Positions 1 through 64,000 of a DNA stretch of 64,000 nucleotides are shown piece after piece. Position 1 is the first letter of the stretch. Every line of letters begins with the position of its first letter. Location of the stretch: the NCBI RefSeq assembly GCF_006494815.1, contig NZ_CP041091.1, forward strand, positions 3,176,501 to 3,240,500, written 5' to 3'. The DNA is from Nocardioides sambongensis. GTDB lineage: Bacteria; Actinomycetota; Actinomycetes; Propionibacteriales; Nocardioidaceae. Under the pieces are notes generated by a model. The model ran no database searches. It saw nothing but the letters and a program-made list of their open reading frames with translations, and was not told the origin of the DNA. The translations under genes were made by a program, and so were the position numbers.

Positions 1-76
1 GTGACGGCGAACACTACGGCGAGCAACGGTCCGACTCGGCAGGCCGATCGCCTCTCGCACATGCTGGAGGAGCAAA

Positions 77-1711
77 GTGAAGTCATCCATCTCGCGCCGG
101 TCACGGTTGACCGCTGCACTCATGGTGAGCGCCCTGGCGTTCGCCGGCTGCGCCAACTCGTCGTCCGAGGACGGCGAAGGTGGCACCAAGGACACCTCCG
201 ACGGTGGCCTGAGCAAGTCCGAGATCTACACGACCGGCATCGTCGGTGAGGACGGCGGCGGCGACCCGGTCGACGGCGGCGTGCTGACCATCGCCGACTT
301 CGGCGAGCCGCGCAGCCTCGACCCCACCGTCACCTACGCCAACGGCGCCACCGGCGGCAGCGCGATGGCCGCCATCTACGACACGCTGATCCGCTACGAC
401 TTCGAGTCGCAGGAGTTCGTGCCGCAGCTGGCCGAGTCGCTGGAGTCCGACGACAACGTCACCTGGACGCTGAAGCTGCGCGACGGTGTGGAGTTCACCG
501 ACGGCACCCCGCTGGACGCCGACGCGGTGCTGGCCAGCATCGGCTACTACCAGGGCAAGTACGCCTACAACTCGCTCACCATGATGAGCAACGTGGCCGA
601 CACCAAGAAGGTCGACGACCTCACCATCGAGTTCACGATGCGCAACCCGTGGGCGACCTTCCCGAACATGCTCGCCGGCGGCGCGGGGATGATCCTCGCC
701 CCCGCGGCCTACAAGGACCCGGAGAACTTCAAGCCGATCGGCGCCGGTCCGTTCACCTACGGCAAGTACTCCCCCGGCGAGGAGCTCACCCTCGACGCCA
801 ACCAGGACTACTTCGACGGCGCACCGCACCTCGACGGCCTGAAGTTCGTCTGGCTCGGCGCGGTCGACGACGAGCCGAAGCTCGAGGCGCTGGAGTCCGG
901 TGCCGCCGACACCGCGTTCATCCGTGACTCCGAGGTCATCGAGGACGCCCGCGACGAGGACGTCAGCGGGATGATGTTCGCCACCGGTCTCGGCACCAAC
1001 CTGTGGATCAACAACCGTGAGGGACGTCCGGGCGAGGACGTCCGGGTGCGTCAGGCGATCAACTACGCGATCGACGCCGAGGCCTACAACACCCGCGTCA
1101 ACGACGGCTCCGGCCTGCCGACCAAGAGCCTCTTCGCCGACTCCTCCCCGTGGGCGACCGACGTCGAGCCGACCCCGGCGGACACCGAGAAGGCCAAGGA
1201 GCTCCTCGAAGAGGCCAAGGCCGACGGCTTCGACGGCAAGATCACCTACGTGCACGCCGCCGACGCCAGCTCGCAGGCCGGCGCGGTCGCGCTCAAGGCG
1301 ATGCTGGACGCCGTCGGCTTCGAGGTCACCCTCGACCCGCTGCGCAGCGTGGCCGACCAGGTCCAGCGTCTCTACGTCGAGCACGACTACGACCTGGCGA
1401 TCGGCGCCACCACGATCCCGGACGAGGACCCCTACACCCGCCTGTTCGGCTCGATGAACAGCCAGTCCCCGACCAACAGCTCGGGCTACGCCAACCCGAA
1501 GATGGACGAGCTCCTGGTCGAGCTCCAGGCCGCCGCCTCGCCCGAGGAGGGCGCGGACACCATGGCCGCGATCGAGGAGCTGTGGAACGAGGACTCCCCG
1601 GGCATCGGGATGGCTGCCGGTGGCACCTTCCAGCCCTGGAACGACAACGTCCACGGGATGACCCCCACCACCGAGACGATGTTCCTCTACGACGACGTCT
1701 GGAAGGACTGA
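77..1711 (+). CDS. ABC transporter family 5 substrate-binding lipoprotein
   Basis: This 544-residue protein is a periplasmic-type binding protein of solute-binding family 5 (peptide/opine/nickel), anchored outside the membrane. The N-terminus has a basic start (KSSISRRSR), a hydrophobic stretch and a lipobox ending LAFAGC with the lipidated Cys at about residue 25. A low-complexity Ser/Glu/Gly linker follows, then the family 5 body (ADFGEPRSLDPT; later WTLKLRDGVEFTDGTPLDA). It starts at GTG with GGAGGAG about 4 bases upstream. The 76 bases before it hold no supported gene. It is convergent with the dpp-like operon rather than in it, so pairing with that transporter is an inference. A strong hairpin follows the stop. 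The substrate is unknown. Confidence 0.9.
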   Translation: MKSSISRRSRLTAALMVSALAFAGCANSSSEDGEGGTKDTSDGGLSKSEIYTTGIVGEDGGGDPVDGGVLTIADFGEPRSLDPTVTYANGATGGSAMAAIYDTLIRYDFESQEFVPQLAESLESDDNVTWTLKLRDGVEFTDGTPLDADAVLASIGYYQGKYAYNSLTMMSNVADTKKVDDLTIEFTMRNPWATFPNMLAGGAGMILAPAAYKDPENFKPIGAGPFTYGKYSPGEELTLDANQDYFDGAPHLDGLKFVWLGAVDDEPKLEALESGAADTAFIRDSEVIEDARDEDVSGMMFATGLGTNLWINNREGRPGEDVRVRQAINYAIDAEAYNTRVNDGSGLPTKSLFADSSPWATDVEPTPADTEKAKELLEEAKADGFDGKITYVHAADASSQAGAVALKAMLDAVGFEVTLDPLRSVADQVQRLYVEHDYDLAIGATTIPDEDPYTRLFGSMNSQSPTNSSGYANPKMDELLVELQAAASPEEGADTMAAIEELWNEDSPGIGMAAGGTFQPWNDNVHGMTPTTETMFLYDDVWKD

Positions 1712-1755
1712 CCCGGAGACCCGACCGGCATGATCGGTCGGATCTGAGGACGAGC

Positions 1756-1790
1756 GAAGCGCCCCGGACCCTCGTGGTCCGGGGCGCTTC
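1756..1790 (+). terminator. Hairpin terminator of the substrate-binding protein gene
   Basis: A perfect 15-bp inverted repeat (GAAGCGCCCCGGACC and its complement) encloses the 5-base loop CTCGT, 45 bases after the stop codon. There is no long T tract, as is common for actinobacterial terminators. Confidence 0.75.
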
Positions 1791-1801
1791 GTCGTGCACC
1801 C

Positions 1802-1976
1802 CGTTGAGTTGGCCTTTCGGGCCCGTTGAGTTGCCCCGTTGGGCCAAGCCCTGGGTACGACGCCGGCCCCGACCGTCGTACGGAATCACGACGATCGGGG
1901 CCGGACGGATCTCAGCTCGCACGGGAGCCGGCGACCCGAACCACCAACTCAATGGGCCCGAAAGGCCAACTCAACG
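1802..1976. repeat. Long inverted repeat with internal GTTGAGTTG direct repeats
   Basis: Arms at 1802-1833 and 1945-1976 are inverted copies of each other, matching at 31 of 32 positions. Each arm holds two copies of GTTGAGTTG (one degenerate in the right arm) flanking GGCCTTTCGGGCCC. The right arm overlaps the last codons and stop of the amidase gene. The 111 bases between the arms contain the amidase hairpin. It is not a known IS end to my knowledge, and no transposase is nearby. It may be an intergenic repeat element or a bidirectional terminator structure. Confidence 0.7.
1863..1904 (-). terminator. Hairpin terminator of the amidase/dpp operon
   Basis: 17-base arms at 1863-1879 and 1888-1904 surround an 8-base loop. 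The single mismatch becomes a G-U pair when read on the minus strand, so the structure is best in the transcript of the minus-strand operon ending at 1971. Confidence 0.65.
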
Positions 1977-3401
1977 CAGGGTGGGGCGGGGCGTGAACGA
2001 GGTGGCCCGCTCGACCTGGGCGGCCAGGGAGAGGAGCAGCTCCTCGCCACCGAGGTCGGCGGCGAGCTGGACCCCGATCGGCATGCCGTCGCCGGCCAGC
2101 GCCAGCGGCAGCGAGATCGCGGGCATGCCGGTCACGTTGAAGACGCTGGTCCAGCCGGAGAAGGTCGAGCCGTGCTCCCACATCGACTCCGGGCGTGCCG
2201 TGTCGAGCAGACCGAGCGGCGGCGTGGGTGCCTTGATGGTCGGGGTGAGCAGCACGTCGTAGGTGGTGAAGTCCTGGCCGAGCTCCCAGCCGATCTGCTG
2301 CGCCTGGCGCAGCGCACGGTGCACCTGGTTGCCGGTGAGCCCGGCGTAGTACCCGAAGAGCATCTCGGTGAAGGGCTCGACGTCGCCGGGCTCGAGCTTC
2401 TCCCGGCCGAGCTCGGCCAGCCGGTCCTCGATGGTGACCACCAGGTCCGCGCCCATCAGCACGCCGGACGCGCCACCCACCTCGGCGGGGTCGAACGCGG
2501 GGACCATCTCCTCGACGTGGTGGCCGAGACTCTCCAGCAGCTTCCCCGCGTCCAGGACCGCCTGCTTGGCCTCGGGGTCCAGGTCGGTGGCGTTGCGGGC
2601 CTCGGTGGCGAGGCCGATCCGCAGCACTCCCGGCTCGCGGGAGACGGCGTCGAGGAAGGTGGCCCGCGGGCCGGGCGCGGCGAACGCCTCACCGGGCAGC
2701 GGCCCCGCGACGGCGTCGAGCAGCGCGGCGCTGTCGCGCACCGAGGTGGTCACCGCGTGGGCGACGGAGACCGGGCCGGCCAGCGTGCCGGGGTCCGGGT
2801 GGCCGGTGGTGCGGCCGCGGCTGGGCTTGAGTCCGACCAGACCGCACATCGCGGCCGGGATCCGGATCGAGCCGCCGCCGTCGGTGGCGTGCGCGGCCGG
2901 GACCATGCCCGCGGCGACCGCGGCCGCCGAGCCACCGCTGGAGCCACCGGTCGAGCGCCCGTGGTCGAACGGGTTGTGCGCCGGACCGTGCAGCAGCGGC
3001 TCGGTGGAGGCGTTCAGACCGAACTCCGGGCTGTTGGTGGTGCCGAGCACCACCAGGCCGGCCCGCTTGTAGCGGCGGATCAGCTCGCTGTCCGCGCTCG
3101 GCACGTGGTCGGCGAAGAGCCGGCTGCCGCCGGTGGCCGGGATGCCCGCCACCTCGGTGCCGAGGTCCTTGACCAGGAACGGCACGCCCGCCAGCGGTGC
3201 GTCGGCGCCCGCATCGGGGAGGCCGGCCTCCACCTCGGCGAGGGCAGCCTCGAAGCGGCGGCCCACGACCGCGTTCAGCGGGCCGTCGCGGTCCTCGATC
3301 CGGGCGATCGACTGCTCGACCGCCTCGCGAGCGGAGAGCTCTCCGTCCCGGATGGCCTGGGCCACTCCGACGGCATCACGGTCCAGCGGGGCGGTGCTCA
3401 C
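1971..3401 (-). CDS. Amidase signature family hydrolase
   Basis: This 476-residue cytoplasmic amidase hydrolyses carboxamides by the Ser-cisSer-Lys triad. The Lys lies in GVPFLVKDLG near residue 78, the cis-Ser in the Gly/Ser-rich STGGSSGGS near 150, and the nucleophile Ser in TDGGGSIRIPA near 174. Length and motif order fit the family (GatA/acetamidase type). It is the last gene of a minus-strand operon: its GTG start overlaps the stop of the preceding ATPase gene as GTGA. It may deaminate or cleave an imported amide or peptide-like compound; the substrate cannot be told from sequence. No tRNA-dependent GatB/GatC partners are visible, so GatA is unlikely. Confidence 0.88.
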   Translation of the reverse strand: MSTAPLDRDAVGVAQAIRDGELSAREAVEQSIARIEDRDGPLNAVVGRRFEAALAEVEAGLPDAGADAPLAGVPFLVKDLGTEVAGIPATGGSRLFADHVPSADSELIRRYKRAGLVVLGTTNSPEFGLNASTEPLLHGPAHNPFDHGRSTGGSSGGSAAAVAAGMVPAAHATDGGGSIRIPAAMCGLVGLKPSRGRTTGHPDPGTLAGPVSVAHAVTTSVRDSAALLDAVAGPLPGEAFAAPGPRATFLDAVSREPGVLRIGLATEARNATDLDPEAKQAVLDAGKLLESLGHHVEEMVPAFDPAEVGGASGVLMGADLVVTIEDRLAELGREKLEPGDVEPFTEMLFGYYAGLTGNQVHRALRQAQQIGWELGQDFTTYDVLLTPTIKAPTPPLGLLDTARPESMWEHGSTFSGWTSVFNVTGMPAISLPLALAGDGMPIGVQLAADLGGEELLLSLAAQVERATSFTPRPTLR

Positions 3402-4438
3402 GACAGGCTCTCCTCAGCGGTTGGTTGCACGTGGTGCAGGGCGACGTGGTGGCAGGCGACGTGGTGTCCCGGGCGGACCTCCCGCAGCTGCGGCTCCTCC
3501 TGGGCACACCGCTCGGTCGCCAGCGGGCACCGGGTGCGGAACCGGCAGCCCGACGGCGGTGCCAGCGGCGAGGGCAGCTCGGTCTGGACCTTCGCGGTCG
3601 ACGCGACCGCCTCCCCACGCGCGGCGGCCGCCTCCCCGGCGCCGGGGACCGACGCGAGCAGCAGCCGGGTGTAGGGGTGCACCGCCTCGTCCTCCAGGCC
3701 GTCCGAGGGCAGCACCTCGCAGGTCTTGCCGAGGTAGAGCACCATCACCCGGTCGCTGATGTTCTTCACCACGGCGACGTCATGGGCGATGAAGACCATG
3801 GACAGTCCGTAGCGGTCCTTGGTCTGCTCCAGGAGGTTGAGGATCTGGGCCTGGACGGAGACGTCGAGGCTGGAGACCGGCTCGTCGCAGATCAGCACCT
3901 TCGGGTCCATCAGCAGCGCCCGGGCGATGCACACCCGCTGGCACTGTCCGCCGGAGAGCTCGTGCGGGCGCCGGTCCCAGACGACCTCGGGGTCGAGGCC
4001 GACCGCCAGCAGGGTCTCGCGGAGGAGCCCGTCGCGGTCGTCGCCGTCGTACCCCCACACGGAGAGGCCCTCGGCCACCAGGTCCTTGACCTTGCGACGT
4101 GGGTTCAGCGACGAGATCGGGTCCTGCAGGATCATCTGCATCCGCGCCCGCGCGCGGCGCAGCTCGCGCGGCTTGAGCCCGACCAGCTCGGTGTCGGCGA
4201 ACCGGACCGACCCCGACGTCGGCGGCGGGAGCTGCATCATCGCCCGACCCGCGCTGGACTTGCCGCAGCCGGACTCGCCGAGGATGCCGAGGGTCTCGCC
4301 CTCGCGCAGGTCGACGGAGAGCCCGGAGACGGCGTGCACGACCTGCTTGCGGCCGACCGGGAACTCCACGACCAGGTCGCGGACGTCGAGGACCGCGTCG
4401 TCGTCGTTGCGCAGGTGCGCGGTGCCGCTGCCGGCCAT
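3398..4438 (-). CDS. Oligopeptide/dipeptide ABC transporter ATPase, DppF/OppF-like
   Basis: 346-residue ATP-binding subunit that would power import together with the two permeases encoded just upstream. Visible motifs are Walker A GESGCGKSS near residues 54-62, a Q-loop, the signature ELSGGQCQRV, and Walker B VLICDEPVSSLD. The C-terminal oligopeptide-transporter extension with cysteines (SGCRFRTRCPLATERC) is present. The ATG start overlaps the corrected stop of the DppD-like gene as TGATG, so translation is probably coupled. Confidence 0.9.
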   Translation of the reverse strand: MAGSGTAHLRNDDDAVLDVRDLVVEFPVGRKQVVHAVSGLSVDLREGETLGILGESGCGKSSAGRAMMQLPPPTSGSVRFADTELVGLKPRELRRARARMQMILQDPISSLNPRRKVKDLVAEGLSVWGYDGDDRDGLLRETLLAVGLDPEVVWDRRPHELSGGQCQRVCIARALLMDPKVLICDEPVSSLDVSVQAQILNLLEQTKDRYGLSMVFIAHDVAVVKNISDRVMVLYLGKTCEVLPSDGLEDEAVHPYTRLLLASVPGAGEAAAARGEAVASTAKVQTELPSPLAPPSGCRFRTRCPLATERCAQEEPQLREVRPGHHVACHHVALHHVQPTAEESLS

Positions 4439-5516
4439 CAGACGGTCTCCTTCTCGTTGGTGCCGTCGTTCGCCGGACCCACCGACGTCACCCGGTCCTC
4501 GGCGCCGGGCAGGGTGACCGACACCGGGAAGTGGCAGGCCACCGCGCGCCCGGCCGAGGTGTCGACCAGCAGGGGCTCTCCTCGCGGCAGGTGTCCTGGG
4601 CGCGCGTGCACCGGGGTGCGTACCGGCAGCCCGACGGCGGGTTCGCCATGTCCGGCGGGGTGCCCTCGATCGCCCGGAGCACGGTGTGCGGCGCGGCGCC
4701 GAGCGCGGGCACGGAGCCGATCAGCGCCTCGGCGTAGGGGTGGTGCGGCGCGGCGAAGAGCTCGGCGGTGGGGGCACGCTCGACCACGCGGCCGGCGTAC
4801 ATCACCGCGACGCGGTCGGTGCGGCCCTCGACCGCGCCGAGGTCGTGGCTGACCAGGATCGTCGCCATCTGCCGCTCGGAGGCCAGCGTCGCGAGCAGGT
4901 CCAGGATCTGCTTCTGGACGGTCACGTCCAGGGCGGTGGTCGGCTCGTCGGCGACCAGCACCTCGGGGTCGCAGCTCAGCGCGACCGCGATCATCACCCG
5001 CTGTCGCATGCCGCCGGAGAGCTCGTGGGGATACTGGCTGAGCCGGCGGCGCGGGTCGGGGATGCCGACCCGGTCGAGCAGCTCGACGGCACGCTCCTTG
5101 GCGGCCGACCGGCTCAGGCCGAGGTGCAGCCGCAGCGGGTCGGTCAGGTGCACGCCGATCGGGCGGACCGGGTTGAGCGAGGTCATCGGGTCCTGGAAGA
5201 CCATCGCGATCCTCGGGCCCCACAGTTTGCGGCGCTGGCGTCCGGTGAGCGCGTGCACGTCCTGCCCGGCGATCTTCACGGTGCCGGTCACCTCGGTGGT
5301 GCCGCCGCTGGAGATCAGGCCCATCAGGGTGCGTCCGAGCACGGACTTGCCGGAGCCGGACTCGCCGACGATGCCGAGCGTCTCGCCGGCCCGCAGGGTG
5401 AGGTCGACGCCGTCGACGGCGCGCACGGTGCCGCGGGCGGTGTGGAACCGGGTGTGCAGGTCGGCGACCTCCAGCACCGGGCCCGCGGTGCTCGCGGAGG
5501 TGGATGGCGTGCTCAC
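4438..5516 (-). CDS. Oligopeptide/dipeptide ABC transporter ATPase, DppD/OppD-like (frameshifted)
   Basis: Second ATPase of the transporter. Walker A GESGSGKS is at residues 51-58, the signature ELSGGMRQRV and Walker B VLVADEPTTALD follow. The reading frame is broken at the G run 4572-4575. As written, the frame after EESP continues with CWSTP and an off-family tail. Adding one C on the coding strand restores PLLVDTSAGRAVACH, the usual C-terminal VACH motif, and a stop that forms TGATG with the next gene. Corrected length is 359 residues. The GTG start overlaps the permease stop as GTGA. A base-call error is more likely than a real mutation. Confidence 0.85.
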
Positions 5517-6559
5517 AGCTTGGCCCCCCTCGGGTCCCAGCGCTGCTGGGCGCGCTCACCCAGCAGGTTGACGGAGTAGACGGTGAGGAACAGGACCGTG
5601 CCCGGCACCAGCAGGATGAAGGGGTGCTCGGTCATCGTGTCGTTGGCCTCCGCCTCCAGGATCATGTTGCCCCAGGTCGGCGTGGGCGGCTGGATGCCCA
5701 GACCGAGGAAGCTCAGCGAGGCCTCGGCGACGATCAGCGCCGACATCACCACGACCGCCATCGAGAGCATCGGCGGCACCACGTTGGGCAGCAGCTCGCG
5801 CGCCATGATCCGGCCCTTGGTGGCGCCCAGCGCACGCGCCGCGAGGACGAACTCGCGCTGGCTGTAGGAGATCGTGTTCGCGCGGGCCAGCCGCACCATC
5901 GTCGGGATGGTCAGCAGGGACAGTGCGATCGCCATGTTGCGGACCTTCGGGTCGAGCACGGTGGCCAGGACGATCAGCAGGATCAGCGGCGGGACGGCGA
6001 GCAGCGCGTTGGTGAAGATGCCGATCACCGTGTCGACCCGCCGCCGGTAGAAGCCGGCCACGATGCCGATCGCACTGCCGACCACCAGGCCGATCGCCAC
6101 CGCCATCAGCGAGATGGTGAGCGAGGCGCGGGCGCCGTAGATGACCCGGGCCAGCATGTCGAGGCCCGCACCGTTGGTGCCGAGCGGGTGATCGGCGTAG
6201 GTGAAGGGCTCGAGGAAGATCGGGTCGGCGATCGTCGCGGCGACGTCCTCGTGCTCCCCCAGCGGCAGCACCGGCGCGAGCAGCGCGGCGCCGACCAGCA
6301 CCACCAGCCACGCCGAGGCGAGCCCGAAGAGCAGGTCGAGGCGGCGTCGGCGAGCGGCCCAGACCAGCCGGTCGGTGCCGGCGTAGGTCGCGACCAGCCC
6401 GCCGACGATCAGCACCAGGTTGACCGGGCCGATGAGCAGCCCGGAGAAGCCCAGGCCGACGGCCACCAGGCCGGCGAGCAGCAGCGCGGCACCGCGCCGG
6501 GCCAGCTGGCCGCGGCGCAGCAGGGTGCCGCGGACGAATCCGGGGTCAGGCATGTACAC
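5513..6559 (-). CDS. ABC transporter permease, DppC/OppC-like
   Basis: 348-residue inner-membrane permease with about six to seven hydrophobic segments. An extended N-terminus carries two additional helices before the usual periplasmic loop (HPLGTNGAGLDML). The permease EAA loop reads REFVLAARALGATKGRIMARELLPN, split here as AARALGATKGRI and ELLPN. The GTG start at 6559 has GAGGA six bases upstream; an ATG two codons later is an alternative. It overlaps the DppB-like gene by 14 bases. Confidence 0.9.
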   Translation of the reverse strand: MYMPDPGFVRGTLLRRGQLARRGAALLLAGLVAVGLGFSGLLIGPVNLVLIVGGLVATYAGTDRLVWAARRRRLDLLFGLASAWLVVLVGAALLAPVLPLGEHEDVAATIADPIFLEPFTYADHPLGTNGAGLDMLARVIYGARASLTISLMAVAIGLVVGSAIGIVAGFYRRRVDTVIGIFTNALLAVPPLILLIVLATVLDPKVRNMAIALSLLTIPTMVRLARANTISYSQREFVLAARALGATKGRIMARELLPNVVPPMLSMAVVVMSALIVAEASLSFLGLGIQPPTPTWGNMILEAEANDTMTEHPFILLVPGTVLFLTVYSVNLLGERAQQRWDPRGAKL

Positions 6560-7496
6560 GACGGGTCCTCGGGTCCAGGTAGCCGTACACCAGGTCGATG
6601 CCGGAGTTGATCAGCACGTAGAGCGTCGCGATCACCAGCGTCGCGCCCTGCACGATCGGGAAGTCGCCCTGGCTCGCGGCGGTGACCACGAGCGTGCCCA
6701 TCCCGGGCAGGGTGAACAGGTACTCCACGATCACGGTGCTGCCGATCAGCGTTCCGAGCGCGATGCCGAGCACCGTGACCAGCGAGAACGACGAGGGCCG
6801 CAGCGCCTCGTTCAGCATCACCCGGGACGGCGGCATGCCCTTGGCGCGCGCGGCGAGCACGAAGTCCTCGCGCAGGGTGCGGACCAGGTCGTTGCGCAGG
6901 ATCCGGGTGAAGAGCGCCGCCTCGGGGAGCGCGATCACGATCGCCGGGAGGATGGCGTGCTCGAGGTTGCCGCTGACGCTGTCCCCGAGGCGAACCCACT
7001 GCGACCGGGGCAGCAGGTCCCACTGCTCGACGACCAGCATGATCAGCAGCAGTCCCAGCAGGAACGAGGGGATCGAGAGGATCGCGAAGGTGCCACCGCT
7101 GACCACCCGGTCGACCAGGCCGCCCTCGCGGTAGGCCGAGACCAGTGCCAGCGGGATCGCGATCAGCAGGGCGATCAGCAGGCCCAGGCAGGCCAGCTCG
7201 ATGCTGACCGGCAGCGCCGCGGTGATCCGGTCGCTGACGTCGATGTACGGCGGCACCGTCGAGGTGCCCAGGTCACCGGTGAGGGCGTCGCCGAGCCAGT
7301 CGAAGTAGCGCTGGAACAGTGGCTGGTCCAGGCCCATCTCCGAGCGCAGCGCGGCGTAGTCCTCCGGTGGTCGCCCGGGTCCCAGGATGGCCGCTGCCGG
7401 GTCGCCGGGCAGCGCCGCGACCAGCAGGAACACCCCGAAGCTCACCAGCGCCAGGACGGCCACCAGCTGCCCGAGCCGGCGTAGCAGTGCACGCAC
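6546..7496 (-). CDS. ABC transporter permease, DppB/OppB-like
   Basis: 316-residue permease and first gene of the minus-strand transporter operon (permease, permease, ATPase, ATPase, amidase). It begins with a transmembrane helix and the family hallmark LPGDPAAAILGPGRPPEDY. The EAA loop reads DFVLAARAKGMPPSRV, followed by a conserved VEYLFTLPGMGTL segment. About six membrane spans are visible. The start codon follows GGAAGG on the coding strand. The upstream region holds a 13-bp hairpin at 7533-7564 that could be an operator for this operon or the end of the sulfatase transcript. Confidence 0.9.
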   Translation of the reverse strand: MRALLRRLGQLVAVLALVSFGVFLLVAALPGDPAAAILGPGRPPEDYAALRSEMGLDQPLFQRYFDWLGDALTGDLGTSTVPPYIDVSDRITAALPVSIELACLGLLIALLIAIPLALVSAYREGGLVDRVVSGGTFAILSIPSFLLGLLLIMLVVEQWDLLPRSQWVRLGDSVSGNLEHAILPAIVIALPEAALFTRILRNDLVRTLREDFVLAARAKGMPPSRVMLNEALRPSSFSLVTVLGIALGTLIGSTVIVEYLFTLPGMGTLVVTAASQGDFPIVQGATLVIATLYVLINSGIDLVYGYLDPRTRRVHA

Positions 7497-7532
7497 GACG
7501 GCTTCCTTCCTGCTCCGGGGGTCCGTGCCGGA

Positions 7533-7564
7533 GCAGCGATCACGCTAGGTGGCGTGATCGCTGC
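7533..7564 (-). terminator. 13-bp perfect hairpin between sulfatase and dpp operon
   Basis: GCAGCGATCACGC and its exact complement enclose the 6-base loop TAGGTG. It lies 34 bases past the sulfatase stop and 37 bases before the DppB-like start, both on the minus strand. It could terminate the sulfatase transcript or serve as an operator (core GATCACGC) for the transporter; sequence alone does not decide. Confidence 0.55.
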
Positions 7565-7597
7565 CACACCGGCCCTCGTCCCAGTGACCGGGAGACC

Positions 7598-9846
7598 TCA
7601 GCCGTCCAGCTCGAGATCGACCCGCAGCCCGTCCCCGGTGAACGGGAAGGCCGGCGGGAAGGCGCCCACCGGTGACCCGCTGGTGGCGCCGATGTCGAAG
7701 GTCTCGTCGATGGAGAAGATGAAGGCCGGCGTCACCGGCACCCGCCCCTCGGCGACGACCTCGCCGTCCACCACGAGGGAGAGCTCGACGGGCTTGCACC
7801 AGCCGGGTCCGTCGTACTTGACGACGAGCTCGACCAGGTGGCCTCCGGGGGCGAGCGGGGTGCCCTCGAGGTCGGCGCGGCCCATCTCGAAGGTCCGCCA
7901 GGTGACCGACGGCCGGCCGTCCTCGGTCAGCCAGAGCGCCCAGCCGGCGGGACGTCCACCCATGGTCGCGATCACGCCCCGCGCCCCCGCCTCCGGTACG
8001 GCGAACCGCGCGGCCAGGTGCCACGAGCGGCCGATCACGCGCGGGGCGTTGTCCTCCGGGATGCCGAGCTCGCCGCCGTAGTAGGTGAAGCTGGTGCGCC
8101 CCTCGGAGAGGTTGGGCATCGCGCTGCGCGAGGTGCGGGTGTCGTGCAGCGGCAGGATGCCGACCCGGGCCGCCTCCTCCTCGAAGCGCGCGACCATCGC
8201 GGTCAGCCGCTCCGGCTCGCTCGCGGCGAGGTCCCGGGCCTGGCTGAAGTCCCGGTCGAGGTCGTAGAGCTCCCAGCTGTCCTCCTCGAAGGATCGCCCC
8301 TTGCTGGGGCGCCCGACGCCCCAGGGGACGCCACCGTGGTGGGCCGAGGCCATCCAGCCGTCGTGATAGATCGAGCGGTGGCCGTTGACCTCGAAGTACT
8401 GGGTGCGCGGCTGCTCGGGCAGCTCGGGGCTGCTGATGCTCGGCACCAGGCTGTGCCCGTCCAGCGGGGTCTGCTCCACGCCGTCGACCTGGGCGGGGAA
8501 GGTGGCGCCGGCGGCGTCGAGGATCGTCGGCACCAGGTCGGTGACGTGGGAGAACTGGCTGCGCAGCGCCCCCGGGTCGCTGACCCGCTCGGGCCAGGAG
8601 ACCACCATCGGGTTGCGGGTGCCGCCGAGGTGGGAGGCGACCTGCTTCATCCACTGGAACGGCGTGGTCATCGCCCACGCCCAGCCGGCCGGATACTGCG
8701 CGTAGGAGTCGCGCGTGCCGATCCGGTCGAGGCCGGCGACCTGGGTCGCCAGGTTCTCCTGGAGACCCTGCAGGGCGCCCATGTAGTTGATGCTGCCGGG
8801 CAGACCGCCCTCGGCGCTGGAGCCGTTGTCACCGACCACGTAGCAGAAGAGGGTGTTCTCCATCTGACCGCTGGCCTCGAGCTCGCTGACCAGCCGGCCG
8901 ATGTGGGTGTCGGTGTGCTCGAGGAAGCCGGCGTACACCTCCATCAGCCGCTCGGCGACCCGTCGCTCGTCCTCGCCCAGGCTCTCCCAGGCGGGGATCT
9001 CGTCGGGCCGGTTGGTGAGCTCGGTGCCCTCGGGCACCGCGCCGCAGGCGATCTGGTCGGCGAGGATCCGCTCCCGGATCGCGTCCCAGCCCTCGGCGAA
9101 GGAGCCCTGGTACTTCTCCGCCCACGCCTCGGGACCTGCAGCGGCGCGTGGGTGGCGCCGGGCGCGAGGTAGAGGAAGAACGGGCGCTCGGGGTCGAGGT
9201 TGCGCTGCTGCCGGATCCAGCCGATCGACCGGTCCACCAGGTCCTCGGTGAGGTGGTAGCCCTCGCCGCCCTTCGGCTCGGCCGGAGCGGTGCCCTCGTA
9301 GAGCGTCGGCTCGAACTGCTGGGTCTCCCCGCCGAGGAACCCGTAGAAGTGGTCGAAGCCCTGACCGGTGGGCCACCGGGTGAACGGCCCGGCCTGGGAG
9401 CACTCCCACGGCGGGGCCAGGTGCCACTTGCCGATGCAGGCGGTGGCGTAGCCCTCGCCCTGGAGCACCCGGGCCACCGAGGCGGACTCCGCCTTCCACA
9501 CCCCGTTGTACGACGGGTGGTCCCACGCCGAGTTCAGCACGGTGCCCACGCCGGTGACGTGGCAGTCGCGGCCGCTGAGCAGCGAGGCCCGGGTCGGCGA
9601 GCAGATCGCCGTGGTGTGGAAGCGGTTGTAGCGCAGGCCGCGGGCGGCCAGGTGGTCCAGCGTCGGCGTGGCGACCGGCCCGCCGAAGGTGCCGGGCGCG
9701 CCGAAGCCCACGTCGTCGAGGAGCACCACGACGACGTTGGGACGGCCGGCGGGCTGCCGGCCGAGGTCGGTCTGGTCGAAGACGGTGGGGCGGGAGGTGC
9801 TGGGGCGGGAGGTGGTGGGGCGGGAGGTGGTGTCGGCTGCGTTCAT
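7598..9846 (-). CDS. Formylglycine-type (arylsulfatase family) sulfatase (frameshifted)
   Basis: Type I sulfatase of about 749 residues after correction, cleaving sulfate esters. Metal-binding Asp pair is in VVVLLDDVGFG near residues 44-45. The sulfatase signature is CSPTRAS, with Cys82 the predicted formylglycine site, and GKWHLAPPWE follows. The frame breaks near 9131-9133 between HAPLQVP and EAWAEKY; one added C restores it. The N-terminus carries a Thr/Ser-Arg-Pro tandem repeat encoded by three 15-bp units at 9787-9831. It has no signal peptide, so it is probably cytoplasmic. The ATG start overlaps the preceding gene's stop (ATGA). No formylglycine-generating enzyme gene is in the window. 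Confidence 0.85.
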
Positions 9847-11150
9847 CGGAGGCTCTCCTTCTCGGCCCGGGCGACCCAGGCGGCGCTGGTGCGGAGGTTG
9901 ACCTGGGCCATCAGCCCGGAGTGCTGCTGGGCGCGGAGCTCGAAGGTGCTGCGGTAGCACTCGCGCGCTGCGGGGTCGGTGCGGTCGGCGAGGAACGCCC
10001 ACTCGGCCAGGTGGCAGGCCAGGCGGAGGTCCTCGGGCCGGCCGGTGGCGACCAGGGCGTCCACCCGGGCGCGGAGCGCGCCGACACCGCCGGCCAGCCG
10101 AGCCACCTCGGCCGCCTGCTCGTCCTGGGAGGCGGGCAGCAGGTGCGAGGGGTAGCCGTCCCACCAGCCGCTGTAGCGGCGGATCACGTTGCGGCAGATG
10201 AACTCGGGCTGGTCGTAGAGCGGGGCGAGACGCGGGTGGTCGCGCAGCTCGGCCGGGATCTCCAGGGTGGCCACGATGGTGTCGGGCAGCACGCCGGCGT
10301 TGAGGCCGGCGATCGCATGGTCGACGATGATCCGCAGATAGCGCGCCATCGCGTCGAGCTCGTCGGCGATCGCCGCCTCGTCGGTGACCGGGTCGCCGTG
10401 GCCGGGGATGATCGCGGCCGGTCGGAGCGCGGCCATCCGGTCGGCGGCGTCGGCCCACTCCTCGGCGTAGCGCTGCACCTTCTTCGGGTTGCCGGCATTG
10501 GGCAGGTAGCCGGTGATCAGGTCACCGGCCGCGATCGTGCGTCTCTGCGGCGCCCACACCCAGGTGGCGTCGTCGGTCTCGCCCTTGCCGTGGACCAGCT
10601 CGAAGGTCTCGCCGCCGAGGGTGATCTCGAGACTGTCGTCGAAGAGCACCGTGGGCCAGACGACCTGGTCGTCGTCACGGAACCAGGTGCGTCCCTCGGC
10701 GTCGCGGCGCTGCCCGTTGATCAGGCCGTTGAGGCCGGAGGTGCGCTGGTAGCGGCGCAGGTGCTCGGGGAGGTTGCGGTGGGCGTAGACCTCAGGCGTC
10801 TCGCCGGCCTCGAGGAAGGACCAGAGGCCGAAGGCATGGTCGCTGTGCGCGTGGGTGTAGACCACCGCGCGGAGCGGCTTGTCGCTGAGCCGGCGGACCG
10901 TCTCGAGCAGTGCCGGACCGTCCCCGGCGCATCCGCAGTCGACCAGGAGCAACCCCTCGTCGGTCTCGAACAACGCGACGTTGACCATGCCCGGCTGGAT
11001 CCACCAGGTGCGCGGGGCGACCTCGACGACGCCGGGCTCGTGGCCGGAGTCGGCGGTCCGGTCGAAGATGTGCAGCGCCTGGTGCGCGCTGAAGCGCCCG
11101 AAGGCCGCGGTGGCGCTGGCGCGCTGCTGCTCGGGGAAGGTGGCGGTCAC
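9843..11150 (-). CDS. Metallo-beta-lactamase-fold alkylsulfatase-like hydrolase
   Basis: 435-residue protein with the MBL zinc motif THAHSDH (His100, His102, Asp104, His105) and later zinc ligands in HGKGETDDA and IIPGHGDP. The C-terminal part (GYPSHLLPASQDEQAAEVARL) resembles the dimerisation domain of SdsA1-type linear alkylsulfatases, though the whole is shorter than SdsA1. A role in cleaving alkyl or related sulfate esters is an inference from the fold and from the adjoining sulfatase. It is the first gene of a two-gene operon and is divergent from the TetR gene across a clear operator. Confidence 0.75.
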   Translation of the reverse strand: MTATFPEQQRASATAAFGRFSAHQALHIFDRTADSGHEPGVVEVAPRTWWIQPGMVNVALFETDEGLLLVDCGCAGDGPALLETVRRLSDKPLRAVVYTHAHSDHAFGLWSFLEAGETPEVYAHRNLPEHLRRYQRTSGLNGLINGQRRDAEGRTWFRDDDQVVWPTVLFDDSLEITLGGETFELVHGKGETDDATWVWAPQRRTIAAGDLITGYLPNAGNPKKVQRYAEEWADAADRMAALRPAAIIPGHGDPVTDEAAIADELDAMARYLRIIVDHAIAGLNAGVLPDTIVATLEIPAELRDHPRLAPLYDQPEFICRNVIRRYSGWWDGYPSHLLPASQDEQAAEVARLAGGVGALRARVDALVATGRPEDLRLACHLAEWAFLADRTDPAARECYRSTFELRAQQHSGLMAQVNLRTSAAWVARAEKESLR

Positions 11151-11169
11151 GGGGACTCCTGTTCGACGG

Positions 11170-11217
11170 TTTAAGTCAGATGGCGTAACAGGACTGTTCT
11201 AAGCCGCATGACTTAAA
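11170..11217. promoter_or_regulatory. Operator between the sulfatase operon and its TetR regulator
   Basis: TTTAAGTCA at 11170-11178 is repeated as its exact complement TGACTTAAA at 11209-11217. Between them is a central imperfect palindrome AACAG-GA-CTGTT near 11188-11199, so the whole 48-bp element is close to two-fold symmetric. It sits between the start codons of the divergent MBL and TetR genes and is AT-rich against its surroundings. Autoregulation and control of the sulfatase operon are inferred. Confidence 0.75.
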
Positions 11218-11871
11218 GTGTCAACCGTGAGTCCCGAACCGAGCACCGCGGCGCGCGATCGTGCACGCGGCCGCACCGAGCGCACCCGTGCCGCCCTCGT
11301 CGACACCGCCGAGCGGATGATCGCCGAGCGCGGCACCGCGGTCTCCCTGCGCGAGATCAGCAGTGCCGCCGGACAGCGCAACCACTCGGCCGCGCAGTAC
11401 CACTTCGGGTCCCGGGAGGGGCTCGTGACGGCGGTGATCCGGCACCGGTCGGCGCCGATCGACACCCGCCGACGCGAGCTGCTCGAACAGGTGGCGCCGG
11501 GCAGCGGGCCGGCCCGGGTGACGGCGCTCGTCGCGGTGCTGGTGCAGCCGTGGGTCGACGTACTCGCGGACTCCGACGGGGACTCGTGCTACCTGCGGTT
11601 CCTGGCGCAGGTGCTCGACGACCCGGACCTGCGGGTGGCGCTGGGCGGGCAGCACGAGGGGCCGGACGCGGTCCGCGAGGTCAACGAGGAGCTGGCGAGA
11701 CTGCTCGCACACCTGCCCGCCCGGGAGCAGGCGCGACGGATCGCCTGGGCGTCGGCGGTGGCACTGCGGCTGCTCGCGCACGAGGAGCGGCGCGGCACCA
11801 CCGATGCTGCGGCGCTCCGGACGGCCGGCGACGACCTGGTGCGGATGCTGACCGCGCTGCTGGCCGGCTGA
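11218..11871 (+). CDS. TetR-family transcriptional regulator
   Basis: 217-residue regulator. The N-terminal helix-turn-helix runs from about residue 22 to 68 (TRAALVDTAERMIAERG, then the recognition region around NHSAAQYHFGSREGL). The rest is a helical ligand-binding domain. It is divergent from the two sulfatase genes and shares the operator at 11170-11217 with them. GTG at 11218 directly follows the operator half-site; GTG at 11227 is an alternative, and neither has a clear ribosome site, so the mRNA may be leaderless. A sulfated or desulfated ligand is a guess. Confidence 0.85.
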   Translation: MSTVSPEPSTAARDRARGRTERTRAALVDTAERMIAERGTAVSLREISSAAGQRNHSAAQYHFGSREGLVTAVIRHRSAPIDTRRRELLEQVAPGSGPARVTALVAVLVQPWVDVLADSDGDSCYLRFLAQVLDDPDLRVALGGQHEGPDAVREVNEELARLLAHLPAREQARRIAWASAVALRLLAHEERRGTTDAAALRTAGDDLVRMLTALLAG

Positions 11872-11892
11872 CGCCGCGGGGCGGGACGCGAA

Positions 11893-12669
11893 TCAGCCGA
11901 AGAAGGCCTGCCCGCCGTCCAGCGGGATGGTCGCGCCGGTCAGGTATCGCATGTCCGGTCCGACCAGGGCCACCACGGCGCGACCGATGTCGTCCTCGCA
12001 GTCGCCGATCCGCTTCATCGGGATGGAGGCGACGAACTCCTCGGCCTCCTCCGGGTTGGTCTCGGTCCACCACTTCAGCCCCGGCGAGAGGGCGTGCGGG
12101 GCGATCGCGTTGACCCGGATGCCGTCGGGCGCCCACTCCACCGCGGCGGTGCGGGAGAGCGACTTCAGCGCCATCTTCGCCGAGGCGTAGGCGCCGTAGG
12201 TGCGCGCGTCCCAGCGCACCATCGCCGAGGTGACCAGGTTGACGATGGAGGCGTCGCCGGTCGCCTTGAGGTGCGGGTGTGCCGCCTTCATGAACGAGAA
12301 CGCCGCGAACGGGCCGGTGCGATAGCCCTTCTGGAAGGCACGGTCGCTCAGCTCCAGCAGCGGCCCGTGCGCGCCCGCCCAGGCGTTGTTGACCAGGATG
12401 TCGAGGCGACCGAACCGCTCGACGACGGCCTCCACGACGCCGGGGATCGCCTCGGTGTCGGAGACGTCGCAGGCGAAGGCCGCGGCCTCGGCGCCGCGCT
12501 CGCCGATGAGCCGGCAGGTCTCCTCGAGCTTGGACTCGGTCCGCCCGAGCACCGCGATCGCGACGCCCTCGCCGGCCAACGCCAGCGCGATGCCCTGTCC
12601 CACACCCTGACCGGCACCGGTCACCAGCGCGACGCGGCCGGCGAGAGGACGGGACGGGACAGCGTTCAT
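11893..12669 (-). CDS. Short-chain dehydrogenase/reductase
   Basis: 258-residue classical SDR. The cofactor motif is TGAGQGVGQG near residues 17-26, the NNAWAG motif follows near 94, and the catalytic YxxxK reads YGAYASAK. The C-terminus ends in DGGQAFFG. The NAG motif is replaced by NAW, which is unusual but occurs in some SDRs. It starts at ATG with GAGGAG seven bases upstream. It is divergent from the acyl-CoA ligase gene across a region with two TGAGCGGTA elements. Substrate unknown; the position at the edge of the steroid-type cluster suggests a hydroxy/keto intermediate. Confidence 0.85.
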   Translation of the reverse strand: MNAVPSRPLAGRVALVTGAGQGVGQGIALALAGEGVAIAVLGRTESKLEETCRLIGERGAEAAAFACDVSDTEAIPGVVEAVVERFGRLDILVNNAWAGAHGPLLELSDRAFQKGYRTGPFAAFSFMKAAHPHLKATGDASIVNLVTSAMVRWDARTYGAYASAKMALKSLSRTAAVEWAPDGIRVNAIAPHALSPGLKWWTETNPEEAEEFVASIPMKRIGDCEDDIGRAVVALVGPDMRYLTGATIPLDGGQAFFG

Positions 12670-12781
12670 CGGTTGCTCCTCGACAGGGTGGGGACGCCGG
12701 TCGGGACGAGCCGGCGTGAGCGGTACGACGACCGCCGGGTGCCCCACCTTGGCCGGACACCCCCGGGGTGGGCCCCGACGG

Positions 12782-12796
12782 TCCCGCTGAGCGGTA
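12782..12796. promoter_or_regulatory. Cluster motif site a (TCCCGCTGAGCGGTA)
   Basis: This site differs from the consensus TYCCGNTCASCGGGA at two positions and contains the perfect inverted repeat CCGCT-G-AGCGG. It lies 66 bases before the ligase start. A second copy of its right half, TGAGCGGTA, is at 12717-12725, nearer the SDR start. Found by eye. Confidence 0.4.
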
Positions 12797-12861
12797 TCCG
12801 GCGCGATGCGGTCGAGGGCGCCCCGGTGAGACTGGGACCACACCCGCACCGAAGGAGTTCC

Positions 12862-14520
12862 ATGACCATGACCAGTGACGACCAGGCGACCGACCCGCGG
12901 GCCGCCGCGGCGGCCGTGATGAACGGCCTGGTGGGTCCCGGCGGCCCCTTCGCGATGGAGCCGGCCGATGTGCTCGGCGCGAAGATCCCGGTCTTCGTCA
13001 ACCGGCGCAGGGCCCTGCACGAGCTGCTGGCCGAGTCGCTGGACAACGCCGACCGCGTGTACATCGCCTCTGCCGACGAGCGGATCACCTTCGCCGAGCA
13101 CGCGCGCCAGGTCTCCTCCCTGGCCGAGCAGCTGCGCACCCGCTATGACATCCGGCCGGGCGACCGGGTCGCGATCAACGGCGCCAACACCGCGGCATGG
13201 ATCACCACCTTCTGGGCGACCGTCTCGATCGGGGCGATCGCGGTGGCGTTCAACGCCTGGTGGTCGCCGAGCGAGACCGCCTACGGGCTGGAGCACTCCA
13301 CGCCGAAGCTGCTGGTGGTCGACGCGAAGCGCGCCGCGGCCCTGCCGGAGACCGATGTCCCGGTGCTCACCTTCGACACCGACATCCCGGCGCTGGCCGC
13401 CGCGAACCCCGAGGCCCCGCTGCCGAGCGCGGCGGTCGCCGAGGACGACCCGGCGGTGATCATCTACACCTCCGGCACCTCGGGCCGGCCGAAGGGCGCG
13501 GTGCACAGCCACGGCAACCTGCTCGCGGTCACCGAGTACCACCGGATGAACGACGCGCTCATCGCGGCGTTCGGCGATCCCACGGACCCGCGCGACCGCA
13601 CCTACCTGCTGGTGATGCCGCTGTTCCACATCGGCAGCCTGCACAACCTGGTGGTGCCGCGCCTGGCGACCGGCTCCAAGATCGCGCTGCACCTCGGCGG
13701 CTTCGACGTCGACCGGGTGATGAGCCTGGTCGAGAAGGAGCGGGTGACCAACTGGGGCGCGGTGCCGACCATGGCGCGGCGGCTGCTCGAGCACCCCGAC
13801 CTGGGCCGCTACGACAGCAGCTCGCTGAAGGCGTTCGCCCTGGCCTCGGCGCCGTCCACCCCGGAGTTCCACGAGAAGCTCCGCAACGGTCTGCCGTTCG
13901 CCGCCGGCCTGGCCAACAGCTATGGCCTGACCGAGACCTGCACCGCGGTCGCGGTGGCGACGCCGATGGACCTGGCCGAGAAGCCGGACACCCTGGGACG
14001 CCCCATCATCGGCGTGCAGATCGAGGTCCGCGACGCCGTCGGCAACCCGGTCGCCGCCGGGGTCGAGGGCGAGATCTGCGTGCGCAGCCCCTACACGATG
14101 ATCGGCTACTGGAACGACCCGGACGCGACCGCGCAGACTGTCCGCGACGATCGCTGGCTGCACACCGGCGACATCGGCATGCTCGACGAGCAGGGCCGGG
14201 TGTCGCTGGCGTCGCGCCGTTCGGACCTGATCATCCGCGGGGGCGAGAACGTCTACCCCGCCGAGATCGAGGGCGCGCTGATCGAGCACCCCGACGTCGC
14301 GGAGGCGCTGGTGCTCGGCATCCCGGACGAGGACCTGGGCCAGTCCGTGGCCGCCGTCGTCGTGCCGCGCGCCGGGCACCAGGTCGCCGAGGCGGACCTG
14401 ACGGCCTACCTGCGCGAGCGGCTGGCCTACTTCAAGGTGCCCACGCAGTGGCGGTTCCAGGCGGAGCCGCTGCCGCGCAACGCGACCGGCAAGGTGAAGC
14501 GGGCCGAGGTCAGCGCCTGA
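12862..14520 (+). CDS. AMP-dependent acyl-CoA synthetase (class I adenylate-forming enzyme)
   Basis: 552-residue ligase that would activate a carboxylic acid to its CoA thioester via an acyl-adenylate. Motif A5-type IIYTSGTSGRPKG is near residue 200, NSYGLTET near 353, the LHTGDIG motif near 433, and the terminal lysine motif PRNATGKVKR is present. It starts at ATG with AAGGAG five bases upstream; the long extension upstream in the same frame is antisense to the SDR and is not coding. In context it could activate a steroid side-chain or ring-degradation acid, but the substrate is not readable from sequence. Confidence 0.9.
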   Translation: MTMTSDDQATDPRAAAAAVMNGLVGPGGPFAMEPADVLGAKIPVFVNRRRALHELLAESLDNADRVYIASADERITFAEHARQVSSLAEQLRTRYDIRPGDRVAINGANTAAWITTFWATVSIGAIAVAFNAWWSPSETAYGLEHSTPKLLVVDAKRAAALPETDVPVLTFDTDIPALAAANPEAPLPSAAVAEDDPAVIIYTSGTSGRPKGAVHSHGNLLAVTEYHRMNDALIAAFGDPTDPRDRTYLLVMPLFHIGSLHNLVVPRLATGSKIALHLGGFDVDRVMSLVEKERVTNWGAVPTMARRLLEHPDLGRYDSSSLKAFALASAPSTPEFHEKLRNGLPFAAGLANSYGLTETCTAVAVATPMDLAEKPDTLGRPIIGVQIEVRDAVGNPVAAGVEGEICVRSPYTMIGYWNDPDATAQTVRDDRWLHTGDIGMLDEQGRVSLASRRSDLIIRGGENVYPAEIEGALIEHPDVAEALVLGIPDEDLGQSVAAVVVPRAGHQVAEADLTAYLRERLAYFKVPTQWRFQAEPLPRNATGKVKRAEVSA

Positions 14521-14539
14521 CCGTCGGGGTGCCGCGTGG

Positions 14540-15960
14540 TCAGGGAGTGAGATCCCAGGTCTGGTGGCCGTGGGTGTGGAAGGCCTGCCCCATCGGGCTC
14601 CGCCAGAGGTAGTGGCCCGGGTCGTGCAGGTGGGTGTAGGTCCATCCGCCGGTGGTCTTCGCACGATGGTGGCTGCGACACAGGGCAGCGAGGTTGTCGC
14701 TGGAGGTCGCACCGCACCGAGGAGGTGGCTCCGGCTCGTCCGGCGCGGCGGGGTCGGGCGGGTCGTAGGGCACGGTGTGGTCGATGTCGGTGTGCCGCGC
14801 GGGTCGGGTGCAGTAGGGGAAGGCACAGACCCCGTCGCGCAGCACCACCTGCTCCCGGACCCGGGCGGGCACGGCGTAGCCGTTGCCGGTGAGCCCCGCT
14901 CGGGTGTCGATCACCGGCCTCACCCGCACCCGGGTGTCGGAGCTCTGGCACCACCCGACGACCTGCTCGGTCGCGACCAGCGTGGCGGGTCCCCGGCCGT
15001 GGGTGACCTCGGCCCACTGGGTGCTGTCGAGGTGACCGGTCGCGTCGGCGTGCAGGTGGACATAGACCACCAGGGAGCGGGACGCACGCGGCGGGCCCGG
15101 CGCGGCATCGGTAGCGGACAGCGGCGCCTCACCGCGCGCCAGCATCCCGAGGGCGGCCGCACGCCGCTCGTCCACGGTGTCGGGAGATCCGGCGGCCCGG
15201 AGCTGCTCGGCCAGCGCGGCGACTGCTTGGTCGAGCGCGGCTGCGTCAGCGCGGTCCAACGTCGCGTCGAGGTGGATGAGGCCGTCGAGCCCGTCGACTC
15301 CGGCGATGGGGGCGTCGGTGAGACGGATGTCGACGTGCCGGGACGGGAGCCGTGCCAGGCGGCGCTCCTCGGCAGCGTCGGGGTCGAAGGTGGCCAGCGC
15401 CTGCTCGACCAGACGATCCAGCTGGGCCGGGCCGACGCTGTCGGCGTAGGGCGCGACCTGCCGGTCGACCCAGGTCGCGCCGTCCGGCGGCAGCGCGTGC
15501 GTGGCCTGGGCGATCCGCCGGGCGCGCCAGGCCAGGATGTCTCCGGCGACGACGCGGGCATAGGTCCGCGGCAGTCGGTATCGCAGCTCGATGGCATCGC
15601 AGAGATAGGCACGACCCGACCGGGTCGAGACTCCGAGGGCGGCGGCGAGCTCGGTCACGGCGAACTCCGCCACGGCCGGGGCACCTTCGCCCCGAGCGGC
15701 AGCTCCTGCTCGTGCCAGGAGTCCGCAGGACCGACGATGGTGTCGCAGGAGTGGATCGCGGCCCACTCGACACACGCGATCAACTTGTCCCGCGCCGCGG
15801 CCTCCTCCGATCGCCGCGCGGACCGGACCCGGTCCAGCACGTCGGGCGCGGACAGCGTCGCTGCCTCGACGTCTGACCCTGCCTCGACGTCTGACGCTGC
15901 CTCGACGTCGGCCATCACGTCGGCCTGTCGCATCCGGGACCACCACCCTCCGATGGGCAT
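14540..15960 (-). CDS. DUF222 domain HNH endonuclease (frameshifted)
   Basis: Member of the actinobacterial DUF222-HNH (13E12-like) family. The N-terminal helical DUF222 part leads to a C-terminal HNH nuclease: CAFPYCTRP, then DIDHTVPYD, then DNLAALCRSHHRAKT. The frame is broken at the C run 15690-15693; one added base joins EQELPLG to GEGAPAVAEF and gives about 473 residues. The start is uncertain: ATG at 15960 or GTG at 15984, neither with a clear ribosome site. The family is abundant and repeated in actinobacteria; its biological role is unsettled. A second member lies at 35502-36794. Confidence 0.75.
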
Positions 15961-16109
15961 CACTGTGCCAACACCGTCCGACACATTCCGGGTGTGGCGG
16001 TGTGCGCATCACCGTCGCGTCACGCGGGAGTCCAGCACTACGTTGTCGGCATGCAGGTGGTGTTCCCTCGACGTCGGTGGGTCGATGTCGAGCGAGTGGA
16101 GCCGGCCCG

Positions 16110-16149
16110 AGCGCGCCTGACTTCTCAGCGCGCCTGACGTCTCAGCGCG
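16110..16149. repeat. 17-bp tandem repeat
   Basis: AGCGCGCCTGACTTCTC at 16110-16126 is followed directly by a one-mismatch copy at 16127-16143 and the first six bases of a third. It overlaps the stop of the downstream thioesterase. Confidence 0.6.
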
Positions 16150-16752
16150 GTCGATCCACGAACGCGTCGATGAACAACCCGTCGGCGGAGACGCAGACCT
16201 CGCCGTCGACGGTGATCTCCCCGGTGGTCTTGATCTTGCGGCCGCTGAAGGAGACCTGCCGGGCGGCGACGGTGAGCTCGCGGAAGAGCGGCGTGACCCG
16301 GTGGTAGCGCAGGGTGAGGGTGCCGGTCATCCCGGCAGGCCCCGGCCCCAGTCGTTGGCGACGCCGAGGGCGTGGTCGAGGAGCAGCGCCGAGATGCCAC
16401 CGTGCACGCAGCCGGGCGGGCCCTGGTAGGGCAGGCCGAGGGTGACGGTGCCGCGCACCGAGCCGTCCGGCAGCCCGCCGAGGTGCAGGGGCGGCGCGAT
16501 CGCGTTCTCCGGGCCGGTGACCGGGTCGTGGCGGGTGACGCCCTCGCCGCGCCACATGTCGACCAGCCGCTCCTCACGGTCGGGGGCGTGCTCGGCCAGG
16601 TGGCCGGTGATCTCGTCGAGCCGCTCGGCGACCTGCACCATCTCCGCAGCACTGTTGCCGCCGGCGTGCAGCAGCGCCTCGATCACCCGGCGCGCGGCCG
16701 CCACGGCGGCGTCGACGCCGGCGTTCTCGGGCAGCGCGGTGAGCGGCTCCAT
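16142..16752 (-). CDS. PaaI/hotdog-fold thioesterase (frameshifted)
   Basis: A 4HBT-type acyl-CoA thioesterase. The catalytic-region motif CVHGGISALLLDHALG is near residue 115 and the core strand region TGTLTLRYHRVTPL follows. The frame breaks in the GGG run just before 16330: GLPG stops, while MTGTLTLRYHRV continues in the next frame. One added G gives an unbroken 203-residue protein. The apparent ATGA overlap of two short frames is therefore probably an artefact. It starts 17 bases after the SDR stop and is likely in that operon, where it would release a free acid from a CoA ester. Confidence 0.75.
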
Positions 16753-16768
16753 CGGGTCCGTCCCGGGC

Positions 16769-17545
16769 TCAGTAGTGGTCGGCCGGGCGAAGTGAGGTCT
16801 CGGCGCCGCCGTCGACGTACACGACCTGGCCGGTGACGTGGGTGGTGGTGCCGGCGACCAGGAAGCCGATCACCCGGGCGATGTCGTCGGCGCCGGCGTA
16901 GCCGTGCAGTGGCATCGGCACCGCCTGGTCCATCACCGCCTTCATCCTCGGGTCCGCGAACAGGCCCTCCGACATCGGGGTGCGCACCACGCCGGGGGCG
17001 ACCACGTTGATCGCGATGCCCGCCTCGGCCCACCCGGGAGCGACGGCGGTACGACGCGCCCACCGCGCGACCGCGGCCTTGGACGAGGAGTAGAGCTGGT
17101 GTCCGAGGCCGGCGGCCATCGTCCTCTCGGCGGCCTGGCGGGCCGCGTCCTCGTCACCGTCGAGGCAGGCGGCGACGATCGCGTCGTCGTACGGCTGGGT
17201 GCCGGAGATCGAGCCGACCAGCACCACCCGCGGCGCCTCGGAGCGCTGCAGCAGCGGCTGCAGGCCCTCCACCAGGACCGTGGTGCCGAAGAAGTTGACG
17301 GGCACCACCAGCGGGCTGGCGTCGGAGAGGCCGGCGCAGGTGACCACCCCGTCGACCACTCCGCCGCCGGCCTCGGTGACCGCGGCGATCGCGGCCGCCC
17401 GGCCCTGTGCGGTGGCCAGGTCGGCGTCGATGTCGCTGCCGCGCAGGTCCACCCCGATCACCCGGTCGCCGGCCTCGGTGAGCTGGCGGGTGAGGGCTGC
17501 GCCGATGCCGGAGGCGGCGCCGGTGACGACGATGGTGCGGGACAT
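16769..17545 (-). CDS. SDR similar to 3-alpha-hydroxysteroid dehydrogenase/carbonyl reductase
   Basis: 258-residue SDR starting at ATG with AAGGAGAT just upstream. It has TGAASGIGAAL at residues 8-18, VDLRGSDIDADLATAQGR, CAGLS, the VPVNFFGTT segment, catalytic YSSSKAAV and the tail VDGGAETSLRP. From memory this layout, including the short DLxTAxGR stretch, the NxFG segment and the RP tail, matches Comamonas testosteroni HsdA-type 3-alpha-HSD. A role in oxidising or reducing a steroid 3-hydroxy/keto group is inferred from that resemblance and from the kshA/hsaA neighbours. It lies between the SDR at 17597 and the thioesterase. Confidence 0.75.
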   Translation of the reverse strand: MSRTIVVTGAASGIGAALTRQLTEAGDRVIGVDLRGSDIDADLATAQGRAAAIAAVTEAGGGVVDGVVTCAGLSDASPLVVPVNFFGTTVLVEGLQPLLQRSEAPRVVLVGSISGTQPYDDAIVAACLDGDEDAARQAAERTMAAGLGHQLYSSSKAAVARWARRTAVAPGWAEAGIAINVVAPGVVRTPMSEGLFADPRMKAVMDQAVPMPLHGYAGADDIARVIGFLVAGTTTHVTGQVVYVDGGAETSLRPADHY

Positions 17546-17596
17546 GGGATCTCCTTGCGGGACTGCTCTGGGAACGGGCGGGGTGTCGGTGGGGCG

Positions 17597-18343
17597 TCAG
17601 ATCCGGGAGCCGCCGTCGACCCGCAGCTCGACACCGGTCATGTACGACGCGTCGCGGGAAGCGGCGTACGCGATCGTCCCGGCGATCTGCTCGGGCTCGG
17701 CGGCGCCCATCGGCGAGACGATCCGGCCGTAGTAGCGCATGTCCAGGTCACCGGGGACGCTGCCGGCGGTGAGCGGCGTGGCCACCTGGCCGGGCGAGAC
17801 GGCGAGGACCCGGATGCCGCGGCCGACGACCTCGGCCGCGAGGCTGAGCGTGAAGCCGAGCACCGCGCCCTTGGAGGCCGCGTAGGCGGTCATGTAGGGG
17901 TTGCCCTGGGTGGCCGCGGCGGAGGCGACGTTGACGATCACGCCGCCCTGGTCGGGCAGGTGGCGCAGGGCCTCCCGGCAGAACAGCGCGGTGCCGACCA
18001 GGTTGACCTCGTAGACGGAGCGGAGGTCCTCGACCGAGAGCGTGGCGATCGGGGTGGTGCGGTGGGTGCCGGCCACGTTGACCAGTACGTCGATGCCGCC
18101 GAGCCGGTCGACCGCGGCATCGACGGCGCCGGCCACCGCGGCCTCGTCGGTGATGTCGGCGAGACCGGTGACGATCCGGCCGGGCATCCCCGCCGCGGAA
18201 CGGACCACCTCGTCCAGACCGTCGGCATCGCGGTCGACGCCGACGACGGCAGCTCCCTCACCGGCCAGTCGCAGCGCGGTGGCGCGGCCGATACCGGACG
18301 CGGCACCGGTGAGCAGGACGTTGGTGCCGCTGAACCTGAGCAT
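17597..18343 (-). CDS. Short-chain dehydrogenase/reductase
   Basis: 248-residue classical SDR with TGAASGIGRA at residues 12-21, the NVAG variant of the NNAG motif, catalytic YAASKGAV and the end VDGGSRI. It is first in a minus-strand operon of SDR, 3-alpha-HSD-like SDR and thioesterase. Site b (18387-18401) begins exactly 44 bases upstream of its ATG, and a TACGTT element that could be a -10 box lies between. Probably a dehydrogenase for a hydroxy intermediate of the cluster's pathway. Confidence 0.85.
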   Translation of the reverse strand: MLRFSGTNVLLTGAASGIGRATALRLAGEGAAVVGVDRDADGLDEVVRSAAGMPGRIVTGLADITDEAAVAGAVDAAVDRLGGIDVLVNVAGTHRTTPIATLSVEDLRSVYEVNLVGTALFCREALRHLPDQGGVIVNVASAAATQGNPYMTAYAASKGAVLGFTLSLAAEVVGRGIRVLAVSPGQVATPLTAGSVPGDLDMRYYGRIVSPMGAAEPEQIAGTIAYAASRDASYMTGVELRVDGGSRI

Positions 18344-18386
18344 GGGGCCGAACGTAGGCAGTCGCCGCAGAGCCGGCCCGGAGCGG

Positions 18387-18401
18387 TCCCGATCACCGGG
18401 A
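18387..18401. promoter_or_regulatory. Cluster motif site b (TCCCGATCACCGGGA)
   Basis: Full match to TYCCGNTCASCGGGA. Its inner edge is 44 bases from the SDR start at 18343, with a -10-like TACGTT about 30 bases further in. Confidence 0.55.
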
Positions 18402-18431
18402 GCCGGGCGTCAGCGCCGGCTCAGCGCCCGC

Positions 18432-19037
18432 TCAGCTCCGGCCCAGGTCCGTGAGCAGCAGGCGGCAGGCGAGGCGGGTGTCCGCGTCGGCCTCGACGGC
18501 GCTGATGTGGCCGTTGAGCTCGGAGATGAGCACGCCGTACCAGGTCTGCTCGATCAGTCGCACCAGACGCATGTCGTGGGGGCTGGGCCGCTCGATGTGC
18601 CCCACCTTGAGGATCAGGTCGGCGAAGACCCCGGTGACGGCCATCGACGGGACGTCCCCGGCGACCGCGGCGTTGTTGGAGGTCAGCATGGCGTGGGCCA
18701 GCAGCGGCCGGGACAGCAGCCGGCGCCCGGCCTGGACCAGAACGTCGGCGATCGCCTCCTGGGGCTCGCGGCCGTTGGTCCGCATCGAGACCATCTGGTC
18801 CAACCGGTCGACCTGGCTGTGCAGCAGCGCGGTGAAGAGCACCGTCTTCGACGGGAAGTAGCGGTAGAGCGTGGCGATCGCGACCCCGGCGTCCTTGGCG
18901 ATGTCGAGCATCTGGATCCGCTCCAGGCCGTTGGCGGCCCCGTGCTCGGCGGCGGCCCGCAGGATGCGCTGGTAGCGCTCCTTCTGGCCCGCGGTGGAGG
19001 GGATCGCCGGCAACCGGGTCTCGGCGACTCGCGGCAC
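18432..19037 (-). CDS. TetR-family regulator, KstR-like
   Basis: About 201 residues. The N-terminal helix-turn-helix carries ILRAAAEHGAANGLE and the recognition region VAIATLYRYFPSKTVLF, typical of the KstR branch of TetR regulators (KstR has VAVGTLYRYFPSK). The C-terminal domain keeps the RPLLAHAMLTSN stretch common in that branch. GTG at 19037 is preferred because GAGGA lies six bases before it; GTG at 19043 would abut that site. KstR represses steroid catabolism genes in mycobacteria; that this protein controls the surrounding cluster is an inference. It is divergent from the VOC gene, with site c between. Confidence 0.7.
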   Translation of the reverse strand: MPRVAETRLPAIPSTAGQKERYQRILRAAAEHGAANGLERIQMLDIAKDAGVAIATLYRYFPSKTVLFTALLHSQVDRLDQMVSMRTNGREPQEAIADVLVQAGRRLLSRPLLAHAMLTSNNAAVAGDVPSMAVTGVFADLILKVGHIERPSPHDMRLVRLIEQTWYGVLISELNGHISAVEADADTRLACRLLLTDLGRS

Positions 19038-19127
19038 GTGCACTCCTCGATGGTTCCTCGGTCCGGCCGGCGGGTGCGCGGCCGGTCGCCATTCTCTCCC
19101 CGTTGTGCCGCCGGCGATCCCGACGAG

Positions 19128-19142
19128 GACCGGTGAGTGGGA
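19128..19142. promoter_or_regulatory. Cluster motif site c (complement of TCCCACTCACCGGTC)
   Basis: Three mismatches to TYCCGNTCASCGGGA. It sits between the divergent TetR and VOC genes, 51 bases before the VOC start, with a -10-like TACGGT at 19180-19185. Confidence 0.35.
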
Positions 19143-19192
19143 CGTGGGTCACACCCGACCGAGCGTCGGACCCGGCCCCTACGGTGGTCCGC

Positions 19193-19909
19193 ATGTACCT
19201 GGAGAACGTCGTCGTCGACGCCGTGGACCCCTGGCGGTTGGGCCGGTTCTGGGAGGCGGCCCTGGGGTGCGAGCAGCTGACCGACTCACCGGGCGGCTAC
19301 GAGACGCGCCTGGCCGTCGAGGGCGGTCCGGAGCTCGACCTGTGCTTCCAGCCGGTCGCGGCGCCCTCCACCGAGCAGCCCCGCCTGCACCTGGACGTGC
19401 AGGGCGGCGAGCGGCAGGCCGAGGTCGTCGAGCGGCTGCTCGGTCTCGGCGCACGCCACCTCGACATCGGGCAGCGCGGCGTGCCCTGGGTGGTGCTCGC
19501 CGACCCGGAGGGCAACCCGTTGTGCGTGATGGAGGAGCGCACGTCCTACGCCGCCACCGGTCCGCTCGCGGCCCTCCCGCTCGACTCGGCCGCCCCGGCC
19601 CGGGACGCGGAGTTCTGGGCATGGCTCACCGGCTGGCACGACGTCACCGACGGCGGTCTGCGCTCGCTGCGCCACCCGTCCGGCCGCGGCCCGCTGCTGG
19701 AGCTGTGTCCGGAGCGCGCACCGAAGCCGGCCGCGAAGAACCGCCTGCACCTCGACATCCGGCTCGAGAGCGGGGACCGGGCCGAGGAGGTCGCCGCCGG
19801 CATCGCGGCCCGCGGTGGACGCGAGCTCCACCTGGGCTTCGGCGACCTGCCGTGGCGCCACTACGCCGACCCGTCGGGCAACGAGTTCTGCGTGCTGCCC
19901 GGGCGGTGA
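19193..19909 (+). CDS. VOC-family (glyoxalase-like) two-domain protein
   Basis: 238 residues made of two similar VOC modules, each ending in a matching strand (WVVLADPEGNPLCVM and WRHYADPSGNEFCVL). This is the Glyoxalase_6-type paired architecture. It lacks the metal-ligand pattern and length of HsaC/BphC extradiol dioxygenases, so it is not called as the missing ring-cleavage enzyme. Its stop is five bases from the convergent hsaA-like gene. Function unknown; possibly binding or isomerising a pathway intermediate. Confidence 0.7.
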   Translation: MYLENVVVDAVDPWRLGRFWEAALGCEQLTDSPGGYETRLAVEGGPELDLCFQPVAAPSTEQPRLHLDVQGGERQAEVVERLLGLGARHLDIGQRGVPWVVLADPEGNPLCVMEERTSYAATGPLAALPLDSAAPARDAEFWAWLTGWHDVTDGGLRSLRHPSGRGPLLELCPERAPKPAAKNRLHLDIRLESGDRAEEVAAGIAARGGRELHLGFGDLPWRHYADPSGNEFCVLPGR

Positions 19910-19913
19910 CGGA

Positions 19914-21079
19914 TCAGACCAGGTTGTCCTCGACCGGCAGTCCGAACGCCGAGCGGCCGTAGAGCGCCAGCGCCCGCTCCACGTCGTTGGCGACATGCAC
20001 GCTCCCGGCGTGCGCATCGCGCCAGGCGCGCTCGATCGGGTTGCCGCGCTTGAGTGAGTTGCCGCCGGCGGTCTTGAACAGCGTGTCGATCGCGTCGATG
20101 GAGCGCTCGGTGGCGCGGACCTGGTCACGACGGGCACGCACCCGGTACTCCCACGGGATCTCCGCCCGGCCACCGCGCAGTCGTACAGCGCGGTGATGTT
20201 GCGGTCCATCTGGAGGATCGCGGCGTCGACCTCGGAGGCGGCCCGCGCGACCGCCACCTGGGCGAACTGGTCCTCGGCGAACCGTCCGCCGCCGAGGCTG
20301 AGCCGCACGCGGTCGCGCATCGCGGCCACGTAGTCCTCCAGGCAGCCCGCCACCGCGCCGACCACCGGCGCGGCGATGGTGCTGGCGAAGATCGCGCCGA
20401 ACGGCAGCCGGTAGAGCGGGCCGGGGTTGACCTGCTGGCCGGGCCCGCGCAACCGGGTGTGCTCGTAGTTGCGCAGCACCCTGCTGCGCGGCACGAAGGC
20501 GTCGCTCACCTCGATGTCGTTGCTGCCCGTGCCGCGCAGGCCGACCGTGTCCCACACGTCGTGGACGGTGTAGTCGCTCGCGGGCACCAGCACCGTGATG
20601 AAGTCGGCCGGCTTCCCGTCCGCACCGACCAGGATGGTGCCGAGCAGTGCCCACGTCGCGTGGCCGCACCCGGAGGAGAAGCTCCAGCGCCCGGTCAGGC
20701 GGTAGGCGCCGTCGACCTCGGTCAGCCGGCCCATCGGCGCGTAGGCGGAGGAGACCAGCGTGTCCGGGTCCTCGCCCCACACCTCCGCCTGGGCCTCGTC
20801 GGCGAAGAGTGCGAGCTGCCACGGGTGCACCCCCAGCACGGAGGTCACCCAGCCGGTGGAGCCGCAGGCACCGGAGACCGCCCGCACCACCTCGTAGAAG
20901 TGGACGGGGTGCCCCTCCAGGCCGCCGTACCGCTGCGGCTGGAGCATCCGGAAGACGCCGGCCTCGGCCAGCTCCGCGATGCTCTCCTCCGGTACGTCGC
21001 GCTGCTCCTCGGCCAGGTCGGCCCGCTCCCGGATCCCGGGAAGCAGGTCGCGGACGGCGTGGAGGACCTCGTTCTGCAT
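19914..21079 (-). CDS. hsaA: HsaA-like flavin-dependent monooxygenase (frameshifted)
   Basis: Acyl-CoA-dehydrogenase-fold, FMNH2-dependent phenol hydroxylase. In steroid degradation HsaA hydroxylates 3-HSA to the catechol 3,4-DHSA with flavin reductase HsaB. Family features from memory of the mycobacterial HsaA: LLPGIRERA at the start, LQPQRYGGLE, CGSTGWVTSVLGVH, SSGCGHA, DVWDTVGLRGTGSN, ARRDQVRATERSID, and a GLPVEDNLV end. The frame breaks at the C run 20165-20167; one added base gives the expected AGAEIPWEYR and 388 residues. Divergent from kshA; site d is 44 bases upstream of its ATG. Confidence 0.82.
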
Positions 21080-21122
21080 GGGTCCAGCATCCTCCGCACG
21101 CCGGAGGCGGGGAGGGCCGACC

Positions 21123-21137
21123 TTCCGATCAGTGGGA
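21123..21137. promoter_or_regulatory. Cluster motif site d (TTCCGATCAGTGGGA)
   Basis: One mismatch to TYCCGNTCASCGGGA. Its inner edge is 44 bases from the hsaA start at 21079 and 85 bases from the divergent kshA start at 21222. Confidence 0.5.
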
Positions 21138-21221
21138 TCTCGCCGAGCCAGGCCACCAGCGCCGCAGCAGACTCACCGGACAAGCCCGGAGGCGGGTCCG
21201 ATCCAGGTGAGGGAGATCCTG

Positions 21222-22418
21222 ATGAGCGTTCAGCACGACAGCGAGGTCCGCACGATCGAGGCGGATGCCGCCCCATCGCGGTTCGCCCGCGGATGGCACT
21301 GCCTCGGCCTGGCCCGGGACTTCGCCGACGGCAAGCCGCACCAGGTGATGGCGTTCGGCACCAAGCTGGTGGTCTGGTCCGATTCCAAGGGCGAGCTCAA
21401 CGTCCTCGACGGCTACTGCCGTCACATGGGTGGCGACCTGACCCAGGGCGAGGTCAAGGGCGACAACATCGCCTGCCCCTTCCACGACTGGCGCTGGGGC
21501 GGCGACGGTCGCTGCAAGGAGATCCCCTACGCCCGCCGTGTCCCGCTGCGCGCCCGCACCGCGACCTGGCCGACGATGGTGCAGGACGAGATGCTCTTCG
21601 TCTGGAACGACCCGGAGGGGAAGAAGCCGCCGGAGGACGTGACCATCCCCCGCATCGAGGGCGTGGGCAGCGACAAGTACACCGACTGGCACTGGTACAC
21701 CACCGTGATCGAGGGCTCCCACTGCCGCGAGATCGTGGACAACGTCGTCGACATGGCGCACTTCTTCTACATCCACTACTCGTTCCCGACGTACTTCAAG
21801 AACGTCTTCGAGGGCCACACCGCCACGCAGTTCATGAACGGCGAGGGTCGCGAGGACGTGCGTCCCACCAAGCCCGGCTCCGGACCCGTGGTGATGGGTC
21901 AGACGTCCGTCGCGTCCTACCACGGCCCGTCGTTCATGATCGACGACCTGACCTACCACTACGACGACGGCGACGTGCACACCGTCCTGATCAACTGCCA
22001 CTACCCGATCGACGAGAACTCCTTCGTGCTGCAGTACGGGATCATCGTGGAGAGGGCCGACCACCTCGAGGACCCCGACGCGACCGCCCGCAAGATGGGC
22101 GACTTCACCAAGTTCGGCTTCGAGCAGGACGTGGCGATCTGGAAGAGCAAGGCGAAGATCGACAACCCGCTGCTCTGCGAGGAGGACGGGCCGGTCTACC
22201 AGCTGCGACGCTGGTACGAGCAGTTCTACGTCGACGTCGCCGACGTGACGCCGGAGATGACCGAGCGGTTCGAGTTCGAGATCGACACCACCAAGCCGAA
22301 CGAGGCGTGGAAGCGCGAGGTCGAGCAGAACATGGCGGCGCGGGCGGCGTACCGGCAGCGGATGGCCGAGAAGAAGGCGGCCGGCTCCTCCAGCGACCAG
22401 CAGTCCTCCGGGGTCTGA
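21222..22418 (+). CDS. kshA: 3-ketosteroid 9-alpha-hydroxylase oxygenase subunit
   Basis: 398-residue Rieske non-heme iron oxygenase. KshA, with reductase KshB, hydroxylates C9 of 3-ketosteroids; together with delta-1-dehydrogenation this opens ring B. The Rieske cluster ligands are in CRHMGGDL and CPFHDWRW (Cys-x-His and Cys-x2-His). The catalytic iron region reads NVVDMAHFFYIHYSFPTY, giving the two His ligands. Length is close to known KshA (about 386). The ATG has GGGAGA six bases upstream. It leads an operon with the small cysteine protein (next start two bases after its stop) and an SDR. No KshB gene is in the window. Confidence 0.88.
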   Translation: MSVQHDSEVRTIEADAAPSRFARGWHCLGLARDFADGKPHQVMAFGTKLVVWSDSKGELNVLDGYCRHMGGDLTQGEVKGDNIACPFHDWRWGGDGRCKEIPYARRVPLRARTATWPTMVQDEMLFVWNDPEGKKPPEDVTIPRIEGVGSDKYTDWHWYTTVIEGSHCREIVDNVVDMAHFFYIHYSFPTYFKNVFEGHTATQFMNGEGREDVRPTKPGSGPVVMGQTSVASYHGPSFMIDDLTYHYDDGDVHTVLINCHYPIDENSFVLQYGIIVERADHLEDPDATARKMGDFTKFGFEQDVAIWKSKAKIDNPLLCEEDGPVYQLRRWYEQFYVDVADVTPEMTERFEFEIDTTKPNEAWKREVEQNMAARAAYRQRMAEKKAAGSSSDQQSSGV

Positions 22419-22419
22419 G

Positions 22420-22727
22420 GTGGCCGTGCGCCCGGACGTCCGTCTCGACGACGGGCCGATGACGCCGGTGTCCTGCGGCACCTGCGGCGCCTCCGTCGAG
22501 GCCCGCAAGTCCAGCTGGGACCAGACCAGCATCCAGTGGCACGAGGCGGCGCTCGCCACCTGCGTCGAGCGCCGCGCCGCGAACCCTCGCCCCGGCCCGA
22601 ACGGTGGTGCGTTCGCCGGCTGCGCGGCGCTGAACCAGTCCCTGCGCGAGGCCGCGGTGACCGGCGCGCTGCCGGTCCAGGACCCCGACGAGCTGAAGAC
22701 GAACCCCACAAGGAGCTGCACCGCTGA
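22420..22727 (+). CDS. Small four-cysteine protein of the kshA operon (frameshifted)
   Basis: Not recognised. The GTG start is two bases after the kshA stop. Corrected length is 102 residues. Four cysteines are visible: Cys19 and Cys22 in SCGTCG, Cys48 and Cys68, a CX2C-X25-C-X19-C pattern that could bind zinc or an iron-sulfur cluster. The frame near the end is broken at the C run 22704-22707. One added C gives the tail NPHKELHR and a stop overlapping the next start as TGATG, a far better fit than the uncorrected end at 22752. Translational coupling on both sides suggests a function tied to KshA or the SDR; an electron-transfer or assembly role is speculation. Confidence 0.65.
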
Positions 22728-23533
22728 TGACCGACCTCTCGACGTACCGTGAGAAGTACGGCCCCTGGGCCCTCATCGCCGGCGGCTCGGAGGGCGTGGG
22801 CGCCTCGTTCGCCCACCAGCTCGCCGACGCCGGCTTCAACCTGGTGCTCGTCGCCCGCAAGCCCGGCCCGCTGGAGGAGACCGCCGCAGCGGTGCGCAGC
22901 AGGGGTGTGCAGGTCCGCGCGCTGTCGTTGGACCTGACCGACGCCGCCTCGGTGGAGAAGCTCACCGCCGCGACCGCCGACCTCGAGGTCGGCCTGCTGA
23001 TCTACAACGCCGGCGCCAACTCCTACGGCAAGCGTTTCCTCGACGGCGACCTGGCCGGCTTCCAGGGCGTGATCGACCTCAACGTGACCACCCCGCTCGC
23101 GCTGACCCACCACTACGGCCGGCTGATGCGGGAGCGCGGCACCGGCGGCATCATCCTGGTCGGCTCGCTGGCCGGCTACCTCGGCACGCCCCGGGAGGCG
23201 ATCTACGGCGGCGCCAAGGCGTTCGGCCGGATCTTCGCCGAGGGCCTGTGGCTGGAGGCGAAGGAGGCCGGCATCGACGTGCTCGAGCTGGTCCTCGGCG
23301 TCACCCGTACGCCGGCGATGGCCCGCGCCGGCCTCAACATGGACCTGCCCGGGCTGGTCGTCGGCGAGCCCGACGACATCGCCCGCGAGGGCCTGGCGGC
23401 GATCGCCGACGGGCCGGTGCACGTGATCTCCGGCAACGAGAAGGTGGTCGCGATGCGCGCCACCACCGACCGCGCCAAGCTGGTCGTCGGCACCCACGAG
23501 ATGATGAAGAAGCTCGTCCCCGAGGACCACTGA
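22727..23533 (+). CDS. Short-chain dehydrogenase/reductase
   Basis: 268-residue SDR of the DltE/SDR-like subgroup. It has AGGSEGVGASF near residue 18 (replacing the usual TGxxxGIG), YNAGAN near 86, and catalytic YGGAKAFGR. The ATG overlaps the preceding stop (TGATG), with AAGGAG 13 bases upstream inside the previous gene. Third gene of the kshA operon and convergent with the KstD-like gene. Its substrate is probably an intermediate of the same pathway, but nothing in the sequence names it. Confidence 0.85.
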   Translation: MTDLSTYREKYGPWALIAGGSEGVGASFAHQLADAGFNLVLVARKPGPLEETAAAVRSRGVQVRALSLDLTDAASVEKLTAATADLEVGLLIYNAGANSYGKRFLDGDLAGFQGVIDLNVTTPLALTHHYGRLMRERGTGGIILVGSLAGYLGTPREAIYGGAKAFGRIFAEGLWLEAKEAGIDVLELVLGVTRTPAMARAGLNMDLPGLVVGEPDDIAREGLAAIADGPVHVISGNEKVVAMRATTDRAKLVVGTHEMMKKLVPEDH

Positions 23534-23566
23534 GCAGGTCCTTCCGGCCGAGCGGCGGGGTGGGGC

Positions 23567-25015
23567 TCAGCCCCTGGCGACGGTCCGCCCCGCCCGCCGG
23601 CCGAAGAACGTGCCGTCGCCCAGCGACGTACCGCTGATGTAGCCGTCGCCGTGGATGCCCGAGGCGGCCCGGCCGGCGGCGTAGAGGCCGGCGATCGGCT
23701 CGCCGGCGACCGAGAGGACCTCGCCGTCGAGGCCCGTGTGCAGGCCGCCAAGGGTGAAGCCGGAGAAGCCGGTGCCCACCGGCTGGGCGCTGCCGCCGAA
23801 GCCGTAGCGCGGGTCGACCGCGGCGAACGGTCCCTCCAGCGGCCGCAGCCACCGGGGGTTCTTGTGGAACAGCACGTCCTCGCCACCCTCGGCATGCCGG
23901 TTGTACGTCGACACCGTCTCCTGCAGCGAGCCCGCGGGCAGGCCCAGGTCGACCTCGAGCTCGGCCAGCGTCTCCGCACCGTGCGTCGGGCGCACCCCCC
24001 ACAGGTCGCGGGCGGGCACGTCGTCGAGACCCTGCTCGTCCAGGATCACCCAGCACGGCCCCGGCTGGTGCAGCGCCGCGTGGCTGAACAGCCCGGGGTA
24101 GACGTCCTCGTTGATGAACCGGCGTCCCAGCCCGTTGACCAGCATCCCGCGGCACACCATGGCCGGGAGAGCGGTGTAGGCCGCCTCGACGAAGCCCATC
24201 CGGCGGGTGGCCGCGCCCATCGCGGCGGCCATCCGGATGCCGGAGCCGTCGTCGAGGCCGTCGGAGACCTTGCCGTGGCCGAGCAGCTCGGGGGCGTGGT
24301 CGGCGAGCATCTCCTCGTTGTCGACGAACCCGCCGGTGGTGAGCACCACCCCGCGGCGGGCCCGGTAGGCCAGGTCGGTGCCGTAGCGGCGGGCGGTCAC
24401 GCCGACCACCCGGCCGTCCTCGACGACCAGGGAGACCGCGCGGGTGTCGGTGACGGTGCGCACGCCCGCCTCGGTCGCCGACGCGGTGAGCGCGTCCATC
24501 ACCGTGTGGCCGGCCCAGCTCTCGGTGGCCGGCCGGTGGCCGCGCGGCACCGGCCGGGCGAGCGTGTCGTAGGGCCAGGCGTTCTCACCCAGCCACATCA
24601 GACCGTCCTTGGTGGGCGGCATCCAGCTCGGGGCGTCGTAGAGGGACTCCTCGAAGCGCACCCCCCGCGCCGCGAACCACTCGAAGTGCTCGACGCTGCC
24701 GTCGCAGTAGAGCCGCAGCTTCTGCTCGTCGGCGTGCGGACCGAGCGCCGCGCGCAGGTAGGCGAACATGTTGTCCGCGTCGTCGGTGAAGCCACAGGCG
24801 CGCTGCACCCGGGTGCCGCCACCGAGGTAGAGCTCGCCACCGGACTGCGCCGAGGAGCCGCCGGGCCCGCTGGCCCGCTCCAGCACCAGCACCTCGGCGC
24901 CGGCCGACGCGGCCTCGTAGGCGGCGGCCGCACCGGCGCAGCCGTAGCCGACCACCAGCACGTCCACCTCGGCCTCGTAGGAGGCGACCTCTGCTGCCGG
25001 GACCGGGTTCACCAT
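23567..25015 (-). CDS. FAD-binding dehydrogenase, KstD/fumarate reductase flavoprotein family
   Basis: 482 residues. The N-terminal FAD motif reads VVGYGCAGAAAAYEAA with the acidic end of the fold in LVLERASG, then PGGSSAQSGG. A GDGYISGTSLGDG segment near the C-terminus is typical of the FAD_binding_2 family that includes 3-ketosteroid delta-1-dehydrogenases and fumarate reductases. Assignment to steroid dehydrogenation rests on the family and on the hsaA/kshA neighbours. ATG at 25015 is preferred: GAGAGGG lies nine bases before it, whereas it would abut the ATG at 25024. Second gene after the hsaA-like gene, 41 bases downstream. Confidence 0.75.
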   Translation of the reverse strand: MVNPVPAAEVASYEAEVDVLVVGYGCAGAAAAYEAASAGAEVLVLERASGPGGSSAQSGGELYLGGGTRVQRACGFTDDADNMFAYLRAALGPHADEQKLRLYCDGSVEHFEWFAARGVRFEESLYDAPSWMPPTKDGLMWLGENAWPYDTLARPVPRGHRPATESWAGHTVMDALTASATEAGVRTVTDTRAVSLVVEDGRVVGVTARRYGTDLAYRARRGVVLTTGGFVDNEEMLADHAPELLGHGKVSDGLDDGSGIRMAAAMGAATRRMGFVEAAYTALPAMVCRGMLVNGLGRRFINEDVYPGLFSHAALHQPGPCWVILDEQGLDDVPARDLWGVRPTHGAETLAELEVDLGLPAGSLQETVSTYNRHAEGGEDVLFHKNPRWLRPLEGPFAAVDPRYGFGGSAQPVGTGFSGFTLGGLHTGLDGEVLSVAGEPIAGLYAAGRAASGIHGDGYISGTSLGDGTFFGRRAGRTVARG

Positions 25016-25056
25016 CGTCAGCATCCCTCTCGTCGTGACTCCGGCCGGCGGCCGGG

Positions 25057-26241
25057 TCAGATCATCGCGAGCATCGGGCCCGGCGGCGGGGTCACCTCGA
25101 GCTCGGTGAGCGCCGCGGCGTGGAAGACCGAGCCGGGCACGTGGATCGCGTGGGCCAGGCCCATGTGGCCGTCGCGCCAGAACCGCTGGATCGGGTTGTC
25201 CATCCGCAGCCCGTTGCCACCGGAGCGGGCGACCACCTCGTCCATCGCCCGCGCCGCCCGCCACGCCGCCGCGACCTGGGTACGACGCGAGGCCGCCCGG
25301 TCCGCGAGGGTGACCTTCTCGCCCTTCGCGGCCATGTCGTAGAAGCGCGAGACGTTGTCGAGCATGGCGGTCTTGGAGGCCTTGATCTCCTCGGCCGCGG
25401 CGCTGATCGCGTAGAGGACGTAGGGGTCGTCCTTGATCTTGGTGCCGGTCACCTGGACCCGGGTGCGCTGGTAGGCGAGGTGCGCGGCCAGCGCGCCCTC
25501 GGCGATGCCGATCACCGCGGAGGTGATGCCGAGCGGGAAGATCGTGGTGAACGGGACGCCGTACGTCGGGTTGGTGCGGCCCGAGGCCTCGAGGGCGGAG
25601 CCGTCCATCATCGAGGAGAACGGGACCGCCCGGTACTCCGGGATGAAGGCGTCCTTGACGATGATGTCCTTGCTGCCGGTGCCGCGCAGGCCCACGACGT
25701 CCCAGGAGTCCTCGACGATCTGGTAGTCCGACCGGGGCAGGATCACGTGGTAGTTCTGCGGCGGCATCGCCATCGCGCCCTCGGCGTCGCCCAGCATCGC
25801 GCCCAGGAAGATCCAGTCGCAGTGGTCGGTGCCGGAGGAGAACTGCCAGCGGCCGTTGAAGACGTAGCCGCCGTCGACCGGCCTCAGGATGCCCATCGGC
25901 GCGTACGGCGAGGCGATCCAGGTCTCGTGGTCCTCGGACCAGATCTCGGCCTGCACCTTGGGGTCGCACAGCGCCATCTCCCACGGATGGACACCAACGA
26001 TGCCGGCGACCCAGCCGGTGGAGCCGTCGCACGAGGCGATCCGCATCACGGTCTCGGCGAAGTCGCGCGGGTGCGCCTCGGCGCCGCCGTACTCGGCGGG
26101 CTGCAGCATCTTCATCACGCCGGTCTCGCGGAGGATCCCGGCGGCCTTGTCGGTGAGCCTGCCCAGGCTCTCGTTCTCCGCACCGAGGGAGGCGATCTCC
26201 TCGGCGTGCTGCTCGACGGCGTCGAGGACGGTGCTGGTCAT
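25057..26241 (-). CDS. Second HsaA-like flavin-dependent monooxygenase
   Basis: 394 residues, unbroken. It shares the HsaA layout with the gene at 19914-21079: LQPAEYGGAE, CDGSTGWVAGIVGVH, SSGTDHCDW, DSWDVVGLRGTGSKD and IQRFWRDGH. It is clearly diverged, lacks the ARRDQVRA stretch (SRRTQVAAAW here), and ends differently. A paralogue acting on a different phenolic or polycyclic intermediate is likely. It heads an operon with the KstD-like gene. Upstream are a KstR-type box and, overlapping it, site e, exactly 44 bases from the ATG. Confidence 0.8.
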   Translation of the reverse strand: MTSTVLDAVEQHAEEIASLGAENESLGRLTDKAAGILRETGVMKMLQPAEYGGAEAHPRDFAETVMRIASCDGSTGWVAGIVGVHPWEMALCDPKVQAEIWSEDHETWIASPYAPMGILRPVDGGYVFNGRWQFSSGTDHCDWIFLGAMLGDAEGAMAMPPQNYHVILPRSDYQIVEDSWDVVGLRGTGSKDIIVKDAFIPEYRAVPFSSMMDGSALEASGRTNPTYGVPFTTIFPLGITSAVIGIAEGALAAHLAYQRTRVQVTGTKIKDDPYVLYAISAAAEEIKASKTAMLDNVSRFYDMAAKGEKVTLADRAASRRTQVAAAWRAARAMDEVVARSGGNGLRMDNPIQRFWRDGHMGLAHAIHVPGSVFHAAALTELEVTPPPGPMLAMI

Positions 26242-26274
26242 GACAGCACCGTGTCACCGCCGCCGCGCACCCGG

Positions 26275-26288
26275 TAGAACGTGTTCCC
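26275..26288. promoter_or_regulatory. KstR-type box TAGAACGTGTTCCC
   Basis: Contains GAAC-GT-GTTC and matches the AACnnGTT core and flanks of the mycobacterial KstR operator (TnnAACnnGTTnnA, with C instead of the last A). It is 34 bases upstream of the hsaA-like start and overlaps site e by four bases. Confidence 0.5.
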
Positions 26289-26299
26289 GTTCACCGGGA
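26285..26299. promoter_or_regulatory. Cluster motif site e (TCCCGTTCACCGGGA)
   Basis: Full match to TYCCGNTCASCGGGA. Its inner edge is 44 bases from the hsaA-like start at 26241. Confidence 0.55.
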
Positions 26300-26341
26300 C
26301 CGTGCGCCGGCGTGCGGGCGGTCGGCAGCGAAGGGCTGGGG

Positions 26342-27235
26342 TCAGTCCTGGCGGAGCAGGAAGGCCAGCACCGCGCTCTCCCAGGCGTCCTTCTGCTCGA
26401 TCATCGCCCAGTGGCCGCAGTTGGGGAACACGTGCAGCTCGACGTCGGGGATGGTCCGCATCGGCACCAGGGCCATGTCCATCGGGGAGACCCGGTCGTC
26501 ACGACCCCAGGTGATCAGGGTGCGGGCCCGCACCTTGTGCAGCATCGCCCAGTACGGCGGCGCGTCCGAGGTCGCGGCCGCCTTCTGCATGGCGGCCCAG
26601 GCGGCCTTGCCGTACATCTTGCGGGCGCTGGCCAGGGTGGACGGCTCGGTGGCCTGGTCCCAGCGCTGCTGGATCAGCTCCTCGGTGACCATCGCCCTGT
26701 CGAAGACCATCGACTCCAGCCACTGCACGAGCCGCTCACGGGTCGGCTCCTCGGTGAACTCCTGGAGCAGCTTGATCCCCTCCCCCGGCGCCGGGCTGAA
26801 GATGTTGGTGCCCATCCCGCCGACGGTGACCATCCGGCGGACCCGGTCCGGCTGGGCGGTCGCGAAGCGGGTGGCGACCACCCCGCCCATCGAGTTGCCG
26901 ATCACGTCGACGCCGCCGTCGTCGGGCCCGGCCAGGCCGAGGGCGTCCAGGAAGTCACCCACCGCGGGCATCGCCGCCAGCATCGGGTGCAGGTCGGTGG
27001 GGTCACTGACGCCGAACCCGGGGAACTCCAGGATCAGGCAGCGGAAGTGCGGGGCGAACGCGGCCAGGTTGTCGCCGAAGTTGCGCCACCCGGTGACCCC
27101 GGGGCCGGAGCCGTGCAGCATCAGCAGCGGGGGGCCGTCGCCGGCCTCGTGATAGCGCAGCACGCCCCGCGGGGTCTCGATCTCGCGCAGCGTGGCGTCG
27201 TGGCTCAGGTCGGTCTCGTTCACTGGGGCGCTCAC
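26342..27235 (-). CDS. HsaD/MhpC-type meta-cleavage product hydrolase
   Basis: 297-residue alpha/beta hydrolase. HsaD cleaves the C-C bond of the ring-opened product 4,9-DSHA; relatives act on other meta-cleavage products. Seen: YHEAGDGPPLLMLHGSGPG, nucleophile Ser in GNSMGG, Asp in WGRDDRVSP and His in NCGHW, plus the NIFSPAPGEGIK stretch typical of the HsaD branch. Length matches HsaD (about 291). The start is GTG with AGGG eight bases upstream. Divergent from the hsaB-like gene, with site f 44 bases from this start. The partner dioxygenase HsaC is not in the window. Confidence 0.78.
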   Translation of the reverse strand: MSAPVNETDLSHDATLREIETPRGVLRYHEAGDGPPLLMLHGSGPGVTGWRNFGDNLAAFAPHFRCLILEFPGFGVSDPTDLHPMLAAMPAVGDFLDALGLAGPDDGGVDVIGNSMGGVVATRFATAQPDRVRRMVTVGGMGTNIFSPAPGEGIKLLQEFTEEPTRERLVQWLESMVFDRAMVTEELIQQRWDQATEPSTLASARKMYGKAAWAAMQKAAATSDAPPYWAMLHKVRARTLITWGRDDRVSPMDMALVPMRTIPDVELHVFPNCGHWAMIEQKDAWESAVLAFLLRQD

Positions 27236-27278
27236 GCCGCGACCCTAGGAGTCCGCCCCGATCGGCCCACCGAGCCGT

Positions 27279-27293
27279 CCCGGCTGATGGGAA
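27279..27293. promoter_or_regulatory. Cluster motif site f (complement of TTCCCATCAGCCGGG)
   Basis: Three mismatches to TYCCGNTCASCGGGA. It lies in the divergent hsaD/hsaB gap, 44 bases from the hsaD-like start and 43 bases from the hsaB-like start, so one site could serve both. A -10-like TAGGGT faces hsaD at 27247-27242. Confidence 0.4.
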
Positions 27294-27335
27294 CACTGTG
27301 CCGCGGGGGTGGGGGTGTGGGTGAAGGTGGCCGAC

Positions 27336-27896
27336 ATGAGCGCACTTGCCATGGAGCCGTCCGCCGACGCGTCGACCCAGCCGACGCCGGCCCGGATGCG
27401 GGACGCGATGGGCTCGTTCGCGACCGGTGTCACCGTGGTGACCGGCTTGGACGGCGGCGAGCCCGTCGGGTTCGCCTGTCAGTCCTTCGCGTCGGTCTCG
27501 CTGACGCCGCCGCTGGTGCTCTTCTGCGCCGACCACCGCGGGCGTACCTGGCCGCGGATCCGCACCGCTGGCCGGTTCGCAGTCAACGTGCTCGCCGAGG
27601 ACCAGCAGGAGCTGTGCGGCCGGTTCGGCTCCAGCCGGGGCCGCCGGTTCGAGGACCTCGACTGGGAGCGCTCGGACTGGGACACCCCGTCGCTGCCGGA
27701 GGTGCTGATGCGGGTCCACGCCGAGGTGGTCGACGTGCACGTCGCCGGCGACCACGACGTGGTGATCGGCCGGGTGCTCGGCCTGGAGACGCCGCGCGAG
27801 GGGCGTCCGCTGCTCTTCTACCGTGGCGAGTTCGGCGTGGAGAAGCCGGTCGCGCCGGCGCCGTACCCGTGGGGGTACGGCGACCGCTGGGGCTGA
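27336..27896 (+). CDS. HsaB-like flavin reductase
   Basis: 186-residue flavin reductase-like protein, the size of HsaB. It would supply reduced flavin to HsaA-type hydroxylases. Seen: MRDAMGSFATGVTVVT, the FMN-binding region CQSFASVSLTPPLVLFC, and FAVNVLAEDQQELC, all typical of the family. The ATG has GAAGGTGG seven bases upstream. Likely partner of one or both HsaA-like proteins; which is not known. Confidence 0.8.
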   Translation: MSALAMEPSADASTQPTPARMRDAMGSFATGVTVVTGLDGGEPVGFACQSFASVSLTPPLVLFCADHRGRTWPRIRTAGRFAVNVLAEDQQELCGRFGSSRGRRFEDLDWERSDWDTPSLPEVLMRVHAEVVDVHVAGDHDVVIGRVLGLETPREGRPLLFYRGEFGVEKPVAPAPYPWGYGDRWG

Positions 27897-27898
27897 GG

Positions 27899-28060
27899 TC
27901 AGGCCGCGCTGAGCGCGGCCGAGCCCGGCAGCAGCGTCGGTGCGCAGCCGCAGCTGCCCTCGCAGGGCAGGTAGGTGTGCGACTCGTGACCGCACCGCGG
28001 GCACGGGATGTCGTGCGAGAGGTGGTGATCCGCCCTCTGGGTCTCGATGGTGTCCCACAT
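27899..28060 (-). CDS. 53-residue cysteine-rich protein (zinc-ribbon-like)
   Basis: Function not recognised. Begins MWDTIETQRADHHLSHD and carries CPRCGHE and CEGSCGC, two cysteine clusters that could form a small zinc ribbon. ATG at 28060 has GGGGA just upstream; an in-frame ATG at 28102 is less likely. From memory, similar short proteins occur in other Nocardioidaceae. It lies between the hsaB-like and IclR genes; a role in the cluster is unproven. Confidence 0.6.
   Translation of the reverse strand: MWDTIETQRADHHLSHDIPCPRCGHESHTYLPCEGSCGCAPTLLPGSAALSAA
27902..27920. terminator. 8-bp hairpin between convergent genes
   Basis: GGCCGCGC and its complement around the loop TGA, six bases after the hsaB-like stop and inside the last codons of the convergent small gene. 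Could end transcription of the hsaB-like gene. Confidence 0.35.
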
Positions 28061-28142
28061 GGTCCCCGCCCCCTTCGCCGGTGCGTCGTTCGGTCGATGC
28101 ATCCATGCTGGTCGCGAACGTCGACGCGGGGATCGGGGATCT

Positions 28143-28170
28143 CCCCCGGGCTCAGGGGACCCGGAGGGGG
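28143..28170 (-). terminator. GC hairpin downstream of the IclR gene
   Basis: CCCCCGGG at 28143-28150 pairs with CCCGG-A-GGG at 28160-28168, with one bulged A. It lies 60-85 bases past the IclR stop on the minus strand. Confidence 0.35.
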
Positions 28171-28186
28171 ACCGTGGGTCGGACCC

Positions 28187-28220
28187 GTGCTGGATCAGAT
28201 GCGGTGCTGGATCAGATGCG
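28187..28220. repeat. 17-bp perfect tandem repeat
   Basis: GTGCTGGATCAGATGCG occurs twice without a gap, followed by a partial degenerate copy reaching the IclR stop codon. Confidence 0.7.
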
Positions 28221-28228
28221 GTGGGGGA

Positions 28229-29212
28229 TCAGAACCAGTCGCCGGACTCGCCGGCGGCGACCATCCGGTCCAGCGCCTGCGCCGACCAGCGCTCGTCGGC
28301 GAGCTCGGCCGCGGTGACGGTACGACGACCCTGGCGGGGCGACGGCGAGGTGACCGTGATGCCGCGGGGTGCACGGACCCGCCGCGGCGCCTGGGTGCCC
28401 GGGATCTGCAGGTCGGGGAAGAGGGTGCGGGTGGCCTGACGGGCCGCGTCCAGCACCAGGGGCGCGACGCGCTCGAGCTGGGTGCCGGCGTCGCCGACCA
28501 GCGAGATCGCACCGACCGCGCCCTCGGGGCCACGCACCGCGGCGGCGACGCAGGCGATCTCGGGGAAGCACTCGCCCCGCTCGAAGGCGATCCCGTGCCG
28601 GCCGCGGATCCGGGTCAGCTCCTGGTGCAGGGTGCCCACGTCGCCGATGCTGCGGCTGGTGTTGCGGCCGATCGCGGGCGCGATCTGCTCGTCGACCTCC
28701 TCGGCCGACATCCAGGCGAGCATCGCCTTGCCGAGCGCGGTGCAGTGCGCCGGAGCGCGGCCGCCGACACGGCTGGGCACGACGCCGGCGAACCGGCCGC
28801 CCATCTTGTCCAGGTAGTGGATCTCGGCGCCGTCGAGCACCGCGAGGTGGGCGACCAGGCCGGTCCGGATCAGCAGCTCGTGCAGCGGGCCGGCGGCGGC
28901 CTCGCGCAGCTCGAGGTGGCTGCCGCCGGTGCCGCCCAGACCGAGGGAACGGGTGCCGAGGGAGTAGCCGAACGGCGAGTGGGAGAGCCACTCGAGCCGG
29001 ACCAGCTGGTCGAGGATCCGGTGCGCGGTCGACCGCGGCAGGTGGGTGGCCCGGGCGACCTGCTCCAGGGTCAGCCGCGTGCTCGGGCTGGCGAACGCCT
29101 CGAGGATGAGGGTCATCCGCTCCACCATCGACGGCGGCAGGGTGCGCCCGTCCTTGGCGTCGGTGGCTGCTGCCGTGCTCGCCTGGTCCTCGTCGACCGC
29201 AAGAAGCGACAT
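28229..29212 (-). CDS. IclR-family transcriptional regulator
   Basis: 327 residues. The N-terminal winged helix-turn-helix (VERMTLILEAFASPSTRLTL, then HLPRSTAHRILDQL) is followed by the IclR effector domain (HCTALGKAMLAWM; later FPEIACVAAAVRG). An extra C-terminal tail of roughly 60 residues goes beyond the usual IclR length. It is divergent from the LLM oxidoreductase gene. An AT-rich palindrome at 29230-29253 lies just upstream and could be its own operator. It may also act on the cluster promoters. Confidence 0.85.
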   Translation of the reverse strand: MSLLAVDEDQASTAAATDAKDGRTLPPSMVERMTLILEAFASPSTRLTLEQVARATHLPRSTAHRILDQLVRLEWLSHSPFGYSLGTRSLGLGGTGGSHLELREAAAGPLHELLIRTGLVAHLAVLDGAEIHYLDKMGGRFAGVVPSRVGGRAPAHCTALGKAMLAWMSAEEVDEQIAPAIGRNTSRSIGDVGTLHQELTRIRGRHGIAFERGECFPEIACVAAAVRGPEGAVGAISLVGDAGTQLERVAPLVLDAARQATRTLFPDLQIPGTQAPRRVRAPRGITVTSPSPRQGRRTVTAAELADERWSAQALDRMVAAGESGDWF

Positions 29213-29229
29213 GGTGACTCCCTCACTCG

Positions 29230-29253
29230 AAAACTGAAATCGTTTCTAGTTTT
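29230..29253. promoter_or_regulatory. AT-rich palindromic operator upstream of the IclR gene
   Basis: AAAACT at 29230-29235 and AGTTTT at 29248-29253 are inverted, enclosing GAAA-TCG-TTTC. It lies 18 bases from the IclR start in an otherwise GC-rich region. Probable autoregulatory site or promoter element. Confidence 0.55.
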
Positions 29254-29323
29254 GAAGTTAGCACAGTCACACGAGGTGCGGTCAATGATCCGTGACGTCG
29301 ATCTCACCGGGAGCGGGAGAATC

Positions 29324-29338
29324 TTCCGGCCACCGGGA
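29324..29338. promoter_or_regulatory. Cluster motif site g (TTCCGGCCACCGGGA)
   Basis: One mismatch to TYCCGNTCASCGGGA. It ends exactly 44 bases before the LLM gene start at 29382, with a -10-like TAGGCA at 29369-29374. Confidence 0.5.
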
Positions 29339-29381
29339 GGTCGAGACCCGCTCCCCGGCCGCCTGCGGTAGGCAACGGGGC

Positions 29382-30260
29382 ATGCAGAACGCGCTCCGGA
29401 TCGGCCTCGTCAGCCCCGTCGTCACCCGCCTCCCCGGCGCCTTCAACGCGTGGGAGGCCGACGCCGGGATCGCCGAGCTCGCGCAGGTCGCGGTGGCCGC
29501 TGACCGCCTCGGCTACGACCACCTCACCTGCAGCGAGCACGTCGCCGTGCCGACCGCGGTCGCCGAGCAGCGCGGCGGCACCTACTGGGACCCGCTGGCC
29601 ACCTTCGGCTACCTGGCTGCGCAGACCTCCCGGATCCGCCTGGCCACCCAGGTCCTGGTCCTCGGCTACCACCACCCGCTGGCCATCGCGAAGCGCTACG
29701 GCACCCTCGACGCGGTCAGCGGCGGCCGCCTGGTGCTCGGGGTGGGGGTCGGGTCACTCGAGGAGGAGTTCGACCTGCTCGGCGCCGACTTCGGCGGCCG
29801 CGGTGCGCGCGCGGACGACGCGATGCGAGCCCTGCGCGCCTCCCTCGGCGACCGCTCGCCGAGCTACGCCGGCAGCCACTACGCCTTCGACGGGCTCGTC
29901 GTCGAGCCCCACGCCGTACAGGAGCAGGTGCCGCTGTGGGTCGGCGGCCAGGGCGCGCGGTCGCTGCGTCGCGCCGTCGAGCTCGGCGACGGGTGGGTGC
30001 CCTTCGGCCGGCTCTCCGAGCTGGGCGCGCTGGTCGCCGACGCCGACCTGCCCACCGGCTTCGAGATCGTCCTCGGCCCCGGTCAGGCGCTGGACCCGAT
30101 CGGCGACCGCGCCAAGACCGAGGAACGTCTCGGCCGGGTCGCCGACGCCGGCGCCACGGTGGTCAGCGTGAAGATCGCCGCCGACTCGGTGGGCGCCTAC
30201 GTCGACCAGCTCGAGGCGCTGGCCGAGATCGGAGGTCTCACAGCACCACCCCGGGGTTGA
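29382..30260 (+). CDS. LLM-class (probably F420-dependent) oxidoreductase
   Basis: 292-residue protein with the luciferase-like TIM-barrel pattern: DRLGYDHLTCSEHV, FGYLAAQTSRIRLATQVLVL, HPLAIAKRYGTLDAVSGGRL and GVGVGSLEEEF. The short length and this pattern fit F420-dependent members of actinobacteria; FMN use cannot be excluded. ATG at 29382 follows a G-rich ACGGGG ribosome site. Its last 23 bases overlap the end of the convergent FAD oxidase gene. The upstream site g ties it to the cluster regulon. Confidence 0.82.
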   Translation: MQNALRIGLVSPVVTRLPGAFNAWEADAGIAELAQVAVAADRLGYDHLTCSEHVAVPTAVAEQRGGTYWDPLATFGYLAAQTSRIRLATQVLVLGYHHPLAIAKRYGTLDAVSGGRLVLGVGVGSLEEEFDLLGADFGGRGARADDAMRALRASLGDRSPSYAGSHYAFDGLVVEPHAVQEQVPLWVGGQGARSLRRAVELGDGWVPFGRLSELGALVADADLPTGFEIVLGPGQALDPIGDRAKTEERLGRVADAGATVVSVKIAADSVGAYVDQLEALAEIGGLTAPPRG

Positions 30261-31599
30261 GCAGCCCGGCGGGGTCGAAGGTACGACGAAGCGCCCGCTG
30301 CACCTCCAGCGCGACCGGGTCCAGCTCGCGGGCGAGCCATCCGGCCTTCAGCCGGCCGACGCCGTGCTCGCCGGTGATCGTGCCGCCCAGCTCCAGCGCC
30401 GCCGCGGTGATCGCGTCGAACGCGGCCAGCGCCGCGGTCTCCGAGGCGAGGTCCGCGGCGTCAAAGATGACGGTGGGGTGCAGGTTGCCGTCGCCGGCGT
30501 GCCCGAAGACGCCGATCACCAGCCCGGTGTCCGCGGCGACCCGTTCGACGGCCGCGATCAGGTCGACCACCCGCGCCCGCGGCACGCACACGTCGTCGAG
30601 TAGCCAGTCCCCCAGCCGCTCCAGTGCGGGCAGCGCCTGGCGGCGGGCCTCCATCAGCAGCGACGCCTCCTCGGGGTCGTCGCTGACCGCCACCTCGGCG
30701 CCGGCCGCCTCGCAGAGCGCGGCCGCCTCGACCAGCACCTTCGCCGCCTCCCCGGGGCGCGAGGAGTCGGACTGGACCAGCAGCATCGCGGCGGCGCCGC
30801 CGATGCCCATCCGGGTCAGCTCGTCGACCGCGGCGAGGGTCGTGGCGTCGAGGATCTCCACCGCCGACGCGTCGACCCCGGCCCCGCTGATCGCCGCCAC
30901 CGCTCGACCCGCCGACGCCAGGTCGGCGAAGGAGGCGACCAGGGTCGCCGGACGGCCCGGCGCGGGCACCAGCCGGACGGTCACCTCGGTGACCACGCCC
31001 AACGTGCCCTCGGAGCCCACCACCAGGGAGGTCAGGTCATAGCCGGCGACACCCTTCACGGTGCGGGTCCCGGTGCGCAGCACCCGGCCGTCGGCGAGGA
31101 CCACCTCCAGCGCCTCGACGAAGTCGCCGGTCACGCCGTACTTCACGCAGCACATGCCACCCGCGTTGGTGGCGACGTTGCCCCCGATCGTGCAGGAGGC
31201 CACCGAGCCCGGGTCCGGCGGGTAGAAGAGCCCCCGCTCGGCCACGGCGGCTCGCAGGGCGCCGGTCACCACACCCGGCTGTACGACGGCCAACCGCTCC
31301 ACGGCGTCGATCTCGAGGATCCGGTCCATCCGGTGCAGCGAGAGCACCACGCCACCGCTGACGCCGTTCGCGCCGCCGGAGAGCCCGGTGCCCGCGCCGC
31401 GGGTCACCACCGGCACCCCGGCGGCGTGGCAGGCGCGCAGGCAGTCGGCGACCTCCGCGGTCGTCCGCGGGGTCAGCACCGCCAGCGGCCGGTCGGCGTC
31501 GGTGAACCGGGACTCGTCGCGCAGATAGCTCGCGATCAGGTCCGGGTCGGTGACCGCCACGCCCGGGGGGAGGCGGGCGGTCACCTGATCCGGGAGCAC
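30238..31599 (-). CDS. FAD-linked oxidase, GlcD/D-lactate dehydrogenase family
   Basis: About 453 residues of the VAO/PCMH flavoprotein family that oxidises alpha-hydroxy acids. The FAD-binding part has RGAGTGLSGGANG and YPPDPGSVASCTIGGNVATN, and the C-terminal FAD-oxidase domain ends GTITGEHGVGRLKAGWL with a typical FDPAGLLNPG tail. The start is uncertain: GTG at 31599, 14 bases after the GMC gene's stop, is the first plausible codon but has a weak ribosome site. It is the last gene in an operon with the GMC oxidoreductase and its small subunit. Confidence 0.82.
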   Translation of the reverse strand: MLPDQVTARLPPGVAVTDPDLIASYLRDESRFTDADRPLAVLTPRTTAEVADCLRACHAAGVPVVTRGAGTGLSGGANGVSGGVVLSLHRMDRILEIDAVERLAVVQPGVVTGALRAAVAERGLFYPPDPGSVASCTIGGNVATNAGGMCCVKYGVTGDFVEALEVVLADGRVLRTGTRTVKGVAGYDLTSLVVGSEGTLGVVTEVTVRLVPAPGRPATLVASFADLASAGRAVAAISGAGVDASAVEILDATTLAAVDELTRMGIGGAAAMLLVQSDSSRPGEAAKVLVEAAALCEAAGAEVAVSDDPEEASLLMEARRQALPALERLGDWLLDDVCVPRARVVDLIAAVERVAADTGLVIGVFGHAGDGNLHPTVIFDAADLASETAALAAFDAITAAALELGGTITGEHGVGRLKAGWLARELDPVALEVQRALRRTFDPAGLLNPGVVL

Positions 31600-31613
31600 C
31601 GGCTCGAGGCGGC

Positions 31614-33218
31614 TCAGAGCTCTCCCCTCCCGAGCCGGTCGGCGATGTGCTCGGCCTGGCGGATGGCCAGCGCCACGATGGTCAGCGTCGGGTTCGCCGC
31701 GGCGCCGGTGGTCATCACCGAGCCGTCGCTGACGAAGAGTCCGGGGACGTCGTGCGCCTCGCCGTACGCCCCGACCACGCCGTCCTCCGGCCGGGCGCTC
31801 ATCCGGGCGGTGCCCAGGTTGTGCGTCGACGGGTACGGCGGGGTGTGGTGCGTGCCGATCGCCCCGACCGCCTCGTAGAGCAGGTCGGCGCGCTGGTAGC
31901 CGTGGTTGCGCATCGCGACGTCGTTGGGGTGGTCGTCGAAGTGCACGTCGGGAACGGGCAGGCCCCACTGGTCGAGGACGCCGGTGTTGAGGGTGATCCG
32001 GTTGGACTCCTGCGGCATGTCCTCCCCGACGATCCACATCCCGGCGGTGTTCGCGTAGGCGTCCATCAGCTCGGTGAACTCCCGGCCCCACGTGCTCGGC
32101 TCGACGAACGCGGCGAGGAACGGCACCCCCAGCGACAGGGTCTCCATGTAGTAGCCGCCGGCGAACCCGCGGGAGGTGTCCAGCCGCGCCTCGTCGGCGA
32201 TGATCCCGGCCATCGTCTCGCCCCGGTACATCCGCACCGGCTGGTCGAAGCGGGCGTAGACCGACGCCGTGGTGTGCCGCATGTAGTTGCGGCCCACCTG
32301 GCCCGAGGAGTTGGCCAGGCCGTCGGGGTGCAGGCCGCTGGCGCTCATCAGCAGCAGCCGCGGCGTCTCGATCGAGTTGCCGGCCACGCAGACCACCGTG
32401 GCCGCCTGCCGGTGCAGGTTGCCGGCGGCGTCGAGGTAGACCACGCCGTCGGCGCGACCGGAGGCGTCGTGGGTGATCTGCACCGCCTGGCACTCCGGGC
32501 GCAGGTCGCACTTCCCGGTCTCCAGTGCGCGCGGGATCTCCCGCACCGCGGTGCTCCACTTGGCGCCGGACTTGTCACCCTGGAAGTTGAAGCCGTCCTG
32601 GACCGAGGCCGGGCGTCCGTCGTACGGCTCCGCGTTGGTGCCGTAGGGACCGGTGGCGTAGTACTTGTAGCCGACTCGCTCGGCGCCGTTGGCGAACACC
32701 TTGTAGTTGTTGTTCGCCGGCAGCGGCGGGCGGCCGTGGCGGTGGGTGGAGCCGATCGCCTTCTCGGCCGCGTCGTAGTACGGCGCGAGGTCGGCCAGCC
32801 GGATCGGCCAGTCGAGCAGGTTCGCCCCGTCCACGTCGCCGTAGTAGGTGCGGGCCCGGAACTCGAAGTCGTGGAACCGCGGGGTGGCCCCGCTCCAGTG
32901 CGTGGTGGAGCCGCCGACCGCCTTGACGATCCACGCGGGCAGGTTGGCGAAGTTCTCCGCGACCCGCCAGCTGCCCGAGGTGGTCCGCTTGTCCAGCCAG
33001 GCCATCTGGTTGAACGCGGCCCACTCGTCGTTCTCGTAGTCCTCGCCGCGGAGGAACGGTCCGGCCTCGAGCACGACGCACGGGATGCCGCGGCGGGTCA
33101 GCTCGTGGGCGACGGTGCCGCCGCCCGCGCCGGAGCCGACGATCACCACGGCCTCGGTGTCGTGCGGGATCGGGTTGCCGTACTGGGCGGACCGGGAGTC
33201 GGGGGTGTGGGTGCTCAT
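31614..33218 (-). CDS. GMC-family oxidoreductase (gluconate/choline dehydrogenase type)
   Basis: 534-residue flavoprotein with the FAD motif VIVGSGAGGGTVAHEL near residue 25, KAVGGSTTHWSGATPRF near 101, VVCVAGNSIETPRLLL and the C-terminal HNLGTARMS and DGSVMTTGAAANPTLTI. This pattern fits gluconate-2-dehydrogenase-like large subunits. The gene directly upstream encodes the matching small subunit type. No signal peptide or cytochrome partner is visible. Oxidation of an alcohol group is likely; the substrate is unknown. Confidence 0.85.
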   Translation of the reverse strand: MSTHTPDSRSAQYGNPIPHDTEAVVIVGSGAGGGTVAHELTRRGIPCVVLEAGPFLRGEDYENDEWAAFNQMAWLDKRTTSGSWRVAENFANLPAWIVKAVGGSTTHWSGATPRFHDFEFRARTYYGDVDGANLLDWPIRLADLAPYYDAAEKAIGSTHRHGRPPLPANNNYKVFANGAERVGYKYYATGPYGTNAEPYDGRPASVQDGFNFQGDKSGAKWSTAVREIPRALETGKCDLRPECQAVQITHDASGRADGVVYLDAAGNLHRQAATVVCVAGNSIETPRLLLMSASGLHPDGLANSSGQVGRNYMRHTTASVYARFDQPVRMYRGETMAGIIADEARLDTSRGFAGGYYMETLSLGVPFLAAFVEPSTWGREFTELMDAYANTAGMWIVGEDMPQESNRITLNTGVLDQWGLPVPDVHFDDHPNDVAMRNHGYQRADLLYEAVGAIGTHHTPPYPSTHNLGTARMSARPEDGVVGAYGEAHDVPGLFVSDGSVMTTGAAANPTLTIVALAIRQAEHIADRLGRGEL

Positions 33219-33231
33219 CGCGATCCGCCTC

Positions 33232-33702
33232 TCAACCGGTGGGGAGCTCGTCGTGGTCGGCGACCGGCTGCAGCGGGTCGCCGTCGTACTCGGTGATCCG
33301 CGGGTCCGGCAGCCAGTCGAGGTCGTCGAAGCCGCGGTGCAGGTAGCCGCCCTGGTCGAAGGAGGCCCCCTCGTAGCCGAGGAGCTCCCAGACCTCGTGG
33401 TCGTCGTAGAGGGTGGTCACCGCGACGCCGCGGACGAACCGGAAGAACTCGGCCTGGGCGATGCCGCGCAGGTAGGCCTCCGCCTCGGGTGCGTGGGGGT
33501 CCGCGAGCGCCTCCCGGTCCAGGGTGGCCAGGCCGCGCTCGAGCACCACCCGGTGCCACAGGTCCGCGTCCAGCTCGGAGAGCACTTTGTCGGCGGTCCG
33601 CTCGTAGGGACCGTCCGGGAAGGAGGGGTGCGGGTAGGCGGCGCGCAGGAGCTGGACGAGTGCGGGCTTGAGCTCGGGGTGCGGATCCGAGGCGGCTGAC
33701 AT
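33232..33702 (-). CDS. Gluconate 2-dehydrogenase subunit 3-like protein
   Basis: 156 residues with the family pattern of a small helical subunit: LRAAYPHPSFPDGPYERTADKV, FFRFVRGVAVTTLYDDHEVW and YLHRGFDDLDWLPDPR. In gluconate dehydrogenase this subunit usually carries a Tat signal for export with the flavoprotein; none is visible here. ATG at 33702 is chosen because GGGAGGT lies five bases upstream; an in-frame upstream ATG lacks this. First gene of the operon, 13 bases before the GMC gene. Confidence 0.72.
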   Translation of the reverse strand: MSAASDPHPELKPALVQLLRAAYPHPSFPDGPYERTADKVLSELDADLWHRVVLERGLATLDREALADPHAPEAEAYLRGIAQAEFFRFVRGVAVTTLYDDHEVWELLGYEGASFDQGGYLHRGFDDLDWLPDPRITEYDGDPLQPVADHDELPTG

Positions 33703-33793
33703 GGCGACCTCCCGGTACGACGGCGCGGACGCCGTGATGGGTGTGATGGCCGTCACTGTGGCACCGTGCGCGGCCGAGACCGCAGGGTCGTTC

Positions 33794-34621
33794 TCAGTCG
33801 GTGATAACCCGACCGTGCCGAGCCCTGCGGGTGCTCGCGCGGTAGTGCCGGCTGACCCGCGAGGCGCACTCCCGCAGGGCCCGCTCGACCTCGGCCCGGC
33901 CGTGTGCCAGCTGTTGGTCGGGCGCCGAGATGGCGACCGATCCGATCAGCTGGCCGGTGGCGCCGCGGATCGCGGCCGCCACGCAGGTCGCGCCTGCCTG
34001 GAACTCGCCGAACTCCCACGCCACGCCACGGTCGGCCACCGCGACCAGCTGGTCGAACAGCTCGCGATGGGAGGTGATGGTGCCCGGCCCGTAGCGGGGC
34101 AGCGGCTCGGGGTCGAGGTGGCGCAGCCGCTGCTCCTCGTCCATGCCGGCGAGCAGGATCTTGCCGAGCGCGGTCGCGTGGGCCGCCTCGTGGTAGCCGA
34201 ACTCCAGAGGATCCAACCGCGGGTGCGCGGGGCTGTCCGCGGTGAAGACCACCACGATCTGCGACCCGCGGTGGACGGCGAGGTAGGCGGCGGCGCCGAG
34301 CTGCTGGTGCAGCGCGCTGACCTCGGCACGCACCTCGCGGGAGACCCCGATCTGCTCGTGCAGGGAGACGCCGAGGGCGTGCAGCTTGTAGCCGAGCTCG
34401 AAGCGCTGCTCGTCCTTGATGTGGACCAGGTAGTCGCCGTCGAGGAGCTCGCGCACCAGTCGGTAGACGGTCGGCAGCGGCAGCCCGGTGGCGGTGGAGA
34501 TCTCCTTGGCCGACGCCCCGCCGCGCGCGGAGACCGCCTCCAGGATGTCGAGCGTGCGGGCGACCGAGCCGCGGCCGGCCTCGGCCGGGGCCGCAGCGTC
34601 GCGACCGCCTGGGGTGGGCAT
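33794..34621 (-). CDS. IclR-family transcriptional regulator
   Basis: 275 residues. The winged helix-turn-helix is in VARTLDILEAVSARGGASAK and GLPLPTVYRLVRELL, and the effector domain includes HATALGKILLAGM and FQAGATCVAAAIRG. It lies upstream of, and in the same direction as, the GMC/GlcD operon, and is divergent from the ABM gene. Likely controls one or both; effector unknown. Confidence 0.85.
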   Translation of the reverse strand: MPTPGGRDAAAPAEAGRGSVARTLDILEAVSARGGASAKEISTATGLPLPTVYRLVRELLDGDYLVHIKDEQRFELGYKLHALGVSLHEQIGVSREVRAEVSALHQQLGAAAYLAVHRGSQIVVVFTADSPAHPRLDPLEFGYHEAAHATALGKILLAGMDEEQRLRHLDPEPLPRYGPGTITSHRELFDQLVAVADRGVAWEFGEFQAGATCVAAAIRGATGQLIGSVAISAPDQQLAHGRAEVERALRECASRVSRHYRASTRRARHGRVITD

Positions 34622-34692
34622 GGCGCCAACCTAGGTCATCTCCCCCAGCCGCGCCGCCCGGCCTCGATCGGGATTGCGGCAGCAGCGTCGAT

Positions 34693-34707
34693 TCTCATCC
34701 GGCGAGA
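34693..34707. promoter_or_regulatory. TCTC-n7-GAGA palindrome in the IclR/ABM gap
   Basis: TCTCATCCGGCGAGA has inverted 4-base arms and sits 45 bases before the ABM start, nearly the same place as the cluster motif in other promoters. It differs from that motif at five positions, so it may be a distant relative or an unrelated site. Confidence 0.3.
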
Positions 34708-34751
34708 GACCGGGGTGGCCGACGTCACGAGCGCGTGGAACAGTCCGCGGC

Positions 34752-35072
34752 ATGATCCTGATCTGTGTGAAGTGGACCGTGAAGCCCGAGCACGCCGACG
34801 CGTGGCCGGAGATCACGCGGGAGTTCACCGAGGCCACCCGGGCCGAGCCCGGCAACAAGTTCTTCGAGTGGTCGCGCAGCGTCGAGGACCCGAACCAGTA
34901 CGTGCTCCTCGAGGCCTTCGACGACGACGCCGCGGTCCCGCACGTGACCTCGGACCACTTCAAGAAGGCCCAGGCCGAGCTGCCCCAGTACGTCGTGGAG
35001 ACGCCTCGGATCCGCAACCTGCAGGGCCAGCCGGAGGAGTGGGACCTGCTCGGGGAGTTCCAGGTCTCCTGA
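34752..35072 (+). CDS. Antibiotic biosynthesis monooxygenase (ABM) domain protein
   Basis: 106-residue ferredoxin-like fold protein of the ABM/YgiN type: ILICVKWTVKPEHADAW at the start and FFEWSRSVEDPNQYVLLEAF, with a TSDHFKKAQAELPQYV helix. Such proteins act as cofactor-free quinol monooxygenases or as small dimeric accessory proteins. Divergent from the second IclR gene. A role in oxidising a phenolic intermediate is possible but unproven. Confidence 0.78.
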   Translation: MILICVKWTVKPEHADAWPEITREFTEATRAEPGNKFFEWSRSVEDPNQYVLLEAFDDDAAVPHVTSDHFKKAQAELPQYVVETPRIRNLQGQPEEWDLLGEFQVS

Positions 35073-35109
35073 CCCCTCGTTCCGTGACCGCCGGTGGGAG
35101 GCTGTGCGC

Positions 35110-35493
35110 ATGAGCCGCCCCACCACGGTCGAGGAGTACCTCCATCAACTGGCCGACACGGTCTCCGAGCAGGCAAGGGACCGGGTGTCCGAGCTGCGCG
35201 CGCTCGCGCTGGACGCCGTGCCGCAGGCGACCGAGGCCATCAAGTGGGGCGCGCCCGCCTTCCTGCACCCCGACGGCGTCATCCTCGTCATGCTCAGCGG
35301 CCACAAGGCACATGCCGCGATGGCGTTCACCCCCTCGACGAAGCAGGCGTTCGACGCCGAGCTCGCCGACATCTCCACCGGCCGCAGTACCGTCCGGATC
35401 CCGTACGACGACCCCGTTCCGGCCGACCTGCTCACCCGGATGATCGTCTTCCGGCTCGAGGAGCACGAGGTCGAGGACGTCGGCTGGATGTAG
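35110..35493 (+). CDS. DUF1801 (YdhG-like) domain protein
   Basis: 127 residues with VEEYLHQLADTVSEQARD, AIKWGAPAFLHPDGVILVML and TPSTKQAFDAEL, the typical DUF1801 pattern. ATG at 35110 is preferred because GGGAGG is about eight bases upstream; GTG at 35104 is too close to it. Function of the family is unsettled (some members were proposed as iron chaperones). Convergent with the DUF222-HNH gene eight bases away. Confidence 0.75.
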   Translation: MSRPTTVEEYLHQLADTVSEQARDRVSELRALALDAVPQATEAIKWGAPAFLHPDGVILVMLSGHKAHAAMAFTPSTKQAFDAELADISTGRSTVRIPYDDPVPADLLTRMIVFRLEEHEVEDVGWM

Positions 35494-35501
35494 TCCGCGC
35501 C

Positions 35502-36794
35502 TCATGTCCGTCGGTGGTATCTCCGGTCGCCGTTGGCGAGTCGGGTGGTGGTGGAGGCGGGGTCGTGTTCGAGGTGGTGGTGGAACGCGCACAACAGCAC
35601 CCCGTCGTCGAGGTTCGTCTTCCCGCCCTTCGACCACGGGTCCAGATGATGGGCCTCACACCAGCGTGCGGGGATCGAGCACCCCTCACCCCGACACGTC
35701 TTGTCCCGCAGGCCGAGGGCGGTGCGTTGCGCGGCAGTGAACAACCGCCGCGCCCGCCCGAGGTCGAGCACCTCGGACTTCCCGCCGAGGACGGCGGGCA
35801 GGATGCGTGCGGTACACGCCAACCTGCGGGCGTGGTCTGCGCTGATCCGCAGCTCCCCACCGTTGTCGTGACCGGGGTCGAGCAGGCCAGCGGTGCCGAG
35901 GTGGTGGGTGAGTTGGTCGTGGTCGATCGTCACGATCACCGTGGTCGCATCCCCACCATGCACCGGCAGCTTCGCGGGGTCGAGGTGCTCCAACAACGCC
36001 CCGAACGCCAGACCCCGGGCCCGGTGCTGCGGCAACCGCTCCGCATCCGGGTTCCCTCCCGTGCCCGCGTGGTGTTGACGCGGTGACGTGAACGCATCCA
36101 GATACGTCGCCAACCGGGCAGCAATCGGGTCGGGGACCAGGGCGGTGATCCGGGTCAGCCCGTCCCCGAGGGACCGGATCTTGAGGCTGGTCTTCGCGTG
36201 GGCGGCTGCTTCCAGGGCGGCGAGGCGTTTCGCGTCCTCCTCCTCGGCGATCTCCGGTGCGACGACGTCGAGGACCCGCTCGGCCAGCATCCGCAGATGC
36301 CTTGGCCCGTACCCACCCTCGGGTGCGTCCTCACGCTCCCCGGTCCCCAACCCGACCAGATGCACCTCGGCCCGGGTCCGAGCCTCATCGTCGATCCGGG
36401 CCGGCAGGGCGTCCAGCCCGGCGGTGATCACCCGCGCCTGCTCCAGACTCAACGCACCACGGGCCATCGCCGCCCCCACCCGCGGCCACGCCCGGTCGAC
36501 CGAGGTCGCGACCTTCGACTCCGACCGCAACCGCAACGGCTCGGTCCCGGTCTGCAACGCCACCCAGCCGGCAACATCGCGAGCACCACGCACCGACGCC
36601 ACATCACCCGACGCAGCCATCGTGCGCATCCGCAACTCGGTCACCTGCGCCTCGAGGGCGACCAGCTCGGTCAACAGCGTTTCGCGTTCCGGCATCGGGA
36701 GGTATCCGGGCTGACGCTCCGCCACCTCACCCAACGCGTCCCGGCACACCGCGACCGCCTCCGAGATCGGGGAGAGGGCGCTGGTCAACGACAT
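35502..36794 (-). CDS. DUF222 domain HNH endonuclease
   Basis: 430 residues, unbroken. DUF222 occupies roughly residues 30-320; the C-terminal HNH part is CRGEGCSIPARWCEAHHLDPW, given here in two pieces as CRGEGC and ARWCEAHHLDPW, then DGVLLCAFHHHLEHD. The family corresponds to the mycobacterial 13E12 repeat proteins, several of which are in the LexA regulon. A LexA-type box lies 53 bases upstream of the ATG (36847-36862). Second DUF222-HNH protein in the window, sharing only the family pattern with the first. Confidence 0.85.
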   Translation of the reverse strand: MSLTSALSPISEAVAVCRDALGEVAERQPGYLPMPERETLLTELVALEAQVTELRMRTMAASGDVASVRGARDVAGWVALQTGTEPLRLRSESKVATSVDRAWPRVGAAMARGALSLEQARVITAGLDALPARIDDEARTRAEVHLVGLGTGEREDAPEGGYGPRHLRMLAERVLDVVAPEIAEEEDAKRLAALEAAAHAKTSLKIRSLGDGLTRITALVPDPIAARLATYLDAFTSPRQHHAGTGGNPDAERLPQHRARGLAFGALLEHLDPAKLPVHGGDATTVIVTIDHDQLTHHLGTAGLLDPGHDNGGELRISADHARRLACTARILPAVLGGKSEVLDLGRARRLFTAAQRTALGLRDKTCRGEGCSIPARWCEAHHLDPWSKGGKTNLDDGVLLCAFHHHLEHDPASTTTRLANGDRRYHRRT

Positions 36795-36846
36795 CGCGAG
36801 GGAGCCTTCCGAGAACGGCTTCAGGTGCCCCTGATTCTACGCTCAT

Positions 36847-36862
36847 TCGAACTGGTGTTCTA
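36847..36862. promoter_or_regulatory. LexA/SOS-type box TCGAACTGGTGTTCTA
   Basis: Matches the actinobacterial SOS box TCGAAC-n4-GTTCGA at 11 of 12 fixed positions (GTTCTA for GTTCGA). It lies in a locally AT-richer stretch 53 bases upstream of the DUF222-HNH start. Confidence 0.65.
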
Positions 36863-37035
36863 CTGCTGATCACGACCTTGTGGAACCATTCCCGCAGGTC
36901 AACGCCACTTTTCCACAGTCCACCCACGACAACTGGCCCACTTTGTGACGCCAGTGAACCCTGGGCCCACAGCCCGCCCGTTCCATCACATGGGGCGCGA
37001 CGCCGGTCGCACCGCGCCGTCCCCACAATGCGGCT

Positions 37036-37584
37036 ATGACGCCCATCGCTCCCCAGACCGACGTACCGCGCCTCCTCGCCCTCGGCGCCCGCCGCCCGGA
37101 GATCGACCCGGAGGCCTGGATCGCACCCGGCGCCACCGTGGCCGGCTCGGTGAGGATCGCGGCCCGCGCCAGCCTCTGGTACGGCGTGGTGGCCCGCGGC
37201 GACGCGGAGCAGATCACCATCGGCGCGGGGAGCAACCTGCAGGACGGCTGCCTGCTGCATGCCGACCCGGGCTTCTCGCTGACCATCGGCGCCGGCGTCT
37301 CCGTCGGGCACGGCGCCGTGCTGCACGGCGCGACGATCGAGGACGACGTGCTGGTCGGGATGGGGTCGATCGTGATGAACGGCGCCGTGATCGGCGCCGG
37401 CAGCATCGTCGGCGCCGGCGCGTGCGTCACCGAGGGCACGGTCGTCCCACCGCGGTCGATGGTGCTGGGCGTGCCCGGCAAGGTGCGCGCCGAGCTCAGC
37501 GACGAGCAGGTCGACGGCATCCGGCTCAACGCCGAGCACTACGTGCACCTCGCGGCCACCCACCGCGACGCCACGCCGCTGTGA
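37036..37584 (+). CDS. Gamma-carbonic-anhydrase-like left-handed beta-helix protein
   Basis: 182 residues. Hexapeptide repeats (WIAPGATVAGSVRI, IGAGSNLQDGCLLH, IGAGVSVGHGAVLHG) form a left-handed beta helix. Candidate zinc histidines are in LLHADPG, VGHGAVLHGA, and the YGVVARGD segment with the conserved Arg and Asp is present. Carbonic anhydrase activity is not assured in this family. It is preceded by a roughly 240-base region with the LexA-type box for the divergent gene and convergent with tspO. Confidence 0.82.
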   Translation: MTPIAPQTDVPRLLALGARRPEIDPEAWIAPGATVAGSVRIAARASLWYGVVARGDAEQITIGAGSNLQDGCLLHADPGFSLTIGAGVSVGHGAVLHGATIEDDVLVGMGSIVMNGAVIGAGSIVGAGACVTEGTVVPPRSMVLGVPGKVRAELSDEQVDGIRLNAEHYVHLAATHRDATPL

Positions 37585-37596
37585 GCGGCCCCGGAG

Positions 37597-38094
37597 TCAG
37601 TTCAGTACGACGATCCCGGCGTTGAGCGCGGTCGCGAACGCCACCCACGCCAGGTACGGGACGAGCAGCCACCCGGCCACCCGGTCCCGCCGCAGGAACA
37701 GCACCACGGTCAGGACGAGCGCGACCAGCAGCGCCAGGATCTCGACCAGGGCGACCGTGTAGGCGTCGGCGGCGAAGAAGAGCGGCGTCCAGCACAGGTT
37801 GAGCACCAGCTGCACGGCGTACACGACCTGCGCACGGTCCCACCCGGCGGCGCGCCAGGCTCGCCAGGCGGCGAGGGCCATCAGCAGGTAGAGAACGCTC
37901 CAGACCGGACCGAAGAGCCAGCCGGGCGGCGCATACGGCGGGAGCTCGAGCGCCTCGTAGGTCTCTCGCGAACCCGACGCCGCCCATCCGCCCACGCCGG
38001 CGACGACGCCGACGGCGAGCAGGTGGGCGATCAGCACGAGGACGCTGCGGGATCGTCCCTCGGACGGCGTACGGGCGTCGGCGACAGCAGCCAT
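37597..38094 (-). CDS. TspO/MBR-family membrane protein
   Basis: 165 residues with five predicted membrane helices. Family signature residues are in YEALELPPYAPPGWLFGPVW and the aromatic-rich helix LVLNLCWTPLFF. TspO proteins bind tetrapyrroles or sterols and act in stress signalling or transport; the ligand here is unknown. Confidence 0.88.
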   Translation of the reverse strand: MAAVADARTPSEGRSRSVLVLIAHLLAVGVVAGVGGWAASGSRETYEALELPPYAPPGWLFGPVWSVLYLLMALAAWRAWRAAGWDRAQVVYAVQLVLNLCWTPLFFAADAYTVALVEILALLVALVLTVVLFLRRDRVAGWLLVPYLAWVAFATALNAGIVVLN

Positions 38095-38114
38095 GTCCCC
38101 ACCTTGCCAGGTGG

Positions 38115-38906
38115 TCAGAAGTGGGTGCCTCCGTCGACCCGGACCTCGGTGCCGGTGACGAACGCGGCGTCCGCACTGGCCAGCATCGCCACCACCGATG
38201 CCACGGTCTCGGGCCCGGCGAAGCCCCCGCCGAGCGCGGGCATCAGCTTCACGAAGAGGTTGAGGTCGGCATCCTCGGGCAGGCCGGGGCCGTTGCTCTG
38301 GCCGGACTTGCCGGTGCCGTCGGTCATCCCGGACGAGATCGACCCGGGCTGCACGCTGTTGAACCGGATGCCGCGGCCGGCGTACTCGGCGGCGAGCGCG
38401 TGGGTCATCGACTGGATGCCGCCCTTGGAGGCGGAGTACGCGGCCATGTAGGGGTGCGCGAAGTTCGCCGAGGTCGAGCTGAAGTTCACCACCGCGGCGC
38501 CGTCGCCGTCGAGCAGCGCCGGGACCGCCTCACGGATCATCAGGAAGGTGCCGACCAGGTTCACCCGCAGCACCCGCTCGAAGTCGGCCAGCGGGGTCGC
38601 CTCGGTGCGCGAGGAGCGCAGGATGCCGGCCGCGTTGACCAGCGCGTCCAGCCCGCCGAGGGCGGAGACGGCGGCCGCCACTCCCGCCCGCACCGACTGC
38701 TCGTCGGCGACGTCGATGACCTCGGTGGCGAGCTCGCCGGGTCCACCCAGCGCCGCTGCCTTCTCCACGGTGTCGGCGAGACCCGCCTCGCTGACGTCGG
38801 CCCCGACCACGGAGCCGCCCTCGGCGAGCATCCGCAGCGCGGTCGCCTGACCGATCCCGGAGCCTGCTCCGGTGACCAGCACCCGACGGTTCTCGTAGCG
38901 GTTCAT
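38115..38906 (-). CDS. Short-chain dehydrogenase/reductase
   Basis: 263 residues with TGAGSGIGQA, the NAAG motif (LVNAAGIL), catalytic YSASKGGIQ and the C-terminal VDGGTHF. ATG at 38906 has GAGAGGAC about five bases upstream. The FadD gene is 70 bases further upstream of the start's opposite flank and transcribed the same way, so the two may form a unit. Substrate unknown. Confidence 0.85.
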   Translation of the reverse strand: MNRYENRRVLVTGAGSGIGQATALRMLAEGGSVVGADVSEAGLADTVEKAAALGGPGELATEVIDVADEQSVRAGVAAAVSALGGLDALVNAAGILRSSRTEATPLADFERVLRVNLVGTFLMIREAVPALLDGDGAAVVNFSSTSANFAHPYMAAYSASKGGIQSMTHALAAEYAGRGIRFNSVQPGSISSGMTDGTGKSGQSNGPGLPEDADLNLFVKLMPALGGGFAGPETVASVVAMLASADAAFVTGTEVRVDGGTHF

Positions 38907-38976
38907 GATGTCCTCTCGTCTCGGCACCCGCTCACCCTAGACACCTGTACACACGCATGTCCGTCGGCGTCTCACG

Positions 38977-40641
38977 TCATCGCGGCAGATGTGCCGTGCG
39001 ACCGTGCGCGGCGAACTGCTCCTCCAGCTCGCGACGGCCCGCCGGGTCGAGCTCGACGTACTCAGGCGTCCGCCCGGCCCGGATCCAGACCGGGTCGTCG
39101 GTCGCCCAGGCAGCACGCCGCAGCGGCGCCTTGTCCACCTTGTTGCTGCCGGTCAGCGGCACGCGGTCGGTGACCCGCACCAGGCTCGGCCACCACTTCG
39201 CCCCGAGGTCGGGCTGCGCGGCGAGGAAGTTGCCGAACGCGGCCGGGTCGAACGCGGCGCCGGCCTCCAGCTCGACCGCGCACATCACCCGGTCGCCGGT
39301 GGCCGGGTCGGGGACGGCGTAGACCGGGGCGGCGGCCACGCCGGGAGCGCGCGCCAGGATCCGCTCCACCTGGGCGGCCGCGAAGTTTTCCGAGTCCACC
39401 CGCAGCCAGTCCGAGGAGCGTCCGGCGAAGTAGAACCAGCCGTCCTCGTCGCGGTAGGCCAGGTCACCGGACCAGAAGTCGTCGCCGCGGATCCGTTCGG
39501 CCATCGCGCCGGGGTTGCGGTAGTAGCCCTCGAACGCGGCCGCCGCACCGACCGCGACCATCTGCCCGACCGCCGCCGGGTCCACCAGCCGTCCCTGCGC
39601 GTCGAAGCGGGCGCGCGGACACTCCCGACCACTCGCCTCGTCCAGGACCCTCACGTCGACGCCGGCGGCCGGCAGTCCCAGCGAGCCGGCGGGGGTGTCG
39701 GGAGTCCGGTTGATCCGGAACACCCCCTCGCTGAGCCCGTACCCCTCCCTGACCCGACAACCGAACCGCTCCCCGAACCGCGACACGTCGGTCTCCGAGG
39801 CCTCGGTGCCGAACGCCAGGCGGAGGGTGCCGCCGGCATCGCGCGGGTCGACCGGCTGGGCGAGCACGTAGGAGAGCGCGCGGCCGACGTAGTTCACGTA
39901 GGTGGCGCCGAACGCGTGCACGTCGGCGGAGAACCCGCTCGCCGAGAACCGTCGTGCCATCCCGACCGTCGCGCCGCAGACCATCGCCGGCAGCAGGTTC
40001 ATCAGCATCGCGTTGCCGTGGAAGAGGGGCATGCAGAGGTAGGTGGTGGAGTCGGCGGTGAGCTCGATCCGGTCGACCAGCACCGACATCAACCGGTCCA
40101 GCCGGCCGTGGCTCAGGATCACCGCCTTCGGCCGACCCGTGGAGCCGGAGCTGAACAGCAGGAACGCGATGTCGTCGGGGCGCGGCTGCACCCCCGGCAG
40201 TTGGCTCCCCCGGTACGGCGCCAGCCACCGCTCGTGGTCCGCCTCGTCGACGACCACGACCCGCTCGCCGGGCACACCGTGGCCGTCGCCCTCGACCAGG
40301 TGGCGCAACCGTCGCTCGGTGACGATCAGGTCGACGTCCGCGTGTCGGATGTCGTCGGCCAGCTCCGCCGCGCTGCGGCTGGAGTTGATGCCGACCACCG
40401 TCGTGCCGGCCAGTCCGGCGGCGGCGACCCAGAACACGTGGTCCGGCACGTTGTCGAGCAGCACCCCCAGGTGCACCGTCCGATCCGCCGGCGGCGGCAC
40501 CAGGTCCGCCAGCAGCGCGGCACGGTCGGCCGCCTCCTGCACCACCTCGGCCCAGGTCCAACACCGGTCCTCGAAGAGCAGCCCCGTCGTCGCGTCGTCG
40601 GCGCGGGCGCGCACGATGCCGGCCAGACCCGCGTGCTGCAT
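38977..40641 (-). CDS. Acyl-CoA synthetase, FadD17-like
   Basis: 554-residue adenylate-forming ligase. Motifs: AFLLFSSGSTGRPKAVILSH (20 residues), REGYGLSEGVF, FWSGDLAYRDEDGWF, and a terminal LTGSNKVDKAPLR lysine motif. The overall pattern (VGINSSRSAAELADDI, MPLFHGNAMLMNLLPA) resembles the FadD1/FadD17 branch of mycobacteria; FadD17 is in the KstR regulon there, but that subfamily call is from memory. ATG at 40641 has GAGGAGGG close upstream. Confidence 0.82.
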   Translation of the reverse strand: MQHAGLAGIVRARADDATTGLLFEDRCWTWAEVVQEAADRAALLADLVPPPADRTVHLGVLLDNVPDHVFWVAAAGLAGTTVVGINSSRSAAELADDIRHADVDLIVTERRLRHLVEGDGHGVPGERVVVVDEADHERWLAPYRGSQLPGVQPRPDDIAFLLFSSGSTGRPKAVILSHGRLDRLMSVLVDRIELTADSTTYLCMPLFHGNAMLMNLLPAMVCGATVGMARRFSASGFSADVHAFGATYVNYVGRALSYVLAQPVDPRDAGGTLRLAFGTEASETDVSRFGERFGCRVREGYGLSEGVFRINRTPDTPAGSLGLPAAGVDVRVLDEASGRECPRARFDAQGRLVDPAAVGQMVAVGAAAAFEGYYRNPGAMAERIRGDDFWSGDLAYRDEDGWFYFAGRSSDWLRVDSENFAAAQVERILARAPGVAAAPVYAVPDPATGDRVMCAVELEAGAAFDPAAFGNFLAAQPDLGAKWWPSLVRVTDRVPLTGSNKVDKAPLRRAAWATDDPVWIRAGRTPEYVELDPAGRRELEEQFAAHGRTAHLPR

Positions 40642-40728
40642 CGGCCCTCCTCGACCTCCGGACCCGTCGGCACCCGACGGGGCACGCCGCAGCGTAGCCA
40701 CCGCGCCGGCCGCGAACCCGGTGTCCTC

Positions 40729-41724
40729 TCAGTCGCCGGGAGCGGGACCTGCCGGTCGCTCGGTGCTCCGTTGCGTCCTCCGGTAGTGGCTGGGCGAGAC
40801 GCCGTAGTGACGCTGGAACGCCTGCCGCAGCGTCTCCACGGTGCCGAAGCCGCAGCGCCCGGCCACCGCCTCCACGGTCAGGTCGGAGCCGGTGAGCAGC
40901 TGGGCGGCCGCCTCGCACCGCGCCTGCCGGACGTAGCGGGCCGGCGAGAGGTCCAGCTCGTCGTCGAAGAGGCGGCAGAGGTGGCGCGCGCTGAGCCCGG
41001 CCCGGCGGGCCAGGGCGTCGGTGGTCAGGTCGTCGTCGAGGTGGGCGTTGACGTGGGCGACCACCTCCCGCACCACCGGCGAGCCCGGTGCCCGGGCAGC
41101 GGTGAACATGCTCATCTGGGCCTGGTTGCCGGGGCGCTGCAGGTAGGTGACCAGGTGACGGGCGGTGGTCCGGGCCAGCTCCGCACCGGCGTCGGCCTCG
41201 ACCAGCGCGAGGGTCAGGTCGAGGCCCGCGGTGACGCCGGCGGAGGTGTAGACGTTGCCGTCGCGCAGGTGGATCGGGTGCGGGTCGAAGCGCACCGCCG
41301 GGAACCGGCGCGCGAGTCCCTCGGCGCGGGACCAGTGGGTCGCTGCTCGGCGACCGTCCAGCACCCCGGCCGCGGCGAGCACCCCCGAGCCGGTGCACAC
41401 CGACGCGATCCGGTCGCTCTCCCGGGCGAGCCGCCGCACGTGCGCCACCAGCACCCGGTCCCGCATCGCCTTGCCGAAGCCGATCCCACCGGCGACGACC
41501 AGGGTGTCCAGCGGCCCCCGCACCTCCTCCAGCGGGTGGTCGGCGACCAGTGTCAGTCCGGTGCCGGTGCGGATCGTCCCGCCGCCGGGAGCGGCCAGCG
41601 CGACGTCGTAGAGGGCGCTGCCGTGCAGGTAGTTGGCGAACTGCAGGGTGCTCACCACCGCGGCCACGTCGAGCACCTCGACGGCGTGGTAGCCGACGAC
41701 GACCACCCGGCGGACGCCCTGCAT
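40729..41724 (-). CDS. GlxA-type regulator: DJ-1/PfpI domain plus AraC helix-turn-helix
   Basis: 331 residues. The N-terminal two thirds is a DJ-1/PfpI-like domain (VVVVGYHAVEVLDVAAVVS; nucleophile-elbow region IASVCTGSGVLAAAG). The C-terminal AraC domain includes LARRAGLSARHLCRLF and VAGRCGFGTVETLRQAFQ. Such regulators sense metabolites, often quaternary amines; the ligand here is unknown. ATG at 41724 follows GGTGGGG. Confidence 0.87.
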   Translation of the reverse strand: MQGVRRVVVVGYHAVEVLDVAAVVSTLQFANYLHGSALYDVALAAPGGGTIRTGTGLTLVADHPLEEVRGPLDTLVVAGGIGFGKAMRDRVLVAHVRRLARESDRIASVCTGSGVLAAAGVLDGRRAATHWSRAEGLARRFPAVRFDPHPIHLRDGNVYTSAGVTAGLDLTLALVEADAGAELARTTARHLVTYLQRPGNQAQMSMFTAARAPGSPVVREVVAHVNAHLDDDLTTDALARRAGLSARHLCRLFDDELDLSPARYVRQARCEAAAQLLTGSDLTVEAVAGRCGFGTVETLRQAFQRHYGVSPSHYRRTQRSTERPAGPAPGD

Positions 41725-41846
41725 CACCCCACCGTAGGTCCGGGTGCGGGGGCGCACCACGTGTCCGACCGACACGGACCCCAAGGATCGGGACAGGTCC
41801 GTCCCGCGCTGTTCCTCCGGCGCCGCTGCCGGAGCAGGTTGCCTCC

Positions 41847-42239
41847 ATGACGAACACCGAGCCCGTCGCGCACCCCACCACCCTCCGCCTGCTACTCCAC
41901 CTCGCCGAGATGCTCGCCGCGATGGGCGTCGGGATGCTGCTCCTCGGCGGGATGCGGATGCTGGCCGGCTGGACGGTGCCGCTGGAGGAGTCGCCGACCG
42001 CGTGGTACCTGCTGATGGCGACCGACATGACCATCGCGATGGTCCTGTGGATGCGGGTGCGCGGTCACGGCTGGCGCGAGACGCTGGAGATGTCCGGCGC
42101 CATGTACGTGCCGGTCTGCCTGGCTCCCGCGGTGGTGGTGGACCTGCTCGACCCCGAGGGATTCATGGCCGTCACCCACATCCTGATGGTGGTGGCGATG
42201 GCGGTGGTCCTGGTGCGCCACCGCGCCCACCAGCACTGA
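41847..42239 (+). CDS. Small multi-pass membrane protein
   Basis: 130 residues with about four hydrophobic segments (AEMLAAMGVGMLLLGGM, YLLMATDMTIAMVLWM, VPVCLAPAVVVDLL, HILMVVAMAVVLV). No recognised family. It is divergent from the GlxA-type regulator, which may control it. A tandem repeat begins at its stop codon. Confidence 0.7.
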   Translation: MTNTEPVAHPTTLRLLLHLAEMLAAMGVGMLLLGGMRMLAGWTVPLEESPTAWYLLMATDMTIAMVLWMRVRGHGWRETLEMSGAMYVPVCLAPAVVVDLLDPEGFMAVTHILMVVAMAVVLVRHRAHQH

Positions 42240-42284
42240 GACCGGCAGCACTGAGACCGGCAGCACTGAGACCGGCAGCACTGA
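42231..42284. repeat. 15-bp tandem repeat after the membrane protein gene
   Basis: GACCGGCAGCACTGA is repeated three times at 42240-42284, and its last nine bases also form the end of the preceding gene (CAGCACTGA). Each unit carries a TGA stop in the gene's frame, which suggests duplication of the gene end. Confidence 0.75.
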
Positions 42285-42315
42285 GACCACCCGCACGGAG
42301 ACTCGCACGTGAGAC

Positions 42316-42555
42316 TCAAGCGCCGGCGGAGAAGACCGCCACCGCCAGCACCCCGACCGCGACGACCACCCCGGCCGCAGCGGCCACCAGCACCACCCCC
42401 GGCCAGCGGGCGACGGCGCGCTCCAGCACCTGGTAGAGGGCGAGGATCGCGAGCACCGCGACGCTCACGTGCAGCAGCAGCGCGATCGAGACGCCGAGCA
42501 CCACGCCGGCGACGGCGAACCGGCCCCAGGCCAGCCCCAGCACCAGCGGGATCAC
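42316..42555 (-). CDS. Small hydrophobic membrane protein
   Basis: 79 residues, almost wholly hydrophobic with two to three helices (IPLVLGLAWGRFAVAGVVLG, VLLVAAAAGVVVAVGVLAV in part). The GTG start at 42555 overlaps the stop of the DUF1353 gene as GTGA. An in-frame ATG at 42612 is possible but would overlap that gene by 61 bases. Function unknown. Confidence 0.6.
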   Translation of the reverse strand: MIPLVLGLAWGRFAVAGVVLGVSIALLLHVSVAVLAILALYQVLERAVARWPGVVLVAAAAGVVVAVGVLAVAVFSAGA

Positions 42556-43214
42556 CACCGCCCCGCCGCGCCGCCGACCAGCTCCTCGGGCCAGGGCCGC
42601 TCCCCCATCCACGGCAGCCAGGCGACCACGTCGAGCAGGTCCAGGGTCGCCACGGTGCCCAGCACGGCCACCAGCAGCAGGCTCCCGAAGCCCACGAGCC
42701 GATACCGCCAGCGCTGCACCGGGGCCCAGGGCGAGCCGTCGGCGAAGGTCCCCAGCGTCACCGCCGACCAGACCAGCCAGCGACGGACCACCCCGGTGCC
42801 GCAGTCCCGCATCGCGTCCCGGAAGACCCGGTCCGCCTGGGCGCGGTCGACGTCATGGCCCTCCAGGCTGAGGTAGTCCGGCTCCCCGGAGCCGTCGGAG
42901 ACCAGCCCGTCGTGGATCAGCGCCGCCGGCAGGTGCCGCCCGGTCCGGGGCACCAGCCAGGCGAAGACCGCCGGCACCGAGGCCAGGTCCGTCGGCACCC
43001 GGCCCAGGTGCGCGGGGACCAGGAGCAGACCCAGCTCCGGATCCCGGTAGCCGATCCGGCGGCGCATCAGGAACCGGTCCGCGTCGCCGCGGTCACCGGC
43101 GGGCGGGTCGAGCCGTTCGAGCACGATCCGGGGCCGGCGCGTGACGTCGTACGGCTCCTCGTCGGTGCCTGCGTCGAAGAACCGTTCGGGTTGCGGCGTG
43201 GTCCCGAGCGCCAT
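42552..43214 (-). CDS. DUF1353-like protein with C-terminal membrane segment
   Basis: 220 residues. The central part has VPTDLASVPAVFAWLVP and HLPAALIHDGLVS, the DUF1353 hallmark. The C-terminus has a hydrophobic helix (LVGFGSLLLVAVLGTVATL). ATG at 43214 is preferred over the start 13 codons earlier. DUF1353 proteins are often found in phages, but no other phage genes are near. Coupled to the small membrane protein downstream. Confidence 0.7.
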   Translation of the reverse strand: MALGTTPQPERFFDAGTDEEPYDVTRRPRIVLERLDPPAGDRGDADRFLMRRRIGYRDPELGLLLVPAHLGRVPTDLASVPAVFAWLVPRTGRHLPAALIHDGLVSDGSGEPDYLSLEGHDVDRAQADRVFRDAMRDCGTGVVRRWLVWSAVTLGTFADGSPWAPVQRWRYRLVGFGSLLLVAVLGTVATLDLLDVVAWLPWMGERPWPEELVGGAAGRW

Positions 43215-43258
43215 GGTCCGATTCTCGCCCTCTCGGCCGGTGAGCGCCATCACCGTGG

Positions 43259-44164
43259 ATGATGGTCCGCATGGGTGAGCGCACCGAACGACCGGCGGTG
43301 CCGGTCTTCTTCCTCTCCGACAGCACCGGCATCAGCGCGGAGACGATGGGCAACGCGTTGCTGATCCAGTTCCCCGACCAGGTCTTCGAGCGCACCACGA
43401 TCCCGTTCATCACCACGATCGAGGCTGCCCAGGAGGTGGTCGCGATCCTCGACGAGGCGATGGACGGACCGGTCACCCCGCTCGCGTTCAGCACCGCCGC
43501 GGAGGACCGGATCCGCGCCGAGCTGCGCACCACCCGGGCGCCGATCATCGACTTCTTCGACCTGCACATGAGCCGGATCGAGGAGATCCTCGGCCAGCGC
43601 GGCGTGCACGAGGCCGCCCGGCTGCACGGCGTCGGCGACATCAAGCGCTACAACTCCCGGATGGCGGCCGTGGAGTTCACCATCGAGCACGACGACGGCC
43701 AGTCGCTGCGCGCGCTGGACAAGGCGGACGTGATCCTGCTGGCGCCCTCGCGCTGCGGCAAGACGCCGACCAGCATGTACCTCGCCCTCCAGCACGGCCT
43801 CTACGTCGCCAACTACCCCCTGGTCGACGAGGACCTGGAGTCCGACGACCTGCCCCGGCCGGTGCGCGACTACCGCGAGCGCTGCTTCGGGATGACCACC
43901 ACGGTGGACCGGCTGGCTCGGGTGCGCAACGAGCGCCGCCCCGGGTCCAAGTACGCCACCCCCGACCAGTGCCGGTGGGAGCTGCGCCGGGCGGCCGCCC
44001 TCTTCGCGAAGCACCAGGTCCCTGTGGTGGACTCCTCGGCACGGTCGGTGGAGGAGATCTCCACCGTCATCCTGCAGACCCTGAAGAAGAACGGCGGCAT
44101 CAACAGCCGTCAGCGTCAGTCCGCCAGCAGCGACGCCGGCACCGTCCCGCACACCCGGAAGTGA
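43259..44164 (+). CDS. ppsR: PEP synthase regulatory kinase/pyrophosphorylase
   Basis: 301-residue DUF299 protein. PpsR phosphorylates (ADP-dependent) and reactivates (phosphate-dependent) PEP synthase by acting on a Thr near its catalytic His. Seen: [16 protein letters not shown] at the start and the P-loop-like [15 protein letters not shown]. The gene directly downstream encodes PEP synthase, five bases after this stop. Start may be ATG 43259 or 43271. Confidence 0.9.
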
Positions 44165-44169
44165 CTCAG

Positions 44170-46617
<2,448 letters not shown>

Positions 46618-46738
46618 GCCGGCGCTGAGCCGGGCCACGGCGTCGGACAGGACGCCCGACACGGCGCGACGCGACCACTTCGCGGTCGTCGTCGCGCTGC
46701 TGTTCGTCGCCGGTTGGGCCGCGAACCACTTCGCGGCG

Positions 46739-47832
46739 ATGCTCCCGGTGGTCCGGGACCGCGAGGGGCTCTCGGCGACGGCGGTCGGCGGCGCGTTCGG
46801 CGTCTACGCCCTGGGGCTGCTGCCCGGGCTGCTCGGCGGCGGATCGCTCTCGGACCGGGTCGGACGCCGGGTCGTGGTGCTGACCGGCAGCGTGGTCGCT
46901 GCCGGCGGCAACCTGCTGATGCTGCTGTGGCACCCGGCCGCCGGCGTCTACACCGGGCGTCTCGTCGTCGGCCTGGGCGTCGGGCTGACGATGAGCGCCG
47001 GCACCGCCTGGGCCGGCGACCTGCGCGGACGACGCGGTACGACGGTCGCGGGCGCCGTCCTGACCGCCGGGTTCGCCTGCGGTCCGCTGGTCTCGGGGCT
47101 GATCGCCCAGTTCGCCTCCGGCGACCTCGCCTTCGCGGCGCCGTTCGCGCTCACCGTGGTGCTGTCGCTGAGCGCGGTGGCCGCCGCGGTGCGCGCCGGG
47201 CCGCCGCAGCAGGGAGCCACCGCCGCGGAGGAAGCCGGACCGGCCACCACGCCGGGCGGCCGGAGCGTCGCGGCCGCGCTGTTCCGCTCCCTGCCGATGG
47301 CGCTGTGGGTGTTCGCGTCGGTGACCGTGCCGATCGTGGTGCTGGCCGGTCGGGTCGGTGGCGCGCACGCGGGGCCCTGGGTGCCCGGCGTCGCCTCGGC
47401 CCTCACCCTCGGCACCGGGGTGGCGATCCAGGTCGTCGCGCGCCGCCGCGGCTGGGGCGCGCGCTCGGGGATCGTCGGCGCCGTGCTCGCCGCCGGCGGC
47501 TTCACCGGCGCGGCGGTGGTCGACGCCACCGCCGACGTGCTGCTGCTCGTGGTGGTGGCGCTGGTGCTGGGCTCGGCGTACGGCCTGTGCCTGCGGGCGG
47601 GGCTGACGGACGTGGACGAGTGGACGCCGCCCGAGCACCGCGGCCTGACCATCGGCGTCTTCTACGTCTGCACCTATCTCGGCTTCGGCCTGCCCGCGCT
47701 GCTGGAGGCGCTGCGCGACCCGATCGGCACCCGCGACCCGCTGCTGGTGCTCGCGGCCGCCGCCGTGGGGCGGCGGCCCTGCGAGCGGTGCAGCTCCGCG
47801 AGCGGCCTACCCGTCGATCATCACGGTCTTGA
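46739..47832 (+). CDS. MFS transporter (frameshifted; start unclear)
   Basis: Major facilitator with about 11-12 helices; the motif SDRVGRRVVVLTG between helices 2 and 3 is typical. Coding pattern extends upstream in frame to about 46622 (HFAVVVALLFVAGWAANHF is the first helix) but without ATG, GTG or TTG. A CTG at 46625 or a lost base are the options; 46739 is simply the first canonical start. A second break is at the G run 47767-47770, where one added G gives AAAAVGAAALRAV and a stop at 47832. The 3' end overlaps the convergent aldehyde dehydrogenase gene. Confidence 0.7.
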
Positions 47833-49180
47833 TGTTGACGAACTCGTGCAGCCCCCAGCTGCCGTGCTCGCGCCCGTAGCCGGAGTCCTTCACCCCGCCG
47901 AACGGCAGGTGCGGCTGGGCCAGGTTGTAGCCGTTGACGTTGACCATCCCGGTGTCGAGCTCGGTCCGGGCCAGCTCGACGGCCCGCGCGGTGTCGCGGG
48001 AGAAGATCCCGCCGCCGAGGCCGTAGCGGGAGTCGTTGGCCACCCGCACCGCCTCCTCGTCGTCGGCCACCCGGATCAGCGAGGCGACCGGTCCGAACAG
48101 CTCGTCGTCGTACGCCGGCTGCCCCGGCTGCACGTTCTCCAGGACGGTCGCGGGATACCAGGCGCCTGGCCGGTCGGGCTTCTCGCCGCCGACGAGCACC
48201 TTGGCTCCCTTCTCCACCGAGGCGATCACCTGCTCGTGCAGGTCGTCGCGCAGGCCCTCGGCCGACATCGGGCCGAGCGTGCAGCCCTCCTGCCGGGGGT
48301 CCCCCATCTCGATCGCGCCCATCGCCTCGACGTAGGCGTCCTTGAACGCGTCGTAGACGTCGTCGACGACGATGAACCGCTTCGCCGCCACGCAGGTCTG
48401 GCCGTTGTTGGTGATCCTGCCCTGCACGCTGAGCTCGACGGCCTGCTCCACGTCGGCGTCACCGAGCACCAGGTAGGCGTCGTTGCTGCCGAGCTCGACC
48501 ACGGACTTCTTCAGGTGCTCGCCGGCCCGGGCGGCGATGTGCCGGCCGGCGGTGTCGGAGCCGGTCAGGGTCACCCCGCGCACCTCGGGCCGGGCGATCA
48601 CGTCGTCGGACTGGTCGTGGTCGATCAGCAGCGACCGGAACGCGTCCCGGGGCACTCCGGCCTCGTGGTAGAGCTCCTCGAGCCGCAGCGCCATCCCGAA
48701 GACGGACTGGGCGTGCTTGAGCAGCACGGTGTTGCCGGCGGCGAGCTGCGGCACGCTGAACCGGATCACCTGGTAGATCGGGAAGTTCCACGGCTGGATG
48801 CCGTAGATCACGCCGACCGGCTGGTGGGTGACGATCGCGCGGCCACCCTCGGTGGACTCCTCGCGGTCGGCCAGCACCTCGGCGGCGTGGTCGGCGGTCC
48901 AGTCGCAGATCGCCGCGCACAGCTGCACCTCCGGGGCGCCCTGGGCGATCGGCTTGCCCATCTCCGCGGTCATCAGCTCGCTGAGCTCCCGCTCGTTGTC
49001 GCGGAGCAGCTGCCCGAGCCGGCGGACCGCCTCGGCGCGGGTCTCCAGCGGCGTGCGCCGCCAGGTCTGGAAGGCGGTCCCGGCCGCTTCGACGATCTCG
49101 GCGACCTGCTGGTCGGTGAAGAGCTCGTAGCTGCGGATCTCCTCGCCGGTGGCGGGGTCGTGGGTGGTGACACTGGGCAC
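47807..49180 (-). CDS. NAD(P)-dependent aldehyde dehydrogenase, GabD-like
   Basis: 457 residues, the length of actinobacterial succinate-semialdehyde dehydrogenase GabD1. The catalytic Glu is in SVVELGSNDAYLVL and the catalytic Cys in NNGQTCVAAKRF; the cofactor region includes GVIYGIQPWNFPIYQV. Gly is replaced by Ser in the usual ELGG, seen also in some GabD-type enzymes. GTG at 49180 is chosen because AGGAGG lies six bases upstream; the ATG at 49195 is inside that ribosome site. Confidence 0.86.
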   Translation of the reverse strand: MPSVTTHDPATGEEIRSYELFTDQQVAEIVEAAGTAFQTWRRTPLETRAEAVRRLGQLLRDNERELSELMTAEMGKPIAQGAPEVQLCAAICDWTADHAAEVLADREESTEGGRAIVTHQPVGVIYGIQPWNFPIYQVIRFSVPQLAAGNTVLLKHAQSVFGMALRLEELYHEAGVPRDAFRSLLIDHDQSDDVIARPEVRGVTLTGSDTAGRHIAARAGEHLKKSVVELGSNDAYLVLGDADVEQAVELSVQGRITNNGQTCVAAKRFIVVDDVYDAFKDAYVEAMGAIEMGDPRQEGCTLGPMSAEGLRDDLHEQVIASVEKGAKVLVGGEKPDRPGAWYPATVLENVQPGQPAYDDELFGPVASLIRVADDEEAVRVANDSRYGLGGGIFSRDTARAVELARTELDTGMVNVNGYNLAQPHLPFGGVKDSGYGREHGSWGLHEFVNIKTVMIDG

Positions 49181-49303
49181 GATGTGCCTCCTCATGGTGG
49201 GCGTCGCTCGTTCCGGTGGTCCTCTCCTCCGACCGTAACCAGACCGCCACAAACCATGCGCCGACCACGGGCGGGCGGTGGCCGCACCTGATATCCCTGA
49301 CCC

Positions 49304-50566
49304 ATGGGCGCCGCCGACCTGACGTATCTGCTGGTCGGCCTCAGCCTGCTCCTGGCGACCGTGCTGCCGGTGCTGCTCGACCGCTGGGCGATCTCGGCAC
49401 CGATGGTGCTGGTCGCGGTGGGCTTCGCGGTGGGGCTGACGCCGCTGCCCGACGGCGTGCGCCTGGACCCCACCGCCAACCGCGCCGTCATCGAGCACAC
49501 CACCGAGCTGGCCGTGATCGTGGCGCTGATGGGGGTGGGCCTCGCGCTCGACCGTCCGCTGCAGCTGCGCCGCTGGGCCTCGTGGCGCGCCTGGGGCCCC
49601 ACCTGGCGGATGCTCGGCATCGCGATGCCGCTGTGCATCGCGGCGATGACCCTGATCGGCAGCTGGCTCGGTCTCGGCATCGCCTCGGCGCTGCTGCTGG
49701 CCGCGGCGCTGGCACCGACCGACCCGGTGCTCGCCTCCGACGTCCAAGTGGCCGGGCCGCGCACCGGCCGGCACGAGGTCGACGAGCCGGACGAGCTCCG
49801 CTTCACGCTGACCAGCGAGGCCGGCCTCAACGACGGCCTCGCCTTCCCGTTCGTCTACGCCGCGGTGCTGCTGGCCGGCACCGGCTCTGCGGGCTTCGAC
49901 TGGTGGACCTGGATCAGCTGGTACCTCGTCGGCAAGGTGCTGATCGGTGTGGTGGTCGGGATCGTGGTGGGCCGACTGCTCGCACACAGCGCGTTCCACG
50001 CGCGGAGCCGTTCGCTGCGGGTCGCCGAGCGCGGCGAGGCGCTCACCGCGCTGGCGGCGCTGCTGTCGGCGTACGGGCTGGCGGAGGTGGCCTCCGGCTA
50101 CGGCTTCCTGGCGGTCTTCGCCTGTGCCATGACGTTCCGCTCGGCGGAGCGCAGCCACGACTACCACGCGGCGATGCACGAGGTCACCGAGCGGCTCGAG
50201 CGCCTGCTCACCCTGATCCTGCTGCTCTGCCTCGGCGTGGCGCTGAGCCGCGGACTGCTGGAGCACCTCGACTGGCGCAGCGTGGTGGTCGGCCTCGGCC
50301 TGATCCTGGTGGTCCGCCCGGTCTGCGGTGCGGTGGCGCTGCTCGGCTCCCGGTGCCGGATGAGCCGGGGCCAGCAGGCGGCGGTGGCCTTCTTCGGGGT
50401 GCGCGGGATCGGCTCGGTCTACTACCTGGCCTACGCGATCGGCGAGGAGCCGAGCCTCGGCTCGGACTGGATGTGGTCCACGGTGGCGTTCACCATCACC
50501 GCGTCGGTGGTGATCCACGGCGTCCTCGCCACGCCGGTGATGCAGCGGGTGGGCACCGCGGAGTGA
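49304..50566 (+). CDS. CPA1-type cation:proton antiporter
   Basis: 420 residues with about 12 helices. The ion-translocation region has LLAAALAPTDPVLASDV, and FTLTSEAGLNDGLAFPF carries the conserved Glu/Asp pair of NhaP/SOS1-like exchangers. A C-terminal conserved GVRGIGSVYYLAYA is present. No regulatory cytoplasmic domain. Probably exchanges Na+ or K+ for protons. Confidence 0.87.
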   Translation: MGAADLTYLLVGLSLLLATVLPVLLDRWAISAPMVLVAVGFAVGLTPLPDGVRLDPTANRAVIEHTTELAVIVALMGVGLALDRPLQLRRWASWRAWGPTWRMLGIAMPLCIAAMTLIGSWLGLGIASALLLAAALAPTDPVLASDVQVAGPRTGRHEVDEPDELRFTLTSEAGLNDGLAFPFVYAAVLLAGTGSAGFDWWTWISWYLVGKVLIGVVVGIVVGRLLAHSAFHARSRSLRVAERGEALTALAALLSAYGLAEVASGYGFLAVFACAMTFRSAERSHDYHAAMHEVTERLERLLTLILLLCLGVALSRGLLEHLDWRSVVVGLGLILVVRPVCGAVALLGSRCRMSRGQQAAVAFFGVRGIGSVYYLAYAIGEEPSLGSDWMWSTVAFTITASVVIHGVLATPVMQRVGTAE

Positions 50567-50651
50567 GCCGTGCCGCATCGCTTGTCCCCGACCGGGTACC
50601 GCGCTAGACACGGAGAAGGGCGGCACGGAGCCGCCCGGAGGAGGTTCCACC

Positions 50652-50924
50652 ATGCCCGGCAGCAAGGACCCCGGTCCGAGCGTCAAGAACCCCGAGCAGT
50701 ACGAGGAGCTCCGCGACCAGGGCGCGTCGAAGGAGAAGGCGGCCCGGATCGCGAACGCCTCGGCGGCGGAGGGCAAGGAGACCGTCGGCCGGCGAGGCGG
50801 CGAGGCCGGGTCCTACGAGGACTGGACCGTCGACGAGCTCCACGACCGTGCGGCCGAGATCGGCATCGAAGGACGCTCGGAGATGAACAAGGACGAGCTG
50901 ATCGAGGCGCTGCGCAACCACTGA
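50652..50924 (+). CDS. Small Rho-N/SAP-like domain protein
   Basis: 90 residues. The first half is charged and Gly-rich (KEKAARIANASAAEGK), similar to plasmid-stabilisation/DUF7218-type small proteins. The C-terminal WTVDELHDRAAEIGIEGRS with NKDELIEALRNH is a Rho N-terminal-like helical motif that binds nucleic acid in other proteins. GGAGGAGG precedes the ATG by nine bases. It is 38 bases before the DJ-1/PfpI gene and may be co-transcribed. Confidence 0.75.
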   Translation: MPGSKDPGPSVKNPEQYEELRDQGASKEKAARIANASAAEGKETVGRRGGEAGSYEDWTVDELHDRAAEIGIEGRSEMNKDELIEALRNH

Positions 50925-50962
50925 GCGCCGACGACATCGCACGCCGACCCTGAGGAGGAACC

Positions 50963-51522
50963 ATGGACACACTGTTGACCGACAAGCGCATCGCCTTCCT
51001 CGTCGCCAACTCCGGCGTGGAGCAGGCCGAGCTCACCGACCCGCGCGCGGCCCTCACCGAGGCCGGCGCGACCTGCACCCTGATCGCTCCCGAGACCGGC
51101 ACCGTCCAGGCCTTCCGGGGTGACGTCGAGAAGGCCGACACCTTCGACGTCGACCTCGCCCTCGAGGACGCCGACGCCGCGGACTTCGACGCGCTGGTGC
51201 TGCCCGGCGGCACCACCAACCCCGACCAGCTCAGACTGGAGCCCGACGCGGTCGACTTCGTCCGCGCGATCGTGGCGGCCGGCAAACCGGTGGCCGCGAT
51301 CTGCCACGGGCCGTGGACGCTGGTGGAGGCCGACGTGCTCGGCGGCAAGACTCTGACCAGCTGGCCCAGCGTGCGCACCGACATCCGCAACGCCGGCGGC
51401 ACCTGGGTGGACCAGGAGGCGAAGACCTGCCCGCGAACGGCTGGACGCTGGTCACCAGCCGCAAGCCGGACGACCTCGAGGCGTTCGCCGACGCGGCGAT
51501 CGACGCCTTCGCCGCGACCTGA
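50963..51522 (+). CDS. DJ-1/PfpI-family protein (frameshifted)
   Basis: 186 residues after correction. DJ-1/PfpI fold: IAFLVANSGVEQAEL at the start, the FDALVLPGGTTNPDQLR strand and the nucleophile elbow VAAICHGPWTLVEA with the catalytic Cys-His pair. The frame breaks near 51424; one added base gives the usual family end TLVTSRKPDDLEAFADAAI. Members act as proteases, glyoxalases or stress chaperones. The ribosome site GAGGAGGAA lies just upstream. Confidence 0.82.
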
Positions 51523-51538
51523 GGCCCTCGGTGGCACC

Positions 51539-51946
51539 TCAGTTGTAGAACGGGATGGCCGGCGGGCGGAAGGCCCGCCGGTCACCCGCCCGCAGCACCC
51601 CCATCACGCAGACCACGATGTGGGCGACGGCCACCCCGCCGAGCAGGCTGAGGATCAGGCCGAGCGGGAACAGCCCGCCGCCGTACGACATCGCCACCAG
51701 CCCGAGACTGACGACCACCAGGGTCAGCCCCCAGTTCGCAGCGTTGCGCCCGTTCTCGGCGGCGACCTCGTTCTTGTCCCGCTGACGGCGACCGACCGCC
51801 GCCATCAGCAGCCCGATCGCGGTGAGCGCGATCGTCGGCGCGAAGAACGGGACGAAGAGGAAGATCGCGAGACCCGATCCCCAGGCCAGCGCACCGGTCG
51901 CCGGCCGGCGGCGCGGTCGGGCGTCGGAGGTCGGGTCGGCGGGCAC
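51539..51946 (-). CDS. DUF4870-like small membrane protein
   Basis: 135 residues with about three to four helices. The middle holds RDKNEVAAENGRNAANWGLTL, given in pieces as AAENGRNAANWG, the pattern typical of DUF4870/Tic20-like membrane proteins. The start GTG at 51946 lacks a clear ribosome site. It lies directly downstream of a paralogue at 51970-52400, so the pair is a tandem duplication. Confidence 0.72.
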   Translation of the reverse strand: MPADPTSDARPRRRPATGALAWGSGLAIFLFVPFFAPTIALTAIGLLMAAVGRRQRDKNEVAAENGRNAANWGLTLVVVSLGLVAMSYGGGLFPLGLILSLLGGVAVAHIVVCVMGVLRAGDRRAFRPPAIPFYN

Positions 51947-51969
51947 TCGGAGATTCTAGATTCGTGCGG

Positions 51970-52400
51970 TCACGCCTTGAGGAACGGGATCGCCGGCACC
52001 TGGAACACCCGGCCACCGGAAGCCCGGACCAGGCCCACGACACTGACGATCAGGTGCAGCAGGGTGACGACCAGCCAGGTGCAGACGATCAGTCCGAACG
52101 GGAAGAACCCCTCGATCTGACCACCGTCCCTGGTCAGCCCGAAGAGCAGCCCGAAGTGCGCACCGAGGAGCAGCAAGGTCAGCACCAGGTAGGTCAGCCC
52201 CAGTTGGCCGCGTTGCGCCCGTTCTCGGCCGCCAACGGCCCCTTGTCCCGCTGGGCTCGCCCGACCACGGCCATGAGGACCCCGGTGATCAGTTGGGCGA
52301 CGATCGGCAAGCAGAACATCAGTGCGACCAGCCCGAGACCCCACGCGAGCGCTCCGCTCGCCGGTTTCGGCTGCCAGGACGGCGGTCCCTGCGTCGACAT
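51970..52400 (-). CDS. DUF4870-like small membrane protein, paralogue (frameshifted)
   Basis: 143 residues after correction. It shares AAENGRNAANWG, three to four helices and a FQVPAIPFLK end with the neighbouring paralogue (FRPPAIPFYN). Its frame breaks at the C run 52198-52201, right after NWG. The paralogue has five G in the same codons (TGG GGG CTG) where this gene has four, which supports a lost base. Function unknown. Confidence 0.72.
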
Positions 52401-52409
52401 GGACGAATC

Positions 52410-53207
52410 CTAGATCGCCGTGCGCGCAACCGGATGTGCCGCCACGTCCTCGCAGAGCACCTGCGGCCACCGCGCCACATCCGCCGGCGTCCGGGCCACC
52501 TCGAGCCGCGCGCGCGGCAAGGTGTCCACCAGAGCCTCCGCGGTGGAGACCGGGTGCGCGGGATCCTCGGTCCACGCCAGCACCGTCACCGGTACGTCGA
52601 CATGCGCGACCTCCGCGACCGGCGGCAGGTCGGTCAGCGCGGCGCCGCGCAGCAGCGACGGCAGCAGTCGCTCGGTCACATCGGGCACGGTCTCCGGCGC
52701 CTCCACGGTCGCCGGCGGTCGCGGCACGGTGCGCCCGGCCTCGACGAAGGCGGCCATCCCCTGCGCCTCGACCACCGCGGCGGCCCGCTCGTAGTCGGCG
52801 GCCTTCGCGGCCCGGGTGGACCACGCGGTCGGCGGCACCAGCAGGGTCAGCCCGCAGAACCGCTCCGGTTCGCGGACCGCGGCGTGCAGCAGGGTGCCGC
52901 AGCCCATCGACGGACCGACCCCGTGCACCCGCTCGCCGGGGAACCAGGCGTCCAGCAGGCGCAGCAGGTCGTCGGCGAGCACCGGCCAGCGGTAGTCCTC
53001 GGGGACCTCCCGGCCGGTGGACCGGCCGTGCCCGCGGGCGTCGTACCGGAGCAGGCGGGTGCCGCTGAGGCCGCGACCGAGGTCGAGGTCGAGCAGGCGG
53101 TCGCGGTAGCGGCTGGAGGTGAGGCCGTGGAGCTGGACGACGGGACACCCGCCTTCGTCACTCAGCTCCACGTCGAGCTCGGCCCCGGGAACGGAGAAGG
53201 TCGGCAC
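52410..53207 (-). CDS. Alpha/beta-fold hydrolase
   Basis: 265 residues. The oxyanion region is VVQLHGLTSSRYRD, then YDARGHGRS, and the nucleophile Ser is in GPSMGCGTLLHAA. A late Asp (TEDPAHP) is visible; the third member of the triad is probably His418-type in VARTPADVARWPQ or nearby and is not certain, since no GH motif is seen at the end. GTG start with AGGAG six bases upstream. Substrate unknown. Confidence 0.8.
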   Translation of the reverse strand: MPTFSVPGAELDVELSDEGGCPVVQLHGLTSSRYRDRLLDLDLGRGLSGTRLLRYDARGHGRSTGREVPEDYRWPVLADDLLRLLDAWFPGERVHGVGPSMGCGTLLHAAVREPERFCGLTLLVPPTAWSTRAAKAADYERAAAVVEAQGMAAFVEAGRTVPRPPATVEAPETVPDVTERLLPSLLRGAALTDLPPVAEVAHVDVPVTVLAWTEDPAHPVSTAEALVDTLPRARLEVARTPADVARWPQVLCEDVAAHPVARTAI

Positions 53208-53250
53208 GTCGGCTCCTGGGGGGTGATGCGCGTGGCCCTAGGGTAGCGAC

Positions 53251-55043
53251 ATGCGGCTGACCAATGTCGCGCACCTGCGACTTCCGTTCGGCCGACTGCT
53301 CGGCTACGACGTCTCCGCCGGCTCCCTGGGGCGGGCGCTGCCGGTCTCGTTCGACCAGCGACGTCATGTCGGCGCGGGCGACCGGCCGGGGTCGTGGATG
53401 GCGCTCTCGTTCCGGCTCTCCGACCCGGTCGACCCGGACGACCTGGCCGCCGCCTGGCTGGCGGTGGTGGCGCGGCACGGCACCCTGCGCACCGTCTTCA
53501 CCCCCGGCCCGGACGGCAGCCCGGAGCTGCACCAGATCGAGGTCGGACCGGGGTCCTGGACCGAGCACCCGATCGCGCCCGGCCAGGCGGTCAACGAGGC
53601 GCTGCGCGAGGTGCTGGACGCGAGCTGCCGGCCATACGCCGGGGCGGACCACCGGCCCTCGCACCGCCTCTGCGTGCTGCAGACCGCGGACGGCCCGACC
53701 GTGGTGGTCGCCGCCGACCACGCCCACGTGGACATGTGGTCGATGCTGGTGGTGGCCCGGGACCTGCTGGCCGCGCTCGGCCAGGTCCGGGCGGGCCGAC
53801 CGCCGCTGCTCTCCGCGGTGCCGGCCTTCGCCGAGCACACCCGCTCCCTGGCCGCCCGCCCGCAGGCCCCGGCCGACGTACGCCGGCGCTGGGCGGAGGT
53901 GCTGGCCGCCTCGGGCGAGGTGATGCCGCGGTTCCCGCTCCCGCTGGGCGCGACCGACGCCCCGCAGCGGGAGCGGGTCGAGGTGCGCGACGTGCTCGAC
54001 GTCGACGACAGCGCGGCGTTCTCCGCCGAGGCCCGCGACCGCGGTGTCTCCACCCTGACCCTGGTGGTCGCCGCGATGACCGCGGTGACCCGTGAGCTCG
54101 CCGACGCCCCGCTGCGGGCGGTCTTCCCGGTGCACAGCCGCTACGACGCCACCTGGCACGACTCGGTCGGCTGGTTCATCACCAACGCCGTGCTGGAGTC
54201 CACCGACCCCGACCCCCGGGCCAGCGCCGCGGCGGTGAAGGAGGCGGTCCGGCTGGGGTCCTGGCCGCTGGAGGACGTGCTCGCGCCCTGGGGCGGGATG
54301 CCCGAGGCGCCCGGCATGTTCGCCATCTCCTGGCTCGACCTGCGCCGCCTCCCGGTCCGCGTGGACGCCACCGGCCTCGAGGCCCAGTACGTCGGCGCCA
54401 CCATCCTCACCGACGGGGTGATGCTCTGGTTCGTGCTCGACGACTCGGGGCTCCACCTGCGCTGCCGCTACCCGGACACCCCGAGGCGCGACGGCACGTC
54501 GGGGGCTGGCTGGACACCCTGGTGGCCCGGCTGCGCGACGACGCCCGGGCCTCGGTCGGCGGCCGGCTGCGGCTGGACGGACCGGAGGGCGCACGGGTCT
54601 ACCGGGTGCAGCGGGCCCGGCGCGGCGACGTACCGGCGCTGGTGGACCTGCTCGTCGACGACGACCTGGGGCGCACCCGGGAAGGTGCCGAGCTGGCCCA
54701 CTACGAGGCGGCGTTCGACGCGGTGACCCGGGACGACGCGCACTACCTCGCCGTGGTGCGGGACGAGACCGACCGGATCGTCGGCACCATGCAGCTGACG
54801 ATCATCCCCGGGCTGTCGCGCGGAGGGACCACCCGGCTGCAGATCGAGGGCGTCCGGGTGGCGACCTCCGAGCGGGGCGGTGGACTGGGCACCGCGATGC
54901 TGGAGTGGGCGCACGACCACGGTCGGGCCCGTGGCGCCACGCTGGCCCAGCTGACCACCGACAACGCCCGCGAGCGCGCTCATGCCTTCTACGCCCGGCT
55001 CGGCTACGGCAACAGCCACGTCGGGCTGAAGCGCCTGCTCTGA
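53251..55043 (+). CDS. Condensation-domain-like acyltransferase fused to a GNAT domain (frameshifted)
   Basis: 597 residues after correction. The first roughly 420 residues resemble NRPS condensation/PapA-type acyltransferases: the HHxxxDG-like site is DHAHVDMWS (second His and Asp kept, Gly replaced by Met), and a late VGWFITNAVL stretch is typical. The frame breaks at the C run 54479-54482; one added C continues as TPEARRHVGGWLDTL with no stop into a complete GNAT domain (VATSERGGGLGTAMLEWA, the acetyl-CoA loop). Fusion depends on that single base. No carrier protein or other NRPS domain is near. Role unknown, perhaps acylation of a small metabolite. Confidence 0.68.
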
Positions 55044-55065
55044 GGCCGGGCCGGCTCAGCCCTGC

Positions 55066-55539
55066 TCAGCGGCGCGGCCAGGGCCGGCCGTCGCGGGACT
55101 CGATCGCGCCGTTGAAACGGCCGAGCAGCTCGGCCAGCGTGGCCACGTCGTCGTCGCTCCACTCCTCGAGCACCCGGTCGAGGCCCTCGCGACGACGTCG
55201 CCGGTCCGAGCGCATCTGCGCCGCACCGTCCTCGGTCATCTCGAACTTGCGCGCCACGCCGCCCTCCGGGTCGGGGATCCGGCGCAGCAGGCCCTGGCGC
55301 ACCATCCGGGCGGTCTGCCGGTTGAGGGTGGAGGCGTCCAGGCCGAAGGCCTCGCTCAGCTCCCCGATCGACATCGGTCCCTGGATGTCGATCCGGGTGA
55401 GCAGCGTGTAGGCGCTGCGCTCCAGGTTGAGGCCGAAGCCCTCGGAGTGGGCGGAGGGGGTGACGTGCCGTCCGAGGATCATCGATTCGAGCTCGATGCC
55501 GGCCAGGCGGTCCGGGCGGCCTGGGTCGCTCGCGTTCAC
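55066..55539 (-). CDS. MarR-family transcriptional regulator
   Basis: 157 residues. The winged helix-turn-helix is in PMSIGELSEAFGLDASTLNRQ and the wing in RRIPDPEGGVARKFEM, given partly here. GTG at 55539 is the likely start. It is divergent from the DHA2 transporter gene across a 15-bp palindrome, the usual arrangement of a MarR repressor of a drug-efflux pump. Confidence 0.85.
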   Translation of the reverse strand: MNASDPGRPDRLAGIELESMILGRHVTPSAHSEGFGLNLERSAYTLLTRIDIQGPMSIGELSEAFGLDASTLNRQTARMVRQGLLRRIPDPEGGVARKFEMTEDGAAQMRSDRRRRREGLDRVLEEWSDDDVATLAELLGRFNGAIESRDGRPWPRR

Positions 55540-55573
55540 GCGGCGGAGCGTACCAATCGACTTTTGTGCATCG

Positions 55574-55588
55574 TACACAGCATGTGTA
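55574..55588. promoter_or_regulatory. MarR operator TACACA-n3-TGTGTA
   Basis: Perfect 6-bp inverted repeat with a 3-base spacer, in an AT-rich stretch between the divergent MarR and transporter starts (35 and 14 bases away). Confidence 0.7.
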
Positions 55589-55601
55589 TGGTGCATATCT
55601 T

Positions 55602-57088
55602 GTGACTCAGACGCTCCCCTCGCCGCCCCCCGCGGCGCCCACCTCGGGCGCCGCCCAGCCCGGCCGGATCGTGGCCGTCCTCGCCTTCGCCGGCATCACC
55701 GCGGCGATCATGCAGACCCTGGTCGTGCCGCTCCTCGGCGACCTGCCGCGGCTGCTGGACACCAGCGCCTCGAACGCCTCCTGGGTGGTCACCGCCACCC
55801 TGCTCGCCGGCGCCGTGGCCACGCCGGTCAGCGGGCGCCTCGGCGACCTCTACGGCAAGCGTCGGATCATGCTGATCTGCGCGGCGATCCTGATCGTGGG
55901 CTCGGTGCTCTGTGCCACCGCCGGCGGCGTCGTCGCGATGGTCGTCGGCCGCGCGATGCAGGGGGTCGGCATGGGGCTGATCCCGCTCGGCATCAGCGCG
56001 ATGCGGGACCTGATCCCCGCCGAGAGGCTGGGCACCTCGATCGCGCTGATGAGCGCGTCGATGGGCGTCGGCGGCGCGCTGGGCCTGCCGCTGGCGGCGA
56101 CCGTCGCCGAGCACACCGACTGGCAGGTGCTGTTCTGGGGCGCCACGGCCCTGGCCGTCGTGGTCGCGCTGCTCATCTTCTTCCTGATCCCGGCCACCCC
56201 GGTCGCCGCGAAGGGTCGCTTCGACCCGATCGGGGCGATCGGCCTCGGCGTCGGTCTGGTCTGCCTGCTCCTCGGCGTCTCCAAGGGCGCCGACTGGGGC
56301 TGGGACAGCGGCCGCACGCTCGGCTGCCTGGTCGCCGCCGTCGTGGTGCTGCTGGCCTGGGGCGCCTTCGAGCTGCGCACCCCCGACCCACTGGTCGACC
56401 TGCGGGTCACCGCGCGTCCGGTGGTGCTGCTGACCAACGTCGCCTCGCTGGTGATCGGCTTCGCGATGTACTCGCAGTCGCTGATCATCCCGCAGCTGCT
56501 GCAGCTGTCGGCCGAGACCGGCTACGGCCTGGGCCAGAGCATGGTGGAGATGGGCCTGTGGATGTTGCCCGGCGGCTTCGTGATGATGCTGGTCTCCCCG
56601 CTCGGCGCCCGGATCTCGCACCTGCGCGGCCCCGGATCACCCTCGCCCTCGGCGCCTTCGTGATGGCGCTCGGGTACGCCGCCGCGCTGGTCCTGATGGG
56701 CTCCACCTGGGGCCTGATGGTGTCGGTGTGCGTGATCACCGCCGGCGTCGGCTTCGCCTACGGCTCGATGCCCGCGCTGATCATGGGGTCGGTCCCGCTC
56801 TCGGAGACCGCCTCGGCCAACAGCTTCAACACCCTGATGCGGTCGGTCGGCACCACCGTCTCCGCGGCGGTCGTCGGCGTCGTGCTGTCCCAGATGACCA
56901 CCGACTTCGCCGGCTTCCCGCTGCCCTCGGAGAACGGCTTCCGCACCGGCCTCGTCATCGGTGGCGCGATGGCGCTGATCGCCGCCGTGGTCGCGCTGAC
57001 CATCCCGGCCACGGGCAGCCGCGACGCCGAGGAGCGCATCGAGCACGAGGCCGGCGACCTGGAGGTCAGCCCAGGGGTCGCACCGTAA
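55602..57088 (+). CDS. DHA2-family MFS drug transporter (frameshifted)
   Basis: 495 residues after correction, with about 14 helices typical of the DHA2 (EmrB/QacA) group. Motif A-like GRLGDLYGKRRIMLI and motif C-like GVGGALGLPLAA are seen. The frame breaks at the C run 56630-56633; one added C gives HLRGPRITLALGAF. GTG at 55602 is preferred, since the GTG at 55566 lies inside the operator; the mRNA may be leaderless. Divergent from MarR; likely exports a toxic compound. The 3' end overlaps the convergent thioesterase gene by 23 bases. Confidence 0.82.
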
Positions 57089-57836
57089 GCGACTGCGCCA
57101 CGGTGCCGACCGGCCCGTGCACGTCGTGCAGGACGCTGCTGGTCAGCCCGTGCCCACCCGGCCCGAACGAGACCGTCGTGTCGAAGCCGACCCAGCCCGG
57201 CTCCGGCTCGCGGAAGAGGTGCGCGGTGAGGTCCACGTTCGGGAACAGCACGGCCCGCGGGTCGGCGCGCACGGTCATCCCGTTGGCGATGTCGGCCAGT
57301 CCGAGGAACGCCGCGACCGCGCTGTGCTGCTCGTCGACCAGCGGGACGTCGGTGCGGACCCAGAACCGCGCGCGCCCCGGGTGCTCCTGGGCCCGGCGCA
57401 CCTGGACCGAGGCGATGAACCCGCCGGGCCACACGTCCCGGGCCGGCCACGCGGGCAGCTCCTCGGGCGCGGGCAGCGCCGGCAGGTCGGTGGCGGCGAG
57501 CTGCGCGGTCTCACCCTCGGCGACCATCCAGGCGCGCGCCAGTACGACGTCGCGGCCGCCGTGGCGCAGCGCAGCCTCGACCAGCTCCACGGTCCGGCCG
57601 GGGCGCAGCACCCGCACCTGCGTCGTACACGGCTCGACCGGGACCACGCCGAGGATGTCGTAGGAGATCCGGGCCAGCGGCAGCCGCTCCTCGCGGCGCT
57701 GCGCCTGGTCGAGCTCGACGAGGTGCGCGAGCAGGCCGAGCGCCGGCGCGATGTGCTGCTCCGCGGTGTTCCACGCCCCACCGACATGCTCGGTGGGACC
57801 CCAGGTCTGCTCGTCGAGTCGCTCGAAGTACGGCAC
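57066..57836 (-). CDS. TesB/4HBT-like thioesterase family protein
   Basis: 256 residues with two tandem hotdog halves. The first has ISYDILGVVPVEPCTTQVRVL and the second ends GFDTTVSFGPGGHGLTSSVLHD. This double-hotdog layout fits acyl-CoA thioesterase family members (4HBT_3). Starts at GTG. Acyl substrate unknown. Confidence 0.78.
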   Translation of the reverse strand: MPYFERLDEQTWGPTEHVGGAWNTAEQHIAPALGLLAHLVELDQAQRREERLPLARISYDILGVVPVEPCTTQVRVLRPGRTVELVEAALRHGGRDVVLARAWMVAEGETAQLAATDLPALPAPEELPAWPARDVWPGGFIASVQVRRAQEHPGRARFWVRTDVPLVDEQHSAVAAFLGLADIANGMTVRADPRAVLFPNVDLTAHLFREPEPGWVGFDTTVSFGPGGHGLTSSVLHDVHGPVGTVAQSLTVRPLG

Positions 57837-57873
57837 CCGTCGATCCTCCCAAGGCCGCCGCAGCGCCGTGACG

Positions 57874-58380
57874 TCACCCCGCTGACCCCGCGGACTGTCG
57901 GTTGGCCTTCACCATGATCCGGTTGAGCGCGACGATGCCGACCGTCTGGGCGAGATCGAGGGAGACGTCGTGACAGCGCACCTGCCACGCGTCGGGCCAG
58001 AACGACCACTGCGAGGACGTCGGCTCCGAGGAGAGGACCGGCCCGCGGGGACCGTCCATCCGCCAGTCCCTGCTCATCATCCTGCCGTGGAGCTCGAGGA
58101 CCCGCCCGTCGCCGAGCGTGACCGTCTTGCGGATGCCGGTGAAGGACGGCTTGAGCTCGGCGACCAGGCGACCGGCGTGGTCGAAGGCCTGCCACCGCTG
58201 GGAGAACATGTGGGGTCGGCGGCCGGAGCACAGCGGCTCCCCCTGGCCGGTGGTCGCCGTGAACGACGTACCGGTCCACGGGACCTGGATCCGCGCCACG
58301 ATCGCACCCGACGGCTCAGCGACGGGGTAGGCGCCCTCGACCTTGCGATCGGCGAACAGGAGAACGTCCGGGGTGCTCAT
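57874..58380 (-). CDS. Conserved protein, possibly LURP-one/tubby-C-like fold
   Basis: 168 residues. No motif identifies it with certainty. Alternating strands such as VEGAYPVAEPSGAIVARIQV, FDHAGRLVAELKPSFTGIRK and WQVRCHDVSLDLAQTVGIVA suggest the LURP-one-related/tubby-C beta-barrel fold; this is a low-confidence impression. Function unknown. Confidence 0.6.
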   Translation of the reverse strand: MSTPDVLLFADRKVEGAYPVAEPSGAIVARIQVPWTGTSFTATTGQGEPLCSGRRPHMFSQRWQAFDHAGRLVAELKPSFTGIRKTVTLGDGRVLELHGRMMSRDWRMDGPRGPVLSSEPTSSQWSFWPDAWQVRCHDVSLDLAQTVGIVALNRIMVKANRQSAGSAG

Positions 58381-58423
58381 GGCGACATTCCTACCCTCCC
58401 CCGCCCGCGCTCGTCAGCGCTGA

Positions 58424-59887
58424 TCAGAACGGGTAGCGGGCCGGCTCGCCCCGCATGGTGATCCACCGGGTCTCGGTGAACGCCTCGACATTGGCCTCCG
58501 CACCGCCGAAGCGCGACCCGGTGCCCGACGCCCGCACCCCGCCGAACGGCGCGTTCGCCTCGTCGTTCACCGTCTGGTCGTTGATGTGCACGATCCCGGT
58601 GGGGATCTGCTCGGCGACCGCCAGGCCCCGCATCACGTCCTTGGTGACGATGCCGAGGGAGAGTCCGTACTCGCTCGACGCGGCCAGCCGAGCGGCCTCC
58701 TCCGCCGAGCCGACCCGGGTCACCGGGGCGACCGGACCGAACACCTCCTCGGCGAACGCCGGCGCCTCCAGCGGTACGTCGGCCAGCACGGTCGGGCTGT
58801 AGAACAGCTCGTCGTAACGGCCACCGGCGGCCAGTCGCGCGCCGCCGTCGGTCGAGGCGGTGACCAGGCCGTGGATCTTGTCCCGCTGTCCGGCGTCGAT
58901 GACCGGACCCAGGGCCACCTCCGCGGTGGCCGGGTCGCCGACCGGCAGCCCGGCCGCCTTGGCGGCCAGCGCCTCGACGAAGTCGTCGTAGACGGCATCG
59001 GCGACCAGGTGCCGGCCGGTGGTCATGCAGATCTGGCCCTGGTGGAAGTAGGAGCCCCAGGCGGCCAGGTTGACCGCGGCCTCCACGTCGGCGTCGTCGA
59101 GCACCAGCAGCGCGGAGTTGCCGCCGAGCTCCAGGTGCGCCCGGGTCAGGTGGCGCCCGGCGAGCTCGCCGATCCGCCGGCCGACCCCGGTGGAGCCGGT
59201 GAAGGAGACCACCCGCACCGCGGGGTCGGTGATCAGCGCCTCGCCGACCTCCGCGCCCCCGGGCAGCATCTGCAGCACCCCCGGCGGCAGCCCGGCCTCC
59301 TCGAAGATCCGCGCCATCAGCGCGCCCCCGGTCACCGCGGTGCGCGGGTCCGGCTTCAGGATCACCGCGTTGCCCAGGGCGAGCGCGGGCGCGACCGACC
59401 GGATGCCGAGGATGATCGGCACGTTGAACGGGGCGATCACCGCCACCACCCCGGCCGGCATCCGCTGCACCATCGAGAGCCGCGGCTCCTCCGACGGCAG
59501 CACCTGGCCGATCGGCCGGCTCGGCAACGCGGACGCCTCGTAGCACTCCTCGGCCGCCACGTGCAGCGAGAAGCCGGCCATCCCGGGCACGGCACCGACC
59601 TCGCGGACGTTCCAGCCCGAGATCTCCTCGGCGTGCTCGGCCCACAGGTCGCCGGCGCGGCGGAGCACCGCGGCCCGCGCCGGGTGCGGCAGCGCCGCCC
59701 ACTCCCGCTGCGCCTCGGTCGCGGCGGCGGCAGCCGCGGCGACGTCGGAGGAGTCGGCCAGGCCCATCCGACCCAGCTCGCCGCCGGTCGCCGGCTCGAT
59801 CACCGGGTAGTCCCCCGCGTTGCCGGGCTGCCACGAGCCGGCCTTGAACACGTTGCCCTGCCAGTCGACGGCGTCCAGCAGCGTCAT
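58424..59887 (-). CDS. Aldehyde dehydrogenase, benzaldehyde dehydrogenase-like
   Basis: 487 residues. Cofactor region AGVVAVIAPFNVPIILGIRS, catalytic Glu in HLELGGNSALLVLDD and catalytic Cys in HQGQICMTTGRHL (QGQIC is typical of aromatic-aldehyde and vanillin dehydrogenases). GGAAGG lies seven bases before the ATG. Likely oxidises an aromatic aldehyde; the nearby Qsu operon for hydroaromatic acids is suggestive context only. Confidence 0.84.
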   Translation of the reverse strand: MTLLDAVDWQGNVFKAGSWQPGNAGDYPVIEPATGGELGRMGLADSSDVAAAAAAATEAQREWAALPHPARAAVLRRAGDLWAEHAEEISGWNVREVGAVPGMAGFSLHVAAEECYEASALPSRPIGQVLPSEEPRLSMVQRMPAGVVAVIAPFNVPIILGIRSVAPALALGNAVILKPDPRTAVTGGALMARIFEEAGLPPGVLQMLPGGAEVGEALITDPAVRVVSFTGSTGVGRRIGELAGRHLTRAHLELGGNSALLVLDDADVEAAVNLAAWGSYFHQGQICMTTGRHLVADAVYDDFVEALAAKAAGLPVGDPATAEVALGPVIDAGQRDKIHGLVTASTDGGARLAAGGRYDELFYSPTVLADVPLEAPAFAEEVFGPVAPVTRVGSAEEAARLAASSEYGLSLGIVTKDVMRGLAVAEQIPTGIVHINDQTVNDEANAPFGGVRASGTGSRFGGAEANVEAFTETRWITMRGEPARYPF

Positions 59888-60028
59888 CGTCGTACCTTCC
59901 GATCGGGTCCAGGTCCGTCCAGCCTAGGCGCCGCGGGGTCAGCAACCACCTGGCAACCGGCTGGCCCTCCGAGCGTCGGATTCGTACGCTCACCTCTGCC
60001 GATTGCTCGACCGTGGGAGGTGTCGCCG

Positions 60029-61096
60029 ATGTCCAGGATCCCGGGGATCGCTGTGATCGGAGCCGGGCTCATCGGTCGTCGCCACATCGCGCTCGTGCAG
60101 GCCTCGGGCCGTTGCCGCCTCGCCGCGATCTGCGACCCGTCCCCCGCTGCGGCGGAGCTCGCCGAGGCCGCGGGCGTGCCGCACTTCGCTGGCGTGGCGG
60201 ACCTGGTGGCCGCACGATGGCAGCGGCGGGAGACTTCGCTCGCCGGCGCCGTCGTCGCCACGCCCAACCGGGATCACGTGCCGTCGGCGCTGAAGCTCGT
60301 CGAGGCCGGCGTACCCGCCTTGGTGGAGAAGCCGGTGGCCGACACCCTCGATGACGCGCGGGCTCTCGCCGACGCCGTGAGCGCGTCCGGCGTACCCGTC
60401 CTGGTGGGACATCACCGCCGGCACAGCGCCGCGCTCGCGCGGGCCCGCGAGCTGATCGACAGCGGCGCACTGGGGAGGATCGTCGCGGTGCAGGGCAGCG
60501 CGACCTTCCGCAAGCCGGACGACTACTTCGATGTCGCGCCCTGGCGCAAGCGCACGGGCGGCGGACCGATCCTGATCAACATGATCCACGAGATCGACGA
60601 CCTGCGCGCTCTGTGCGGCGACATCACGGCCGTGCAGGCGACCTCCTCCAGCGCGACCCGCGGGTTCGAGGTCGAGGACACGGTCGCGATGACCCTCACC
60701 TTCGCCTCCGGAGCACTCGGCTCCTTCCTGCTGTCCGACGCGGCGGCCTCAGGCCGCAGTTGGGAGCTGACCTCCGGGGAGAACGCCGCCTATCCCCGCC
60801 AGGCCGACGAGAACTGCTACGAGGTGGCCGGTACGACGGGCGCGCTGTCGATCCCGTCGATGACCGTCCGCTCCTACGACGGCACCCCGTCGTGGTGGGA
60901 GCCGATGCGGGTCACCCGACTCGCGCTCGCCGACGTGGACCCGCTGGCACAGCAACTGGATCACTTCTGCGACGTCCTCGGCGGCGCACCGCCGCTGGTG
61001 ACGGTGGCCGACGCCACGCGCACGCTCGCCACCACCCTCGCCATCGTCGATGCGGCCTCCTCTCGGCGCGAGGTGGTCCTCGGCTACGACTGGTGA
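60029..61096 (+). CDS. Gfo/Idh/MocA-family oxidoreductase
   Basis: 355 residues. The Rossmann motif IAVIGAGLIGRRHI lies at the start and the family EKP motif in ALVEKPVADTLDDARAL near residue 103. The C-terminal domain includes DVAPWRKRTGGGPILINMIHEIDDLR. ATG has GGGAGG eight bases upstream. Oxidises a sugar, inositol or hydroaromatic alcohol; which is not readable. Its end overlaps the convergent qsuB gene by 13 bases. A link to quinate or shikimate use is inferred from position. Confidence 0.85.
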   Translation: MSRIPGIAVIGAGLIGRRHIALVQASGRCRLAAICDPSPAAAELAEAAGVPHFAGVADLVAARWQRRETSLAGAVVATPNRDHVPSALKLVEAGVPALVEKPVADTLDDARALADAVSASGVPVLVGHHRRHSAALARARELIDSGALGRIVAVQGSATFRKPDDYFDVAPWRKRTGGGPILINMIHEIDDLRALCGDITAVQATSSSATRGFEVEDTVAMTLTFASGALGSFLLSDAAASGRSWELTSGENAAYPRQADENCYEVAGTTGALSIPSMTVRSYDGTPSWWEPMRVTRLALADVDPLAQQLDHFCDVLGGAPPLVTVADATRTLATTLAIVDAASSRREVVLGYDW

Positions 61097-62880
61097 CGTC
61101 GCTGCGCCGCCAGCCGCACGGGGGCGTTGGCGGCGCCGTAGCCGTCGTAGCCGTCGTCGCGCTGCACCACCTCGAGGAAGACCCGTCCGACCAGCGGGGT
61201 GTAGAAGTGCAGGAACTCCCCGCCGGCGTCGCGGTCGTAGAGCAGGTCGTGGGAGCGCAGCTCCTCGATGTGGTCCTCGGCCAACCCGAACCGGGCCCGG
61301 AGGTCGTCGTAGTAGTTGTCCGGGATCCGGAGGAAGCGAAGGCCGCGGGCCCGCGCCGCCGAGGCGACGGCCACGATGTCGGTGCAGGAGAGGGCGATGT
61401 GCTCGGGGTACGTCGCGGTCGTCGCCGGCGCCACGTTCATCGGCAGCCGGATCGCGCCGTCGCTGCTGCGCATCACCTGGCTGCGGACCAGTCCCTGCGG
61501 GCTGGCCACCTCGGTCTGGGGCGGCGCCTGGAGACCGAGCAGGCTGGTCCAGAACAGCACCGCCTCGTCGTGCTCGGACCAGGTGTGCACCAGGTTGACG
61601 TGGTCGACCCCGGTGAACGGGGCGGCTGCGGGAGCACCGCCGTGCTCGAACTCCTCGACCCAGCGCGGCTCCGCGTCGGCGTCGTGGTCGTTGACGAAGA
61701 CCTCCAGACCGCTGGGAGCGGCGAAGCCGGTGAGCACCTGCTCCCCCTCCTGGGTACGACGCGGCACCGGCCGCACCCCGAGCGCCGCGGCCCGTGTGGC
61801 CGACGCCGCCGCATCCGCCACCTGGAGCCCGATCCCGGCGACGGACGGTGCCTGATCGCGGGCGTGCTGCTCGTTGAGCACGATCCGCACGTCCCCGGCC
61901 GACCAGAGTCGCACCGGCTTGGTCCGGTGCTGCCCGCGGAAGGTCAGGCCCAGCTGCCCGAGCAGCGTCTCCACGGCGCTGGTGTCCTCGGCCTTGACCT
62001 CGACGTAGTCGATCCCGGCCGGCGGCTGCACCTCCGCGATCGCGGTCAGCTGCGACACGTCACCCCGCTCCCGGGCCGCCTGGTCCTCCAACCAGGTCAG
62101 CGAGCGCCGGGCGTGCCGGGCGGTGCGGAGGGTGTCGGTCTGCCGGAAGACGTCGTTGAACACCTCCAGCGACAGCGGTCCGGTGTAGCCGGCGCGGACC
62201 AGGTGGCCGACGAAGCCGACCAGGTCGAACGAGCCCTCGCCGGGGAAGAGCCGGTGGTGCCGGCTCCAGCTCAGCACGTCCATGGAGAGCCGCGGCGCGT
62301 CGGCCAGCTGGACGAAGAAGATCTTCTCGCCGGGGATCTGCTCGATCGCCGAGGGGTCGTGGCCGCGGGAGAGGATGTGGAAGCTGTCCAGGCAGGTGCC
62401 GACGGCGGGATGGTCGGCGAGCTCGACGATCCGCCAGGCGCGCCGGTAGTCGGAGACGAACGTGCCCCAGGCGAGCGCCTCGAACGCCACCCGCACGCCG
62501 TACGACGCCGCCAGCTCGCCGAGCCGGCGCAGCTGTGCCGCGGAGACCTCGTCGGAGTCCACGGTCGCGGTCGCCACGTTGCTGCAGACCAGCATGGTGT
62601 CCATGCCGAGCCGGTTCATCACCCGGAACCGCTCCTCGGCTCGACGCAGGTTGTCGACGAGCACCGACTCCTCGACCCCCTCGAAGTCGCGGAACGGCTG
62701 GTAGAGGTCGAGGGTGAGCCCGAGCCGGTCCGCGCGGGCGCGGATCTCCTCGGGGCTGAGCTCGCTGACCACCAGGTCCGGCTCGAAGATCTCGACCCCG
62801 TCGAACCCCGCCTCCGCGGCGGCGTCCATCTTCTCCTCCAGGCTGCCCGAGAGGCAGACGGTCGCGATCGAGTGACGCAT
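61084..62880 (-). CDS. qsuB: Two-domain 3-dehydroshikimate dehydratase (QsuB-type)
   Basis: 598 residues. The N-terminal sugar-phosphate-isomerase-like TIM barrel (AAAEAGFDGVEIFEPDLVVS; later CLDSFHILSRG) is the dehydratase domain converting 3-dehydroshikimate to protocatechuate. The C-terminal half is a two-module 4-hydroxyphenylpyruvate-dioxygenase-like VOC domain (GVDHVNLVHTWSEHDEAVLFW; PEHIALSCTDI), as in Corynebacterium QsuB. Its start overlaps the preceding stop as TGATG. Third gene of the minus-strand qsuD-qsuC-qsuB operon. Confidence 0.88.
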   Translation of the reverse strand: MRHSIATVCLSGSLEEKMDAAAEAGFDGVEIFEPDLVVSELSPEEIRARADRLGLTLDLYQPFRDFEGVEESVLVDNLRRAEERFRVMNRLGMDTMLVCSNVATATVDSDEVSAAQLRRLGELAASYGVRVAFEALAWGTFVSDYRRAWRIVELADHPAVGTCLDSFHILSRGHDPSAIEQIPGEKIFFVQLADAPRLSMDVLSWSRHHRLFPGEGSFDLVGFVGHLVRAGYTGPLSLEVFNDVFRQTDTLRTARHARRSLTWLEDQAARERGDVSQLTAIAEVQPPAGIDYVEVKAEDTSAVETLLGQLGLTFRGQHRTKPVRLWSAGDVRIVLNEQHARDQAPSVAGIGLQVADAAASATRAAALGVRPVPRRTQEGEQVLTGFAAPSGLEVFVNDHDADAEPRWVEEFEHGGAPAAAPFTGVDHVNLVHTWSEHDEAVLFWTSLLGLQAPPQTEVASPQGLVRSQVMRSSDGAIRLPMNVAPATTATYPEHIALSCTDIVAVASAARARGLRFLRIPDNYYDDLRARFGLAEDHIEELRSHDLLYDRDAGGEFLHFYTPLVGRVFLEVVQRDDGYDGYGAANAPVRLAAQRRHQS

Positions 62881-63341
62881 CAGGCACCCGCCTCGGCGGC
62901 GAGGCCGGCCAGCGCCCGGATCGCCAGCTCGTAGCCGGGCACCCCGAGCCCCACGATCACGCCCCGCGCCACCGGGGAGAGGAACGAGTGGTGCCGGACC
63001 TCCTCGCGGGCGTGCACGTTGGTCAGGTGCACCTCGACCATCGGCACCTCGGCGCCGGCCACCGCGTCGCGCAGCGCCAGCGAGGTGTGGGTGTAGGCGC
63101 CGGCGTTGAGCACCGCGCCGACGCTGCGGCCGGCGGCGACGGCGGCACCGCACTCCTGAAGCCAGGTGACCAGCTCGCCCTCGTGGTTGCTCTGCCGGAA
63201 GTCGACCTCGAGTCCGAGCTCGGCCCCGACGGTCCGGCACCGCTGCTCGACGTCGGCGAGGGTGTGCCGGCCGTAGACGGCCGGCTCGCGCCGGCCGAGC
63301 AGGTTGAGGTTGGGTCCGTTGAGGACGTGGACGGTGGTCAT
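62880..63341 (-). CDS. aroQ: Type II 3-dehydroquinate dehydratase
   Basis: 153 residues. Interconverts 3-dehydroquinate and 3-dehydroshikimate as a dodecamer. NGPNLNLLGRREPAVYG with the catalytic Tyr is at the start, and later NAGAYTHTSLALRDAV and EVHLTNVHAREEVRHHS carry the active-site His. In this operon it plays the catabolic role (equivalent to QsuC), feeding the dehydratase downstream. Confidence 0.93.
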   Translation of the reverse strand: MTTVHVLNGPNLNLLGRREPAVYGRHTLADVEQRCRTVGAELGLEVDFRQSNHEGELVTWLQECGAAVAAGRSVGAVLNAGAYTHTSLALRDAVAGAEVPMVEVHLTNVHAREEVRHHSFLSPVARGVIVGLGVPGYELAIRALAGLAAEAGA

Positions 63342-63367
63342 CGCGGATCTCCTCGCTGCGGTGGGGC

Positions 63368-64000
63368 TCAGCTGTCGGCGGCCGTGCTGTCGGCGGCGCT
63401 GTCGGCGGCGCTGTCGGCGGCGATCAGGGCGTCGAAGTGGGCGTGCATCCGGTCCGCGTCGGGGTCGCGGCCGGTGATCAGGCGCAGGCTCTCCACCGCC
63501 TGGCCGACGGCCATCGCGCCGCCGTCCAGGGTGGCCAGGCCGCGGGCCCGCGCTCGTCGTACCAGCTCGGTGTCGAGGGGCCGGTAGACCACCTCGGCCA
63601 CCCAGGCGGAGCCGTCCAGCAGGGACACGTCGAGGGCGACGCCGGGGTGCTCGCGCATCCCCGTCGGCGTCACGTGCACGACGCCGTCGACCTGCGGCAG
63701 CCAGTCGTCGAGCGCACCGTCGGTGGTCCCGAGCCGCTCGCCGCCGAACCGCTCGATCAGCCGTTCGGTGGCCGCCTCGGCCCGGTCGTGGACCACGACC
63801 CGCTCGAAACCGAGGTCGAGCAGCGCGCAGACGGTGGCCAGCCCCGCCCCGCCGGCGCCGACCTGCAGCACGGTGCCGCGGGGTCGGTCGCCGAGGAAGC
63901 CCTCGAGGCCGGCGCGGAACCCGACGTGGTCGGTGTTGTAGGCGACCCGCCGCTCCCCGAGCAGCACCAGGTTGGCGGCGCCGATCCGGGCCACCGCGTC
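63368..64000 (-). CDS. Shikimate/quinate dehydrogenase, partial (runs off the right edge)
   Basis: C-terminal 210 residues; the N-terminus is outside the window. The Rossmann motif LQVGAGGAGLATV is preceded by a conserved NTDHVGFRAG with the catalytic Asp. The GlyAspAla motif of the C-terminal region reads DGGAMAVGQAVE. This fits the QsuD/AroE family, oxidising quinate or shikimate. The C-terminus is an odd Ala-Ala-Asp-Ser repeat tail. 26 bases separate its stop from aroQ, which has AGGAG before its start. Confidence 0.85.
   Translation of the reverse strand, partial: DAVARIGAANLVLLGERRVAYNTDHVGFRAGLEGFLGDRPRGTVLQVGAGGAGLATVCALLDLGFERVVVHDRAEAATERLIERFGGERLGTTDGALDDWLPQVDGVVHVTPTGMREHPGVALDVSLLDGSAWVAEVVYRPLDTELVRRARARGLATLDGGAMAVGQAVESLRLITGRDPDADRMHAHFDALIAADSAADSAADSTAADS
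63371..63421. repeat. 12-bp tandem repeat at the end of the shikimate dehydrogenase gene
   Basis: GCTGTCGGCGGC occurs at 63371, 63386, 63398 and 63410; the last three are contiguous and a 3-base insert follows the first. It encodes the repeated Ala-Ala-Asp-Ser tail. Confidence 0.75.

Follow-up and report, generated by a model that had tools for sequence, protein, structure and literature searches.

A 15-bp palindrome, TCCCG-nTSAn-CGGGA, is best read as the operator of an IclR-type regulator of Nocardioides sambongensis, IclR1, and of its paralogue IclR2, which would act on it as activators at promoters without a -35 box; we put the probability of this reading at about 0.8. The window, a stretch of 64,000 nucleotides of contig NZ_CP041091.1, carries the palindrome before bile-acid catabolic genes, namely those for a CasG-type synthetase, KshA and hsa-type enzymes, and before SDR genes (Table 1). 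The palindrome itself is not new, since it was predicted in 2020 by phylogenetic footprinting in Nocardioides simplex VKM Ac-2033D and published as Lcin1, TCCCGGT[C/G]ACCGGGA, in the context of the lithocholate-induced cluster E with its bile-acid genes (PMC7593942). In its available text that article leaves the binder open, suggesting KR76_18060 (a KstR3 orthologue) and KR76_18605, gives no -10 spacing, and does not contain the word IclR in its main part. What is new here is the assignment of a binder, the promoter geometry and the spread of the motif. The sites at 18387, 26285 and 7579 each differ from the Lcin1 consensus at 1 base, and that at 12782 at 3.

Table 1. Palindrome sites, KstR-box-like element and genes of the window (positions count from its first letter; distances in nt run from the site to the -10 hexamer)
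Feature	Position	Strand	Details
Site TCCCGGTCACTGGGA	7579-7593	-	-10 TAGCGT at 7542-7547, 31 nt; score 28.4; precedes oligopeptide/nickel-type ABC transporter genes, called start 7463
Site	12782-12796	.	Between SDR 11893-12669 (-) and CasG-type synthetase (+); -10-like GAGACT at 31 nt (+), score 19.0, and CAAGGT at 30 nt (-), score 22.6
Perfect site TCCCGGTGATCGGGA	18387-18401	-	-10 TACGTT at 18351-18356; SDR start 18343; score 32.8
Weak site TCCCACTCACCGGTC	19128-19142	-	Before TetR gene, start 19043
Site	21123-21137	.	Between hsaA ORF (-, 21079) and kshA (+, called start 21207); -10-like GATGCT at 31 nt (-), score 18.7, and CAGACT at 30 nt (+), score 19.0
Perfect site TCCCGGTGAACGGGA	26285-26299	-	-10 CACGGT at 26248-26253; start 26241, HsaA-type monooxygenase; score 27.8
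Degenerate site TCCCATCAGCCGGGA	27278-27292	.	Between HsaD-type hydrolase (-, 27235) and HsaB-type flavin reductase (+, ATG 27336)
Site TTCCGGCCACCGGGA	29324-29338	+	TAGGCA at 29369-29374, 30 nt; LLM start 29382
Extra candidate TCCCGGCGACTGAGA	40727-40741	-	TACGCT at 30 nt; score 17.4 against control 13.9; window only; covers last bases of called gene 40729-41760 (-), precedes called start 40641 of 38977-40641 (-)
KstR-box-like palindrome ACTGAAATCGTTTCTAGT	29233-29250	.	Directly before iclR1; 2 mismatches to ACTAGAANNNNTTCTAGT
CasG-type steroid-24-oyl-CoA synthetase	12862-14520	+	846.9 bits, cut-off 750
SDR dehydrogenase, predicted target	17597-18343	-	
KstR-like TetR, rival binder, perhaps itself a target	18432-19043	-	Pfam
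KshA-type 3-ketosteroid 9-alpha-hydroxylase oxygenase, predicted target	21207-22418	+	KshA_C 301 bits
HsaA-type monooxygenase, predicted target	25057-26241	-	HsaA model 378.6 bits, below cut-off 450
HsaD-type hydrolase, predicted target	26342-27235	-	HsaD model 267.2 bits, below cut-off 400
IclR1, proposed binder and activator	28229-29212	-	Recognition helix LPRSTAHRILDQL at about 29003-29041
F420-type LLM oxidoreductase, predicted target	29382-30260	+	

Raw mismatch counting was rejected as proof of the motif, since matches with 3 mismatches are common and, where a genome lacks a close relative of IclR1, exact matches fall for the most part inside genes. At 3 mismatches the window holds 111 matches against 46.9 +/- 7.3 in shuffles, which is weak evidence, and at 2 mismatches the genome holds at least 686, against at least 153 when the pattern is reversed. 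Intergenic sites with at most one mismatch number four in the window and six at 760-800 kb of the same genome, and none was found in 18 control stretches of that genome (360 kb), so that the strong sites are far beyond chance and the fear that random intergenic DNA would match as often was not borne out. The motif is conserved: 184 places picked at no more than one mismatch give T-C-C-C-G-n-T-S-A-n-C-G-G-G-A. An earlier matrix took in the sites of the window; for the repeat scan we built one from the sites of genome-contig loci only, leaving the window sites out, and added a -10 term at 29-31 nt. Five sites of the window (18387, 7579, 26285, 12782 and 21123) scored between 19.0 and 32.8, the control maximum being 13.9.

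An earlier note on this DNA had listed seven sites with 2, 0, 3, 1, 0, 3 and 1 mismatches, and both its coordinates and its counts are correct, each on the strand that it used. The observation was confirmed, with corrections: the sites at 18387, 26285, 12782 and 21123 score above control, those at 19128 and 27279 fail by sequence, that at 29324 is weak, and the strong site before the ABC transporter operon had been missed. The five distances of 44 to the starts at 18343, 21079, 26241, 27235 and 29382 hold when counted base to base (43 nt between), and the distance of 43 for the hsaB-like gene holds if its ATG is that at 27336; the gene calls are those of a simple script and not of a curated annotation, and start codons may be wrongly placed. 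The 18387 site and the SDR start have what would be leaderless geometry. At 21123, a related site lies 42-43 nt before the called kshA start in loci L069-L072, among the matches listed. The 29324 site scores 10.3, in an upstream region common to iclR1 and the LLM gene; among the matches listed, sites with no more than one mismatch precede the LLM genes of L055, L058 and L067, the one in L055 (1 mismatch) lying 42 nt before the start. The site at 27279, moved by one base in Table 1, was not above control by sequence (below 10 in the repeat scan), and its support is positional, TAGGGT standing exactly 30 nt on, on the hsaD side. The 19128 sequence scored 11.1, within the control range, with the matrix that included window sites, and below 10 in the repeat scan; a similar sequence, TCCCACTCACCGGTA, lies 75-98 nt ahead of the TetR gene in L072, L073 and L074 among the matches listed. 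A role for it as operator of the VOC gene was rejected, because the distance to TACGGT there is 37 nt and the matching sequence of the relatives precedes the TetR gene.

The geometry of the promoters is tightly fixed. Read in the direction of the gene, the motif is followed, 29-31 nt after its end, by a TAnnnT-like -10 box, in agreement with the spacing of about 30 bases that had been proposed. After removal of 47 near-copies from 284 oriented sites, 237 non-redundant sites remained, and TAnnnT stands at offsets 29, 30 and 31 in 24, 39 and 18 of these (81 of 237), no other offset having more than 3; a called start lies at 40-46 nt in 43 of the same 237. In the 128 oriented sites of the genome-contig loci alone, nAnnnT occurs 19, 47 and 23 times at 29-31, against a mean of 2.57 and a maximum of 11 elsewhere. 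An ATG or GTG follows the -10 box by 6-7 nt in 54 of 157 cases, which is leaderless geometry. No -35 box was detected, the information being at most 0.09 bits per position and the best match 2.11 against 2.03 in shuffled sequence. One exact site of this genome, L020:9571, has no -10 box. The constant distance to the -10 box, the lack of a -35 box and the location of the site upstream of the -35 position all point to an activator, and the earlier proposal of an activator or a promoter-overlapping operator gains support. An IclR that instead bound the motif to repress, or to act in both ways, and blocked polymerase in the absence of a ligand would be in keeping with a family that comprises repressors, activators and dual regulators (PMC8222616); the same three features speak against this mode, which we consider unlikely.

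The motif is linked to IclR1, whose domains score above the curated Pfam cut-offs (HTH_IclR 45.0 bits, cut-off 22; IclR_C 100.7, cut-off 24) and whose best NCBIfam model is TIGR02431, at 102.5 bits below its cut-off of 284.75. Intergenic sites were found in 69 of 79 loci of actinobacterial IclR1 relatives (reversed pattern, 0 of 79), and in none of 20 hsaD loci taken from genomes that lack an IclR1 match. The 30 genomes that have a close relative of IclR1 average 3.87 exact sites, the 88 others 1.44. When 20 exact sites were sampled among the matches listed from 15 of those 88 genomes, 18 lay in called genes and 2 were intergenic, neither of the two with a -10 box; under the same rule 6 of the 7 exact sites of this genome are intergenic, and the remaining one (L021:9822) shares 9 bases with the end of a called gene. 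The second steroid locus of this genome encodes IclR2, with a recognition helix (LPRSTVHRILDQL) nearly the same as that of IclR1, and holds 6 intergenic sites with at most one mismatch. No such site was found near IclR3 and IclR4, which have other helices. The IclR of L102 is only 39% identical, yet it has the same helix, and sites are present.

The linkage has exceptions. Ten of the 79 IclR loci have no intergenic site with at most one mismatch, including L170, L174 and L176, which carry the standard helix, and L107 (helix LPRSTAHRIMNQL) has no site in its 20 kb. A site adjoins an IclR with helix LPRSTAFRILGQL in L112, two sites lie beside a distant IclR in L103, and L095, L096, L099, L100 and L104 have sites and no IclR match in the stretch. 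Many IclR loci were picked for holding an IclR (some among the matches listed) and some others for exact sites, so the linkage is partly a product of selection, a problem that the hsaD controls, the sampled exact sites and the paralogues answer only in part. From linkage and helix conservation we infer that IclR1 binds the palindrome. These data also bear on the reading that the motif is a by-product of a GC-rich genome and chance palindromes, with which the plentiful weak matches and the largely intragenic sampled sites would agree. It is already contradicted by the empty 360-kb control, the linkage to IclR, the hsaD control loci and a -10 spacing peak that played no part in the choice of sites, and we give it next to no credence.

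The KstR-like TetR had been named beside the first IclR as a candidate binder, and comparison favours the IclR, with the TetR kept as a rival only. The TetR gene lies within the cluster, is preceded by a site-like sequence, and co-occurs with IclR1 in 33 of 118 genomes of the genus; the authors of PMC7593942 preferred the lithocholate-induced KR76_18060, which we assume to be its counterpart. Against binding of the motif by the TetR, a relative of it is present in only 20 of the 79 IclR loci, sites occur in 54 of the 59 loci without one, and no TetR match was found at the second locus of this genome (L017, L018). TetR repressors need no fixed distance to a -10 box, which also counts against it. 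In genome G034, which gives no IclR1 match at E <= 1e-30, the 20 kb surrounding a TetR relative contain no intergenic site; this is a weak test, because that TetR stands alone, without steroid genes. Co-occurrence within the genus was set aside as being of little use for telling the two apart, since close IclR and TetR relatives co-occur, the only exceptions being G034, G081 and, in part, G051 and G099. Binding by the TetR thus seems improbable to us, and the comparative evidence puts the IclR ahead of it.

The proposed regulon resembles those of KstR and KstR2 in its control of ring-degradation genes and differs from them in that KstR and KstR2 are TetR repressors with another palindrome; the window TetR fails the NCBIfam KstR model (88.3 bits, cut-off 280). 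KstR-type boxes of this genome lie at the canonical locus (980-1020 kb) and, diverged, before iclR1, which bears out the view that the motif is unlike them. The better ones are at 986 kb (2 mismatches) and 1001 kb (1), with others at 1004 and 1009 kb (3), and no intergenic Lcin1-type site with at most 2 mismatches was found in 980-1040 kb; at the canonical steroid locus, L215:10373 is a 2-mismatch Lcin1-type site with score 20.7 inside a called short gene. Intergenic KstR boxes with at most 4 mismatches occur in the window at 29233, 36809 and 26273, the last being weak (4 mismatches) and overlapping the 26285 site, and at none of its other listed promoters; the 360-kb control has 10 such matches. 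By pattern match, an element related to the 29233 box precedes iclR1 relatives in 37 of 110 loci. The presence of this palindrome suggests that iclR1 is in turn under the control of a TetR repressor.

In domain make-up IclR1 is like PcaR/PcaU/PobR-type IclR regulators. The IclR motifs printed in the available part of PMC8222616 are GTNCG-N5-6-CGNAC and TGRAACA-N1-2-TGTTYCA, and the palindrome fits neither, having only the core CG-N5-CG in common with the former; its outer bases are TC where the former has GT. It further differs from the PcaR/PcaU/PobR type in its steroid targets, its one fixed site and its promoters without a visible -35 box. A single consensus is thought not to cover all members of the family (PMC8222616). 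In Pimelobacter simplex, the IclR regulator SRTF2, for which the available text gives no site, is induced by steroid and encoded next to a ketosteroid dehydrogenase gene, and SRTF1 is a TetR acting on a 22-bp palindrome (PMC7062782); SRTF2 is perhaps a relative of IclR1 or IclR2.

Under the preferred reading, with an IclR as activator, an IclR dimer would sit on the palindrome, which spans about -57 to -43 (centre about -50) provided that transcripts begin at the start codon or close to it. Once bound, it would stand in for the missing -35 box and recruit or activate RNA polymerase at the strictly spaced -10 box, yielding short or leaderless mRNAs for bile-acid and steroid ring-degradation genes, and a TetR repressor would in turn control iclR1 as an upper tier. 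The inducing ligand is probably a bile acid, its CoA ester or a ring metabolite. A broader reading, to which we give about even odds, is that one IclR-type activator and its paralogues run a steroid and bile-acid regulon across many actinobacterial genera through -35-less promoters with the site 29-31 nt from the -10 box, under a KstR-like repressor of iclR1. The genera concerned are Nocardioides, Amycolatopsis, Saccharopolyspora, Streptomyces, Actinomadura, Geodermatophilus and others.

These results propose a candidate regulator for the published orphan motif Lcin1 and bear on the control of those bile-acid and side-route steroid genes that lie outside KstR and KstR2. Since motif and IclR occur together in many genera, the same switch could guide the search for steroid genes that are still uncharacterised and could serve in promoters made to respond to steroids. 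With their constant spacing and no -35 box, the sequences described here would also form a clean, naturally occurring collection of actinobacterial promoters that depend on an activator and are partly leaderless.

In its palindromic form the motif reads TCCCG-nTSAn-CGGGA. An earlier note had placed seven copies of it in the window, and a pattern match returned all of them with the coordinates and mismatch counts claimed; the distance of 44 nt to the start codon was likewise correct in all five promoters. In gene direction, the site is followed in each of these five promoters after 30-31 nt by a -10-like hexamer (TACGTT, GATGCT, CACGGT, TAGGGT and TAGGCA, in turn), and this after another 6-7 nt by the start codon. 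Weak matches prove little, because those with up to three mismatches are so frequent (111 in the window vs 46.9 +/- 7.3 in shuffles). At one mismatch or fewer, intergenic sites number four in the window (G000:C1:3176501-3240500) and six in the 760-800 kb region (40 kb) of the source genome (G000, one contig of 4,434,294 bases); 18 control stretches of G000, each 20 kb long (360,000 bases in all, 71 kb intergenic, 7,500 bases N), contained none. We scored sites with a matrix trained on the contig-collection loci only, plus a term for a -10 box at 29-31 nt; the best control score was 13.9. The observation as a whole was confirmed, with corrections: 18387, 26285, 12782 and 21123 stand above the control, but 19128 and 27279 fail the matrix test, 29324 reaches only 10.3, and a strong site at 7579 had been overlooked.

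Features of the window, of the second steroid locus and of other stretches (scores are matrix plus -10 term)
Feature	Position	Strand	Remarks
Site ahead of ABC transporter genes	7579		score 28.4
Site	12782		score 22.6
Site	18387		score 32.8
Site	21123		score 19.0
Site	26285		score 27.8
hsaD-type site	27278-27292		best register, shifted one base
TetR	18432-19043	-	NCBIfam KstR model 88.3 bits, under cut-off 280
hsaA ORF	19286-21079	-	
Short separate frame	19914-20141	-	called right after HsaA match
Weak KstR-like box	26273-26290		GGTAGAACGTGTTCCCGT, 4 mismatches
IclR1	28229-29212	-	Pfam HTH_IclR and IclR_C domains
KstR-box-like palindrome	29233-29250		ACTGAAATCGTTTCTAGT
Locus-2 sites	763027, 773472, 781492, 785904, 793951, 797407		0-1 mismatch
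Locus-2 site	769725		2 mismatches
Palindrome-like, before IclR3 gene	L075:10450-10464		TTCCGCTGGTCGGAA, score 13.5
Palindrome-like, before IclR4 gene	L076:9433-9447		TATCGGTGAGTGGAA, score 13.4
Site-like, behind canonical kshA	L215:10373-10387 (G000:C1:1010373)		TTCCGATGGTCGGGA, TAGCAT 30 nt on, score 20.7
Exact site ahead of SDR gene	L021:9822-9836 (G000:C1:3090822)		GAAGGT 31 nt on; called start 9717
KshA relative in genome G081	G081:C11:15020-16091		two separate pieces

Spacing was analyzed in the window, the second steroid locus (locus 2) and 119 fetched loci, using intergenic sites at <=1 mismatch that are followed within 15-130 nt by the start of a called gene; the -10 box played no role in their choice, and 284 oriented sites became 237 once near-copies were removed. 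Among these 237, the counts of TAnnnT at offsets 29, 30 and 31 are 24, 39 and 18, and no other offset listed between 5 and 75 has more than 3; nAnnnT occupies the same three offsets in 52, 74 and 37 sites (at most 14 elsewhere), with 157 of the 237 carrying it at one or more of them. The 128 oriented sites of the contig-collection loci alone gave 19, 47 and 23 for nAnnnT, with a mean elsewhere of 2.57. The distance from site to called start codon is most often 41-44 nt (43/237), with many others at 60-80 nt or beyond. An ATG or GTG follows the -10 by 6 or 7 nt in 54 of the 157 sites; were transcription to begin at that start codon, the site would lie at about -57 to -43. When the sites are lined up by their -10 box, no position of the -35 zone exceeds 0.09 bits, and the mean best score for TTGACA is 2.11 there (shuffles 2.03). 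An activator-dependent promoter should show just such a fixed -10 phase and no -35 box; a repressor site could move freely.

The earlier note had proposed an activator or a promoter-overlapping operator, with the first IclR (IclR1) or the KstR-like TetR as binder, an interpretation that our results support and narrow. A profile search of genome contigs, built on 12 aligned IclR sequences, returned loci from many actinobacterial genera; of the best 79 of 555, 69 hold one or more intergenic sites at <=1 mismatch (172 sites in total), and the pattern read backwards was found in none. A TetR relative is present in 20 of these 79, with sites in 15/20 loci that have it and 54/59 that do not. Because the 79 had been picked by IclR, a reverse control was taken on 20 canonical HsaD loci (41-45% identical), all in genomes where IclR1 has no match at E <= 1e-30: none holds an intergenic site at <=1 mismatch, nor do the canonical KshA regions of G000 (980-1040 kb) and G081 (stretch L217). 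Across 118 genomes, exact matches averaged 3.87 per genome in the 30 with a close IclR1 relative (E <= 4.4e-50; control pattern 0.27) and 1.44 in the 88 others (control pattern 0.44). Of 20 exact matches sampled among those listed for 15 genomes lacking a close relative, 18 fall inside called genes, three of them with nAnnnT at 29-31, and the two intergenic ones have no nAnnnT there; by the same rule, 6/7 exact matches in G000 are intergenic, and a -10-like hexamer accompanies six of the seven.

The recognition helix LPRST[A/T/V/S]HRIL[D/E]QL is found in most site-bearing loci with an IclR, including those of the paralogue IclR2 and of stretch L102, though the L102 protein is only 39-44% identical. 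IclR3 and IclR4 of G000 have helices LPKTTVFRLLTQL and LPKPTAHRVCADL; no intergenic site at <=1 mismatch lies within the 15-20 kb around them, or in stretches L113 and L114. Genome G034 has the TetR (52%), no IclR1 and no sites around the TetR gene, but the TetR stands alone there; G081 has IclR relatives and sites and no TetR at E <= 1e-20. Against an IclR binder count the 10 of those best 79 loci of 555 without a strict site, and stretches L103, L107, L111 and L112, which break the simple helix rule. Five stretches fetched for exact sites (L095, L096, L099, L100 and L104) contain no IclR match, so that an IclR encoded elsewhere in the genome would have to act there. The regulon would fit a known kind, the IclR activator regulon.

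Between the Lcin1-type site and iclR1, immediately ahead of the gene, lies a conserved AT-rich KstR-box-like palindrome with two mismatches to ACTAGAA-N4-TTCTAGT, and pattern matching found a related element ahead of iclR1 relatives in 37/110 loci. KstR-type boxes, of the form AGAAC-NN-GTTCT, are present in the canonical locus; one of them, with 3 mismatches, sits where kshA begins at 1009 kb. The 360 kb of control hold 10 intergenic matches at 4 mismatches. The palindrome ahead of iclR1 fits the KstR motif that PMC7593942 reports from cluster E of N. simplex and suggests control of iclR1 by a TetR repressor, in which case the iclR1 product would in turn activate the catabolic genes. The Lcin1-type site ahead of the HsaA-type gene shares bases with a weak KstR-like box, making dual control of that gene possible.

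A CasG-type synthetase (846.9 bits, cut-off 750), KshA and HsaA-type genes are present in the window and point to bile-acid degradation. The HsaA match is confined to the first ~302 residues of its ORF (profile 1-302 of 383), and the gene looks frame-shifted near 20150, through mutation or sequencing error; the G081 KshA relative is perhaps also split by a frame-shift.

Locus 2, at about 760-800 kb, encodes KshA, an HsaD-type hydrolase, a sulfatase, ABC transporter and dehydrogenase proteins, with identities of 67% for the hydrolase and 70% for KshA, together with IclR2 (46% identical to IclR1). Its stretches L017 and L018 gave no match to the TetR of the window, and a -10-like hexamer lies 29 nt from every listed site on at least one strand. 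Elsewhere in G000, the L021 site, which lies outside both steroid loci and overlaps the end of a different called gene, may make the SDR gene an extra regulon member. The L215 site, within a called short gene (10176-10478), possibly links the KstR and IclR regulons. The L075 and L076 palindromes, close to the control maximum, are perhaps related operators of related IclRs.

PMC7593942 predicted the motif earlier, as Lcin1, in the lithocholate-induced cluster E of Nocardioides simplex; its authors presume KR76_18060 and KR76_18605 to be the factors and call for further research, and the word IclR is absent from the main text. In the open-access papers searched, Lcin1 was found there and in one unrelated sensor paper, and among the matches listed for IclR and steroids no title or abstract opening assigns the motif to an IclR. 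Related regulators are described in three papers: SRTF2 of P. simplex is a steroid-induced IclR (PMC7062782), Rhodococcus ruber has an iclR gene inside a steroid cluster (PMC6498646), and KstR3 of Mycolicibacterium neoaurum is a repressor (PMC10398937). PMC8222616 divides IclR motifs into two groups, with most sites centred 20-80 nt ahead of the gene start; its motif GTNCG-N5-6-CGNAC shares the CG-N5-CG core with ours but differs in the outer bases. The motif is thus already predicted in print, and what is new here is the IclR proposed to bind it, the layout of its promoters and its distribution across genera.
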